Source: Diplosphaera chodatii | Lineage: Eukaryota > Chlorophyta > Trebouxiophyceae > Prasiolales > Stichococcaceae | Direction: 5' to 3' | Assembly (NCBI GenBank): GCA_032358165.1 | Contig: JAALGY010000063.1 | Span: 558,001-622,000, forward strand | DNA: 64,000 bases | In this document: positions 1 through 64,000 of the stretch, one piece after another | How the letters are laid out: every line of letters begins with the position of its first letter | Numbering within the stretch: the first letter of the stretch is position 1 | Notes under the pieces: generated by a model | Databases searched by the model: none | What the model was told of the DNA's origin: nothing | What the model saw: only the letters and a program-made list of their open reading frames with translations | Program-made: the position numbers and the translations under genes

Positions 1-1686
1 ACCTGCGGGTGCGGTGCTTCGCGTGCCCCGCGTTCCTGCTGTACAATGTGGGCACCGGCAACTTCCGGGGCCGCAAAGACACCCGCACGCCGCTGCTGGC
101 GTACCTGGCCAACAACATCACCTACGTGGTGCTGGTGAGCTGCGGCGCATGCACAGGAAGCTGGCTGCGGACCCAGCTTGCTGAGCCTTTGCAGCACGCA
201 GAGGTTGGCTCCTGCATACACCTACATATGCTCATTCTGTGCAGGAGCTGCTCTTTGTTTTCGGGCTCAATTGGGGCGTGATGGGCGCGGCGCTGGCGCC
301 GGCGATCGGGCAGTATGTGGGGCTGGCCGTGATGGTGGGGCTGCTGGTGCGGGAAAAGGCGCTGTTCGCCGGTGACCTGGGCCATGTGCCCACCCTGCAG
401 GAAGTCACGCCCTTGCTGAAGGTGCGCCTCCTGTTCTGCGTCATTCTAGCCGCACGGCCAAAATGATCATAGCTGGGCATGCGCACAGGCTCCTGGCTGT
501 ACGCTGCCGCGTGCGCCCCAGTACACACCAGACCACACTGACGTGCGCGTCCACCCTGCACGCGAGCAGAAGGGGCTGCCGCTGGGCGCGGTGAACCTGC
601 TGGTGCTGCCGGTGGTGGTGGGCTGCACCAGCCTGGTGACCGCGCTGGGCGTGACGGCGCTCGCGGCGCACACCATCATCAAGCAGGTCTGGGACTTCTG
701 GACGCAGGTGTCCCAGTGCCTCAACATCGCCGCCAACTCCATGGTGGCCTCCGCGCTGGGCGAGGTGCGCCGCCCCCCCGACCCCCCCCTGCTCCCACGC
801 ACCTGCCACCAGCACTCGACTGGCGGCACGGCCACTTCGGGTCCAGCAACAGGCTGTCAGCACTGCAGGTGCCATGTGATGCTTGCAGTGGTTACCACGA
901 TATGTTGCGACTGATGCCGCTGCAGAAAGACCTGTCGACGGCGCGGGATGTGCTGCTGCGCATCCTGCTGATGGGCTTTGCCCCCGGCGTGGCGCTGGGC
1001 GCAGCGTTCCTGGTGGCGCAGTCCACCATCCCAGCAGTCTTCACGCAGGACCCCGGCGTCATCAGTGCCGTCACGCACGTTGTACCGCTGCTGGCACTTG
1101 CCATGGTACGCTATGCATGCATTGGTGACTGATCTGACCATGTCGCTGAGACAGTCGTTCTGGTTTGAGACCTGCATTGGCTTGGAGTAGCTGCAGTGTT
1201 GCGCTCGTGATGCGTTGCAGTCAGCTGAGCTCATGTTTATATGCACTTGCAGCCGCTGATACCGGTGGCCACCGTTCTGGAGGGTGCGCTGCTGGGCGCC
1301 GTGGACACCAGCTACATTGCCAAACGCACGGGGCTGGGCATCGCCATCGCCCTGGCCGTAATCTATGGTACGTCGGTCTGCTACGTGCCCTGCCTGCAGC
1401 CTCAGCCGCGCAGCTGAACATCTCAGAGTCGCGTGCAAACATGCAGTGTAGTACCCTACCCTGCACATCTGATCACGTTTGCCAGTGCACTGTCCTGTTC
1501 CCTGTCGCAGGCAGCCAGAGCGTACTGCACATGGGGCTGCTGGGCATCTGGGCAGGCCTGGCCAGCTTCCTGACCAGCAACACAGTGTGCGACACACTGC
1601 GGCTTATGTCCTCAGGGTCACCGCTGCCCGTTGCAATCGTGCCTGGCATTCCCGATCCATCCGTCTCCAGCGAAGATTCAGATTGA
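1..1686 (+). CDS. MATE family efflux transporter, 3' part (5' end outside window)
   Basis: Six exons can be joined: about 1-133, 242-420, 571-762, 925-1106, 1251-1367 and 1511-1686, all with GT...AG introns. The first exon encodes FRGRKDTRTPLLAYLANN, the diagnostic motif of plant DinF-like MATE carriers, and the third encodes LGVTALAAHTIIKQVWDF, also typical of the family. Further hydrophobic membrane segments follow, and the protein ends SEDSD then TGA. MATE proteins exchange cations or organic acids across membranes. The closest plant relatives are the DETOXIFICATION 44-46 type, usually in the plastid envelope, but the transit peptide lies outside the window so location is inferred. The substrate cannot be read from the sequence. 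A TGTAA lies about 15 nt after the stop and could be the algal polyadenylation signal. Confidence 0.9.
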
Positions 1687-1738
1687 ATGAATGTGGCTTG
1701 TAATTGATTTGGCTGCTGTTGCTCTGACGAGCGAAGTA

Positions 1739-2326
1739 TCACAGACCAGCCAACTCGAATGTTGTGAGCAAAGAAAAGTGAAAACCTCCACTGGTCTTGC
1801 TACTATACATGCTGCAAATAAGCACATCTGCATGGCTTGGTATATACAATGCACCAGTGCGTGCCTGAGGAAGCGCTCCTCCACCGACAAACAGCTGGCA
1901 AGCTGTCACTGTCATATGCGCAGTTTGTGTGGTCGGTACGGTGCAGCTGACCGAACTACTGGCACGCGCCACAAGTCTCTTGACACGACGCCCGAACATA
2001 CCCTGCTGGCAGATGATGCAACGTCTCAGCAGGTCACCGCCACCATCTGCAACTATCAAGCATAGTGTATACCAGAGATCATGCCCCGCACCTGTGCTGC
2101 ACATGCCGCTGTCCTTGTAACCCTGACAGATCTGCTCGCTCATGCGGTCTGCACAGTCGTCGACTTCAGGGTCGGTCGGTGACTCCTCGGTGTACCCGAT
2201 GAGCATGTCTGCGCAGGCGGTTGCCATGGTTGGGCGGCACCGTGCAGACAGCAGCACTGCTAGAAGTATGACGAGGAGCCACCGTTGCCTATTGCCCGGC
2301 ATGTATGCTCCAGAGACAAAAGGCAT
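1739..2326 (-). CDS. Hypothetical small secreted cysteine-containing protein
   Basis: An open frame on the minus strand starts at an ATG at 2324-2326. It opens with a hydrophobic stretch, RWLLVILLAVLLSAR, that looks like a signal peptide or anchor, followed by a short acidic segment with regularly spaced cysteines (around CADML, CADRM, QIC and GMC). The first ~85 residues look protein-like. The rest of the frame down to 1739 is less convincing and may contain introns, for example a possible donor after residue ~80. No family was recognised. The gene would be convergent with the MATE gene and divergent from the carotenoid dioxygenase. It could also be a chance ORF. Confidence 0.35.
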   Translation of the reverse strand: MPFVSGAYMPGNRQRWLLVILLAVLLSARCRPTMATACADMLIGYTEESPTDPEVDDCADRMSEQICQGYKDSGMCSTGAGHDLWYTLCLIVADGGGDLLRRCIICQQGMFGRRVKRLVARASSSVSCTVPTTQTAHMTVTACQLFVGGGALPQARTGALYIPSHADVLICSMYSSKTSGGFHFSLLTTFELAGL

Positions 2327-2873
2327 GTTGATCAACAGGATTTAGACGCATCGCCTCCGCGTTGTGGCCTGCACCCGTTATGTACCAGCCTGATCTGAGC
2401 AGTCACCCGTGATCAAGAACGAGACCGAAACAACAAATTGCCGGTGTAGTATCGTTTCAATGCAGCTAAGGCAATGCAGAATGCAGTCTGGATGCGGGGG
2501 AGTGCTATACAGGAGATGTGCTGATGTGCACGATCCGATGATGGCACCCCGCAACAACCCCATCCAGCTTCTCAACAGCAGCCAGTTCGAGGACACGCGA
2601 AGCAACTCATTGGCCCACAGGCCCCGCTGACAGGCGTTGTCCGTTGTTTGGCGATATAATTCATCGACGCTGCTGAACTTTTTCTCACAACATCTGTAAC
2701 ATTCTCGAGGCTAAGTGCTGGCTTCCCGCATCTTGCCGAGTGGGTCGCAGAGTCAGCGTCAGCCAACATTACACAATCTGAGCTTGGTCTCTTGTCGAGC
2801 CCTTGTTGACGCGCTCCTGCGTCAGCGTCTCTCCGCAGGGACTTGGGTGCGTGTGTGCGCACCCCTATCACAT

Positions 2874-5800
2874 ATGGTGCTGCTCAGCACGCCCAAGAGT
2901 GGCGGCATCGCCGCAGCGCCATCCGCCACCGTTTCCAACCTTGTGACAGCGAGCAGCATCCTCGGATTGCTGTTCGTGCTTCGCACTTGGGCCTTTCACA
3001 TCTTGGACGTGGCTTTGGCGTGGTGCCGCGGTCTGCCGGCCTTGCGCGAGAAGAATGTGTACCTCCAAGGCGCGCCTCAACATCGTCATGTAGCCCGTGC
3101 ATGTCGCCGTGACTATCACTGTGGCTGTTGCACTCTGAAAGATGTCACTTCGCTGCAGGTCTGTACGCGCCCACGCATGAAGAGCACTTCGACAGCGAGT
3201 TGCCTGTGCACGGTGACATGCCGCCGTCCATGAACGGCGTGTATGTGCGCGTCGGCCCGGTGCGCTTGTGGGCTGCATGTACTACTGTAAGGACGTTGCA
3301 GGTGTGCTGCTACATTGAACCCTGCAATGACGCATTTCTACAACCTGCAGAACCCATATCACCGGCCCATTGGCAATTATCACTGGTGAGTGCTGTGACC
3401 TGGTTGACTTTCCGCGGCAACAAATCCGATTGACCCTTTCTGCATGAAACCTCATCTTACAACATCACGTCATACATGCACTGACGTAGTTGCCATTGAT
3501 GCAGGTTTGACGGTAAGCTGTGGGAAATGCTCTGCGTTGCTCAGTATGGCACATCACGACGACGATCATTGCATGGCAGCTGCAGCGTGAGTGCCCTGCA
3601 ACAGCTGGGTAGCACACTGCAGCAGCATATTGTTGATGGTCATCCTGCCGCACTGCGCCCAGGTGATGGCATGACGCACGCTGTGCGCATCAAGGGTGGC
3701 AAGGCAACCTACAACAACCGCTATGTTCAGACGCACCGCCTGCAGACTGAGAAGGCTGCCGGCTTTCCGGTGTATGAGAAGGTGCTTCCGCATTGCTTGC
3801 ACACCATGCCGGTTCACAGAGCTGAGCATCGAAAACCCGGTGACGCATGACCCGGCACTTACCATTTTCCGCTGCGAATGTGCTGCCTGGCGAACTGCCA
3901 TGTTGCTTGCCGAACAGATCGGCGACTGCGCGGGCGCGGGCTACCTGCTGCAGATGACGCTGCAGAAACTCAAGTGCAAGCTTGGCGTCATTGACACATC
4001 GGTGCGACAGCAATATCCTGATCGTAAACAGTCGGGCAAACCTGCATCCAACACACTTGATGCATCGAATCTTGGCCACGATCTGATGCATGTGCATGGT
4101 CTTGTTCTGCAGAAAGGTGCCTCGCATGCGGTGAGTCGCAGTATGTGCTAACCTGCATTGTTCTGTGCTGGCATCACTGCTTCCTCGGATGTGTCCCTCA
4201 CCTGTCCTGAATCCTGGACACTGAAGGGTGTGTGGCTATGCAGAACACTGCAATGGTGTTCCACGCCAAGCGGCTGCTGACGCTGGAGGAAGGCGACATG
4301 CCGTGAGTTGCTGCTCCTGCTTGTCTCAGACATATGTGCATACACAAGCAGATATTCTTGGCAGCTTGAATCGCATTATTGCGAGAGGTGTGCCTTGCAC
4401 CTAACATGACGACGCAAATGTTGCCATGCAGGTATGCGCTGCGTGTGCTGTGCAACGGTGTCGTCGAGACGCTGGGTCGTGTAGATTTTGACGGCAAACT
4501 AAACCATGCCTTCACAGCCCACCCTAAAAAGGACCCCGTCACAGGTGAACACTTAGATCACTATGTGTCATGAATCGAGTGGGATCCCACAGACGTGCTG
4601 TGCTTGGCGGGTGCAGTCCTGCGCCAGCTGGAACAGTTGCTGGCACAGAACCTGGTATCTCCCTTGGTAGTATCTGAAGGGCGGCAATGAATCATTGTAG
4701 GCGTCCCATAGCTTGTCCTGAGTAGCAACCTTGTGCATGTAGGCGAGCTGTTTGCCTTTGGCTACAACGTCGGCAAGCAGCCACACTGCACCTACTGCGT
4801 CATCGATGCTAAGGGCAACCTGGTGTCTGATGTGCCAGTGCACCTGCCCAAGTGAGGGGTTGACTCTTCTGCTTGACAGCAACAGTGTGCGTCATATGGT
4901 CAGCGGTCAGCTCGCATGGAGCTGTGTGCTGTCATTCTCAAGATTCTTCTCATTCTGGAGCAACCCACAAGTCCCACAGCAATGCTTATCTTGCAGGCCG
5001 ATCATGATGCACGACTGTGCAATGACAGAGGAGTTCTTCATCCTGCTGGACATGCCGCTGTGTTTTGAGCCAGAGGTGCGCCACGCGGGTAGTCATGCCC
5101 CCCGGCGTGTGATGCGCTGTGTGAAACCTATATGAGCTTACCTTGTCCAGGCATCCCAACACCGCAGGACGCACTGCAGCAACTTTACGTGCTCCTCTTC
5201 ACAACATGCAGAGGATTGTGAAGGAGGGCAGCCTGCCTTTCCACTTCGACAAATCACGCAAGTCTCGCTTTGGCTTGATGCCGCGCTACGCCACCAACGA
5301 GGATGCCATCAAATGGTGTGTGAACGTCGTCGAGTTGATCCATCGGCGTTACAGCAACTGCCGATGTTGCTATGCATAGTTGCAGGCAACCTGAACGTTG
5401 TCCTGGCTGCAAGCTCTGCAGGTTCGAGCTGCCAGCAATGGTGATCTTCCACACAGCCAATGCCTGGCAGGAGGGCGACATCGTCAAGCTTGCGGCGTGC
5501 ACCTTCGACGAGGTGCATCCTGCGTGGATCTGCTACTGTGCGGCTGTAAGCTAGGCTACAAGCAGGCGCTTGTTGCCACAAACAAATGTGCTGCGGCAGC
5601 TTCATTAAATGCTCTGCTTGTGGAGGGTCCTTCCCACTACGACCGCAGAGACACCCATTGTGCCATCAGGCACGGGCAGCTTTCCTGCTGAGCGTGTTGC
5701 CCGAGTCTGCTGCTGCATGTTGTTGCAGTTCGAGCTGGACATCGGCGCCGGCCACTTCCGCACGCCGGGCCATATGCCACGCCTGCACCTGATGACCTTC

Positions 5801-6851
5801 AACCTGACGACCGGCGAGGCGACGCGCACCCGCGTCCATTCCACAGTCGGCGACTTTCCGCAGTCGCCTGGCCACCTACTTGGTGTGCTACTCCTATATG
5901 GCATCTCTGGGTTCATGAGTTTGTTGAGCCTCTGACAGTGCAAAGCTGCTCTGCACACATGCTTTGCATCTCATGTATGCATCTCACGTATAAGGTTTGA
6001 AGCGAGCTCTTGGTAACATGTGCAGGCCGGAAGACACGCTATGCATACCTGGCCAAAATGCCTGAACAGTCCACAGCGCCTGGCTTCACGGGCGTCACAA
6101 AGCTTGATCTCCAGGCCAACAGCGAGGTCCGTCTGTCGCGCTCGAACTCATGGGTGGTGCATCCGACACACCCGTTCATGCGATTACCTGGCCAGAGCTT
6201 TCCTGACAAGCTGAGGAGTCCAGCTGCTGTGCGTTGTACATGAGCATGCTGACATGTCAGCTGCCAAGCTCGATGACAAGTGTTGTATCACTACGTTTTA
6301 TCAGGCAGAGGCGCTGGTGGGCCAGATCGAGTACCCCGCCAAGGTGCAGGGCGGCGAGGCTTTCTTTGTCGTCAAGGACGCCGAGAATGGCAAGAAGCAA
6401 GGTAAGCGAGCGTGTGTAAGATGTTGCGACACAGTACCTCTTGCATTGGACAAGGTTCGTGTCGACCATCGGTGCTAGTTGAGCTAGTCTTCCCAGGTAC
6501 TTATCTGGCTTCAGTCGCAAATGACGCTGACTTTAGCATGTGCAGCCGAGGATGCGGGCTACCTGGTGACATATCTGACGCACGAGGACACTGGCGAGAC
6601 GCAGCTGGCAGTATTTGACGCTGCCACGATGGACTCGAAGCCACTTGCGACGGTGCCCATCCCACATCGCGTGCCTGCCGGTTTCCATGGCCTGCACATC
6701 AAGGTGAGCAGCAAATACAGTGCCCTGCCTGCTGTCAGGATGTTTTCAGAGACGATTCCAGGACCTAGGTGTATCCAATTGTGCAGAGCTGTGCCAATGA
6801 ACGTCACTCGTGTCCTTGTAGGAAGCTGAACTGCAGACGCAAGACATGTAG
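2874..6851 (+). CDS. Carotenoid cleavage dioxygenase (CCD/NCED/RPE65 family)
   Basis: About 16 short exons join to a full-length carotenoid oxygenase, a seven-bladed propeller iron enzyme that cleaves carotenoids or apocarotenoids. Four iron-ligand histidine contexts are visible in order: AHPKKDPVTGE (~4517-4545), MMHDCAMTEEF (~5003), FHTANAWQ (~5449) and GFHGLHIK (~6681). Other family motifs are NGVYVRVGPNPYHRPIGNYH, GDGMTHAVRIKGGKATYNNR and GRKTRYAYLAKMPEQ. The chosen ATG at 2874 begins an N-terminus with a hydrophobic stretch (SSILGLLFVLRTWAFHILDV), suggesting membrane association rather than a classic transit peptide. The last exon encodes EAELQTQDM then TAG. The first intron (3070-3158) probably starts with GC, though a weak GT donor further on is possible. 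The exact substrate (CCD1, NCED or apocarotenoid type) cannot be assigned. Confidence 0.92.
3505..3512 (+). other. 8-nt coding microexon inside the CCD gene
   Basis: The preceding exon (3351-3385) ends in TATCACTG before a GTGAGT donor. The next downstream exon begins at 3663 with GTGATGGCATG. The eight bases GTTTGACG at 3505-3512 are flanked by an AG at 3503-3504 and GTAAGC at 3513. Inserting them restores the invariant HWFDGDGM stretch of carotenoid oxygenases (W, F, D and part of G). Without them the frame is broken and the motif is lost. Confidence 0.85.
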
Positions 6852-7918
6852 AAGCCTGTTGTGTTTCTGCGGGAGTGGCTCGGACTTGTCAGCAGATGAG
6901 GGCAGTCAAGATGTCGGTTGCTGCACCGCACGGTTTCAGGAGGGCTGCAGAGGAGACGAGCAGTGGAGAACTGGAGCACAAGGCACTAGGCCTGGGGTCC
7001 ATTTGTTGATGTGAGAGTTGATAGATTCATCACGGAACCGAGGGAACTGAAACACCGCTAGCAGGAGAACCTGTGAGGATTTGTTTGTTTCTCATCCGAG
7101 GTTTTTCTATTGCTCTGTATATGTGCAGCCGACCGAGAGCACGAGTGTCGACCGTTGCTGGTATCGTGTCAGTTTGTTCACACGCATGGTGCTCATTCGA
7201 CAAGTTTTGACTACGGTGGTAAGCATCACAAGCATACATGAGTCAATTACGGTGCGTGATTTGCTTGGGCTTGCTTGCTTTCAAGCTGACTCCATCTGAC
7301 TCCAGCCACAATCGCTGCAACCCTGCACGTCAACGATGTGATAGCAATAATGTTCAACCGTCGTGGAGTAGTCGGCGTCAGTGATAAGAACATCTTCGGT
7401 GCCTCCTGAGGTGCTTGGCGTCAACCCTCCTGGATTGGCTCAGTAGAGAACATTGTTTCCGGCGTGGCGGCGTGGGAATCTGGTGCTCACGCACATGTAT
7501 CCGAATCCCAGCAAAGCTGCAAAACAATGTGAACTGCAGCCGCTCACCGAATTGTGTTTGCAACTGACCTTTCTGCCACAACATCGACTCTGGGCGTTTG
7601 GGGTCCGTGGACAGCAACGCACCCCTCTTCAGGCAGTGTCCACACCTTTGCTGCCTGCCTGTGCATACTCTGCAGAGCATACAAGCCTGATTGTTGCTGA
7701 TCAGATCAGCTTTGTAGTTGATCCACTGCTGGACTACTAGCCAGAGCTGCAGCAACAGCGCGGTCACCGGTGGCAGCGCAGTTGCTGCCAGTTGCTGGCA
7801 GCAAAGGTTGCCAATCAGTTGCGCAAGTTTATGAGCAAGGCACACTTGTCGCCAGCTGTACTGGCAGCATGACCAGGTGACGCACCGCTCGGCCAGCTGC
7901 TGTCGGGCAAGGACAGCC
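6852..7918. other. Intergenic: CCD 3' flank and SNRNP40 promoter/5' leader
   Basis: No coding exon was recognised in these ~1.07 kb. Open frames here, including a 280-codon minus-strand frame that runs on into the SNRNP40 exons, show no family motif or splice logic. The region should hold the CCD 3' UTR and the SNRNP40 promoter; no TATA-like element stands out. Confidence 0.5.
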
Positions 7919-9888
7919 ATGACTAGCGAGATCGTTCCCAGCAACAAGCGGCAGTCATCACCTCCAGCAGCAAACGGCGCTCTGGTCGCCAAGCGACAGC
8001 GGACAGATGGCGATGTCAGCATTTCAGAGCAGGTTGGTCTTGTAGCCGACCGCCGGCATGGTGTATAGTGCGGAAGCACCACGTTTAGCATGTCATAAGC
8101 ATGTGCTGCCGCTGAAGTGATGTGAATGCTACTGTTTCTTGATCTGCAGCCCATCAAACGCACCTCTTCGCTGCGGGCTCCCATCATGCTTCTGACAGGA
8201 CACTCTTCTGAAGTGTTCACGCTGAAGTTCAGCCCGTCCGGGAACCTCCTTGCATGTGAGTAGGAAATCTGCTGCGCCCGCTGCGATGTGAAGCGGACAG
8301 CGGACGAGCCTGCAAGTTTCGAGCAATTGACTGACCCGAGTCATTCTGGAACCTGCAGCGGGCTCGCACGACAAGCATGTGCTCTTGTGGAACACATATG
8401 GTGACTGCGAGAACTTCATGGTCCTCAAAGGTGAGGATATCCCGGAATGCTGCTGACGATGGCAATTTGGCAGCAATAGTTTGATGGCAGGTTGTGCTGC
8501 GAGGCCATGCGCTTCGGGCTGGCTTACACTGATCAATCACGTGCAGGCCATAAAAACGCTGTGGTGGAGCTGCACTGGACGTCTGATGGCGAGCGCATTG
8601 TGACTGCCTCGCCTGACAAGTCTGTGCGTGCATGGGATGTGAGCAGCGGGCAGCAGGTTAAGAAGATGGCAGAGCACGACAGCTTCGTCAACTCGTGCTG
8701 CCCGCTGCGGCGCGGGCCTCCACTGCTGGTCAGCGGCTCAGATGATGGCACAGCAAAGGTGAGCGTGGTCACGACGAAGCAAACGGTGCTGGCGGCTGAC
8801 AGGAAGCAGCACCTACTTGGCTGTGCTGCAAGGTGCACGGGTTGGCTCCACGCCAAGCCGTAAATTCTGCCAGCCTGCCGATTGTCTTGCAGGTTTGGGA
8901 CATGCGGGTCAAGCGCTCGGTGCAGACATTGCCAGAGAAGTACCAGGTTTGCGCGGTGGCCTTTGCAGACGCTGGCGACCAGGTGAGCAAGCGGCTCTGT
9001 CTTGCCTGCGATTGTGCGCGCGCGCCAGGGTGCTCGTGCCCCCCGGCGCACCCCTCATGTGACATGCCGCCGCGAGCCTCGCAGGTGTACACGGGCGGCA
9101 TCGACAACACCATCAAGGTGTGGGACCTGCGGAAGGAGGAGGTCTCCTTCACGCTGGAGGGCCACGGCGACACCATCACCGGCATGCGTGCGGCTTTTTC
9201 CAGCACCTTCAGCTCGGTTTTGGGTCAAGTGCCCTGTGAACAGGTGGGTATACGACTCTCACATCAGGAGTGGTCATCAGTCATGTGTATGTTGGCCCCT
9301 TACCTGCTCAGGTGTCAGCCCAGACGGCAATCATCTGCTGACAAACTCCATGGACAACACGCTGCGCGTGTGGGATGTGAGGCCCTATGCCACAGCAAAC
9401 CGATGCACTAAGGTGAGCCGCAGTAATCAAATTGCTCTGATGTCGGTTCTCCAGCCTTCATTGATTTGCAGCAGGAGCTTGCTTGCCTCATTGGGACATC
9501 GGACACTGCAGGTGTTCACCGGGCACCAGCATACATTTGAAAAGAATCTACTCAAGTGTGACTGGTCGGCAGACGGCAAAAAGGTGTGTGGCACTGTGTC
9601 GCTGTCATCAACCATGCGGAAGTATCAAAGTTGGCGTGTAGGGACAGTGGATGTTGCTGTCTGCGGTTGCCACAGTACGAATACACACACATGCCTCGGG
9701 CCGTGCAGGTCACAGCAGGGAGCGGGGACAAGATGGTGTATGTCTGGGATATGGCGTCAAGGCATCTGCTGTACAAGCTGCCGGGGCACACGGGGTCGGT
9801 CAATGAGACAGTGTTCCACCCCAATGAGCCCATCATCGGGTCAGCCGCCAGTGATAAGAACATCTATCTCGGGGAGTTGACAGAGTGA
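7919..9888 (+). CDS. SNRNP40: U5 snRNP 40 kDa protein, WD40 repeat spliceosome component
   Basis: Nine exons join cleanly in phase: 7919-8032, 8150-8255, 8359-8430, 8547-8758, 8893-8982, 9085-9187, 9312-9412, 9512-9583 and 9709-9888. The product is about 350 residues, the usual length for this family. It has a short basic/polar N-terminus (PSNKRQSSPPAANGALVAKR) followed by seven WD40 repeats, with units such as MLLTGHSSEVFTLKFSP, GSHDKHVLLWNTYGDCENF, TASPDKSVRAWDVSSGQQ, SGSDDGTAKVWDMRVKRSV, TGGIDNTIKVWDLRKEEV and NSMDNTLRVWDVRPYA. The YTGGIDN and LLTNSMDNTLR segments are typical of SNRNP40 (WDR57), which sits with PRP8 in the U5 snRNP and the B/C complexes. The ending SAASDKNIYLGEL also matches the family. 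Confidence is high. Confidence 0.95.
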
Positions 9889-10091
9889 TGGCAGCGGTAG
9901 ATGGCGGCAGTGGGTGCTCAATGGTGTTTGCGGCCAGCATTGCGGACGTGTTGGTATGCCCGACAGAACGACCGTGGCAACATGCTGCATGTTGGCTGCA
10001 GTCATCCTGCAATCTGTGTACGCGATAGCGCCTGAGGTTACAGCCATGTGCCAATCAAATTGGTGGTTCCCCCACATCTGCATCGCCGCTC

Positions 10092-11714
10092 TCATGTTGA
10101 CGGCAGCGGGACTGACTTCTCTGCTGCTTCAAGCGACTGCTGTATCCGTTCTACCTTCTCCTTTCGCGCCAGCAGCTCAGCCACTGCTGCCTTGACCTCC
10201 TCATCGTCATTTGCCAGCCCCTTGCCCTCCTTGAGCTCCCTTACCGCCTTCGCCTGTTCGTCCACTGCTGCCTCTACGCAAGTCAAACCCAGATGTTCAG
10301 CCCCTGACATCATCCTGCCGTTGTCGGCTGTGCGGAAAGTGCTGCAGGTTGTCATCTGCGAACCACTGGGCTTCAGGTGTGCGCCATGTAGACTGCACAG
10401 CTCATGCAAAACATACCTGCAGGCTCCAGCTCGCCCTCGTCGACGGGCGCCCCAGGGCCGCCGCGGGTGCCGTCCTCGAACTCCCAGTGGCTGATCAGCA
10501 CCGCCTGCCCCACACGCTCGTCGGCTGGCGACTCGATGTTCCACAACACCTGGAAGCCACACAGCATTTGATATCATTTTCGTGGTGACATGCCTGCTAT
10601 GAGCATGACTGGGGCCAGCAGCGTCACTGGCGACAGCAGGTTGCCTACACGGGTTGCATGGTAATGGCCCCAGTCAGACCACCCAGTGCTGCTCGATGTC
10701 TGAGCCAGGCCAGCCCCCATCTCACCGCGTCGTGTATGCAGAAGCGCTGGCCCTTGAGCGACACCCGCCACCCAGAGTATCCGGTGGAAAACCCCTTTTG
10801 CTCCGTGTCTTCAAGGAGCGCCTGGCGCTCTGCCCTCACCTGCTTGGATTTGTCACATCTGCTGCGGTGCTGTATGCGTCAGGGTTCGTGAGCTCGTCAG
10901 TCGCCGGGTATCCTGATCATGTGCACAAAGCAATACCTTGGGGTCATCCTCGGTGCTGTCCTTGGAGGGCATGCCCACCAGCTGGTCCCAGCCTGCCTCA
11001 AACAGATCCAGCGCTGCCTGCCACACGCATCGACTTGTCCAGTCAGCACGTGTGAAGTCGCAGCGCGTACTTGGCAAATGATGGCAATGTCCTCAGAAAG
11101 GCTGTGAAGTCGATTAGCAGATGTCACCTTGTTGGCATAGGTGAAGGTCGGCTCCTCAGCTGCATCGTGCGCCAGCACTGCAAAGGGTGCCTCGAACAAC
11201 AGGCGTGCCACGTCTGCAATCTCGGGCTCGCCCTCAATGATGGGCCTGCAGGGGACACACGGCTTGCTGTAAAACTGCATGTCGCAGGCGTGTAAGGTTT
11301 GGCAGGCCAACGCATGGATTGGGCATGCGGCTCAGCGTCCTACAGCACAGACAAACAGAGTGTCGATCAGAATAATAAGGAGCCGACCTGCCAAGTTTTC
11401 GAGAGAAGTTCTCCACCAGCAGCAGGTTCTGCATGATGACATCTGTGTCTGTGTATGGCCTTTTCACTGCGCCGGCCTGTGGGATGCCAGATCCGCCACC
11501 GCCACCCTGCCCCTTCTTCTGCCCTCCTTTCTTGGCCCCCTGCACGTCAGTGATGAAGCTCCGTGCATGCTGCGATGAAGTCACCTTGGATGTACGCCCC
11601 TGTCCCTGCCGCACCTTCTTCGCTGCATGCGGTGCAAAGGGCCGCCATCTCCTACCACTGAGTCGTCCAGCGTGATCTGGTGCAAATACGCCGGTTTCAG
11701 GCGTCCATGCACTC
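10092..11714 (-). CDS. MEKHLA (PAS-like) domain protein with C-terminal WHEP-like domain
   Basis: Minus-strand exons join into a MEKHLA domain, the PAS-like fold found in bacteria and at the C-terminus of plant HD-ZIP III factors. Successive exons encode QNLLLVENFSRKLGR, PIIEGEPEIADVARLLFEAP, FAVLAHDAAEEPTFTYANK, AALDLFEAGWDQLVGMPSK, ERQALLEDTEQKGFSTGYSG, WRVSLKGQRFCIHDA and VLWNIESPADERVGQAVL. This order and spacing are characteristic. After an acidic linker the last exon encodes a helical segment (AVDEQAKAVRELKEGKGL, then EEVKAAVAELLARKEKV) that resembles a WHEP domain, the tRNA/RNA-binding helix-turn-helix of aminoacyl-tRNA synthetases. The stop is at 10092. Upstream of a Lys/Gly-rich segment (exon start 11539) an exon at about 11656-11714 appears to join in phase; the true start is unresolved. 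Function is unknown: sensing plus RNA or protein binding is an inference. Confidence 0.8.
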
Positions 11715-11779
11715 TTCAAGCTATGTAGCATGGTTTGCTCCTGTAATATGTGCACACCGACAGGCTACAGCAAAGTGTA

Positions 11780-12440
11780 TCTTACCTGATATCCGCTCGC
11801 CGCAGAGTGACCTGGAGGTCAGTGCTGCATAGGTTTGCCTGCGCCAGGCGACGGAATTCAGTGTGTGCAGTGGCTAAGCAGCCCATTCAGGCCAGATCTC
11901 CAACATGCAACAGGTCATCGGCGCACCGGCAATGCCGAAATGCAGATGGCGTGTGCGGCGCCCTGTGCACACTGCCAGTATGCACGTGTGACACCAGCAT
12001 TTCGGCCGATGGCAAACAGGTACTTGTGTCTTGTGTCAGCTCTGGCAGTTGCAGCTGCATCGAGGTGCGCTTTGTGGCATTGCACCTGCAATCTAATACA
12101 TTCGCTGACCTGGCAATGTCGATGAACATCTCATGCATCGTACTGAGATCCAAACTCTGTTTGCTCGGGCTGATGCCATGGCGTGAACCTTCCGTTGACC
12201 ACTCCTGAAGGCATCGCAGCTGTCACGCAGATCTGCGGCAGCAGGCCGGGCGTGCACACTGTGGCAACTGCACAGCCCGCCGTCGACATTTGCAAGCACA
12301 AGCCCGACTGACCACCATTGTTGCAAGCGCTGATTGCAGAGGCGCCTTACAGCAGATAGTAGAGTGTTGGGATCGCAGGGGAACCGGGAGGCTCTGGGAT
12401 GGACAGTCACAAGCCGGCGGCCGCCTGATGTTCCGGACAT
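11780..12440 (-). other. Probable further 5' coding exons of the MEKHLA gene, or a separate small gene
   Basis: Short minus-strand stretches look coding: an ATG at 12438-12440 followed by SGTSGGRRLVTVHPRASRF up to a GTAAGG donor, a segment STMHEMFIDIAR before a GTCAGC donor (~12110), and FRRLAQANLCSTDLQVTL before a GTAAGA donor (~11790). The last can be joined in phase to the exon at 11656-11714. None resembles a domain I can name. They may be the N-terminus of the MEKHLA protein or an independent gene. Joining them is tentative. Confidence 0.35.
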
Positions 12441-12533
12441 GCACGGCGCAGCTGGCATGCTGCTGATCGCAGCCGCTGACCATGTCGACGGTTGCCGTTG
12501 ACCAGCAGAACGGCTCTCGGGAGCAACGCATAT

Positions 12534-15500
12534 ATGTCGATGAGGCGGCCGCACCGTCGGTCAAGTCCTGTGCTGCGACTGCTGACTGCCGCTGCTTGCA
12601 CAGCGACAGTGTGCTTCTTGTGGGCATTGGCACAGAAGCTCTTTCACGCAGTCCACCAGCAGCACTACATTGCCGCCGATCAGGTGAGCTGCTTGAGGTG
12701 GCCAGCACTGCCCAATCATCATCCGCAACCTGCGGTCACATGACTCTTTTGCATGCCAGTTCGCAGGGCACAGACAGGTCAGCACACCCAGCAGCCTTTT
12801 CATTCAGCAGGTGGCAGTCGAGCAAGAGGGACAGAGAGCATCAGGTGCCATGCCCGTGGATTGGGCAGCAGCTACTGCCCAGTTTGACATCATAGTTGTG
12901 CAGCGTCAGCATTCAGAGCTATCCCTGTGCTGTGCAGAAGAGGGAGTTCAGCGAGCCCTATGTTGAAGGCAAGGCATTGCGATCATTCCGGCTGCCGCGC
13001 AACACACTTGCAGCCCGCACATTTGTGCAGCACATAGACGAAAAGGACCACTTCCTAGCATCGCCCTCGATCCTGCAGCTGCCCAGTGGGCGCATTTTGG
13101 TTCTCTTCGAGAAGTGCGCCGTTTGAATGTTTGCTGCAGCCGTGCTGACCGCTGCCTGCAGTGCCCTCTTTGCACGTCCTGTCAACCCTCAAAAGCCGGC
13201 ATGTGAGCTGCTTCCATGTGAGCAGTGGATTAAACCTAGGCACGATGGTGAGGGAAGGTATACGCTGTGCAGGCAGCCATCATGGGGTGTGACAGATGCC
13301 AATTGCCGCTTCAAGATGGCGTCTGATGATGGTGGCCAGTCCTGGCAGCATGTTGGATCGCCGGGACCCATGCAGTGGCCGCAGATCTTCAGCTGCGCCT
13401 CGGGTGCAGCATGTGGCATTGCTATTGCAGCATTGCAAAGTGCATGTCCAGATAAGCTGGTGAGGATAGCTGCTAGAAATTGAGCAGCGCTCCATACTCA
13501 CGGGATGCAAGACTGTCGGTGTTCGTGCCTACAGGTGTGTATATTATCGGTTGCCAGCGTCTATTCAGCGCAGACAACAACATCGTCATCTCGCGCATGG
13601 TTGATGGGAGTGAGGTGCTGGCTCTGTCCGTCCAACCATGTTATCTGCCGCTTCCATCCTCATCGATCGAACAGCTGCACGCTTGCACTTAGCTGTCCGC
13701 TTTACATGCTTTCGATTGGGCGTTACGCAGGGCGCGCGGTGGGGCGTGCCAGTGCAGCTGACGCGGGGCCTGAGCGTCATCACCATCAACACCGGCGTGG
13801 ATGTGTCCGCCGGCCGCGTGACCAAAGCCTTTGAGATGATACCAAGGCACGCACTGTGCCACAGCATAGGGCCACCCGTGCACATGCGCTGCCATACCGA
13901 CAAATGTTGCAGAGGGTCTGCACTGCTGACGGTGCACTTCACCCTGCGCTCAGTCTGTCGGCGCCGAGGAAGGCGTCGCAGCTGACGGCGCCGGTTCAGA
14001 TCAACATCAGCGTCGGCGGCGAGGACTCCTCCTGGCGATCGCCTCCCATTGTGACACTTGCTGTGCAGGTGGGCGGCTCGAGGTCGCGACAGCATACTCG
14101 CATGCTGCTCCCTCGAGTCACTGGCTCATGCATTTCCTGGGCACGCAACCTACACCCGTTGCTTTCCACCTGCAGGACGCACGGGGCTTCATTGCACACA
14201 CGCTGGTGAAGATCATGCAGGGCGAGGGGCAGCGACCACTGTTTTTCAGGGTGCTCGACGTGGATGTGCTGGCCAACAGCATGCGGCTACGGATGGAGCG
14301 TTTTACGCTATTCTGGCAGCGGCAAGATGTAGATTTGGTGAGGGCTTGTCACCCATGTCGCTGACTGCTGCTATCAGCAGCATATCAGATATACAGCCAA
14401 GGTGTATCAAGAAAAGTGCATTGCTTGAGGTGATGAATTCCATCACGAGCCCATGCAAGCCGCCTGTGCACCAGTGCAGCAAACGGGCGTGCAAGTGGAA
14501 GTCGGCTCTAATTCGAATGTGTACGGTGGTGTTGATTGGGTCGCCATGGGCATGTCAGCGGACACTTCGGGCAATCTCACTGATCCAGAGGTGGGCATGT
14601 GACCACTTCCATCGTGAGGACAAATGCCTGATGTCTGTTATTCTCCATTCAACGGTGTGGTTGTCCCATCACTACCATCCTTACCACCACGCTGAAGCAC
14701 CTAAACATAACATCGTTCACCTAACACGTCAAGCGCTTGACTGGCATTGCTCTCATCCTACAGGCATGGACATTCAGCAATCCGCTGGGCAACCCAGCAT
14801 CTCTGTACCCAGCGGAAGTGCGGGCATTATTTGATGCTTCCTTCAGGGCTGATAGTATGGTACAGAAGTCAATTTTGGGTTTTGACAACGATGGGAATAG
14901 CTTTCTGAAGTCGCAGGTATTCACCATGCTAACCGACCGCAGCAGGCCACATCTGTTTTCATCATGCCATCAAGCCTGCCTGTAGCCAACCAGCCTGCCT
15001 GTTGCAGCCGAGTGATGTAGCCTTTGAAGCGGGCTTCGGGTCTTTGTACTGGATGGAGGGCGTGGCATTCAGATTACAGGTGACTTTGCGCGCCTGCTGC
15101 AATTGCAGCTTTCTCGAACACATTGCAACGAACGTTGTTGTCAGGCTGCAGGGGCTCAGCCCAATGGCCAAAGTTACGCACCCTGCTACTGTTGAACTCA
15201 GGATCGCCGCGGCGGCAGCGGCAAGCTGTTGAACCTTTTGCGCGTGAACAACGATCTGTTTTGTGATCTTGCCGCATTGGCGACATTTGACGATGCATCT
15301 CAGCCTGGCAGGTTTGCGCTGCAGCGTTGCAACACTCATCTGCTGTGTGATACAACTGAATGTCGCCTGCCCAGCTCGCTGTATCCGACAGCACAGTCGT
15401 CGTTTGGACACTCCATTCCTCCCTTATGGTGTTGCCTGCGACTGGGCAACAGTCTACAGGCAAAGTTCCTGAGGTACAAGAACGTGCCGGGCCTCGCGGT

Positions 15501-16401
15501 CGGCCACCCTGCAGTGGTGTATGACAACGCGACGGACCTGTACTGGATGGCGTCCAACGTCAACAGGGACTCGCTGCGCCGCTGGAAGCAGCCCGCCCAG
15601 GCGGCCCAGCCCGGCGGCGAGCACCCCTGGCTCCACATCACGCCCTTCTCCAAATGCGAGGTGACGTGCGGGACCTGCTCTGGCTCGTGAGCAAGGTGTC
15701 AGGTCGTTTCAGCGCCTTGATGTATGTCAGCCACCCCTCTGTCGGATGCAGCACTCTGCTGCTGCTGTTTGAATGACGGGTACCGAATGTTTCAAAACCA
15801 CTATCTTAGGTGGACCGTTCCACCGTGGGCCTCTACTACAGCGGCAATGGCTTCGACTGGCATACCGCTGGCATCGTCGACTATCATCTGGTGTTGCACG
15901 ACTTTGCTCCCAGTCAAAATTTTTGTGCAACGTTTCAACTGACAGTTTTGGCATCCTTATGTACTTGATGCAGCACGATCCACAAGCAGGTCGCAAAGTC
16001 CATCGACCTGTGCTCTGCAGGACTTTGGACGCCATTTCACGTATCCACATATGACTATCGCTGGCGAGGACCTGCTGGTCGTGATGCGCGCCACCGCTGA
16101 GACTGGCAGGCTGGAGGACACAGCCAACTACTACGTAAGTCCGTCACATGCAGAACATTCATGCACAGCTTCAGTGCTGGCAGGCTTCTGCAACCAGATG
16201 CCCTGTGGTAGAGGAGTGTTCCAAAACGCCATCCAGCGGACAGGCAGCATGCGAGGCAAATCTCTGGCTGCAGCGATGCACACCTGTTTCGCTTTGAACC
16301 TGCAGAACAACCACAATAGCAACGCTGTCAGCTTCCACCGGGTACGGCAGTTCCGCCAGTATGCCAATGTGGAGTGGGCAACCTGGACGGTGAGGCCTTA
16401 G
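12534..16401 (+). CDS. Membrane-anchored sialidase-like (BNR/exo-alpha-sialidase superfamily) protein
   Basis: About 14 exons make a six-bladed-propeller glycosidase-like protein. The start is an ATG at 12534 or 12540, giving a short arginine-rich head and one hydrophobic segment (VLRLLTAAACTATVCFLWAL), a type II anchor or signal peptide. Propeller motifs follow: SPSILQLPSGRILVLFEK, MASDDGGQSWQHV (an Asp-box), GVYIIGCQRLFSADNNIVIS, WGVPVQLTRG, AWTFSNPLGNPASLYP, LLNLLRVNNDLFCDLAALAT, VGHPAVVYDNATDLYWMASN, STVGLYYSGNGFDWHTAGIV and TYPHMTIAGEDLLVVMRATA. The end, NAVSFHRVRQFR, is typical of this uncharacterised algal/bacterial group. Two exons at about 13913-14069 and 14176-14339 encode a segment that does not fit the propeller. 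One donor near 13852 may be GC. Substrate is unknown: sialic acid is not expected in algae, so another sugar is likely. Confidence 0.8.
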
Positions 16402-16744
16402 TGCTCTTACTTAGTGGTGACGGTTTTTGGTCACAGCAGTGCCACAGCGTACACCATCTAGCATCTGACTCAGGTGTTTGTCGTGCTCCCAGGGCGAGTA
16501 TACGGGCCTGCCAAGGGCTTATAGCTCAGATAGTGCGTGAAAGTCTGACTGGCTGCAAGTGCTGTTGCAGACCCAGATAGAGACCATCATCGGTTGACCC
16601 GGGGCACAAGGCCTATTGCATTGCAGCAGTAATCAATGTTAGCCATTGTGGCGAGTGTTCAAACCGCCCTAAGTATCCAAAGTATCAGTGCTGCTTTATG
16701 AACGCAAATGTATTGCACCCTCGTTCCCTGGCACACGAATCGTC
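16402..16744. other. Convergent intergenic region, sialidase-like and TRIP13 3' ends
   Basis: About 340 bases between two stop codons facing each other. It should hold both 3' UTRs. No coding sequence, repeat or hairpin was recognised. Confidence 0.5.
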
Positions 16745-19174
16745 TCATGCATTCGTGACGCCACATGACAGCCTGTCCGCCCGCTCAGCATTGAGAGCTG
16801 TATTCAGAAGCGCAATGAACTCGGCGCAGCTGTGCAGGCTCCCATGGCAGGGGTGACGCTGCCACGCCAGCAGCGGCAGCTTGCGCAGCGTGCGCCCAGA
16901 CAGCCCCTCACCCCCGTGCGCGACACTCATCAGCGCCTGGCTGCACGCCGATGTGGCTGCATCTGGCGGCTGCCCATACTGCGTCACATCAGTAGCGGTC
17001 CATTTCCTTCCTGCTGAGATGCGTCATCATCATAATGCAGGCACCATAGCAGGAACTGCAGGATAGCATGCATCGATTGATCATCACCCGCAGCTCTTCC
17101 CACGGCTGTGGTGTGGCGCCGCCAGCAACCAGTCCAACACGTTGTAGCTCTGCCAGGCAGCTGCGCAGTATCTCATAGCGTGCCTGCACAGTTGCACAGC
17201 ATCGCTGCCCGTGGCCCGCACTGTCATGGCAAGCATGCAAATGTGTACTCGAATTCCATATAGCACCTGTAGCGAAGGCAGCCCGATGTAGGCCTTGATA
17301 TCAGCCCGGTCCATGAATGCTGAGTCCACCGCGCCTGTAAGGTTGGATGTGCAGAGCACCTGCATGATATCAAAGGATCATCTGGCTGAAGGGGCCGCTG
17401 TCAAGACTGTAACAATGTGCAGCAGCACCTGTTGCATGGCACGTCATGCGCTTGCCGGAGAATGCGGCATCTCACCATGACATTGGTGTGGCCTTTCAGG
17501 GCATCCAGCTGCGTCAGCAGCGCATTGACGGCTCGCACCGAGTCTGCCGGCTCAGAGCCAGCACCCGACTGCCGTGATGCCGCCAAGCTCTCGACCTGCA
17601 GGCAGCATGGGTCCAATCTTAGGATGCCGGGCATCTGGGTGAGTGCATGCCTGAGGAGTGCATTGCCTCGCTGCATAGATCGCCTGCATCCTCGATCGAG
17701 TGGCAGATGGTGTGAATATGACAAAAGAGGCGGAGATGATGCACAGCAAGGCCAATGCTGCTCGCCTCATCTATGAGGATGAACAGCAGTGACTGGTTGC
17801 CCTCCAGCATGTCCTGTACCTTGCTGAACAGCTGAGATACCAGCTTGCCTGCAGCATCGATGCAGCGGTGTTCGGTTCACCAGCCAACGAAGGAGGAACT
17901 GCCAGAGGGCGAACGGTTGGCACGCATTTGCATGAGCACCATGCACCTACCGCTCTCGCTAAATATTTGCTGAACAGACTATGTGCATCGATCTCGATCA
18001 GCATGGCCGTCTGGTATCTGCAATCACACTGCATTAGGTGAGCGGCAAGGTGCATGGTTTACACCTTGCAAGATTGGAGTGCCTGGTGCGAATCACCTAT
18101 CGTTTAGCTTTATGGATAGCTTCTGGGCGAGCGCCTGCATCAGGCTGGTTTTACCGGTGCCAGGCGGGCCATGCAATAACACCTGTACAGTAGCATCATC
18201 AGCCAGCCTTGTGTCATGTGCACTCGGTTCGTGTATCTGTGCGAATAGTCAGAGAGCAGGCAGCCAACAGCCGGCAGGTCAGCAGCACTGCACCACACGG
18301 TTCCAACTGATGATGTTGTGGTCGACCTGCATGCAGTATCGGCAAGCTGTGTGTGTCGATAGTGACAAACATTGTGTGTGATTCCGGCTTCGTCATACAT
18401 CTCACAGCTCACCTTCCTGTCACTAAAGGTCAGAGCGCTCTCAGCATAGCGAAGCAGCCGGTTCTTGACCTCGATGTCATATATCAGGTTCTCCCACAGC
18501 TGTAACATGTGGCAAAGTGGATCACACTTTCATGCACATACATGTGACGAGGGCTTTTGGAAAGGTGGAGTGGCATGATGCCGACATATGCATGCTGCAC
18601 CCTGTGGAAGTGGGCTGACGGCAAAGCCCATTCCCTGAAGCTGCAAGCCTCGCCTTGACACGCATCGTCCTCATCAGGAGGCCCCTCTGTCAGCTGGAAT
18701 ACCCTGTGCATGGCACAATCGAGGGGCATCTCAGGTGAGAATCTGGCGCTCTCTGTCGGTGCTGCATGTTGCATGCACACGCAAAGTAGACCGTATGATG
18801 CATGCAGCTGCAGCATACCTGATGGATATGTCAAGCTCCCAGGCGAAGAACGAGCGGCCGATGTGGGATTCTGCCAGGCCGTCCGTTGTGATATAGACCT
18901 CCCGAACATGTCTGTCAAGACAGCCGTCCTCGCCGGTTGGCAGATGCAGCTGCCCCTCGCGCAGCCGCAGCGTCCTGCTTGACAGCAGGGTCTGCAGCCG
19001 CTGCTTGATCTCATCAAATGACGCAGTGCTGATGGCTGCTAGTGAGACCTCGATGCCGACCTGGATCTGACCAAGCTGTGAGTTGTTCAGCTCAGAAGCT
19101 GGCCCGACTGTGGTGTCCTGCTGGGCGGTAGCAGATGGAACGCCAGTGTTGTCTGAAGGCTGTAGCTGCTGCAT
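16745..19174 (-). CDS. TRIP13: TRIP13/PCH2 AAA+ ATPase
   Basis: The minus-strand exons reconstruct PCH2/TRIP13, the hexameric AAA+ remodeller of HORMA proteins (meiotic HOP1/ASY1 and the checkpoint protein MAD2). The start is taken at ATG 19172-19174. The N-terminal domain includes [18 protein letters not shown]. The family hallmark [20 protein letters not shown] lies near 18430-18500. Walker A is [20 protein letters not shown] (~18110-18175), followed by [14 protein letters not shown], the Walker B region [10 protein letters not shown] (~17780), [15 protein letters not shown] and the sensor-1 region [20 protein letters not shown] (~17300-17360). The C-terminal [18 protein letters not shown] (~16880-16920) is the conserved sensor-2 region. 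Length and domain order are complete. Presence of this gene is compatible with a meiotic cycle, but TRIP13 also works in the mitotic checkpoint. Confidence 0.93.
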
Positions 19175-19536
19175 TTCAGCTGATGGACATGGCTGTGCAT
19201 GCACGACGGGCACTTGCCCAAATGGACTAGACCGACTAGCAAGGCAATGGTGACATGAGGTGGGTAAGTGCAGCCGCCTGTTAATCTGATGCAGCTCGAT
19301 CAAGGTACATGTTATAGTAACTTCCCCCGCTGGATTCGCACCACATGCTGCCGAGTCAGCCGAGACCTCTGCAGAGCCATAGCGGATCTGCGCAAATGTC
19401 CTCCATAGCTATCAATGTGCATGACCTGCTTGTTGCGGTTCGATACACCAACAAACGGGCTGCACCGCACAAGCCTTCAAGCCCACACCACCACGATCTA
19501 GGTTGCCGGAGCATTAGACCACAGCCCCCGTGCGGG
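19175..19536. promoter_or_regulatory. Putative bidirectional promoter, TRIP13 and the Gln-rich repeat gene
   Basis: The two start codons face away from each other with about 360 bases between. The interval holds both 5' leaders and shared promoter sequence. No clear TATA box was found; the assignment rests only on gene orientation. Confidence 0.4.
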
Positions 19537-20849
19537 ATGGTAAGCTATAGCATGCTTTTTTTGGAGCGCATGACGCGTTGTTCATCCTGGCGCGATGAGC
19601 AACTGTAATGACGGCCTGGCAGTCGTGCGCTGAGTGTAGCACGAAAAGCAACAAGACGTGCACTCAGTAAGGCTTGTGCCACTGCTGCAGGCGTACCAGC
19701 AGCCTTCCAGCTATGACGCGTACGGCCAGCAGGGACAGCAGCAGGGGTACGATTCTCAGCAAACCTACGGGCAGCAGCAGGGTCAGTATGCGCAGGGGAC
19801 GCAGGGCTCGCAGGGTGACTACCCACCGTCGCAGCAGTATGGACAACAGGGCTACCAGCAGCCAACTCAGGCTTACAATCAAGGCGCTCAGCACTCCGGC
19901 CAGGCGGGCGCGAGTCACGCCGCTGGGAAGCAGGGAGCTGGCGGTGCCTTCGGCAAAGGTGTGTACCCTGGCTGGATGACGGCGTCGCTATCAAGTGACG
20001 CATTTGTGGCTTGCGTGACTGACAACCGTGCGGACTGGCCGTGTCACTGCTTCGGATTGATTCGCAGTGACGCAGCAGCTGTCAACGCTGGTCGGCGGCA
20101 AGAAGCCGGCCGGACAGCAGGGTGCTGCACCGGGTCACAGCGGCGCACACAAGCCGGGCATCACCGGCCAGCTGGGAGGCCTCCTGAACACAGGTGGTGA
20201 TGTCAACGCATGCTGCTCCAGGCTCGAAGCGCGAGCATCCTCTCCGCTGGCCGGCTGCTTTACAGTGAGGTGGCTCGCTGCAGGCAAGAAGATGTTTGGC
20301 GGCAAGCCTGCTGGCCATGGGCAGCAAGGTCAGCAGCAGGCGTGTGGTCAGCAGGGTCAGCAGCAGGCATATGGCCAGCAGGGGCCGCAGCAGGCATACG
20401 GCCAGCAGGCTCAGCCGCAGGCGTACGGTCAACAGGACAACACACATACGTATGGCCAGCAGGGTCAGCAGCAGGCGTACGGTCAGCAGGACAACACGCA
20501 TACATATGGCCAGCAGGGGCCGCAGCACGCGTACGGTCAGCAGGACAACACGCAGACGTATGGCCAGCAGGGTCAGCAGCACGCGTACGGTCAACAGTAT
20601 TATGGAGGGCAGCAGGACCAGCAGAGTCAGCCACAGGCGTACAGCCAACAGTATCATGGAGGGCAGCAGGACCAGCAGCAGCACACGTATCCCCAGCAAC
20701 AGCAGGGCACATATGGTGCGCAAGGCACATATCCCCAGCAGCAGCAGGGGACCTATGGAGCCCAAGGCGCAACTGGATATGGCAATCAGCAGGGGTACAA
20801 CGGTGCACAGGGCGCATACCCTGGCCAGCAACCGTACGGCGGCCAGTAG
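19537..20849 (+). CDS. Gln/Tyr/Gly-rich prion-like low-complexity protein with YGQQ repeats
   Basis: Four coding exons are inferred: 19537-19539 (only ATG, followed by GTAAGC), 19691-19958, 20068-20193 and 20284-20849. Splice phases agree at every junction. Exon 2 starts AYQQPSSYDAYGQQGQQQGY and is rich in Q, Y, G and S. Exon 3 and the start of exon 4 hold the least repetitive part, GITGQLGGLLNTGKKMFGGK. Exon 4 is then a tandem run of (Y)GQQ(G/D)xQQA units interspersed with NTHTYGQQ and YGGQQDQQ, ending PYGGQ then TAG. The composition is like prion-like and phase-separating domains of FUS/EWS-type proteins, but no RNA-binding domain is visible. Function is unknown. A longer upstream start cannot be excluded: the ATG choice rests on the donor position and frame. 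Confidence 0.7.
20330..20845 (+). repeat. Tandem coding repeat encoding YGQQ-type units
   Basis: The DNA repeats a unit of about 27-33 bases built around GGTCAGCAGCAGGCGTACGG and variants, with third-position differences between copies. At least a dozen imperfect copies are present. The codon variation with kept protein sequence suggests selection on the peptide and not very recent expansion. Because the unit length is a multiple of three, the antisense strand also stays open and gives a spurious leucine-rich frame. Confidence 0.9.
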
Positions 20850-21139
20850 GCCAGTAGTCCTTGGCAAGGGGCTGCATGTAGCCTGGGTGGATGACGGTTC
20901 TCTGGCGGGGGGTGACAAAGGGCACATCGAGCTGACAAGCGACAGGTCGGATTGCATTGTTGGTTTTGCTTTGATCTGATCCGTTTTCTGAGCATCCACC
21001 ACGAACTTGTACACCGCATTCACAGTGGAAATTCGGTTCCAGGTGATTTCCAGGGGAACTGCTAACCTGTTCTGTCAGTCACTAGGGATGTTTCAGCAGA
21101 TAGCATGCATTGCACATACACTACATGCCCATGAAGCCC
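20850..21139. other. Convergent intergenic region
   Basis: About 290 bases between the repeat-protein stop and the RecG stop on the other strand. No feature recognised beyond presumed 3' UTRs. Confidence 0.5.
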
Positions 21140-24100
21140 TCATTCTGTGAGTGCGTTGCCAGCAGCATGGCCTGCAATGCTGCGCTCCGGCAGGTGGGCC
21201 AGGTCCAGTGGAGGCAGCGCCCTATCTCGCAGCGCGCCCAACAATTGTGTTGGCCAGTCTGCAGGGTTCAAACCTGCACACACCACCACATACGGTCTTG
21301 GGACGGCTGACGGCGGCATGCACCAGTAACAGGCACATGCCTGTCACACGGACGCCGGAGCAAAGTCCGAGTGTGGTTGTGTTGACTCATGCATTCACCC
21401 TCCGTTGCAGCTGCTGCACCGCGCGTAGCAGAAGTATTGCAAGTCCCACGATGCCTGCGCACCCATGGCAGCGAGCTGCTCCTTTGCGCTGGAGCGGGCG
21501 GCCTCCAGCAGCGGCGTGTCGCCCGGCAGCTGGGCCGCCCGCAGGCAGCCCAGCCCCGCCTGCCCGCTCTGCTTGCGCCCCAGCAGCTCCCCCGGGCCCC
21601 TGCACACGACGAGGCGCAGCCTGCTGAGGCACCGGGCCCACAGTGGCACTTCGGACTGACAGAAACATCCATGTGCGAGCTCATGTGTGAGGTCAAGTCA
21701 ACAGCAGCCAGCTCCCCTGGGGCAAGGCACCAACCTGTGGTCCAGGTCGGCCTGCGCGATGACGAAGCCATCCTGGGAGCGCTCCATGATGGACAGGCGG
21801 CCCAGCGCGCCGCGCTCCGCCGTCACCAGGTAGCACGAGCTCGCCCGGGCGCCGCGCCCCACCTGTCGCATGAGACTCGCACCCAGGTATGTACGCAGAC
21901 AGCATCCAGGTGTGAGGGAGCAGACCGATGCAGCAATGCGCGAGCGCTGCAGCAAACACCACACGAGGCTCACCCTGCCGCGCAGCTGGTGCAGCTGCGC
22001 CAGGCCAAAGCGGTCAGCGTGCTCCACCACCATGACCGAGGCCTCCACAACATCCACACCCACCTGCGAGCCAGATGTACAGCAGTTTTCACGACGAAGG
22101 TCTGTGCAGGCAAAATGCCCACATGTCCTGTACGGCAGTAAGCTGCACATGCTGGCGACTGCCAGGCAAAGGCCGGCGCACGCACCTCGACGACGGTTGT
22201 GGAAATGAGGACGGGCGTCTCGCCACTCGAAAAGGCGTCAAGCGCCGCGAGCTTCTCCTCTGGTGCTAGTCGGCCGTGCAGCAGCCCGATTCTGGCGTCG
22301 CCCAGCTGTCCCTCTGCATTAGCAACGATAAAGGCTATGATCTGGAACAGGCAATGCCTCTTGTTCAGCAGCACATGACGTGAGCGCCAACACCTGAAGC
22401 AGTCGGCGCGGCACATGCTGCCTCAGCCAGCGACCAGGTGCTTCGCCCCGACCAGCACCTGCCACGAGCCGGGCGTGCTCGTCCTCGGCGGCCTTGACGT
22501 CCTCCAGGGTGGCTGCCTTGGACGCCTCCACCAGGGGGCAGATGATGTAGGCACGCCCGCCGCCCTCCAGCTCCGCCCTGATGCGCTGGTACATCTGCAC
22601 ACGACAGTCCATACAGCACCATCACATTTGTCACTGCACACTGGTCAACCTGCACCCAACAGCAGGCTGGCATGCAGTTGCACCCTCGCGCAACTGCAAG
22701 CTAACATGCCTTTGCTGGACACATGAGTTCTGCGAGTTGTGGGCAGGGTGGGACAACAGGGTGTAGTCACCTCCTCGCGTGGGCTGGCCTTGTCGAGCAG
22801 CACACGTGTGGCGATGGGCGACCGCCCGGGCGGCAGCTCGTTGATGACAGACAGCGCCATGTCACCGTAGGACACGAGGCTCAGCGTGCGGGGGATCGGT
22901 GTCGCCTGTACAGGGCAAGACCGTGGTCGAGACTGGGGGCTGCACCTTTATGTGATGGCGGGCGTTGGTCAACGACACCACAGCATGCATGCATGCTCAG
23001 CGCTGTTGTGCTTGTGCTTGCATGCTGTCTTGGGTGCAGCTGTAGTGACTGAAGGGCTGCTATCTGTGCAAGCCTGAGTCGCAGTCGAGTTGGATGTGAC
23101 GCACTGTCATGGCCAGGACATGCGGCGCGGGCGTGTTTTTGTTCTGCAGCTTGGCGCGCTGCGCCACGCCAAAGCGGTGCTGCTCATCAACCACTGCCAG
23201 GCCGAGCTGAGCGAATTGCACCGGCTCTGACAGCAGTGCATGCGTGCCAACAACCTGCTCGATGAAGCCAAACCTCATCACATGCACCAAACATGACTGT
23301 GCGACACTCACACCTCCGCATCGGCGAGCAACAAATATCCTTGCACATGTAGATATGCAGCGCCTACACACCAGGGACAGCTCGCCGGAGGCCAGCTCTG
23401 CCAGGATGGCGCGCCGCTGTTTGCCCTTGACGCTGCCGGTCAGCAGCGCGACCGTGACGCGTCTGCCGTCCGCGCGCCGTGGCAGCCGCTCAAGCAGGGC
23501 CTGCAGTGCGCAACAGCATCCCGTCAGACGATGCACGGAGCACTCTGCAGCACTCGCACAAGGTGACATGGATGCAGCATCAAGCACCGTGCCGACGACG
23601 GCTGACCACCCAAGGCGTGCAACTAGGTGGCGACAGCACTGCGCACGAGGCAAACATACGTGGAGACGCTCGCAGTGCTGGGAGGCCAGGATCTCGGTGG
23701 GTGCCATCAGCGCCCCCTGCAGGCCGGACCCCGCTGCTGCGAGCAGTGACAGGAAGGCCACGGCCGTCTTGCCGCTCCCCACATCCCCCTGCAGTGCAAC
23801 ACTGCTGTATGACACAGCTGCTGCGGCCAACATGCCTGAGCGAAGTTTAGACCCCATCAAAGGCATGCATTGGGTGCAAGTTTGGGCCACTGCTGCGGCT
23901 TCGAGCGCACATAACAAGTCTGCAGCACTGGGTGACAGGCACCTGCAGCAGCCTGTTCATGGGAAAGGGCTTCGCCATGTCGGCGAGGACTTGGTCCAGG
24001 CTGCGTTGCTGTGCGTGCGTGAGCTGGAAGGGCAGCGCAGCTTGTGCCGCTTCCAGAAGTGCTGTGTCTGTGCAGCAGCTGCCCTTCGCATCCTGCTCGT

Positions 24101-27100
24101 CTCGCGGCGCCCTGCAGACGCCTCACGAAACGGCGTCAGCGACAAACTCCTATACTGGCCATGTGAGTGACTTGCGTGTGGCATGTGATGGCTGTGCCTG
24201 TTGAGATTCATGTTCGATAGTCCCCTCGTGATCATTTCTGGCGGGCACCTCTGCAGAGCCCGCTTCAGCAGCAGCTTCAGCTGCAGCAGGAACAGCTCGT
24301 CAAAGGCTAGACGCCTGCGCCCAGCCTCTGCAGCGGACATGTTGGGTGGGAAGTGCACCGCCCGCAGGGCCTGCGTTGTGAATACACCACTGTTTGACCT
24401 GCTGCACTACCGCTGTGCCGGTCTCACGTCCTCCACAGATGTCGTCTTGCAAGCGAACCAAAGCAGAGACCAGCAACATCTCAGGAGCGCAACATCGTGT
24501 CACCTCCTGCCAGTCCATCAGGCTCAGCTTGCCGATGATGCTGGATGGCAACGGATCGTGCCCTGCACTGGGGTCCGCCTCCACCAGGCGAAACCCCTCC
24601 GCAATCTGTTGCACGTGCATGAAGTCAGCAGCGTGATACAGAGGGACAGGCCCAAGCAGGCTTCATCAAGCCCACGGCCTTTCAATATGTGCAACCTGGC
24701 CTGCTGCACAGCAGAAAAAGGGGTGGTATTAAGTGTATGCATTGATGCGCACCATCGGCGGGAGATCCTCAGCTTTCAGGGGCTTGCTCGCGGCATAGAC
24801 TGGCACCACATCACAGCCGGCCGCAAGCTGCGCTGAGTACTCTTCCACGTTGAACAGGTCATTGTCTGTCTTCACCATCCAGCCACCTGTGCTCTCAAAC
24901 GATCACTGAAGGTTAATTTAATAGGCATGGCCGTCGATGATATACACTCGAGATGAAGGACGTCACCTTGCCACACATGCTGATAGACGCAAGCAGCCTG
25001 GCATATGACCAGGTGCATGCATTCGTGCATGTGTTGTATACCGTTTCGCTGGGGCGTGAGCCTGCCACGCATAGCGATTCGACGGCCAACTGGAAACGCC
25101 TTTGCCAGAAGGTTTGCTGACCAGGTGCTGCCGTACTTGTAGAACTGCACCACCTGCTGCGGGCCGCTGTCAGCAAGCGGCTCATCGAGGGGGACCTCCC
25201 ACTCCGCATCCTCATCATCTGCAACAGCAACCCTATCGCCTGGCCTGGCCTTGCCCACTGGCTAGCACAGCGGTTGGCAGCTGACAATGGCGTATGCGCA
25301 CAAGTATCCATCGGCATTGCCAGCCACACCTTCTGCAGTTGTGCACTGGGGATTGCGCGGAGAGCTGCTGACGTGCAGCTCTGCCTGGAAGGCGTAGCCA
25401 AACGCCTGCGGTGTCAAAACATCAGCTTGATCCAGAGCGGTTGTTGCAATGGCAGGTGGCTCAGCTTGAAGTGACAAACTACACCATGTCTGTGATGCAA
25501 CTGTTGGCGGGAATGTGGCATGCAGCTGGCGGGCTCCCAGAATGTCGGCCATCCTGCAGGGCTACGACATGGAGTCCCACCTTGCGTGCAGCAACATGGC
25601 CAGATGCCATGATGTGGGCGTCAGCCCGCCAAGCACCGGCCTCAAAGTTCTGGTAGTCTCGAGGGTAGTATTGTAGCAGCTCCCAGACCGTGCGGATACC
25701 CGCATCTGGCAGCTTGCTGCGGGACACCCAACCCAGCAACTCGAGCGTGCATCACGACACAGCTTGAACACCCACCGTGCAGGACGACAAGCGACCAGAT
25801 GCAGGACAACGTGCACCTCCACAGCTTGGACAGCTTGGTCGCCTCCCGCTTGACGTGGCGCCGCAGGTCCGGCTCCACCCATGACAGTGGTAGATCCAGC
25901 ACGCCCCGCCCCTGTAGCAGCACACATTCCCTCGGCAGGCGCACAGCCCTGCTCCTAGTGTGCTGCTTTCTAGCGCAATGTCGTATGCCTGTAACGCAGA
26001 GTCCACTGCCAGCACCTCGGCCTCGTCTGCCAAGACTGTCGCCCAGGCGGAAGGCAGCGTCGGGTCTGCCGTCAGCTGCGCAAGCAGCTCGTCCTCCCCC
26101 TCCGTGGCATCGTCCACGACAAGCGCCTGGATGCAGGGATGCGCTGCTTCAACATGTCACTCAGGTGAGGCACCAGGCGAGCGCTGTCGCTCCCGTACAG
26201 CGGCCTAGCTTTGATGGCCTGTGACGAGGCAGCTTTACAGCTGAGCATGTTGTCGGTTGGGTGACACTGGTGTGGCGCGGCGAGTGCACCTGGACCTGGG
26301 CTGCAGCCTGGCTGTTGGCGGTGGCCGGCTGGGCGCCCGGCTGTGCTGCCGGCGCGGCCTCGTCGTCCTCCACATCCGAGTCGTAGGCATCGCCGTCGTC
26401 ATCCTCCTCCTCTTCCACCGACAGCAGCGCCTGTCGTTAGGAACTTACCAGTTGTGGTATCCCTCTTTGTCATCGAGTGCCATGCGCAAGCACTAGATCA
26501 AGCAATGAATTGTGGCAGCTGCCTCCTGGTGAGGCAATGAATTGAACCACCAGTCAGCGACTGTACAGTGCCCATGGCACCTGTGCGTGGCGAGAGTCGG
26601 GGTTTGCAAAGACATCGGCAGGCACCGGCGGCGGTGTGTGTTTGCCACTTTTCCTTCGCTTCTTGCCTGCCGCTGCAAGGCAGACAGCAGCCTGTCAGGA
26701 TATCATCTGTAAGCACCCTGGCAGATCCTGGGGCATCACGTCCCACACTGCAAATGTCCCAGCAGCACGTACGGGCCAGCTAGGGCAACTCACCAATGTC
26801 GGTGACGCTGCCTGCCCACTGGCTGGTGAAGAGGCCCACAAGCCCCTTGGCATCAAAGTCCTGCCCCGTCTTCTCTGAAAGCATCCTCAGGAACACGTCT
26901 CTGAGCAATTCCACGTCTGCAAGGGCACGATGCGCCTGCAGCAGCGGCAGAGTGGACATCCCCATCAAGAGTCTGCTGGGCTTGCGGTATATGCTTTCAA
27001 GCCGACAGCAGGGTTGAAGCACAAATGCATCCAGTGGCATCATCCTGACCCACCTGGCCCTCAGGCAGCCCGAAGTGGGCTCGCAGCAGCTGCAGCCCAT

Positions 27101-29076
27101 ACCTGCGATCCGGCGGCACCTCTGGCCACTGCTTCCTGGCAAACTTAAGCGAGTCGGCCCACAACCATCTGCTGGGCACCTCGAGACCGCAGCGCTGCAG
27201 CTCGAGCTTCAAGAACGGCAAATCAAACTTTTGTCCTGCACGATGAAGCTGCGACATCAAACTTGCACCATGCCAAGTTTATGTCGTCCCAAGCAGTTGA
27301 GATGACAACAGCAGCAAACGCGCAAGGTGACTTGTCGAGCAGCAACAGTGGTTCCTCTGCATTGCCTCACCATTGTGCGCAACCAACACTGGTGTGCCAC
27401 CAACTGTGGACCCCTCCACAAAGTCAATGAACTGCCGGCCCACCACACTGCAGCCATGTGGAGTCTCAGTAGTGCAGGACGCAGATTTCAATAAGTCAGG
27501 ACGCATACGCAAGAACATATACAGTAGGCCTATGCCTGCTGCAGTCACCGCATAGCCATGTGGTTACGGTTGTTACTGCATCATCAGATCACCTGAAATC
27601 TGGGACAGCCGGGTCGTGTACCATCGCAGTAGAGATGCCATGCACGTTCTGTGCAGCCTCTGGCATCAGCATGGGGGCGATGTTCACCAGCAGGGACATG
27701 CTGGCGCCGCTGTTGTGCTCCAATGCTGCAATCTCAACAATCCTGTTGCCTTTGGTGGGTGGCCCTGCGGCATTCAAACCCATGGCTCAATCCCTGTGTC
27801 TGGACTGGCCGCCGGTGCAACATGTGCAGCGTGTTGGCACAGCTTCCAATACTGCAGCGTGCTCGCCTGTGGTCTCAAGGTCGAAGAACACCAGCTGGGG
27901 TGGGCTGTCATGCAGCCGCTGCAGGACCTCTTCCGGCAGCGGCCCCTCCTCATCAGCAGTGCTGCTGGCCATGCGTTGGCCGTCAGCTGGGCTGCCGCTG
28001 CCATTAGCGCTGTGCCGCACATCAGCTGCTGGGGACGCCACTACGGTGCCCTGAGTGTCTGGGGCACGCTGGTCGTGCAGCCGTCCATCTGGCTGGCGGG
28101 CTGGTTCCTGTGCGTCTGCTTTATCGCCAGACTGAGGCGCCTGCCTCAGTACCGAGGCATCCGGCTGACTGCCCCTGTCATCTGCGTATGCAGTATGCTG
28201 CGCCTGCACTGCAGGCCCATGTCCGTTGTTACGCTCTGCCGCTGCTGGCAACCCTGCTGATGGTGGCTGGGGCGTACCAGCCACAGGGCGCAACTGTCGC
28301 CGTGGGTCCAAAGGTGATGGCTGCCAACCCTGCTGGCGATGCTGATGATGAGTCGGCTGCGCTGGCGGCCACTGCGGCTGCCACTGACCCGGCACAGCTG
28401 TCGCACCTTGACCATTCGACCTGCAGGCGCAATCGTGTTCATGAGCCAAGAAACCAACAATGTGCACAACATCGGGGACATCAGCTTGTTGAGCTGCCAG
28501 ACGAGCACCTGGACCTGAGACCCAACAGCGTGCTGCGAATGTCCTCCAGGGTGGCAGCGCGCTCCGGCAGAGGCATGTCCCTGTAGCGCCTGGCCCGCGT
28601 CAGCATGATGTGCAGGTCCGACTGCATGAGCATCCCGCCCGCCATAGACAGCTCCTCCAGGATAGAAACCTGCAGATACACAGCACCTGGGAATGATGCA
28701 TCCAGCTGGCGACCACGACGCGTGCGCATGCTATGGGCACCACAGCACCATGGTTCACGGCTCTCGCCCTGCACCTGGAAGTCGGCGAAGTACGAGGTTT
28801 TGCCCCTGAAGTTGCAGTGTTTTTGCTGCTGCTCGAACTTGATGCCCTCCAGCAGGAGTGACAACGGATCTTTCCTGCTGATCTGGCTGGCGGCGCCAGA
28901 GGCTCTTCTGACGCCTCTGCATGACACCTGGAACCACAGGCAGACCAGTCTCGTCTCTGTGCCGGCAATGTGCTGCATGGGAGGGCAGACAGGTCACGCC
29001 ACGCGTCGCACCTGTCTGTGCGCGTCATGCAGCAATGCCTCATGGCGCTGTCTGGAGGCTGCACGCAGCAAGCCAT
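21140..29076 (-). CDS. Apparent DEDDh exonuclease-RecG helicase fusion protein
   Basis: A single chain of minus-strand exons seems to run from ATG 29074-29076 to TGA 21140-21142, roughly 1,400-1,500 residues. Part 1 (exons 29012-29076, 28775-28916, 28515-28670) gives a basic, possibly organellar leader and an unassigned segment ([19 protein letters not shown]). Part 2 is a Pro/Gln-rich linker and a DnaQ-like exonuclease: [45 protein letters not shown], and [18 protein letters not shown]. Part 3 is an acidic/basic linker ([39 protein letters not shown]). Part 4 is RecG: wedge-domain start [28 protein letters not shown] (~23770-23793), [19 protein letters not shown] (~23170-23192), [48 protein letters not shown]. 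RecG remodels stalled forks and R-loops, in plants in organelles. One junction near 25740 does not fit a standard splice and is unresolved. The alternative is two genes. Confidence 0.75.
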
Positions 29077-30128
29077 GGATGCTGCCGGCGTGCCGCATGC
29101 TGCTCAGCTGGTTGTGCTGGGGACAACACCAGCCGCGCAGCATTGGCCCAGCTGCAGGCCTTACATCGGTTGAGATCTGCCAATCTGGTTGACCATCTTG
29201 ATGAAACCAGGAACCGTCACGTTGCAACTATGACATGTGGAACCATGCTGGCGGACCACTGCCGCAAGCATTTTCCCTCAGCAGGCAGTCTCGGCCACAC
29301 AACTGCTGTAGGCGATACGATCTGCTTGCAAAATACAACGGTATGGTTTCCGTGCTCGAGCAGCTGAGGACTGCTGCACGACTTCAAGGCATGCAGTGCT
29401 CAAACATACATACAAACATCTTTGAATGTTGAGAAGGCTCAATCACGTGCGACGCGCATGGTTGAAGAATTCTGTCGGGTTCGTGACCGATTGAAGACTG
29501 CAGCAAGATATGTTCCTGACGAGTAGAAGATGTTGCAGCACACATGGTACGGTGTGGGCACCTGTCCTGACTGTCGAGCCACGTGCTGTACCCACCTTGC
29601 CAACCCTTTGCATGGTGCGAGAATTGCCAATGGAAAGCATGATGGCTTGGTGACAGCTTCTGATGTCGCTGTGATGGTGATGCTGATGAATCAACAATGT
29701 GTCTATTTGCGTCTCTCAACGCCGATGGCGATCCAGGATGACAAGCTCAAGCTGCACATGCAGCAATTCAGCGTCTGCTAGACTACCGGGGCAGGGCGCC
29801 AGCAGGAGGCAAGCGGAGTAGTCAGACCAAACGATCAACAGAAGTTTCAAGCAAGATCTTTGCTCAGACTGATTGCAAGTACTTTGCATGACTACTCCTG
29901 TGGCATCATGCCAAACGGAGCCGTCACAGCACATGTTGATCAGAGGAGCCAGCGGGCAACCCGAAGCCCAACGGCCAATTGGCACACCAGGCTGAGCCAA
30001 AGCACAGAAGCCCAGCCCTGCATGTCACCCCTTGGAGGGCGACGTGAAATATCCAGCATGCCTCCACTGCAGATGACAGGTCAGGTCCCCCACTGCAGTG
30101 GTCACACGACAGCTATATGTATGCTGAC
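29077..30128. other. Intergenic: CCCH gene 3' flank and exonuclease-RecG promoter
   Basis: About 1.05 kb without convincing exons. Open frames on both strands (for example an 83-codon plus-strand frame at 29530-29781) lack motifs or splice partners. The segment is noticeably poorer in G+C than the neighbouring genes, consistent with UTR and promoter sequence. Confidence 0.45.
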
Positions 30129-32722
30129 TCAGTCGAAGGCATTCTCAAACTCTGCCAGCTCCTTGTCAAAATCAGCAGCATGGCTTGCGCCACCGCCGGC
30201 ACCAGCATCTGCCGCCACATCTGCATCCTCGTCCACGTCCGCATCCAGGTCCAAATCGTTCTCAAAGTCGTCCTCCGCATCCTCGATGCCCTCCACATTC
30301 CATGCGAACTGCAGCAGGAAGCTCATGGTAAGCTGGCGGGCAGGAAGGCACCAGTTGCATGCCACTGAAGCATTGTGGGTGGAAACATTACAAGCTGCCG
30401 CAACTGCACAGCTTGTGTGCTGCAAGCCAGCCAGGGGTGTTTTGTACCTCGGAAGAATTGGCACCGAGGCTGGCATTGGCCTTGGTCATCGCAGCTTTGG
30501 GTGTTGAGGATTTTGGCCCCCGTTCAGCAGGCTGCAGCTTTTCGACAGGTGCATGGACCTTGGCGGGCGCCACTGCCTGGCGGACAGGTGCTGCAGTGGG
30601 CTTTGCTCCCAGAGCTGCAGTACCTGCCTTGGCAGCGACGGGCTGCTGCTGGCCTGGTGCAGGTATCGGAGTGCGCTTCCGCACCTGCTGAGCAAAGCAT
30701 CGGTCAGACCATCAGTTTTCAGAGGTGATGCAGCAATATAAACGCAACGCAACAACACAAGCCCTGCGATGAGGGGAGCATAATGCGGCATCAGAGCACA
30801 CCGGCTGGGCAGGCGCAGCTGCCTCCGTTGCAGATGCTGCTGGTTGCGAGGTCTGTGCGGCTGCTGCTGTTGCAGGCTGTGACTTCAGACTGGATGGCCT
30901 TGCGATTGCCGCACGCTCCTTCTCCTGCAAGACAATGGTGCTCCTCTCGCACACAGTCCAGCTTGACTACCTAGACTCACGCTTGCAGTCATGGCAAGTG
31001 CTGGTCGAGCACATCAACTGCAAAGGCTTGGTGAACCTTGTCCAACCAGAAAGTCATGCCACACCTTGCGCAGCTCTTCCCTGGACTTCGGTGGTGCAAA
31101 TGCAGCTGGCTTCGACGCCTCTGTTGATGCTTTGACGCTGCGTGCAGACCTCGAGCCACTCTGCACACCCAACAAACGACGTGAGACTTTGCCAAGGGAG
31201 AGGTCCCTTTCTCAACCCCGATAACTGAGAGGGCATGCAGCAGCAGCCACAGGCGATACACCACACCTCTAGCGGTCTGGCGTCGGCCAGCGAAGGACGG
31301 CTTGGGGCAGACGCATCTGACCCCGAGCTGTGGGCAGGGCGCTCCCCAAGCCTCGCGCTCGCCAAAAGCTTGGGCGCCGCGCCGCCCCTGCGGACATGCG
31401 CTGCAACCTGATGTTCCCTTGCGCCCTCCCCATCCGACTGTTGCTGCCGCGCAGCTGCCTCGCCCAGGCGCGCCCGTTTTGATGGCGCCTCGTCCAAGGT
31501 CAGCAGCTCCTGCGAAGAGGCCTGCAGACCAAGAAGGAGCAACCCGCTGATGTGCCTTCTGCCATCTTGAAGCACTGTCAGCAACAACATGCAGAGTATC
31601 AGATGACATTCATGTGTATCTGACAGCAGGCAGGTTCTGCAGCCCCATAAACAGCCACTCACATGCGACATCAACCGACAAAGCTCACCGCACGGCTCGA
31701 CGAACGGTTTGCTGGCCGCTTGACGTGCTCGCTGTCGTCTGCAAACCTTGCGGGCTGTCTGCTGCTCCTGGGCGCGCTGCTGTCCGATGACGGATCGCCA
31801 AGGCGGGGCCCCAGCCTGTCCAACACTGAGCGCCGCCGAGGGGGTGATGCTGTCGCTACCGACATTGCTGCTGCTCCATTGCTCCGAGAAGACTCTGTCT
31901 GCCTGACCCCCCTGCAGAACAGTACCGCGTTAAACATTCTGATCCGGCCTTGCTTCTGCAGCGGCGCAGTGTGCAGGGCCTTTGCTCGCAACCAAGGTTC
32001 CGTGACCCAGTGGTTCACCTGCTGGTTGGCTCCCGGGCGGCGTTCGAAGGCCTTCCAAGGCGCTGGACCACGCCAGCGACTGCAGGCTGAGCAGACGCCA
32101 CGCCTGAAGTTGGACGGCCCAGACCCCATTCGCGGGGCCCATCCTCGCCTGAACTGCCTGCCATCCCGCTGCGATCACGCCCCAAGCTGCCACCACTGCT
32201 GCCACGCCCAAATGCCGCTGCTGCATCGTGCTGTGGAGCCCTACTTACGACGGGCTGGCTGCGCGCGGCTGGAGGGTGGCCACGGCCAAACGCTGCTGCA
32301 GTGCGGCCCACTGGCGAGGCAGGCAGCTGCAGAATCAAGGCAGGGTCCATGCTGGACTGCTGGTGCTGCCAGGCCGCACCAATGCTGGCTCCAAGCGGCT
32401 TGCTCAGCTTTTCCTCGATGGTGCTGGGCCGCTGTGCTGCAGCTGGCTGCATGCCTGCTTGCACCGCAACCTTGCTCGGGTCGTGACGAAATTGACAGGT
32501 GTCGCCCTTCCGGCACTGGCCGATGGAGAAGAAATAGCAGTCCTGCTGTGGCCGGGCTGCTACTGAGCCGCGCCCGCCGCCAACGCCGCCGCTGCCTCCT
32601 GCCTGAAGCGCTGCCCGCACCTTGGCGGCCTTGGCCTCATCGTGAGCAAATGGACAAGCCTCGCCAGCCGTGCAAGTCCCTTGCAGGAAGTACCGACAGT
32701 CTTGAAACTGTCGCATGTCCAT
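30129..32722 (-). CDS. CCCH zinc-finger protein, ZC3H11-like
   Basis: The start is placed at ATG 32720-32722 (MDMRQFQ). Two C-x7-C-x5-C-x3-H zinc fingers follow at once: CRYFLQGTCTAGEACPFAH and CYFFSIGQCRKGDTCQFRH, separated by a Gly-rich spacer. A long low-complexity region (Ser/Ala/Arg/Pro) continues through exons near 31690-31900, 31400-31520 and 30440-30950. The protein ends in an acidic tail (DAEDDFENDLDLDADVDE ... FENAFD) with the stop at 30129. Tandem fingers of this spacing at the very N-terminus are seen in ZC3H11A-like mRNA export proteins and in plant C3H proteins, so an RNA-binding, probably nuclear, role is likely. Exon boundaries in the disordered region are uncertain. Confidence 0.8.
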
Positions 32723-33436
32723 GGTGTCGAGGGCCACTGCTGCCTCCTTGCCGCCGTCGTCGCGCGCTGGACACACTGCGCAGGAAAGCACTGTATCGCG
32801 GCGTCAGTCTACTGTCTGAAGTCTCAAGCGCTCCCTTGCGTCGAGGCCACCTGCCACCGGCTCCGCTCGCCACAGCGTGACGCTGCGCTCGGTTGCGCAC
32901 GAGGACCTCCACGGCTTTCAGCTGCTGCCTTGCGCAGTTGGGGGTCTGCCACGGGATTGCCACCGACTGCTGAGTTGCTGGCACTGGCCTGACGCTGACG
33001 GCCGCTGGCTGCTTGTGACTGCTGGACAGCCGCGTGCTGGCGCCGTGTGACACAGACGCTGGCCCCCTCTCTACAACGCTGCGCACAGACACGCTCAAGA
33101 ACCCCTGCCACCCCAGACCTGGCACACTGACACTGCATGCTTGCACACAGGGCCCCCCTCCCACACCCCACATGCAACACATTGCTGTCTCGTACCTGTT
33201 GCTCTCGCGGCGACGCTGCAGGTGTACTTCTGGTGCACTGCGCATGGGCGTCGTGAAAGGTGAAACCACACTGGTGATCAGGGTTTTGCAGCAACATACG
33301 CTGACTGCGTGCTGTACAAAGTTGATGTGCGTCCCAAGCTCCGCACTCTGCACATTGCCTTCTGAACTCAGCAGGCCCAGGAATCATTTGCCGGGTAGGC
33401 GCGATCCTTTCGCCGCAAGAAACGATCTGGACTGCT
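32723..33436. promoter_or_regulatory. Divergent upstream region, CCCH gene and mitochondrial uL3
   Basis: About 710 bases between divergent start codons. Minus-strand open frames continue here but show no recognised domain; part may be 5' UTR or an alternative first exon of the CCCH gene. No specific promoter element was identified. Confidence 0.4.
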
Positions 33437-34980
33437 ATGGCGCTGCGCGCAGGGCCGTCGCGGCTTGCCGCACTGCTGAGCCAGGCCAGCCACATCTTCT
33501 CAGCGGCTCAACTTCCGACGGCTGCCTTGCATCCCAGTGCACCAGCAGCATGCATTGCAGGTAATGTGAGCTGTCTGCTGTATAGCCCTTTTGGCTGTTT
33601 GCCGCATGCTGATGGTTTGCTGGGGCTAAATGTCCACTGTGCTCTTTGTGCATCGCCGACAGGCGGGCGGGCACTTCAGCAGGTCAGATGGCTTGCGCAG
33701 CCCGCCCTGGCGGATACCAGCGATGACGATGCAGCGGCGGCGGCTAGCACCCCTGGGGAGTACCCGCGGCGCACCGGCGCCATCGCAGTGAAGGTCGGCA
33801 TGACGCAGGAGTGGGACCAGTGGGGCGTGCGCCTGCCGCTTACGGTTCTCTGGCTCGACGACTGCCAGGTCCTCGCTTGTGTTGACACATGGCATGCTTG
33901 CCGCCAGCGCGCTGCACATGAGTTCCGCCTTCTCACATCAACACATGCATGAAAGAGGGCTGCTGGTACCATGTCTTACCGTGACGAGTGCTGCACCCTG
34001 CAGGTGACGCAAGTGAAAACACGGGAGAAGGAGGGGTACACAGCGCTGCAGCTGGGGGCGGGCAGCAAGCGTGACAAACAGCTCAACGGCACTGAGCTAG
34101 GCCACTTTAGGGCGGCCAGTGTGCCGCCCAAGCGCGAAGTCGTGGAGTTCCGCGTGTCCTCGGTGAGTGGGACGGTGCCTCACAGCAAGCGCACCGGTGT
34201 ATCATGTCATGCAATGAGCTAACGGCCCATTACACGTCTAGAATGGTCCTGCCGGCAAAGCAGCATTCATGATCAGCATGGTGTGCACTGCAGGATGCCC
34301 TGCTGCCAGTGGGCACAGACGTTCGTGCAGATCACTTTGTGCCAGGACAGTATGTCGACGTCACAGGCACCACCATCGGCAAGGGCTTCCAGGTGCATTG
34401 GTCATCTCATGCAGGCAGTTGCGTGATCTGAACGCTTCTGTTCTGTAGACTGTTTTAGCATGATTGGTGGTGTTCTTGTCACCAGGGTGTGATGAAGCGA
34501 TTTGGCTTTGCTGGTGGGTCTGCATCGCACGGCAACAGCAAAGCGCACCGGCTGCGGGGCTCGACGGGCGCGTGCCAGGATCCCGGCAAGGTGTGGCCGG
34601 GTACCCCCATGCCCGGCCGCATGGGTGGCAAGCGCCGCACACTGCAGTCCGCCTGGGTGTACAAGGTACACACCATGGCAAGCATGCGCCATATGTCTGG
34701 TGGCTGCTGCCATCATCTGACGGCAGTGTCAACATGGCATCCTCTCGGCTTGGACCATGTGCTGACGTGCTGGTCGCCCGCTTGCCAGGTGGACGCGGAG
34801 CGAAACCTGCTTTATGTGAAGGGCCAGGTCCCGGGTCACAAGGGCAACTGGGTGTATGTGCGTGACGCCGTGTACAAGACTGCCGCAGACCAGCCGCCAT
34901 TGCCATGGCCGACAGCAGGAGCAGACCGGGCGACCTTGCCAGCTATGTCGCCCGATCAGACCGACCCTTTTGGCGCGTGA
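33437..34980 (+). CDS. Mitochondrial (organellar) ribosomal protein uL3
   Basis: Six exons join in phase: 33437-33560, 33663-33868, 34004-34162, 34294-34392, 34486-34665 and 34789-34980. The N-terminus ([20 protein letters not shown]) is Arg/Ala/Ser-rich without acids, typical of a mitochondrial presequence. The mature part has the bacterial-type L3 order: [96 protein letters not shown] and [20 protein letters not shown]. The long loop with [15 protein letters not shown] reaches toward the peptidyl transferase centre in L3. The [15 protein letters not shown] wording is of the mitochondrial rather than cytosolic type. A short proline-rich tail ends at TGA. Confidence 0.93.
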
Positions 34981-35676
34981 AGGGTTCATTGCTAGGCGGC
35001 ATGCAGTTGACAGTGCCTTGGCAGCCCGTCGAGCGGCACATACCAATACACGACTGCCATTTAGAGCGGCGCTACTATGGCTGCAGCCATGTAACGAGCA
35101 AATCATATGCCAGCTCAGTTGCAACTTGCAAAGCAACCCTGTCGAGCTCCGTCCAGATACGGCACTGCAGAGCAATGGCGCCAGGCTGGCACCGTTCCAC
35201 GCTGGCGCCACGCTGGCAAGATGGAAGCTATGCCACGCATGGTGATGCAAGCAACCGCACTCACAAAGGCAGGCTATCACTGGTACTTCCCCAGGACAGA
35301 TCCTCGGCCAGTTTCAAGGCACCATCCCAGTTGTGGTGGGAAAGACAGGTTGTGCACAGACTGAAAGACTTTGTGACGACCAGGTAGACCGATGCAGTGC
35401 AACGTTTATGCACCACATCGACAGTCGGCTTGCGCGCGATCAGACCGCTCGTCAAGGGGTCAGGTGACGATCTGTCATCAGACTCCACTGGCTCCCACTG
35501 CAGCAGGCCGTTACCACTTCGTGGCTGAATTGTTGGCGCATGTGCATCCAGGTTTCCAGCAGAGGCTCGCCGTATTTGCGCAGCGTGTGGTCGAGGCGAC
35601 GCCTTCATGCAGGTGTGTGTGGCTGCTGCATGCAAAATTGACAACGCTCGAAGGCTGGACGTAGCTATGACAGGTG
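34981..35676. other. Intergenic or unresolved 5' exons of the START-like gene
   Basis: About 700 bases after the uL3 stop. A stretch near 35515-35612 (RYHFVAELLAHVHPGFQQRL and onward) is open and followed by a GTGTGT donor, so it might be an upstream exon of the next gene, but it has no recognised similarity. Nothing else stands out. Confidence 0.35.
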
Positions 35677-36540
35677 ATGCCGCATATCCTCGCAGGCTCT
35701 CTACTGCAGAGGCAATTTGTGGGTGCAGCATTGGGCAGCTCACCCTCAAACGGCAGCAAAGTCCATGCAGCTCAGTGGCTAGAAAACAGGTGAGCCTGAT
35801 CTATCAGGTTCTGGCGCCTGTTGTTGCAAGGCATTGGAGCGTTTGAGACAGTGAGGTGTTGGCATCTGGTGGCCTGTGGTGCAGTGCCGAGACAGACGTT
35901 GAGGTGCCGCTGGAAAAGGCGTGGCAGCTCTGGGAGGACCGGGAGCTCATCCCGAAGTGGATGCCCTGGATCCGCAGTGTGACAGTGCAGCCAGATGACC
36001 CGAAGCTGTCAAAATGGCTGCTGTCTACACACCAGTTTGGCCGCGACTGGGAGTTTTCCTGGCTCGCGCAAAACCTCACCCCCATGCAGCATCAAAAGGT
36101 GTGCGGCACTCCATCACATGGTGGACAAGTCCTCTGCATGCAGCATTGTTGTATGCCCTCACTGTCAGGGGTGAGGCTGCTGCTGCGCAGATCCACTGGA
36201 GGTCAGTACCAGGCTCGACAGGCAATGCCATAGAGATTGCGAACCGCGGTCAAATACGCTTCTATAGAAAGTCATCGTCATCATGCGCCGTGAAGCTGAC
36301 CATCTCATACGAGTTACCGGATGTCCTGGTGCCCTTTGGCAATGTGAGTACTGAATGTGCCTTGCTCATGCCAACAATGTGCAGTGTCTATCAGGTGGCC
36401 CATGTCAAGTTGACGCTATGTACGTGCACTGGCGTTTGCAGAGCTTGACGCCAGTTGTCGAGGGCATACTGCGGCGAGACATGGCGCGCTTTGCAAAGTA
36501 TGCAACCGAGGGCACAGCACAACTGGAGAGTGCAGCGTGA
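35677..36540 (+). CDS. COQ10/polyketide cyclase-like START (SRPBCC) domain protein
   Basis: Four exons (35677-35789, 35875-36098, 36191-36343 and 36442-36540) join in phase to a small lipid-binding SRPBCC domain. Motifs are VEVPLEKAWQLWEDRELIPK, WMPWIRSVTVQPDDPKLSKW, GRDWEFSWLAQNLTPMQHQK, IHWRSVPG, GQIRFYRKSSSSCAVKLTIS and the C-terminal helix VEGILRRDMARFAKYA. The pattern matches plant and cyanobacterial polyketide cyclase/dehydrase proteins related to COQ10, many of them plastid-located. They bind hydrophobic ligands such as quinones or lipids; the ligand here is unknown. The ATG at 35677 (MPHILAG...) is the first in-frame choice and leaves little room for a transit peptide, so an additional upstream exon is possible. 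Confidence 0.8.
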
Positions 36541-37055
36541 GCAGGACAGGCGACTTCTTGTTGTAGACGTGCTTCAGGGCCCTTGAGCAGCCCTGTGCCA
36601 CTGACCTGCCTGTGAGGAGTGTACATGATCGAGATTTGAAGCGCCGATACGAAGTTTGCAAGTGACATGATTGATGAGCAGGAATGCATTTGCATGATAG
36701 GGCCACCCATTCCGCAACATGGTGGTTGACTGCAATTTTGCTTGGGTGTGTGTGCACCACAAGCGTTGAACAGTTTGCCCATGATGATTGTTGGCTGACG
36801 CCTATGACGCTGGGGACGGGGTACCGGTCCACCGTAGCAACGCTGTAATAGCATACTACCATTTGCTCGTCAGCAAATGTCGTCATCTACATCGGACATT
36901 GTCTCCACTCAACAGCAGAAGGGCCTCCGTCATCGACACCAGTGCCAAAGCCATTTACAGCTTTAGCCTCGGCGCCATGCGTGGGTGTGGGCAGGCGGGA
37001 GCAGCTGGAGCATAGTGCATCGCTCCACTTGCTGTACCATAGCTGTTGTTGAAGT
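36541..37055. other. Intergenic, between START-like and RRM genes
   Basis: About 515 bases of lower G+C sequence without coding evidence; presumed 3' UTR of the upstream gene and promoter of the RRM gene. Confidence 0.45.
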
Positions 37056-40000
37056 ATGCCTCAGCCCGGCGGCGCCAGCGGCACACTGCACCCGCGGCAA
37101 GACAGCAAGATCTTCTGCGGAGGCCTGAGCTGGGGCACCACGGCCGAGAAACTGGAAGCCTACTTCAGCAACTTCGGCCAGGCGCGTCTGATGACTGTTG
37201 CGAGCCGGAGCACAGCAGTTGTCATGTGCAGAGTTTGACATCCACCTTGTGTCTGCAGGTGCTGGAAGCGTTTGTGAGTTATGACAGACATACAGGCAGG
37301 CCACGGGGCTTTGGTGAGCTAACAAAGCAGACTGTGCTGCGGCACTAGTCAACTGCACACCGTTTCGTCTTGCAGGCTGTCGCGTGCATGCACCTCGTGA
37401 GGATGCTGCCACAACTTTATAGGCCGTGCCGTGACAAATCCTTGATCCCTGCACTTCCAATGCCTCATTGCTGTTATATGCAGGTTTCGTCGTCTTTGAG
37501 GACCCACAGGTGTGCACAACCCCCTTGGAGATGGCTCGATTCGTCAGGGTACCCCCTGAGATCTGCCTATCATCACCTGTGGTGCTGCCGACAGTCCAGG
37601 CAGTGGTTGCTGCTCTTACAGGTGGCAGAGAAAGTCGCGTCGCTCAGCCACACGATCGACAGACGAGAGGTGACTTGCTCTCCGTGGGTGCTGCGACATG
37701 TTGCCCTAAGCTTCCTGTGTGGTCATTCCGCGGCGTGTGGCACTGCGTACACTTTTGCTGGGTAGACTGAAGCGAGATAGCACCGGTTTCGCACCGGTCG
37801 GGGCGGCACCAGCCGCTTGGCTGTCGGCGAGTGCAAGGCACAGCCTGCACGCGTGTTCCTGGGCGCCAGCCCAGGCAGAAGCGGGCAGCATGGCTGTGCG
37901 ACAGCGGACTTCGGCAGCACGTATGCAGCCGACAGTGCGGAAAGCGGGCACTGACCCCGCACCTTGGCGGTGCACGTGTCGGAGTTGTTTGTGCGTGCTT
38001 CGACGCTGTGCGCTTTAGCCCCGGCACACCTCTGGGCTGCTTCACTCGCACCCGGCGGGTGCACATGCAGCTGGAGGGCTCGGTCACATGTGCGCACTTG
38101 ATATATCCGACATGCTGCGCGGGTCGTGCGGGGTATCGCGAGGCGACTTATCGAGGCGTCCGACTCGGACAGGGCATCATCGAGTGCCCCGTGCCTGTTT
38201 GATCCGCGGGACGGGCTGATATCGATCACCTTGTCACCAGTGTTCCAGCTAGCAGTCGTAGCAGATCACTGCGCTGTTGCTCACGGTGACGTTCGTGAGC
38301 TTTCCAGCGTGGCAGCCGATGCCAGGCCGGTGGACAGCACCTATCTGCCGACGCGCTGGGTCTTTCGCGGTCCACGTGCTGCTCCGCGGCTGCGCTTGTG
38401 ACGAACGTCCTGCTGGCTTGCAGGTAGAGGCCAAGAAGGCGGTGCCGAAGGAGGAGCACCCCGGCCGTGCCGGTGGCGCCACCGGCCTGCCGCCAGGGCG
38501 AACCCGCAAAGTTTTCGTAGGCGGCCTGGCGCCCTCAGTCGATGAGGCGGCATTGCGTCAGTATTTTGAGCAGGTGCTGCACGGCATCACGGTCATACGG
38601 TGCTGAACCGGTGTCCGCCTACTTGCATGCACATGGCAACCATCCGTTGCCGAAATGGGCGGTGGCCTGCGGCGTTGCATATGGTGTCCTTTCACACAGC
38701 GTGGCTCATTTCCCAAAGCATACTTCCACGTTCCATGCAGTTTGGCCCTGTGGACGATGCGGTCGTGATGCTGGACCACGAGAATCGCCGGCCCCGTGGC
38801 TTTGGTTTTGTGACATTCGCCAATGAGGACACCGTGGATGACGTGCTCAATGCGGGCCCATTGCAGGTGACACTAGTCGCCTGCAGGTTGTCCCTGCGAT
38901 CATGCAGCTGAGAGCTCGCAACCTTGTGCACCCTGCAACCAAGGGTCCTGACGGTCATGCTGCGCACGGCAGGCGCTGCACGACAAGCAGATTGAGATCA
39001 AGCGGGCGGTGCCGCGGGATCAGATGCCCCCGCCGCGCGGGCTGCCGCTGACTGGACGCGGCGCCGCAGCGCCCCCCTTCCTGGCCTACGGCCGCGGCGC
39101 CCCTTACGCTGGCTACCCACCCTACCCCCAGGTATCGATGCTCAGTCGTGCAGAACACGCGGTGTGAACTATAGCCAACCACAGCTGGACCATTGTGCAA
39201 CTCAATGTCGACCATCGTCTGCAACAGCCTGCGCAGGCTCCGTACGGGCTTCAGGCCCAGGGCTTTGGGCAGACAGCGTATGGCGCAGCCGGGTATCGGG
39301 GTGGGGCCGGTATTGGTGCTGTGGGCCTGGGCGGCATGCCAGCAGCAATGGGCAGCGCGCAGTTGGGCATGGGGGCCGGCCTGTCAGGTGGGTGACCCGG
39401 ATCCATGCATGTGTCCGCGCGGGGGCATCGCAACACATGAGCGGCTGGGTGCGGTGTGTGCAGCCACTGGCTGACCTGCAAGCGTTGCTGTGCAGGTCTC
39501 AACACAGCAGGGTTTTCAGCTCAGTACGGCGGCTCAGCTCCTATGCACAGCGATCCAAACCAGCTCATCGGGGCTATCGGCGGCAGCTTCAATCAGGGTC
39601 AATATGGAAGCAATCTGGGCGGCATCGGCGGCGGCCTGGGCAGCGGGGTGGGCCTCGGGGCGGGTGCGGCGGGCGGGTTCCCGGGGGGCATCGGCGGTGG
39701 CGTCGGCCTGGGGGCCGGCGGCCTGGGCGGCGACCATGGCGGCCTGGTCGCAGGCGGCGGCAGCGGGCTCGTGGGTGACGGCAGCGGCCTCAGCGGCGGC
39801 AGCCTCGGCGCTGATGCCAGCAGCCTGGCTGGGAGCGCGGCGGTCACCCCGCATGCAGGCCTTGACGATGGCGCGCTCGCAGCGAGAAGCCTCGGCAGCG
39901 GCAGCTTCAACATGGGCAATCTGCAGAGCGCGTTGCCCGCTGTGCAGACCAATGGTAGTGGCAGCGACAGCTATGCAGGGGCGACCGGCGGCGGCAGCAC

Positions 40001-40398
40001 GTTTGCCACGCCCCGCCACGCCACTCCGCATGGGGTGAGGCCAGCTGTTTGCGGCTGTTGCCCTTGTTCAGTGGTCATGGCTCATGTGTGCGTCACAACC
40101 AAGCACACTTCACCGCTGGTCCACTTCGTCTGCGTTGTCTGCCTTTATCTGATGTGTCAGCGATGATGGTGCGCAGGCCATGCCCCCGTCGCCCAGCGGG
40201 GTCGCCACCACGGCGGGCTTCATCGCCTCCAGCCCCTCAGCGTTCGACAGCGCGCTGGGGTCGCCGATGGGCGGCAGCCTCGCGGCGGCGCAGCAGCACC
40301 TCACGCCCCACGGCAGCCTGGGGCGCGACACCCCCACCATGGGCGGCCTGCAGTCCAGCTTCACCGACACGCCGCTCGGCAGCGCCAACTGGGGCTGA
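37056..40398 (+). CDS. Two-RRM RNA-binding protein, Musashi/DAZAP1/hnRNP A-B type, with Gly-rich tail
   Basis: About ten exons encode two RNA recognition motifs and a long disordered tail. RRM1 has RNP2 [16 protein letters not shown] and RNP1 [13 protein letters not shown]2 has [20 protein letters not shown] and [10 protein letters not shown]. The linker is [15 protein letters not shown], and [14 protein letters not shown] follows RRM2, as in Musashi/DAZAP1-like proteins. The tail is Gly/Ala/Tyr/Gln-rich ([19 protein letters not shown], then a nearly pure Gly-Ala-Leu stretch) and ends [12 protein letters not shown]. Such proteins bind mRNA 3' UTRs and control translation or processing; some algal relatives are circadian or stability regulators, but that is not shown here. 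Intron 1 (37182-37258) uses a GC donor: reading on destroys RRM1, while the join restores [16 protein letters not shown]. Confidence 0.92.
39600..39830 (+). repeat. Gly-rich low-complexity coding tract
   Basis: This part of the RRM protein exon is built of GGC/GGG-rich units encoding GGIGGG, GLGAG and GGLGG repeats. It forms the most extreme composition in the protein tail and opens long spurious frames in the other phases and on the other strand. Confidence 0.85.
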
Positions 40399-41410
40399 GG
40401 CCCGGCAGCTGGCGTCTGGCAGTTGCCCCCAGTCACGGAGGCCAGCCAACATGCCTGCAGCAGACATCAGATGGCTGCAGCGCTGCCGAGCTGCACATCC
40501 AGTGGGGCGCACTCGATGCAGCATCCTAGTGAATCAACATACCTGTGGACCCAGTTGAAGCACTCGAGAGAGCGGGTTTGCAGAGCGCTGCAGTTGCGCG
40601 GTGATGCTAGGCATTGTGGTGCAGCCCGCTGCACCCAGCAAACCTCCCCTCCAAGTGTAGCAGTGACAGCGGTCATGCTGTGCGAACGCATCTGGTTGCG
40701 AGCGCGCAATACGTTTAGCTACAACATTTCTCTGGCCAGGAGAAGCGCGTGGCTGCAGCACTGCAGGCCTCAGGGTCACAAGATCTTCAAGACTAGCATA
40801 AGTGCAAGCTGCAGTTCGTCCTCCAGCTGGGTTGTGGGCCCTGCACGCAGTATTGGTGTAGCGTAGGAGGTAGACTGCAACGCCCTGGTGCATCAGTGTA
40901 CATGAATAGCACAGCGATTGAAGGATGGCACCAGCAGGGATAGGTGTGCCATTGCGAATGCCAGTGTTTTTCAGGCGAGTTCATCGCACTTGGCACGTAG
41001 TCTGCGTTCAGCTGTGTTTGGTAGAGTGGGTCCACAGTCTGGGGGAATTTGTGGTTCTGTGCAATGTCGATATTGTGGCAAGATCTGTGGGGGCCGCTGT
41101 GGTTCTGCTACCAGCGATGTGGATAGTTTGAGACGTCAAGGCCCTGTCTGCAACCAGATTATTTTACTTAAGACTTGAGGTCTCACGCAACACTCAAGCT
41201 GGCACCTCGCCTTCACTTGATGTCTGTATGGCACCGCTGTGTTCCACCCACACGCAACATTGCGCTGGTGCCTGCTGACAATGCTTTTCACCGTTGCTCT
41301 GCTGAGCACGGGCTAGGTTCGTCAACTGACCCAAATGCCACTTCGCACCACCGGACTGGCATCGCCTGATATTGCCTGTGGTAGCAGACGGCAGTGCTGG
41401 CGGCAATGCA
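40399..41410. other. Convergent intergenic region, RRM protein and BUD31 3' ends
   Basis: About 1.0 kb between two facing stop codons. No domain-bearing frame, repeat or RNA gene was recognised. One of the longest apparently gene-free intervals in the window. Confidence 0.45.
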
Positions 41411-42603
41411 TTAGTCGAGCCCCGCACCCCCCTGAAGCGCCATGAGCCGCCGCTTGACGTCGTCGTCCAGGTCGTCCTCCTCCTCCTCCAGCGGCCGCTT
41501 GCGCGTGGGCGGCGGCGGCCCGGCCCCCGCGCCCGCCGGCTGCGCCTCCGCCCCGGCCTGCCCCCACGTCGCCCGGTGCTCGTCGGCCGGCGCGTCCTCC
41601 TCCATGGGCGTGTTCCACCTGCCAACCGGGGCAAGGCAAGCGCTCAGAGCCGACATGCTCAGCTGGGCGCACAGTGAGTCTGAGTCCGGGGCAGGTGAGC
41701 AGAGAGAGGGAGAGCGGCAGGTCGGTCAGCAGATGTGGAGAGCTGGACATGCCTCCGTCTACTGTGCAGCATGCCAGCAGGCGATGCAAACCCCCAATGC
41801 ACGCACCACACAGGGCCCCCAAACCGGCCGTCGCCTGATGCGCAGCTGATGCAGCCAATCTGCACGTCCGGCGTGATGCGCTGCTGCCCAGCCCGCTTTC
41901 CCAGCGGTACCTGCAGCATGTAGTGCATTATTGTTTTCTGCACATATCTTGTGTCACTGTCACGACCACCAGCTTCTGCAGAACACGGCAGAGCAGCTCA
42001 CCCTGCAATGGGATGTGGTGCCGAAGTTGTGGTTGCCCTTCTGAACCGCCAACATGGAACATAGAATCTCAAAGCCAGGCTTCCGCCATTTGGCAATCAG
42101 TGGTCCGTCTGCAATCTTCTCGCGCACCAGGTAGTCGAATAGCTCCCTCGACATGACCTGCACGTCGACAGGCTCATCATGTGTTCGTGTGGCTACGTTG
42201 CCTGTATGATTGGACAGATGTGCAGACTCCGACCATGACAGCAACAGACCACCCAGTACAGTTGACACAAGGGGAAGTCAGTAACTCATACCTTGCGGAC
42301 GTACATCAGGTCGTAGATGAAGCGATTCTTTTCCCAGTGGATGCGGTTGATCTTCCACGTGAGCTCGTTCTTTCGCTTGCCCTCGTGGTCCTCATTCACC
42401 GCCTCCTTCATCTGCAGCAGCGCAGGGTCTGAGCAGCGACCGGGCACACAGGAGCCTTCTATTTTGCAGGGCATCGCGCAGACATGCGCGCGTAAATCGC
42501 ATCATCCTTCCACCTGCAACTCGAAGTCCTCGATGACCTCCTCGATGAGCTCCCAGCCCTCGGGCGGCTTGTTGTTCTTGAGCCGCCTGCGGACCGACGA
42601 CAT
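41411..42603 (-). CDS. BUD31: BUD31/G10 splicing factor homologue, diverged, with C-terminal extension
   Basis: The start ATG is at 42601-42603. Joined exons read MSSVRRRLKNNKPPEGWELI, EEVIEDFELQ, MKEAVNEDHEGKRKNEL, INRIHWEKNRFIYDLMYVRK, MSRELFDYLVREKIADGPLI, AKWRKPGFEILCSMLAVQK and GNHNFGTTSHCRVPLGKRAG. This is the full G10/BUD31 order (PPEGWELIE, HEGKRK, RYIFDLxYxRK, NFGT..CRVP), a small core subunit of the activated spliceosome next to U2/U6 and PRP8. The cysteine-rich zinc cluster normally at the end is changed: only LCS, HCRV and GCISCASGDG remain. An added tail of about 70 residues follows (EEDAPADEHRATWG, RKRPLEEEEDDLDDDVKRRL), ending GGAGLD. The tail exon joins are less certain than the core. 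It may be a divergent orthologue or a paralogue. Confidence 0.88.
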
Positions 42604-43483
42604 GGCGGCGGCGGCCGCTCCTACGCTGCGACTGCATGCGCGCGTCAGACACAGCAAGGTCGGCTTCCTCGTATACCTGTGAGCCCTCTGTGGTTGCAGG
42701 TGGTAATTATGCTCAGCGGCACACATGCATGGAAGCTCGCTCACCAGCGGTGACGATGTGGCACCTATCAAAGAGCGGCGGCTACTATCAGAACACCAAT
42801 CACGCACTGCAACGTCACACAAGCTGTTGGTGCAGGGCAATGAGCAGTTGGCGGTCCGCAAAACAGACTCTCCGTGCAAGCAAGCTAAGGCTCCAGCTGA
42901 TTGAAGTGTGCAAACTCGAGGGGATCCTGCACAGCTCAACACACGGTTCCGAGTTGCTCAACTGCTGATGTTCAGAGGGCTGTGGAGTAGACAATGCGGC
43001 GTATGCAGCGTTGCAGCATGAGAGCATGTGTTGTCAGGGTGTTTGGCAATCCCTCGTTATGGCAAACACTGCAGCAGCTCAGCATTCCCAGCAGTCCGTC
43101 AGGTGCTGTGTTTCTGCTCTACGCCAATTTGAACGTCTGGACTCGCCGGGCAACATTCCGCGACGGAGTACCGACCTGTTGGCAGTGATTGTGGTGCGAC
43201 GCTGGCGCCATTTCAGCAGCTTGTACGCCTTCGCAGATACTGCATGGCATCACTTCTCTGGCAAGCGTCAGCCCAGTAGCATTCGTGCCGGTGTGCTCAG
43301 CAACGCTGAAGTGTTGGTCGTCTCATCCGGCAGCACAACGCAGGGCACGCTGCGCTGCTCTAGTGCATGAATGGTCATGCAAGCCGAGGTGGGTCATCGA
43401 GAGATTGCCTGCAGCACACCTCCGAATCATTGTTGCTGTCGACGGTGGCATGCCATCGATGTGTGTCACGCTGTCTTCTGCAG
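42604..43483. other. Divergent upstream region, BUD31 and MTB; may hold 5' exons of MTB
   Basis: About 880 bases. The first MTB exon I can support starts at 43484 after an AG, so its true start codon and N-terminal exons must lie in this interval, but none could be assigned with confidence. The remainder should be shared promoter sequence. Confidence 0.4.
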
Positions 43484-46142
43484 GTGGGGGCGGCATGCCG
43501 GACCTGCTGGGTGGCATGCACCCTCCAAACGGCGGACCCATGATGATGGGGGGTGCTGCCATGAATGGCAGCTTCGGCGGCGCCGGTGGCGGCATGCTTC
43601 CTGGCATGATGCCAGGTGGCATGCCCACCGAGATGCTCGGCGGCATGGCCATGGACCCACATCTGCAGGGCATTCCCGGCAGGTAGGCAAGTGCATTGAA
43701 CCCAATCCGGAGCCAACGTCCGAGCAGAGGATCCAGATACCGTCCTGTACCAATGCCAGAGCACAGAACATACAGAGGCGGGTTTGTCCATCGTAGGGGT
43801 GGCCCCGCCCTGGGGCATGCATTCAGCAGCATGGGTCAAGGCATGGCCCCCAGCGGCGGCCTGCCACCCCTGCCGCCTGTGCCAGGTGGTGGTGGTGCAC
43901 TGGGCTTCGGGCTCAATGGCGGGTTTGGTGGCTTCGACGACGGTGATCGGCCGTTGATTGCTGCAGAAACTCAGCTTTGAAGGAGCTCCCCGCTGCTACC
44001 TGCTGCCACTTGCTAGCAGCAATCTGCAATGCTTGACAAAGCCTTCAGGCAGCTGCCACACCAGCAGCTTGGCCACACTTCATCGTGGTACTGCAGGCGG
44101 CTTCGGCAGGCATGGTGGTCGCGGAGGCTTTGGTGGGGGCAGCGGCAGCGGCGGCGGCGGAAGGTTCAACCGAAGGGGCCGCTTTGGGGGCCGGGGCACG
44201 GGGCCGCTCACCAGCGGCCCCTCCCGCGGCGATGCCAACGACTACTGCCAGCATTTTGTCGACACTGGGCAGCGCCCACAGAACTTCTTGCGGGATGCGC
44301 ACATGGTAAGCGACCACAGTGTATGCCTGTGCCAGAGTGTAGTGGACTGCCCACCATTGACCTGGGCTGACGCCGGGAGCATGGTTGCGTGACGTGCGCC
44401 AGGCAGCATTGAGCTGCATCACGGGTGCCCGAGCATGCACCTTGGCATCGGTGATGGACTGCAGGCAGACAAAGACCGCTTTGCAGAGTACCCCAAGTTG
44501 AGGGACCTCGTGGCCGCAAAGGACGATCAAGTCAAGCGCTTTGCCACCCCGCCCATGTTCTTGAAGGTGGGTGACGGGTCAGACAGCTGGCTAGCAACAG
44601 TGTTGGGAATGGATGTGACACTGGATTTGCAGCTGTCTTGACCATTTGACAGTCGCTGTGCCGTGGTGCTGCACGTGCTGCCATACTGCTGTGCAGGCTG
44701 ACCTGAAGCAGCTGCCGCTCACGTTGGACACCTTCGGCACCAAGTTTGACGTGGTGCTGATTGACCCGCCCTGGGAGGAGTATGTGCGGCGGGCGCCCGG
44801 GGCGGACGCGGTCTCTGACAGCTGGCCGTGGCAGGATATTCAGGCGCTTGACGTCGGCAACATCGCTGACTCGCCGGCATTCGTGTTTCTCTGGTAAGCT
44901 CACACATGCAGGCGAGGTCTGCCTTGAGGTTGTGGAGCTGTCGTCCTGCTGGGTGTTCTTCCCCTAGTATGCTGTTCGTTGGGGATGCATGTGACCTCTT
45001 GGTGCAAACCAGATACAGAGTACTCTGCTACTTGATGAGCTGAGGGTTGCCCCGTCTCAGTAGCCGGAGTCCAGGTCAATGGTTGCAAGGCAGCACTGCC
45101 TCTGTGGTGGTGCTTGCACCGGCCATCTCTCACAGCTGCATGATCCGGGTTGAGTCCTCAGCTGGCATCGGACCATGCGGTGGCAGGTGTGGCAGCGCGG
45201 AGGGGCTGGACGCGGGGCGGCACTGCCTGCGCAAGTGGGGCTTCAGGCGGTGCGAGGACATCTGCTGGATCAAGACCAACAAGGACTCCAGCCGCAAGTA
45301 CATGCTGCACCAGGACCCCCACAACTGCATCGTCCACACCAAGGTGCGCACCGCCGGGGTCATCCTGCAACTGTCTGGCGGTCTCCCTGGAGGACGTGCA
45401 TGCACAGAGCTGGTGGCGGCTGCTGCCGCCGGACTGCGATGCGCTGGAAGCAGCTGCGGCACCCTGGAGACTGTTTGTGTGGCGTGCCGCAGGAGCACTG
45501 CCTCATGGGGGTGCGGGGCAACGTGCGGCGATCCACGGACGGTCACATCATTCATGCCAATGTGGACACAGATGTCATCATCAGCGAGGAGCCTGATTAT
45601 GGCAGCACCGCCAAGCCAGAGGAGATTTATGCTATTATCGAGCATTTCTCACTGGGTGCGCCTGCATGGGTCACAGACGCCATTGTTGTCACGGCTTGCG
45701 AAGTGCTGTTGTGCCCATGAACATGCGTGCCTAAGCCATGGCGGCATGTGACATTGCACCTTGCCGTTGCAGGTCAGCGAAGGCTGGAGCTGTTTGGCGA
45801 GGACCGCAATATACGACCAGGCTGGGTGACGGTCGGCCGTGACCTCACATCCTCGAACTTCGACCCTCAGGTGAGCCTGCCGAAGCGTGCGGCCGGTGGC
45901 GTGGAACACATCCTCCTGTGTGGTGTCTCAGGATCCACATAGACACACCAGCAGGCGATAGCAGGAGGTGCCTCTGCACTGTGCAGGCGTATAGTGAGCA
46001 CTTCCGGCTGCCAAATGGCATGCCGTTTGTGACGGCGGGGGGCATCAAGCCCGGACCAGGGGCACCGCACCTCCTGCCCAGCACAGAGTTCATCGAGGAG
46101 CTGCGTCCCCGGTCACCCCCCGCCGGCGGCGGCCGCCGCTGA
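43484..46142 (+). CDS. MTB: METTL14-like m6A methyltransferase subunit, plant type MTB (5' end unresolved)
   Basis: The N-terminal part is Gly/Met-rich and disordered ([20 protein letters not shown], then an RGG-like [13 protein letters not shown]). The conserved region begins [20 protein letters not shown], then [38 protein letters not shown] (~44738-44790), WKxx-type core [92 protein letters not shown] and [15 protein letters not shown], ending [12 protein letters not shown]. These match METTL14/MTB, the RNA-binding partner of METTL3/MTA in the nuclear m6A writer. Like plant MTB it keeps DPPW where animal METTL14 has EPPL. The RGG-like patch sits at the N-terminal side, unlike the C-terminal RGG of human METTL14. 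Confidence 0.93.
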
Positions 46143-46487
46143 ACTTTGTGCATGTAGAACACGCAGACGTCTGGGAAACGTGTGCACAAGTACGGTCAGA
46201 AGGCATGACGGCTTCCGACTGTCTACTGCCCTGCAATGAGCGTTGCATTGACGTTGCAACGGAGCGCGGTGAACTTGATAAGGAGGGTTGAAAGGGACGG
46301 GGCTCGAACATGATTGTTTGGAAGCGAGCAGCCGAGCACATTGTTTGATCGACAGTGCCTGTAAACCCTAAGTGCATCTGGGCAAAAGATAAGCTCCCAG
46401 ATTGCAAACGTGCAACTCGTAGCACTGCACTCAGCACACCTCCCGCTCTTCTTCACATCGTGAGAGAGTCGCGACAGCGCCAGCAAC
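46143..46487. other. Intergenic, MTB 3' flank and LHC promoter
   Basis: About 345 bases between tandem genes. No specific light-responsive or TATA element could be identified with confidence. Confidence 0.45.
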
Positions 46488-48447
46488 ATGATGTCGTCGG
46501 CACTGCTGAATGCCCCGGGGCTGACCGCTAAGTCGGCCTTTGCCAGCCGGCCCGCATCCGGCCGCGCACCGGCAGCGCGCGCTGCTCGCAGCCTCCAGAT
46601 CCGTAACTCAGTCGTCGGCGACGGTAGGCAGTCGCTCAGTGGAACAGCATCGCGGTCCTAACATGGGCGTTCGCATAGTGCAGGGATCACCCTCTTGTTG
46701 AGTGGGAACGCTTCTGCTGTTGCAGGTCCTCTGGGCGACAGATGGTGCGCTGCGACGCCTGCTGCTTGTCTGGCACCTGAGTGTGTGCTTTGGATGGGGG
46801 TTGTGGCAGCACTACGATGCAGTCTTGCTCCTCTGCCTCCAGCAAGCCAGGTCACATCTGGCAGCGCCCTGAGCTGCGGTCCTGGTGCATGCCGCGGTGC
46901 ACAAGTGCAGCAGCACAGTATTGGGCCATCCCTGAGGCGTGTCCCTGTCGCTTGTTCGCCACAACGTCAGGGACACAGGCGCAGGCCTGATGGCATGGGC
47001 GCACTTCGCACGCAGGTACCCAGGAGCAGAGGTGCCGAAGTACCTGGCAGAGGCTGACCTGCCCGGCACATACGGCTTCGACCCGCTGCGGCTGGGCACC
47101 GACCCCGAGAACCTGAAGTGGTGCGTCCTGCTGGGTTGTTGCAGCTGAGTGGCAGACACAGACGTAAGCAAGACATGTGCACATGTGTTTGACGCTTGTT
47201 GGGCGGTGTCGCAGGTATGCCGAGGCGGAGAAGACCAACGGGCGGTGGGCCATGGCAGCGTGCGCAGGCATCCTGTTCACTGATGCAGTGGGCCTGCCGA
47301 ACTGGGTCAACGCCGGCGCTGAGGTGAGCATTCCCTGCGACGGCAAGGCTTGCAATTTGCAGCACGAGTTGCCAGCAGCAGAGGTTGCCGCCAGGGGGAC
47401 TGCGTGGACAGCCTGCTGCATCTCTTGTAGCATCCAAGATCTAGGCCAAGTGCCAGATATAATGCTGTGCACCCACAGGCAGACATGGTCCTGCCGCTGC
47501 CGACGCTCATCGGCCTGGAGGTCGTGATTCTCGGCCTGCTGGAGTACAAGCGGTACGAGGGCTTCAAGAAGACCGGCAAGGTGAGCTTTGCGCAGGAGTT
47601 GGTCGCTTGTGGGTGATGCTGTCGCAGTGCATTGCCGAAGTCTCATCACAGCACCTTCAGGTACAGCAGGTGTGAGGACACGCCGATGCCCAGGCACCCT
47701 GCAACGCCATGGTGTTGGTGCTGCAGTCGGGCTTCCTGGGCTCGTACCCCTTCGACCCGCTGGGCCAGGACAGCCCCCTGATGGCAGAGCGCGAAATCAA
47801 GAATGGTCGCCTGGGTGCGCCGCCCTGAGGACCCGCTTCTCCGCAAGCCGCCGACGCGCACTGTACTGTGCCCTGCTCCTCCTACCTGCACGACTCCTCC
47901 GGGCTGCAGTCCGTCCAACAGACCTTGAATGTGTGTCCTGCAGCCATGATGGCGTTCGTGGGCTTCGCCTCGGTGTACGCCAACCGCGGCATGACGCCGC
48001 TGCAGGCGCTCAACGCCCATGTCGCAGACCCAGCCAACCAGAACAGTGAGTGGCAATAGTCCCTGCCAAAGTCTGTGGCCTCTGCACACTGCTGCAGCTG
48101 GTGTGGCACTACCAAAAATGCCATATCCTGACATGACGCCAGGTGCTGAGAGTGGTTGCTGTGTCTTTGTGCAGTCTTCACCACGGGACAGGCGCTGCCA
48201 GTGCTGATCGCGACCATCGCACTCAGCATCCTGCCCATTGTCATCGAGGCACGCAAGAACCTCGACCCAACAGAGGACGAGTTCGACCCGGTAGGCTCTC
48301 GCCCCTCGTTTGCATGTCCTCAGGGTCAAAGAGCGGCAGTGCACAGTTGCTGCTGGTAACTCGCCGCAGTTCACCCTTTCGGATACGAATTGTAGCTGTC
48401 AACACCATCTTGACTGTGCTGCTTGTGTTTCGCAGATCCCATGGTAG
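46488..48447 (+). CDS. Chlorophyll a/b-binding protein (LHC), Lhca-like with a fourth hydrophobic helix
   Basis: The N-terminus (SSALLNAPGLTAKSAFASRP, then Ala/Arg-rich) is a plastid transit peptide. The mature protein has EVPKYLAEADLPGTYGFDPL, helix B with the generic LHC motif EKTNGRWAMAACAGILFTDA, helix C (LPTLIGLEVVILGLLEYKRY), GSYPFDPLGQDSPLMAEREI and helix A EIKNGRLAMMAFVGFASVYA. Glu/Arg and Asn ligand positions of both LHC motifs are present. After ALNAHVADPANQN the last two exons add a further hydrophobic span, ALPVLIATIALSILPIVIEA, and the end DPTEDEFDPIPW. Ordinary three-helix Lhca proteins stop shortly after helix A, so four membrane spans are predicted. It sits in the thylakoid membrane. 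The tiny last exon (48436-48447) carries only IPW and the stop. Confidence 0.9.
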
Positions 48448-48822
48448 ATTGGCAATGGGGACATCGCAGCTCTAGGGACAGCCGCCAAAGGACCTTGCAG
48501 TTTGAGTTGAGAGGGCAATACAAGCCCACTGAATAGACTGTTACATTTGGACCAAATGAGTGTGGGGCAAATGCGAGGCAGTCAGCACATTTCTGAGCGG
48601 GCAGCTGGGCGCATGCTTGCCATATGGTTGTGTCTATGGAGAAGCATCATGTCATGCTGTCCAATGTTTGTACACTGCGACTTGTCAGCATTTCGTCAGC
48701 CCTCAGTTTGGAAGACGTGTTGGGGCACAGCTGGTGATGTCCTGCAAAACCGTTCATCACCGCACTGCGCATGTCGAATAATTCCCACCGCACAAATCTG
48801 GCACTGCATCCTCTGAACAACA
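48448..48822. other. Convergent intergenic region, LHC and SRP68 3' ends
   Basis: About 375 bases, presumed 3' UTRs of both genes. Nothing else recognised. Confidence 0.5.
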
Positions 48823-51800
48823 TCAAGCCCAGCCGAACAGGCGAGACGTCAGACTGCGTGTGGCCGGCTGCTTTTCGACCCGGTGGTCCAGTGGCGGTGG
48901 CTGGATGTACTCACGTGCGCTGTCCAGCACGATTGGCCGCACCGGCACAGCCTGTGCATGGAAACTTCACACTGGTTGGTTGCTGTCGACAGCTGCACCT
49001 CGCAGCACAGCGAGTCAGGCTGTGACAGTGTATAGGAGTCACAGAGGGTTTAGGCAACCTGCTAGAGCCTTCTGGGCGCTCACCTGCAGGGCGGGGATCA
49101 GCGGGGCGATGCGAGCGTCCCCGCCTCCGGGGGCGCCCGCAAAGGAGGCCGTGCTGCTCAGGTGGTCGAGCATGTACCCTTCATGCTGACCTGGCTGCTG
49201 CCCGCCAGCCAGCGAGAGGTCGGCCACGTCTCCTGCGACAGTGCACCAAGAGTCGCAGCAAGTGGAGGGCCACATCACACCATGTGCACACCCTGCTGTG
49301 CATGCCAGCCATGCAGCTCGTCGACATGTATGAGTGGACACCTCTGCTGCGTTGCCACACCGCACCTGTCAGGCGCTCCTGCTCGACTGTGGCTCCGGCA
49401 TGCGCCACGACCCGGAAGGCCGTCGCCGATGCCTGCAGCCGCTGCAGCTCATCCAGGGCAGCTGCATCCGGGTGTTCGCACTCCTGCATTGTGTCCATCG
49501 CGCACAGTCAGCCAGCTTGACACAGTCCACGTGGACGCGAAGATGATGCACCAGTGGACATGGCGGGTTCCACACCGGCTGAAGCAGGTTGTCAACAGGG
49601 ATCATCTGCCACTGCAAAAGACACACCCGGTAGCGCCATGCTTTACCAGGTTTGGAGAATATGCTACCACCACAGTCAACGGTTTGCCAGTTTGCAGCAA
49701 CGTTATCACGTGCAGGGACGCACCTGATGGCGGTCGACAGCGGTCTGGATGTGCTCCAGGGTGCGCTGGAACAGCGCTGCGGCCTCGGGGCGGCGGCCGG
49801 CGGCGAGGTGCGTGTGGGCCACATAGTAGCAGCGGCTCGCCTGGCAGCCCGCCGCCTGGAAGCGACATCTGCTTCTCAGCAAGACGGGCAGGATTTCGTC
49901 TGTCTGCTCGACTGTAGAGCCCGCCGCACGGTGCGGAGCTGCAAGGAGCACATGCAACAGCTGCCACGACCGTGCTCAAGTCGTCTGCTGATGGGGCGCG
50001 CGGCTGTGGTCGGCACCCAGTGCTCGAGCTGTTGCACACGGGCGTGGCCGCGGTGGGGGCGCGGTCCGGGCGCACCTGCGCCGCGGCGGCGTCCAGCAGG
50101 GCCTCGCCGGCGACGCCGCCCAGCGCCGCGGCCACGTCGGCCAGGTCCGCCACCAGCGCCGCCGCGCCCCCCTGCAGCCGCACCAGCTCCTCGGGCCGCC
50201 CGGGCCGCTCCCTGTCCTGCGGGGCTCCCATGGACGCGTCAGCACCCCAGCGCCACGGCTCACAGACAGAGGTGCACCCAGGGCTGCTCACGGTCATAGG
50301 ACCGCAGACTGCACGCTGAGGGTGAAGCGTAGGGTTCGCTGTCTATGGACAGGAACGCCGAGGTGTGCCGGTTGGAGGACACTGTGTATTGCTGGCCGAG
50401 GCATTGAGCGATGGACGTGACGACACTATGGCAGTCACCTTGCCCTTGGGGCCGGCCGACCCCAGCAGCGAGCGCTGCAGGGTGCGCTCGAAGCGGGCGT
50501 GCGCGGTGGCCGTCTGCAGCCGCAGCCGCCGCAGCGCCACCTCCGCCGCGGCGCCCCGCAGCGCCGTGTCCAGCGACCGCCACGCGGCCGCCTTGCCGTG
50601 CAGGTCTGCATGCAGCGTACGGCAGGTCAGGGCAGGCTGCAGCGGTCGAGTTGCAGGTTTACCAGCCCTGGAGCAGCAGGCGCATCGGACAGTATATGCC
50701 ATTCCAGGCGGCAGCGGTCAAGTCGATACTTTGTCAGGAACAGCATGTCTCGGCCGCGGTGGTGACCTCCACGTGCAAAGGCGTGTGCCAAGTTGTGCAC
50801 GTGTGCACCAGGCAAATGTGGGTCGGGAGATGGCAGCACTGAAAGAGCGAACAGGCAGCACCTGCAGCGGCGGCCTCCGCAGCGGCGGCGCGCCCCGAGT
50901 TGTATGCGCTGGCCAGCTTGTCGAGGGTGGCCAGCTGCGACTCCAGGCGCGGCGGCTCGCCCGCCGCAGCACCCTGCCCAGCAGGCTGCTGCGCGTCCTT
51001 GGCCGCCGCTGCTCCCGCAGCGTCAGGGCCTGCACCATCACACCTCCGACGTTCAGCCCGAGGAGCATGTTCAGGATGCTCTTCGACCGTGCAGGCTGGC
51101 CATTAGACAGCGCCCGCCTGTGGGTGTGTGCGCTTGCCTGCGGCCGCCAGCTGGGCGGACAGCTCGGCGGCGGCGTGGACGGCGATGCGCGCGGCCTCGC
51201 TGGGCAGCTCGTACGTGGTGCCGTGCCAGGCGAAGGACTCGGTGCCCGCCGCGTCGGAGGCCTGCTGCTCGGCCGCCAGCGCCGCCAGCCGGCCCTGCGC
51301 CACACACCAGCAGCCGAGCATCAGCGCGCACGTCCTGCTGCCTGAGGCCTGGAGTGGCAGCTGCCTGGACCCTGCTTGGCTGCTGGGGGGCCAGGAGCAG
51401 CCGACTGCAGGTGGAGGTCCAACATCCAGAATTGGCCGCTTGGGCAATGGGGTGCTGTGGCCTGCAGACCCAGGTGCTTGAATGCTCCGCATCCAGAGTC
51501 ACTCGGGCGCTCACCCCGAGCAGGTCGCCGGTGGGGGTGGGGGGCAGGTCGGCGGCCAGGTCCGCGGCGCCGGCGCCGTCGGTGGCGCCCAGGCGGTAGG
51601 AGCAGTACCGCACGGCCGGCTCCACCTCCTGCAGCTGCGCGCGCGCCGCGGCCTGCGCCTCCAGCCCGCCCCCCTTCGCCAGCTCGCCCCACAGCTTCCT
51701 GCGACGTCACTCACGCCTGTCTCAAAGGCTCGGCCTGGCTGCCCGGATGCGCCCTTGCCTTCTGGTGGGTCGGGCGGGCCTGCAGCCCCTACGTGTGGTG

Positions 51801-52803
51801 GTGGTGCAGGCTTGCAGCATGTGTATGTATCTGACAGCTTTGTTCTCGTCCGCATCGTGCAGCCTTCAAGACGGCAGACCGCCTGGCCAGATCCTATATG
51901 TGTAGCCGACTGCAGCCTCACTTGGCGCGCAGCAGGGCTGACAGGGCGCCCTGCCAGTCCGCCTCCTTCTCCAGCAGCGCCGAGCCGCGCAGCCACGCGG
52001 CATACGCCTCCGCTTCCAGGCCTGCACATCCACTAGCCTCGTCAGCAGGTGCTGACAGCCGCATCAACTCCTACTCACACAGGCAGCGTCATGGCAACGT
52101 TGTCCTCTGAACCAATGACTGGGTATGCACAATAGGTCTGCCAAGCAGTCAGCTGCCACACCTGTGCGGGCGTCGCCCCGCGCTGCTGCGAGGCGCGTGA
52201 GCTCGGCGCCCCAGGCGGCCGCCTTCCACAGGCGGCGCTGCAGGTGCATGCGCTTGGGCGCCTCGGGCCCCGCCGCCAGCTGGCCCTTGATCTCCATGGC
52301 CATCGCCCACGCCCGCTCCGCGCTCAGCAGCGGGATCGCCAGGAAGCTGCACGCACCACAACAGGCTCATCGCATTGGACTGGATAAAAATAAGATAAAA
52401 TAAAGGATCTCCCAGGAAGAGATATGCCGATACCACGGCTGCCTGAGTGGCACTCACCGCGCATCGGTGCAGGTGTGCGGCTCCATCTTCTTCTTGGCAA
52501 AGCGGCCCCGGCCATGCAGAAACTTTGTGCTCTTGTACAGCCGCCGCAGCCGTCGCGAGCAGTATTGCCTGTGCGGACGGCGTCCAAACAGCACTGAGAC
52601 ACGCGCGACAAAGGACTCATTCGTGGCAATGATTTGCTTATGATGAGCACGGCTTGCCTGTAGCGGCCATAGTCGCCGTGGCGCAGGCCGTGCTGGGCTT
52701 GTGCGGTCCTGATCGTGTGCAAGATGTCCATCGATAGCACAGGCAGCTCAGGCGTCGCCACTGCAGCGTCCTTGACGCTTGGCTCTTCGATGAGCCCACT
52801 CAT
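48823..52803 (-). CDS. SRP68: Signal recognition particle subunit SRP68
   Basis: The start ATG is at 52801-52803 (MSGLIEEPSVKD). The N-terminal RNA-binding domain is well kept: LSMDILHTIRTAQAQHGLRH, GDYGRYRQYCSRRLRRLYKS, then AERAWAMAMEIKGQLAAGPE, KRMHLQRRLWKAAAWGAEL, AEAYAAWLRGSALLEKEADW and EVEPAVRYCSYRLG. These are diagnostic of SRP68. The middle is helical and Ala-rich with less conservation. The C-terminus holds the SRP72-binding helix (PIVLDSAREYIQPPPLDHRV) and ends SLTSRLFGWA with the stop at 48823. SRP68 binds 7S RNA with SRP72 and is needed for protein targeting to the ER. Some middle exon edges are approximate. Runs of Ala/Arg in this GC-rich stretch make the opposite strand look open. 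Confidence 0.93.
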
Positions 52804-53292
52804 ATTGCTGAAGTCAAGTGGCAGCCTGCAAGATTGGTGACCACAGGTGCAGAGCTTCACACATGAGCACAAGCTTGATAGGGTCAAACCTCACACGGCT
52901 TTGTGAGTTCTGTGGTTCTGTGTAGGCTTTGTGAACACCCAAAGACCTGTCTACAACTTGCTCGCCAGGGAAAACCCTGTCAGATCATTCTGCATCTGCA
53001 GATTTCTTGGCATGTTTGCTGTGTCGCACTATTGCACTTGCAGCGGCCGTTTCGGGTGATGTACATGCTCTGACGTCCGCTATCTGTGTGTTGGATACTC
53101 TTGTGACCACGCAAACTGATCATGCAGATCGCCTCCCAATGCTTACCGCTGGCAGCGGCAGCGCCATGCATAGGAAGACAACAATCTAGGCTGCCAGCGA
53201 CGCACAGCCAGTGCAATCCGTCATGTTCCTCGCACGCCCCCTTCACGGCTCACAGGCAGCACATCGTGCGTGGACAATCTCTGGTCGTGCGC
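52804..53292. promoter_or_regulatory. Divergent upstream region, SRP68 and the 109-aa gene
   Basis: About 490 bases between divergent starts. It may contain an upstream exon of the plus-strand gene; otherwise 5' leaders and promoter. Confidence 0.35.
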
Positions 53293-53879
53293 ATGGGCAT
53301 CAGAGCAGTCGAGAACTTTGACAGCACATTTGAGCTATCCGAGGACTCCAGATCGTCACTGGTTGAACTGCTCAGCACGGAGACATTTTGTCAGCAGGTG
53401 CACGACATTTGGTGTGCTCTGCAAGGGCTGATGTTGTCCTTTGGATTGCACCCGTTGCATCCTTGAGTCTGGCAGCGCATGTGAGATGTTGCAGTCTGTC
53501 AGACATGTATATTTGTGAACTCTGCGATCATGCTCTTATGTAGGTGTGCAGGGAAACAAAGCAACAGGAGGGCACACAGCTTAGATTTGCTGACATCCTG
53601 TTCCAACCTGTACCATGGAGCGTGCAAACCAAAAAGGTTAGCTCCCTGCGTACGCAGTGAACCTGCTGCAGAGGTGCCAAGCGCAGTGGTAAGTGGGCAA
53701 GGCCTCATGCAGCAGGCTGGTGAGACCGTGCGTTCGGCTGTACGCAGGGCATGCCAGCAGAGTATGAGCAGTACCTTGATGACCCAACGTACGCTATCAT
53801 CAATGTGCCGCCCAATTTCATGTTCAAGGCTAAAATCTTCAAGCCGTCTAGGCTGTGCGCCATCTACAAGACCGTTTGA
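53293..53879 (+). CDS. Small protein of about 109 residues, unassigned
   Basis: Three exons join in phase 0: 53293-53397 (MGIRAVENFDSTFELSEDSR...), about 53546-53637 (ETKQQEGTQLRFADILFQPV, PWSVQTKK) and about 53748-53879 (GMPAEYEQYLDDPTYAIINV, PPNFMFKAKIFKPSRLCAIY). The reading ends at TGA 53877-53879. The exons have clean donors and acceptors and a protein-like composition with aromatic and charged residues well spread, so I think they are real. I do not recognise the family. The first exon is open further upstream (IVRGQSLVVR before the Met), so the protein may be longer at its N-terminus. It is divergent from SRP68 and convergent with IMPACT. Confidence 0.6.
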
Positions 53880-54043
53880 TGCCCGCGAAGTATGGTGGCT
53901 TTGACAATTAGGATCTAGGACTGGAGTTGTACAGAGTGGTTTGATTCTCGATTTCCCTCTTGCTGAATAGCTTTCAGCTAGGATAACCGCCCGAAGAAAC
54001 TGTGGCATAGCGGCAGGCATGCAGGTTGTCAATTTGCAAGCTG

Positions 54044-55540
54044 TCACGCCTTCTTACTGGACCGCCCTGCTGCCTTGCTGTCCCGTTTGTCATAGCCGGA
54101 GTCTTCCAACAGGATGCGGGCAGCATTGTTGATCAGTGTGAACCGCATGGGACCCAGCAAGGTCCCGCCAAACCACCGACTGACCACCACGACCACGTTG
54201 CGCACCTGCACATCGTTGCCGCCTTCATCAACGCTACATTCTTTCATTGACATCAGCATCATGAAGAAGACCTGCAGACTGTGCCAGCAGACACAATGTA
54301 CCTGCAGCAGGGTGCAGGCAGCATGTGTGCATGACGAGCAAGCACTAACAAACCCACATTCATTATTTGCAGCAGGTGCAGCAGGCGGCTGCCGGCGGCA
54401 CTCTCCCCATCGTCATCGCAGTCCTGATCGAACAGCTGTCGCTGCTCCGACCAGATGCGGTACGCCATGATGTTGTGTGTTGCCTGCAGGCTGCGACGTC
54501 AGCATTGGCTCACGTACACGGGATGCAGGCTCGCTGAGACTGGGCGCTCATGATGGCAAAGACCAGGATGCAGGTGCATTCACTATCCTTGCAACCAAAC
54601 ACAAAGTTGCTGCGCTGTACCTTCTGGACCTTCTTGTTCTGCATCAGCGTCGCCATGACCGCTGCGACATCCTCGCGGCTGTGTATGGGTGCCAGGTGTG
54701 CCTGGAATGTGGATTTGCGTTCAATGAGTGGCTGCCCCGACACAATCCCAGCCGCTGCATCAACGGAAACCGACTGCTCGCCAGGCCTTGATAGCTCTTC
54801 CTGCTGTTGAACGGTCAACTGCTCCAACTGCCGACGACCTTGCTGCAAACATCAGATACCATGGTGCGCTTCAGGACGCCCGCGGATAAGTGTATGTCCC
54901 GTGCATGGTCAAAGTATCCTCCTCTTCCAGTCTCGGCTACACCAGGCCTCACCTCCGCCCTCTGCTCGACTGCTGCAGCCTCTGCAGCGGCTGCAACCAC
55001 TGCCGCCGCATGTGCCTCCTCCCCGGCCGTGCTTTCGAGCGTGGCATCCAGGTGGTCCCTGACTGCCTCTGCCCATGTGTACAGTACTGCCTCTCCGGGC
55101 AAGAAGAGGTCATTCAGCTGTGCGAACGCCCAGTCTGTGACCCCTGTCGTCACGCCGTCGCCCTCAAGCACCGCCAATGGTGCGGCATGTGCAGGGTAGT
55201 CAGCAGGCAGGTGCGCGCGCAGTGTCACCAGCTGGCCCCTCACACTCAAGTTGATCTGCAATCAGCACAGCAGACTTGAATCGCAGAGCGTATCATCACA
55301 GTACATTGATGTTGCACCAGAAAGGTCGTGCCACCGCACAGCACGGCGCATGCAATGCTGCAGGTGCAGCAGGAACAGCGTGCCGTCACTGCTTTGTTAT
55401 CTCCGTCAACGCTGCATTCGGGGCCGTAGATGGCTTGCAGCGCCAGCAGTTCCTCCTCTTGAGCTAGTAAATTGTCCAGCTTTCCGCTGCTGCGCAGAAT
55501 GGAGTCAGGTGTCTGACAGAGCAAATGCACAGGTCTGTAA
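54044..55540 (-). CDS. IMPACT/YIH1 homologue (RWD plus IMPACT domains), 5' end approximate
   Basis: The first supported exon encodes TPDSILRSSGKLDNLLAQEE and ELLALQAIYGPECSVDGDNK, the start of an RWD domain; the next gives INLSVRGQLVTLRAHLPADY, PAHAAPLAVLEGDG and a helical segment ending in an Ala-rich tract. The IMPACT (UPF0029) domain follows: IVSGQPLIERKSTFQAHLAP, IHSREDVAAVMATLMQNKKV, NIMAYRIW and the signature RNVVVVVSRWFGGTLLGPMR, FTLINNAARILLEDSGY. It ends in a lysine-rich tail at 54044. IMPACT competes with GCN2 for GCN1 through its RWD domain and so dampens the amino-acid starvation response. The start codon could not be fixed; frames upstream to about 55605 use only non-ATG codons. 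Confidence 0.88.
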
Positions 55541-56481
55541 TCGCAAAGGCGATATGCACATGAGCATGCAGAAGGATCAACAAACGGCGCAGGTGGGTTC
55601 TGCACAGCACATTTGTATTGCCAATTGAGCTACAGCGATCAATGCACAGATGTCAAAGCATGTGCCTTGGTGGCAGCAGCAGGGTTTTGCAGGAGGCATG
55701 GCAGTTCCGGCAGTAGGTAATAGGTGAATAGATTTGGAAGGTTGTCCATGTTCGGTTTGCGATGTTTGCATTGGGGTACTACTACCGTGTAACTGGCAGT
55801 CCAGCAATGTTGGAGGCAACTCTTGCAGATTGCATTGATGGATGTTTATCGTATCAAATCCAGAGGACACATGCAATGCCGGGGCGGTGCATGCAACCGC
55901 CAAGTCATGCGCAGTCAGAAATCAGTTCAGCAATTGAGCTCGAACGAGCTTGTGTCCCAAAGCCGTCACGATGTCTGAATCAAAAACAGGTTTCAAACGG
56001 GTAATCAACGCAACGAGTTCCTGTGATCGGGCACTACCAGCTCCTGAAGCAGGTTCAATCGAGCTCTGATGAAAAGCTGCTCAAGAGCTGTTGCGATCTC
56101 GATGGTCTGCCGGCGTCATCAGCGCCCCGTCCAGCCATCGCCAGTGCCGCCCAGCCCTTGTGCCGCGTGTGCCACTGCGCCGCACCACTCTGCTGCTCCT
56201 CCTCCTATCCTTCTGTTCTGCTCTGACTCTCCTATCTGTCAGCTGACTACCTTGTATAGAGCCGCGTAATGCAAGCACTTGTGCGACTGAGGTTCCGGTT
56301 GACGGTTTTTGCGTCGTCTATCCCCCGCATGTGTTGGAAGTCAGCTGCATGCCTGCTGAAGATAGCGCAAGATGCTCAGCCGCTGCCAGCGACACGCTCT
56401 TGGTACCTGTGGAACATCAATGATGCAAGTTACATGCTGCAAACGGTTTTGACAACACCGTGCACTCAGCGCGTGGCCTGG
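55541..56481. other. Intergenic: IMPACT promoter and GH5 3' flank
   Basis: About 0.9 kb without recognisable exons. Short frames on both strands lack motifs. The missing first codon of IMPACT probably lies at its left end. Confidence 0.4.
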
Positions 56482-59400
56482 CTACGGCCAATCGGTCTGT
56501 ACAGCCGTGAGCCAGAAGCACAAGCCGCACCAGGGGTTGAGACCCAGGCCCTTAGAGAGCAGGTCCACCCGGTTCCAGGAGATGCCCCTCCAGTCGTTGG
56601 CCAGCAGGCCGCGTGTGTCGATGCTGTCGGGGTTCCACACTGCAGAGTTGCAACTTGTCAAGTTGTGCACTTCATTCGTATGTAGTTAAGCATGCACGTA
56701 GGATCCACCCAGGGTCCGGGGTGCAGCAACTGGTTCTGCACCAGCTGATAACAGCCGCCTTGCGCTCACCCCAGTAGAAGAAGCTGTCGATCTTGGGGTG
56801 CGAGTAGCCGGGCGCCTGGTTGTTCATGTACTGGATGATGCTGTTCATGCACGACACCTCCTTGGAATCGCCCAAGTTGGAGCCGAACTCGCCTGCAGTT
56901 GCAGCAGATGTATGCTTTCCGCTGGTGAACCAACTGCTATCGCAGCTGCAGCAGCAGATTGTGCCGATGTTCGGCAAAAGTGCAGTGGTCAACTCACCGA
57001 TGAGGACAGGGTACTTTTTGGTGGTGCCCTGGTATGTGAAGCCCGTCGCCTGCTTGTCACCGAAGGACCATTGGAGCCGCTCCCACAACCCCTTGCCTGC
57101 ACAACATCCCAAGGCAGAGATGATAAACGTACAGTCACAGCAGACACACCATTTAGACAGCCAGGTTTGCAGGGATTGTAGAGCAGGCTTGGCATGGTTG
57201 CACACCCTGATAGTGATCTGCGGCGCCTGTCACAGCAGGGCAGTAGGGGTGCGGTGATAGCACAATCTGCTTTGCCCATGTAGCCGTGTGGATGGCCTGG
57301 AAGAATGGCGTTGCATCTGCGTACACTGCAGGGTTCATGCTGCAGAACCAGGCACAATGGCATCAGGGACTGTTTGTTCATGCTGTGCCCCATGCTTCAT
57401 TCTAATTTGCATACACCATAATGTGTGAAACAACACATGGATACGATCCTCACCCCTTGCCGGAGATATAGCTGCGAATCGTCTTAATGACTGTTGGGTC
57501 CGTTGTGAAGCCATCACCGTAGTTGGACCAGCCTTGGGCCTGAGGGACAGTAGACAATGATAAAATGGCTGCATGCCAGCAATCCCATGCGTGGGTAATG
57601 GTCACCAAACCCACGAACCCTCACCTGCCCGGAGCCTTCCACCAGGAACAGGCAGTCCTTGCAGATGGGGTACAGGGCATCGAAGATCTCGGTGTAGAAC
57701 TTGGTCAGCGTGCCCCAGCCCTTGCATGCTGCCCACGTGCTGCAGTATGCAAGCATCGCCTTGTCAGCGGCACGGGTGCATGCGACGTCAAATGTGCACG
57801 AAGTTACTCTCTGCTGCAGCACATCTGCCTTAAACACAGCTGCGGGTCTTACCAGTCGTAGCCATCTGGCTCGTTGGTCGGGTCGATGAGGATACGACCC
57901 TGGGCACCCTTCAGCTTGAGCACTTGTCTGCAGGGTCACCAGCAGTTGTCCATTGGCTGACAGCCACAGATGATCTGTGACGTGACTGGGATGAGCTGCT
58001 CACATGCATTGCACATCGGACGACGCGCACAGTCGAATGCAGCATCATGCAGCAGGTCCGAGACTTACTGCAGAAGCTTCTTCCAGTTGGCGATGAAGTA
58101 TTCGGTGTCATAGAAGGACTGGTCGCCGCCCTTGTTGCCATGGTAGTCCAGCTGCACATAGAAGCCCTGGTACAGGGCGTATTGCACTGCAACCACCAAG
58201 AAGAGCTTTGAGTTGATAACACAGTGTGTGAGACCTGTAGACTGATGACCACATTGTACTCATCTGTGCCACCCCGAACGCACCTGTCCAGAGGTACTGG
58301 TTCCAGGCGGTGTCAATTGGCATGCCAGCATTGCAGATGCCGCCTGCGTCCCAAGATGAGCGGTTGTCAGTTGCACGTAAGGATGCCGTAACCGAAACAG
58401 ATTGATACCACGGATCCTGACTGCATGGCGCATGATTGTGACAGCGTAACAAGGCGTCGAGCGGCATCCTGCAGCGGGAAAGCGCGCACCCCAGATGCTC
58501 GGCGGAGCACGTGGCAGAGACTTCTTTGCGGCGCCCGGCGGGAACACGCTGTCGATGACTTCCTGCTCGGAGGCGACGGTGCAGGCCTGGGGGAAGATCC
58601 TGGCCGCGCGCGTCAGGATGTCAAAGGTGAAGGGCAGCCGGATGGCATTGAAGCCCAGCGCCTTCTGGCGCCACAGGCCCGTGCGCACGTCCTTCGAGAT
58701 GCTGTCTGTGCCTTCGGACATGTCGCCCAAGAAGTTGCCTGCACAGGCAAGCGCTACGTATCAGGGCACGCATAACCTGTGCCGCATGCACGGGCACACC
58801 ACGGCCCAGCAGCTGCCGGCCCACGGGGCAGGGCTCACCGTAGTTGGGGACGTTGAAGCCGTACCATGTTGTGCCCCTGAACCTGACCGGGTAGCCGTTC
58901 TTGTTGATGATGGCCGTGCCCGCGGTCGACAGGCCTGCGGGGATGCAGCTGGACAGCGTCATGAACTTGTGCGTTTGATTGACCCACGCAGCCGCGCCCG
59001 CCCAGCTGCAGATCTGTTTCAACACCTAGCACTTCGCGTGGCTGACTGCTACGGGTCCCGCAGTGGCAACATTGTCGGTGCACTTGCATATTGGACGCAA
59101 GTACACGCGCAGACCCAACCTCCCAACGGACCACGCGACGGTGCCAGCGGCGACCAAAACGACCAATAGTACCGCGTTTGCTGCCAGATCTGGCTGTCAC
59201 GCGGCCAAGCAGCTTGGTAGGTGGCGTCCGGCATTGTGCTGGCACATAGTCGAGAACACCATCGAGGTGCAGGCGCGGGCACTGCCGTCACACGCCCTGT
59301 CGACAATGCTCAGGCAGCAACAATGCTGCATCTAGGCCCCAAACGGATCGAGGCGATCAACAAGGCCGCAGCTGTCGCATGCGGAGCTGCCAAACATGCG

Positions 59401-59640
59401 CCAACCGTTGCCCGTCGACGGGCGAGCGGCGTGGCGCTTCGTTGACGCCCGCCGACGGCCACCACGACGACATCGGCGTGTTATGACAGATCAACGGGCT
59501 TGAAGGAGGTGAACGCATGTTTGTGGGCTTGCAGGGCCTGCGGCGCCATCCTGCTGAGCACCAAACCACGCACCTGCGGCTGGCGTGGCAAGCGCTGCGA
59601 CTCCCAGCAGCAGCAGCGCGGCGATGCGTAGCGACTCCAT
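56482..59640 (-). CDS. Secreted GH5 glycoside hydrolase (endoglucanase-like)
   Basis: The start ATG (59638-59640) begins a classic signal peptide, ESLRIAALLLLGVAALATPA, cut before AGA. Exons then encode TAIINKNGYPVRFRGTTWYG, FNVPNYG, LWRQKALGFNAIRLPFTFDI, FYVQLDYHGNKGGDQSFYDT, GRILIDPTNEPDGYDW (~57850-57900), FDALYPICKDCLFLVEGSGQ, ATPFFQAIHTATWAKQIVLS, PHPYCPAV and KYPVLIGE joined to FGSN (~56890-57015). The Glu of TNEP is the acid/base and the Glu of IGEFG the nucleophile, both present, so an active clan-A retaining hydrolase is likely. The IGEFG motif is split by an intron in phase 1. The end, NDWRGISWNRVDLLSKGLGL, resembles fungal/oomycete/algal GH5 endoglucanases. Cellulose or mixed-linkage glucan is the likely substrate by family only. 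Confidence 0.9.
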
Positions 59641-60181
59641 GGCGCCTGTGTCACGTTTTGCGGCTGCGCTCAGCGGGCTGCAAGTGAAGGTGTGTCCCTC
59701 ACCGCAGGCATCAACTGATTTTCGTGCATGCTGGACTCCTGTGGCTATGTTGGGAGTCCTTGATCGGAGTTATTGAGACTGCCAACCGGCCTTCCTATCA
59801 CGCCTTTAGTCGCAGGTGCCGAAACAGTACAGTGTGAGGAGGGAGGGGAGCATGAAAGAGCGCAGAACGCAGTGGAGGATGGTCGATGCACTTGATGTAC
59901 TTGAACTTGAACAGGCTTGCGATGGCAGCCTGTTGCACCATGTCTTGTATCAAGATTGACGTATGCAGGCTTACATCGTGCATGGCTTCACTGTCAACTC
60001 CACTTCCTGTGCGGTGTTGCCATCTGCGTCAATTTCAATTTTGGCCAGTGCTATCAGATCAGCTCTTGCACATCAACTTTCTGCTGTGCAATACCACCCC
60101 ACAATTGTGACAGACTTCACAAGGCAGGCTGACGCTTGCGTCAACAATGGCAGTGGTGGCCAGCCGAATGTGGCGGCCAGG
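59641..60181. other. Intergenic: GH5 promoter and GH36 3' flank
   Basis: About 540 bases of lower G+C sequence between tandem minus-strand genes. No coding evidence. Confidence 0.45.
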
Positions 60182-63100
60182 TCAGAACTCCAGGTGGACC
60201 TGCGCCCGCAGCTCAGCGGTTGCTGGCACGTCAAAGCGCACAGCCCCGTCTCCCTCCTGGTACTCGAACGCCACGTCCGCACCGTCCAGCGTCACATGCG
60301 TCGGCCGTGCAGATGCGTACACCAGCATGACGCCAGCGCCCCGGACCAAGGCAGACAGCCCGGTACTGCAATCACCGTCAGCCGCAGCGCTGCTGGAGAC
60401 CGACAGCACCGCGCCGCCGGCGTTGAGCATGTTGACCAGCCCGATGAATGCCGCCCTGTCGAGGCGTGACGCATGTGATCACGTCAGCACCTGCTGTTTG
60501 GCGGGTGGACGCCGACACACGCCAGCACCGCTGGTGGCCCATCATGACGCCCATAACGCAACACGGCAACGCACCACTTGTTGCCGGCCCGGTGCAGAGG
60601 AGCGACGACCAGCAGGTCCCACTGCGCTGGGTCGAGCTCCACCTGCGGGGCCCACACATACAACGGTTGCTGAGGTTGCGCACCGTGCTGCAGCAAGGTG
60701 TTGTCACCAATGGCCCATGAAAACTCATGTATTGATGTGCTACTTGCCTGCTGCTCCTCTGTGGCATTGAGCACCGCCAGCTGCTGCGTGTGCTCGCTGT
60801 ACACCGCAAACCGTTTGCCGGTGGAGCTTGGCACGTCAGGCCCCTCGGCAAATGCTGCAACGTCCATCGGGCGGACGGTCGTCTGCAGTTGAAAGACTGT
60901 AGTTGGCCCCTTTCCTGCGGGTGGGGGCTGTGCTAGGACTGCTGCTGGTCCAGACTGCAGCAGATGCACGTGGGTGTACCATGACTGCGCATGCACGGGG
61001 CTTGCCTGCAGCGCTGGCGGTGTGGCGTCATGTGTCACGAAGCACCTGCGGGTGCGATCCCACGAGGCGCCCTGCACATTGGCCACGAACAGCAGGCCAT
61101 TCACCTGGTTTATGGTCCACACCTGCAGTGGACAAGCAGCAATGGTGGGGCATCTGGTCCTGTGGCAGGAGCACGTGATCTCAAGCGTAGTGGTCCAGTG
61201 CGTGAACATGCTGCACAGGCATTGATGGGCTGTGGTGTCCTGGGGTACCAGGTTTCGATGTACAGTCGCACCTTCAGCAATGAGCGGCGGTCTTGTAACA
61301 CATCGCAGAAGAGGCTGTCAAGGGTCGGCACCGCAGGCTGCGCGGCCCGCAACACGCTGCCGTCGGGCAGGACCAGCCGCGCCAGCAGCTCGCCTGCAGT
61401 GACGCAGGGCAGCTTTTGTTTGAAGGTAGGTGCAGAGACCCATCTGTGGAGCGCGGGCAACAAATCCAACCCCCTGGTATGCCCGTGCTGGACACCAAGC
61501 AGTTTGCAAGCAAGCAGAAATTCTTCAGGCAGCACCCCACCAACCCCTGCATTGGCACGGCCTTGTTTCTTGTATCACCAAGGTGCAGACCCGTTCAGCC
61601 ACCAAGGTCATTGCTCACTGTCGTGGCAGGATGGCGCGTCACTGACATAGACAGGACCGCCGCTGGCAGCCCGCGCTGCAGCATGCAGTGACGCAGCCGG
61701 GTGCTGCGAGTGGAACATGTCCTGCGGCAGGCAGCAGGACATACACAAGTGAGTCATGACGCCTGCAAGGAAAGGCAGCGCGAGTTCCTCGTTTGGAACG
61801 GATCATTGTCAGCTGACACAAGCACCACGCACCCAGTCTGGCAGCAGCAGCGGCCCAATGAAGAGGGAGTTGTAGGCGCAGACGCCCAGGTGCACTGTGT
61901 GGCTGGCCGGCTGGCGTGGGTAGAAGTCATCCGAGACGCGTGTGACGGCCGACGCTGTGGTTCTGTACAGGTTCTCTGTTGAGTGCGCCTGCGGACCCAC
62001 CACAGGTACGGTGATCAATGCAGATTGATGCCATGCGTGTAGTCTTGCGGTCTCTGCGTGCAGTGGTGAACCCGGCATGGCAGGTATGTGCTGCAAGCTG
62101 ACACTGCAATCGCACCATGCAATTGATCATCATGTTGCCGGGGAACGACTGGGCAACTGACGCCTCCAGTGACTTGTGGTACTGCTGGCTGGCCCGCGGG
62201 CCGGCGTGGAACATGCTGGAGGTGCCCTGGACATCCACCTTCACACCATCCACCCCGCACCCTGCAGGCGGATCAGTGCTGCAGATTGCAAGGTGGCGAT
62301 GTCGGACCGTTTGCAGCAGATGTTTTGCATGAAGGGAGCAGACATATCCGCGGTGCTTTGCAAGGACACACACGCACCTTCAAGATATGTGTGCATATCT
62401 CTGTGAAGTGCAGCGACGTTATCCACCATGCCAATGCCTGCACGGCAACAAAGACAATTGATCTCAAGGCAGAATGGTTGATGGCTTGATATTCAAGACA
62501 CCAATGCACAGCAATCTCAGGGCATGCAGTCTATGCGAGCACCTATCAGCGTCTGCGGGTTCCAAAGAATGGCAGGGTCGATCTCAAGCACTCCAGGCGT
62601 CGGCTCTGGAACGACAGGCACAGCCCTGTGTGGCTCAAGCGTAGGCGACACCCCCGACCAATACCTGCGCCATCAATGCCAATAGCTGGGCAGTGATCCT
62701 GGCGTGTACCCACCATCATGCATTTTTCAACACTGCATGTTGGAAAGGACCACTGACAAGTTCAGTGATCATTATGCCAGCGTGAGAGCGCACCCATGCA
62801 TAGCATGCCAGCAGAAAACGAACTTCAGCCCAAACCGGGATTTCAGCGCCGCAACCACCGACTTGAGGTGTGCCGCTGTGCTCTGCACCGCTCCATAAGC
62901 TCTTGGTGTCAGGTCGTTCCCTCGTCAAGGGAAATTGGTTGGCTTGTGCGCTTGGTCAGCAAGGCATGGTCCCACAAGAAACCCACGCACCGTCCAGGGG
63001 ACATCTGCATCTGCCTCTAGCGACGAAAACTTCGCATTGGCTTCCACGGAGCTCAGCCGTTTCGCATGCTCACTGCTGTTCAGGTGGTGCTGCCGGATGA

Positions 63101-64000
63101 TGTCGCGCAGGGGGCCCCGCATCACCCTCTGCAGTCAGAAAGCTACCGCGTGATGTCGACAGAAAGCCAACATGCCATGGCCCACCGTAAGTGAGCCCAT
63201 ACTATGTGACACCGCGGACCTGCGCAAATGATATTCCGGCTCGCCATTGCACTGCATAGTCGCCAAAGGCCTCTATCGCACTGACTGCCTTGATCACCAA
63301 CCATGGTGTCCATCCGCCGCCCCTGCATCAGCACGTGCAATCCATGAAATTGCTGATGGTGGCATGGTCGCAGTTTTCTAGGTTTCACATCCGAAGCAGC
63401 AGCAGCAACCACTGTGTCAACTATTGACTTACTGCTCATCTGCGCTGTTCTCAGCAGGCACGGGCTCAGCAGGGGCCACAGTTTGCGCTTGCGATGCAGC
63501 AGCTGCCTGATCGTCCTGGTCTGCCACAGTCAGCTGCCAGCCGTCGTCGATGATCAGCAGCCGCGGCGGCACTCCAGCCGCCTCCAACGATGTCAGCCCC
63601 TGCATAATGCCTGCAGCAAGCAATGGTCGTCAGGCCACGGCAGTAAGGTGTGCTGCCCCATTCCCAATGCAGTGACAGCATCCCTGCATGTGCGCGCCTG
63701 CCATATCATCAGGCAGGTGCGATACCTACACCCACCTTTGGCCGACACTTTGTGGTAGAAGGCGTCCCAGGTGCACCAGCCAAACACATCTGCCGAGGCG
63801 GGTATCTGCTTCTCCTGCAGCGCTACTGCGCCGCCTGACAGGGACGCGGCAGCAATCACCGCGTCGCGCACCAGCCGGAACGGGTCCGCTCCAGCTCCCA
63901 CCAACAAGGCGTCTGCAGGCGAAGCACCTCAGGTGCTTTGGCAAAAACCTGGGCAATGGCTGGCGCTGGCAGACTTGTTTGAAGCCGGGGGGTGCGCTGA
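60182..64000 (-). CDS. Alkaline alpha-galactosidase / raffinose synthase-like GH36 protein, 5' part outside window
   Basis: Exons on the minus strand cover most of a plant-type GH36 (seed imbibition/raffinose synthase) protein; its N-terminus lies beyond 64000. In order: DVFGWCTWDAFYHKVSAKG (~63740), IMQGLTSLEAAGVPPRLLII with DDGWQLTVADQ (~63540), VPWTVRGFLVGPCLADQA, GVDGVKVDVQGTSSMFHAG (~62210-62260), SFPGNMMINCMV, RVSDDFYPRQPASHTVHLGV (~61890-61950), DMFHSQHPAASLHAAARAAS and GGPVYVSDAPS, then the beta-sandwich part with VNGLLFVANVQGASWDRTRR and the end TAELRAQVHLEF. The Asp of KVDVQ (nucleophile) and the Asp in SDDFYP region (acid/base) are present. Both galactosyl hydrolysis (alkaline alpha-galactosidase) and galactinol transfer (raffinose synthase) are possible; the sequence alone does not decide. 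Confidence 0.9.

Follow-up and report, generated by a model that had tools for sequence, protein, structure and literature searches.

RecG regresses replication forks and acts on branched DNA (PMC6963530), and in Escherichia coli lacking 3' single-stranded DNA exonucleases it becomes essential (PMC3542137). Plant RECG1, an organellar protein, gives partial complementation of E. coli recG, which extends to the suppression of pathological re-initiation of replication (PMC6981420). Organellar DNA is degraded by the 3'-5' exonuclease DPD1, which is described as a stand-alone protein in seed plants (PMC12292046, PMC12079397). In the green algae Micromonas, Ostreococcus, Volvox and Cymbomonas, a DPD1-like exonuclease is reported to be fused to RecG (Plant Cell 2024, koae277, PMC12292046), and the fusion is repeated in PMC12079397. 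Because it is reported in PMC12292046, the exonuclease-RecG architecture is already known, and an earlier note on the DNA studied here, which had taken it to be new, is anticipated by both papers as well as by many algal sequence records.

The window, that is, the whole 64-kb stretch of DNA analysed here, carries on its minus strand a gene of 29 exons (29143 to 21140, 1,407 aa), in which both enzymes are predicted to lie in one frame of one gene. The domain order of its protein is a basic leader, a RecG N-terminal domain, a low-complexity region, a DEDDh exonuclease, a basic and then an acidic linker, and the RecG wedge and motor. We give a probability of about 0.8 to the reading that this is one nuclear gene for a cyanobacterial-type RecG branch-migration translocase, with a DPD1-type DEDDh 3'-5' exonuclease inserted between its N-terminal domain and its wedge, and that the protein would act in an organelle, trimming 3' ends at DNA branches.

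The gene model was driven by conservation against a second copy on contig C13 and was then hand-adjusted at six places. In the alignment of the two copies, blocks of high and low identity alternate, giving the exon/intron pattern. The earlier note had placed the gene at 21140..29076; its 3' end agrees with our model, and the 5' end is now modelled at 29143. Exon 1 (29012..29143) starts with an ATG that is kept in C13 and encodes the basic leader (aa 1-44), with the second in-frame Met at residue 16. Exons 2-3 (28509..28927, as 28927-28775 and 28669-28509) encode the RecG N-terminal domain (aa 58-145), which is matched by an algal profile. Exon 4 (27867..28420) encodes a Q/P-rich low-complexity region followed by exonuclease motif I, FFDLETTG (aa 327-334), with D329 and E331. 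Motif I is interrupted by intron 4 (27765..27866), which is GC..AG in both copies, all the other 27 of the 28 introns being GT..AG in both. The donor of intron 4 reads GCGAGC in the window and GCGAGT in C13, and the matching intron of a third locus, C1, has GT. The rest of the DEDDh exonuclease, with D421, H479, D484 and most of the PF00929 match, is encoded by exons 5-8 (26794..27764, as 27764-27593, 27447-27371, 27235-27054 and 26935-26794). Exons 9-10 (26290..26672, as 26672-26581, basic, and 26430-26290, acidic) encode the linker, which continues as far as the wedge in exons 11-12 (25817..26126, as 26126-26016 and 25911-25817). Exons 13-29 (21140..25716) encode the RecG wedge region, the two motor domains and the C-terminal part, with the stop codon at 21142-21140. 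Convergent with this gene, a 262-aa open frame in which YGQQ-type repeat units abound lies on the plus strand (20061-20849), its end being some 290 bases away from that of the RecG gene at the 3' side.

The exonuclease and RecG very likely form one joined polypeptide, judging from the predicted exons. At the junction, exon 8 ends in phase 1 at a GTGAGT donor, and exon 9 (first base 26672), which opens with CGGCAGGCAAG, follows it in frame. The sequence thus reads as claimed earlier, except that intron 8 (26673..26793, 121 bases) begins at 26793 and not near 26805. Phase-0 exons then lead through the acidic linker to the wedge, as had been stated, though three of them (exons 10, 11 and 12) rather than two precede wedge exon 13. 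The linker is strongly conserved between the window and C13, with 0 non-synonymous against 8 synonymous differences in exon 9 and 0 against 18 in exons 11-12; dN/dS is 0.095 for the exonuclease and 0.049 for RecG. There is no in-frame Met in residues 495-707, which bears out the earlier observation that the linker offers no ATG start for a separate RecG, and the coding frame holds just two ATGs within 26940-25560, at 26884 in the exonuclease and at 25610 in the wedge region. A single chain is supported by the matching exons and phases of C13, the conserved linker, the joined algal homologues and a RecG domain placed ahead of the exonuclease, evidence on which two separate genes are rejected. 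A single chain is also favoured by exons 8, 9 and 10 being linked in C1, where their phases are the same.

The locus might instead give two products, either a short exonuclease through retention of intron 8 or a RecG of its own that starts internally. As the earlier note had pointed out, retention of intron 8 would bring an in-phase TAG (26782-26780) into the frame; this TAG carries little weight, because it is missing in C13 and because 18 of the 28 introns of the window gene hold an in-phase stop on retention. Out-of-frame ATGs at 26615 and 26402 are conserved, and with conserved donors they form four combinations that would continue in phase into one of exons 11, 12 and 13, but nothing further backs their use. 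A conserved intronic ATG stretch near 26483 is also present, but its ATG has no shared in-phase donor. In the same region of intron 9 (about 26485-26464, minus strand), ATGGCACTCGATGACAAAG is the same in both copies amid diverging intron sequence. Two products are also disfavoured by the joined proteins of other algae and by the presence of a RecG domain ahead of the exonuclease. Nothing found here supported this alternative of the earlier note beyond these features, and we regard it as very unlikely; the single joined polypeptide is preferred.

All five DEDDh residues are present in the exonuclease of this polypeptide (D329, E331, D421, H479 and D484), and PF00929 matches aa 326-489 with 66.3 bits (cut-off 24). 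When a seven-sequence exonuclease profile was searched, the best three of the 120 matches listed were named exonuclease DPD1 (E 2.5e-47 to 7.1e-43). In a 36-sequence tree, the algal exonucleases were not grouped with land-plant DPD1, and their relation was left unsettled there. The RecG part has SF2 motor motifs I, II and VI, matches the solved structure 1GM5 (E 4.2e-111) as well as PF00270 and PF00271, and carries the C-terminal RecG domain PF19833 (29.8 bits, cut-off 26.8). TIGR00643 spans positions 2-628 of 629 with 628.4 bits, below its cut-off of 659.4, and NF008168, the best RecG model, reaches 688.3 bits against a cut-off of 718. Pfam RecG_wedge was unreported on the full protein and gave E 0.091 on one exon; the region aligns collinearly with the profile of cyanobacterial-type RecG, starting at its position 145.

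The earlier note had proposed a search for homologues with the same domain order. With residues 640-1407 as the query, 7,990 of 7,994 scored candidates passed, and among the best 120 listed, 26 have the exonuclease together with both helicase domains (PF00929, PF00270 and PF00271). Names among these 26 include Trebouxia, Myrmecia, Elliptochloris, Apatococcus, Symbiochloris, Coccomyxa, Nannochloris and Micractinium, and several are unnamed. All five DEDDh residues are kept in 24 of the 26, the others being P0039, which is without the N-terminal part, and P0050, which has T and Q at motif I. Two further homologues without a PF00929 call, P0052 and P0059, begin part-way through an exonuclease domain, and motifs II and III are preserved in both. 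The homologue P0035 carries an MMETSP label, which we take to denote a transcriptome project and which would then point to one message in a relative.

The comparisons of predicted proteins place the exonuclease inside RecG, between the N-terminal domain and the wedge, rather than appended to it. The region upstream of the exonuclease, aa 58-145, is common to the algal joined proteins. A profile of this region, for which 18 sequences were used (those of the window and C13, plus 16 others), matched all 87 of the cyanobacterial-type RecG proteins below E 1e-3, the best at 4.8e-19; in the 15 rows printed, the matches fell within residues 1-115. As controls, 87 shuffled sequences and 22 Mfd proteins gave best E values of 1 and 1.1, respectively. 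The 87 proteins are P0064-P0154 minus P0095, P0106, P0139 and P0147, which were dropped beforehand as algal or doubtful; the names listed are cyanobacterial, and many entries are without a name. Candidates for this homologue set were at least about 774 aa long, shorter bacterial RecG being dropped. When the profile was built without both copies of the window genome, the window protein was still matched at E 7.5e-15 (best of 200 shuffles, 0.47). In addition, a profile from 40 of the 87 RecG proteins gave two alignments to the window protein, in collinear order, profile positions 12-105 with aa 69-162 (E 9.5e-4) and positions 145-800 of 829 with aa 668-1361 (E 5e-203). The window N-terminal domain alone matched 0 of the 87 cyanobacterial-type RecG proteins below 1e-3 (best 0.0073; one shuffled sequence, 0.18). 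Since this direct signal is weak, the argument for insertion rests on the intermediate algal sequences. RecG brackets the exonuclease because aa 58-145 match the N-terminus of cyanobacterial-type RecG, and a cyanobacterial origin of the window RecG is suggested; in the RecG tree, algae and cyanobacteria were not separated with support. In the literature searched, which lay mostly outside subscription journals, no text describing an insertion of the exonuclease within RecG was found. This internal placement and the exonuclease copy at C1 are what is new here, both modest additions to the published fusion.

The second copy on C13 has diverged from the window gene. It shares all 29 exons and their phases, with 1,306 of 1,411 aligned residues identical, and is 78% identical in DNA in the two stretches searched in the 85.6-Mb genome. 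Among the best candidates scored, RecG matches in the genome lie only on C53, which holds the window locus, and on C13. Window positions 8000-14000, 21400-29100 and 44000-50000 each give one long match to C13 (1119999-1161288), collinear and inverted, with 77-79% DNA identity, and dS in the exonuclease-RecG gene is about 0.3-0.5. The pairing of the window with C13 therefore suggests an old genome doubling, or else a hybrid, more than a pair of alleles. For MutS_V, too, matches often occur in pairs that are split between contigs.

A third copy of the exonuclease and linker exons is present at locus C1 (L013 3997-5837), with exon boundaries picked by homology to the window gene. Its catalytic residues are intact, and 164 of 282 aligned residues are identical to the window. 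Six internal junctions were compared, among them the ones that lead into exons 9 and 10, and the phases agree at each; because C1 has the basic and acidic linker exons in the same phases, these exons travel with the exonuclease. No RecG was found beside this copy, the sole match in the surrounding 27 kb, searched to E 1, being at E 0.21. The neighbouring pieces gave weak matches to Pfam WAC_Acf1 (E 0.0031 and 0.005), which are below the cut-off. In the 36-sequence tree, the three exonucleases of this genome cluster with support of 99/98, and this fits duplication in this lineage. We tentatively suggest, at somewhat short of even odds, that the exonuclease and its basic/acidic linker form an exon-bounded cassette that was inserted in a plastid-derived RecG and recopied into C1 beside weak WAC-like chromatin domains. 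It would then be a module moving between proteins, that is, RecG, MutS1 elsewhere and a third partner.

In the proposed mechanism, the protein would go to the plastid and/or the mitochondrion. Its RecG part would regress stalled forks and unwind D-loops and flaps, and the tethered exonuclease would trim 3' single-stranded ends exposed at the branches that RecG remodels. Such trimming would curb strand invasion and re-replication, together with recombination between short repeats, and would amount to organellar recombination surveillance. The first 64 residues hold 11 K+R and 3 D+E, and this basic N-terminus fits an organellar leader. A role in the nucleus might be considered in view of the KKRRK motif encoded by exon 9, an exon without amino-acid differences between the window and C13. 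However, KKRRK is missing from C1 and from the corresponding alignment position of the other algal sequences printed, the leader is basic, and moss and Arabidopsis RECG are described as organellar (PMC6963530, PMC4358946, PMC6981420). We hold a nuclear role to be less likely still than two products, and organellar action is preferred.

The dependence of E. coli lacking 3' exonucleases on RecG, together with the complementation by RECG1, makes the pairing of the two enzymes sensible, without proving it. The exonuclease might nevertheless be merely carried by RecG and work independently in bulk turnover of organellar DNA, uncoupled at branches. The exonuclease domain is flanked on either side by long linkers, acidic and of low complexity, which are in favour of such independence, as is the degradation of organellar DNA by stand-alone DPD1 in seed plants (PMC12292046, PMC12079397). 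Against it, the linkage is kept across the algal homologues among the matches listed, and E. coli shows a genetic overlap between RecG and 3' exonucleases (PMC3542137); neither point is proof. Independent action appears rather unlikely to us, and coupling at branches is preferred. The internal placement of the exonuclease predicts that trimming and branch remodelling occur on the same DNA end. One chain with RecG and a 3' exonuclease could also be used to probe directly in organelles the genetic overlap seen in E. coli.

Several known systems join an exonuclease to a DNA repair protein or a helicase. WRN has a DEDD exonuclease and a helicase in one chain; its helicase is of the RecQ family, its exonuclease is of the DEDDy type, and it is nuclear. 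Bacillus subtilis DinG, like the window protein, has a DEDD exonuclease, N-terminal in its case, together with a helicase, and is active in replication stress, but its helicase is XPD-like and not RecG (PMC12525004). Land-plant RECG/RECG1, like the window protein, is a RecG with a long N-terminal extension, and the land-plant proteins are organellar (PMC6963530, PMC4358946, PMC6981420). According to a figure legend, the domains of Arabidopsis RECG are organised as in bacteria, with a targeting sequence added (PMC6963530), and exonuclease is mentioned 0 times in the accessible text of the moss RECG paper (PMC4358946). In the DPD1-MutS1 fusions of Viridiplantae, the same kind of exonuclease is joined to a DNA-binding repair protein (PMC12292046). 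There the partner is MutS1; in the genome studied here, no exonuclease match lies on the same contig as a MutS_V match. Closest are the published green-algal DPD1-RecG fusions, in which a DPD1-like exonuclease is joined to RecG in the same way as in the window protein (PMC12292046); section 8 of that paper speaks of a fusion, with no description there of a RecG domain upstream of the exonuclease. Compared with those fusions, the window gene comes from another species and apparently has two copies, and the contribution of this study is a gene model that is well supported and conserved in two copies, in which the exonuclease would lie inside RecG and not at its end.
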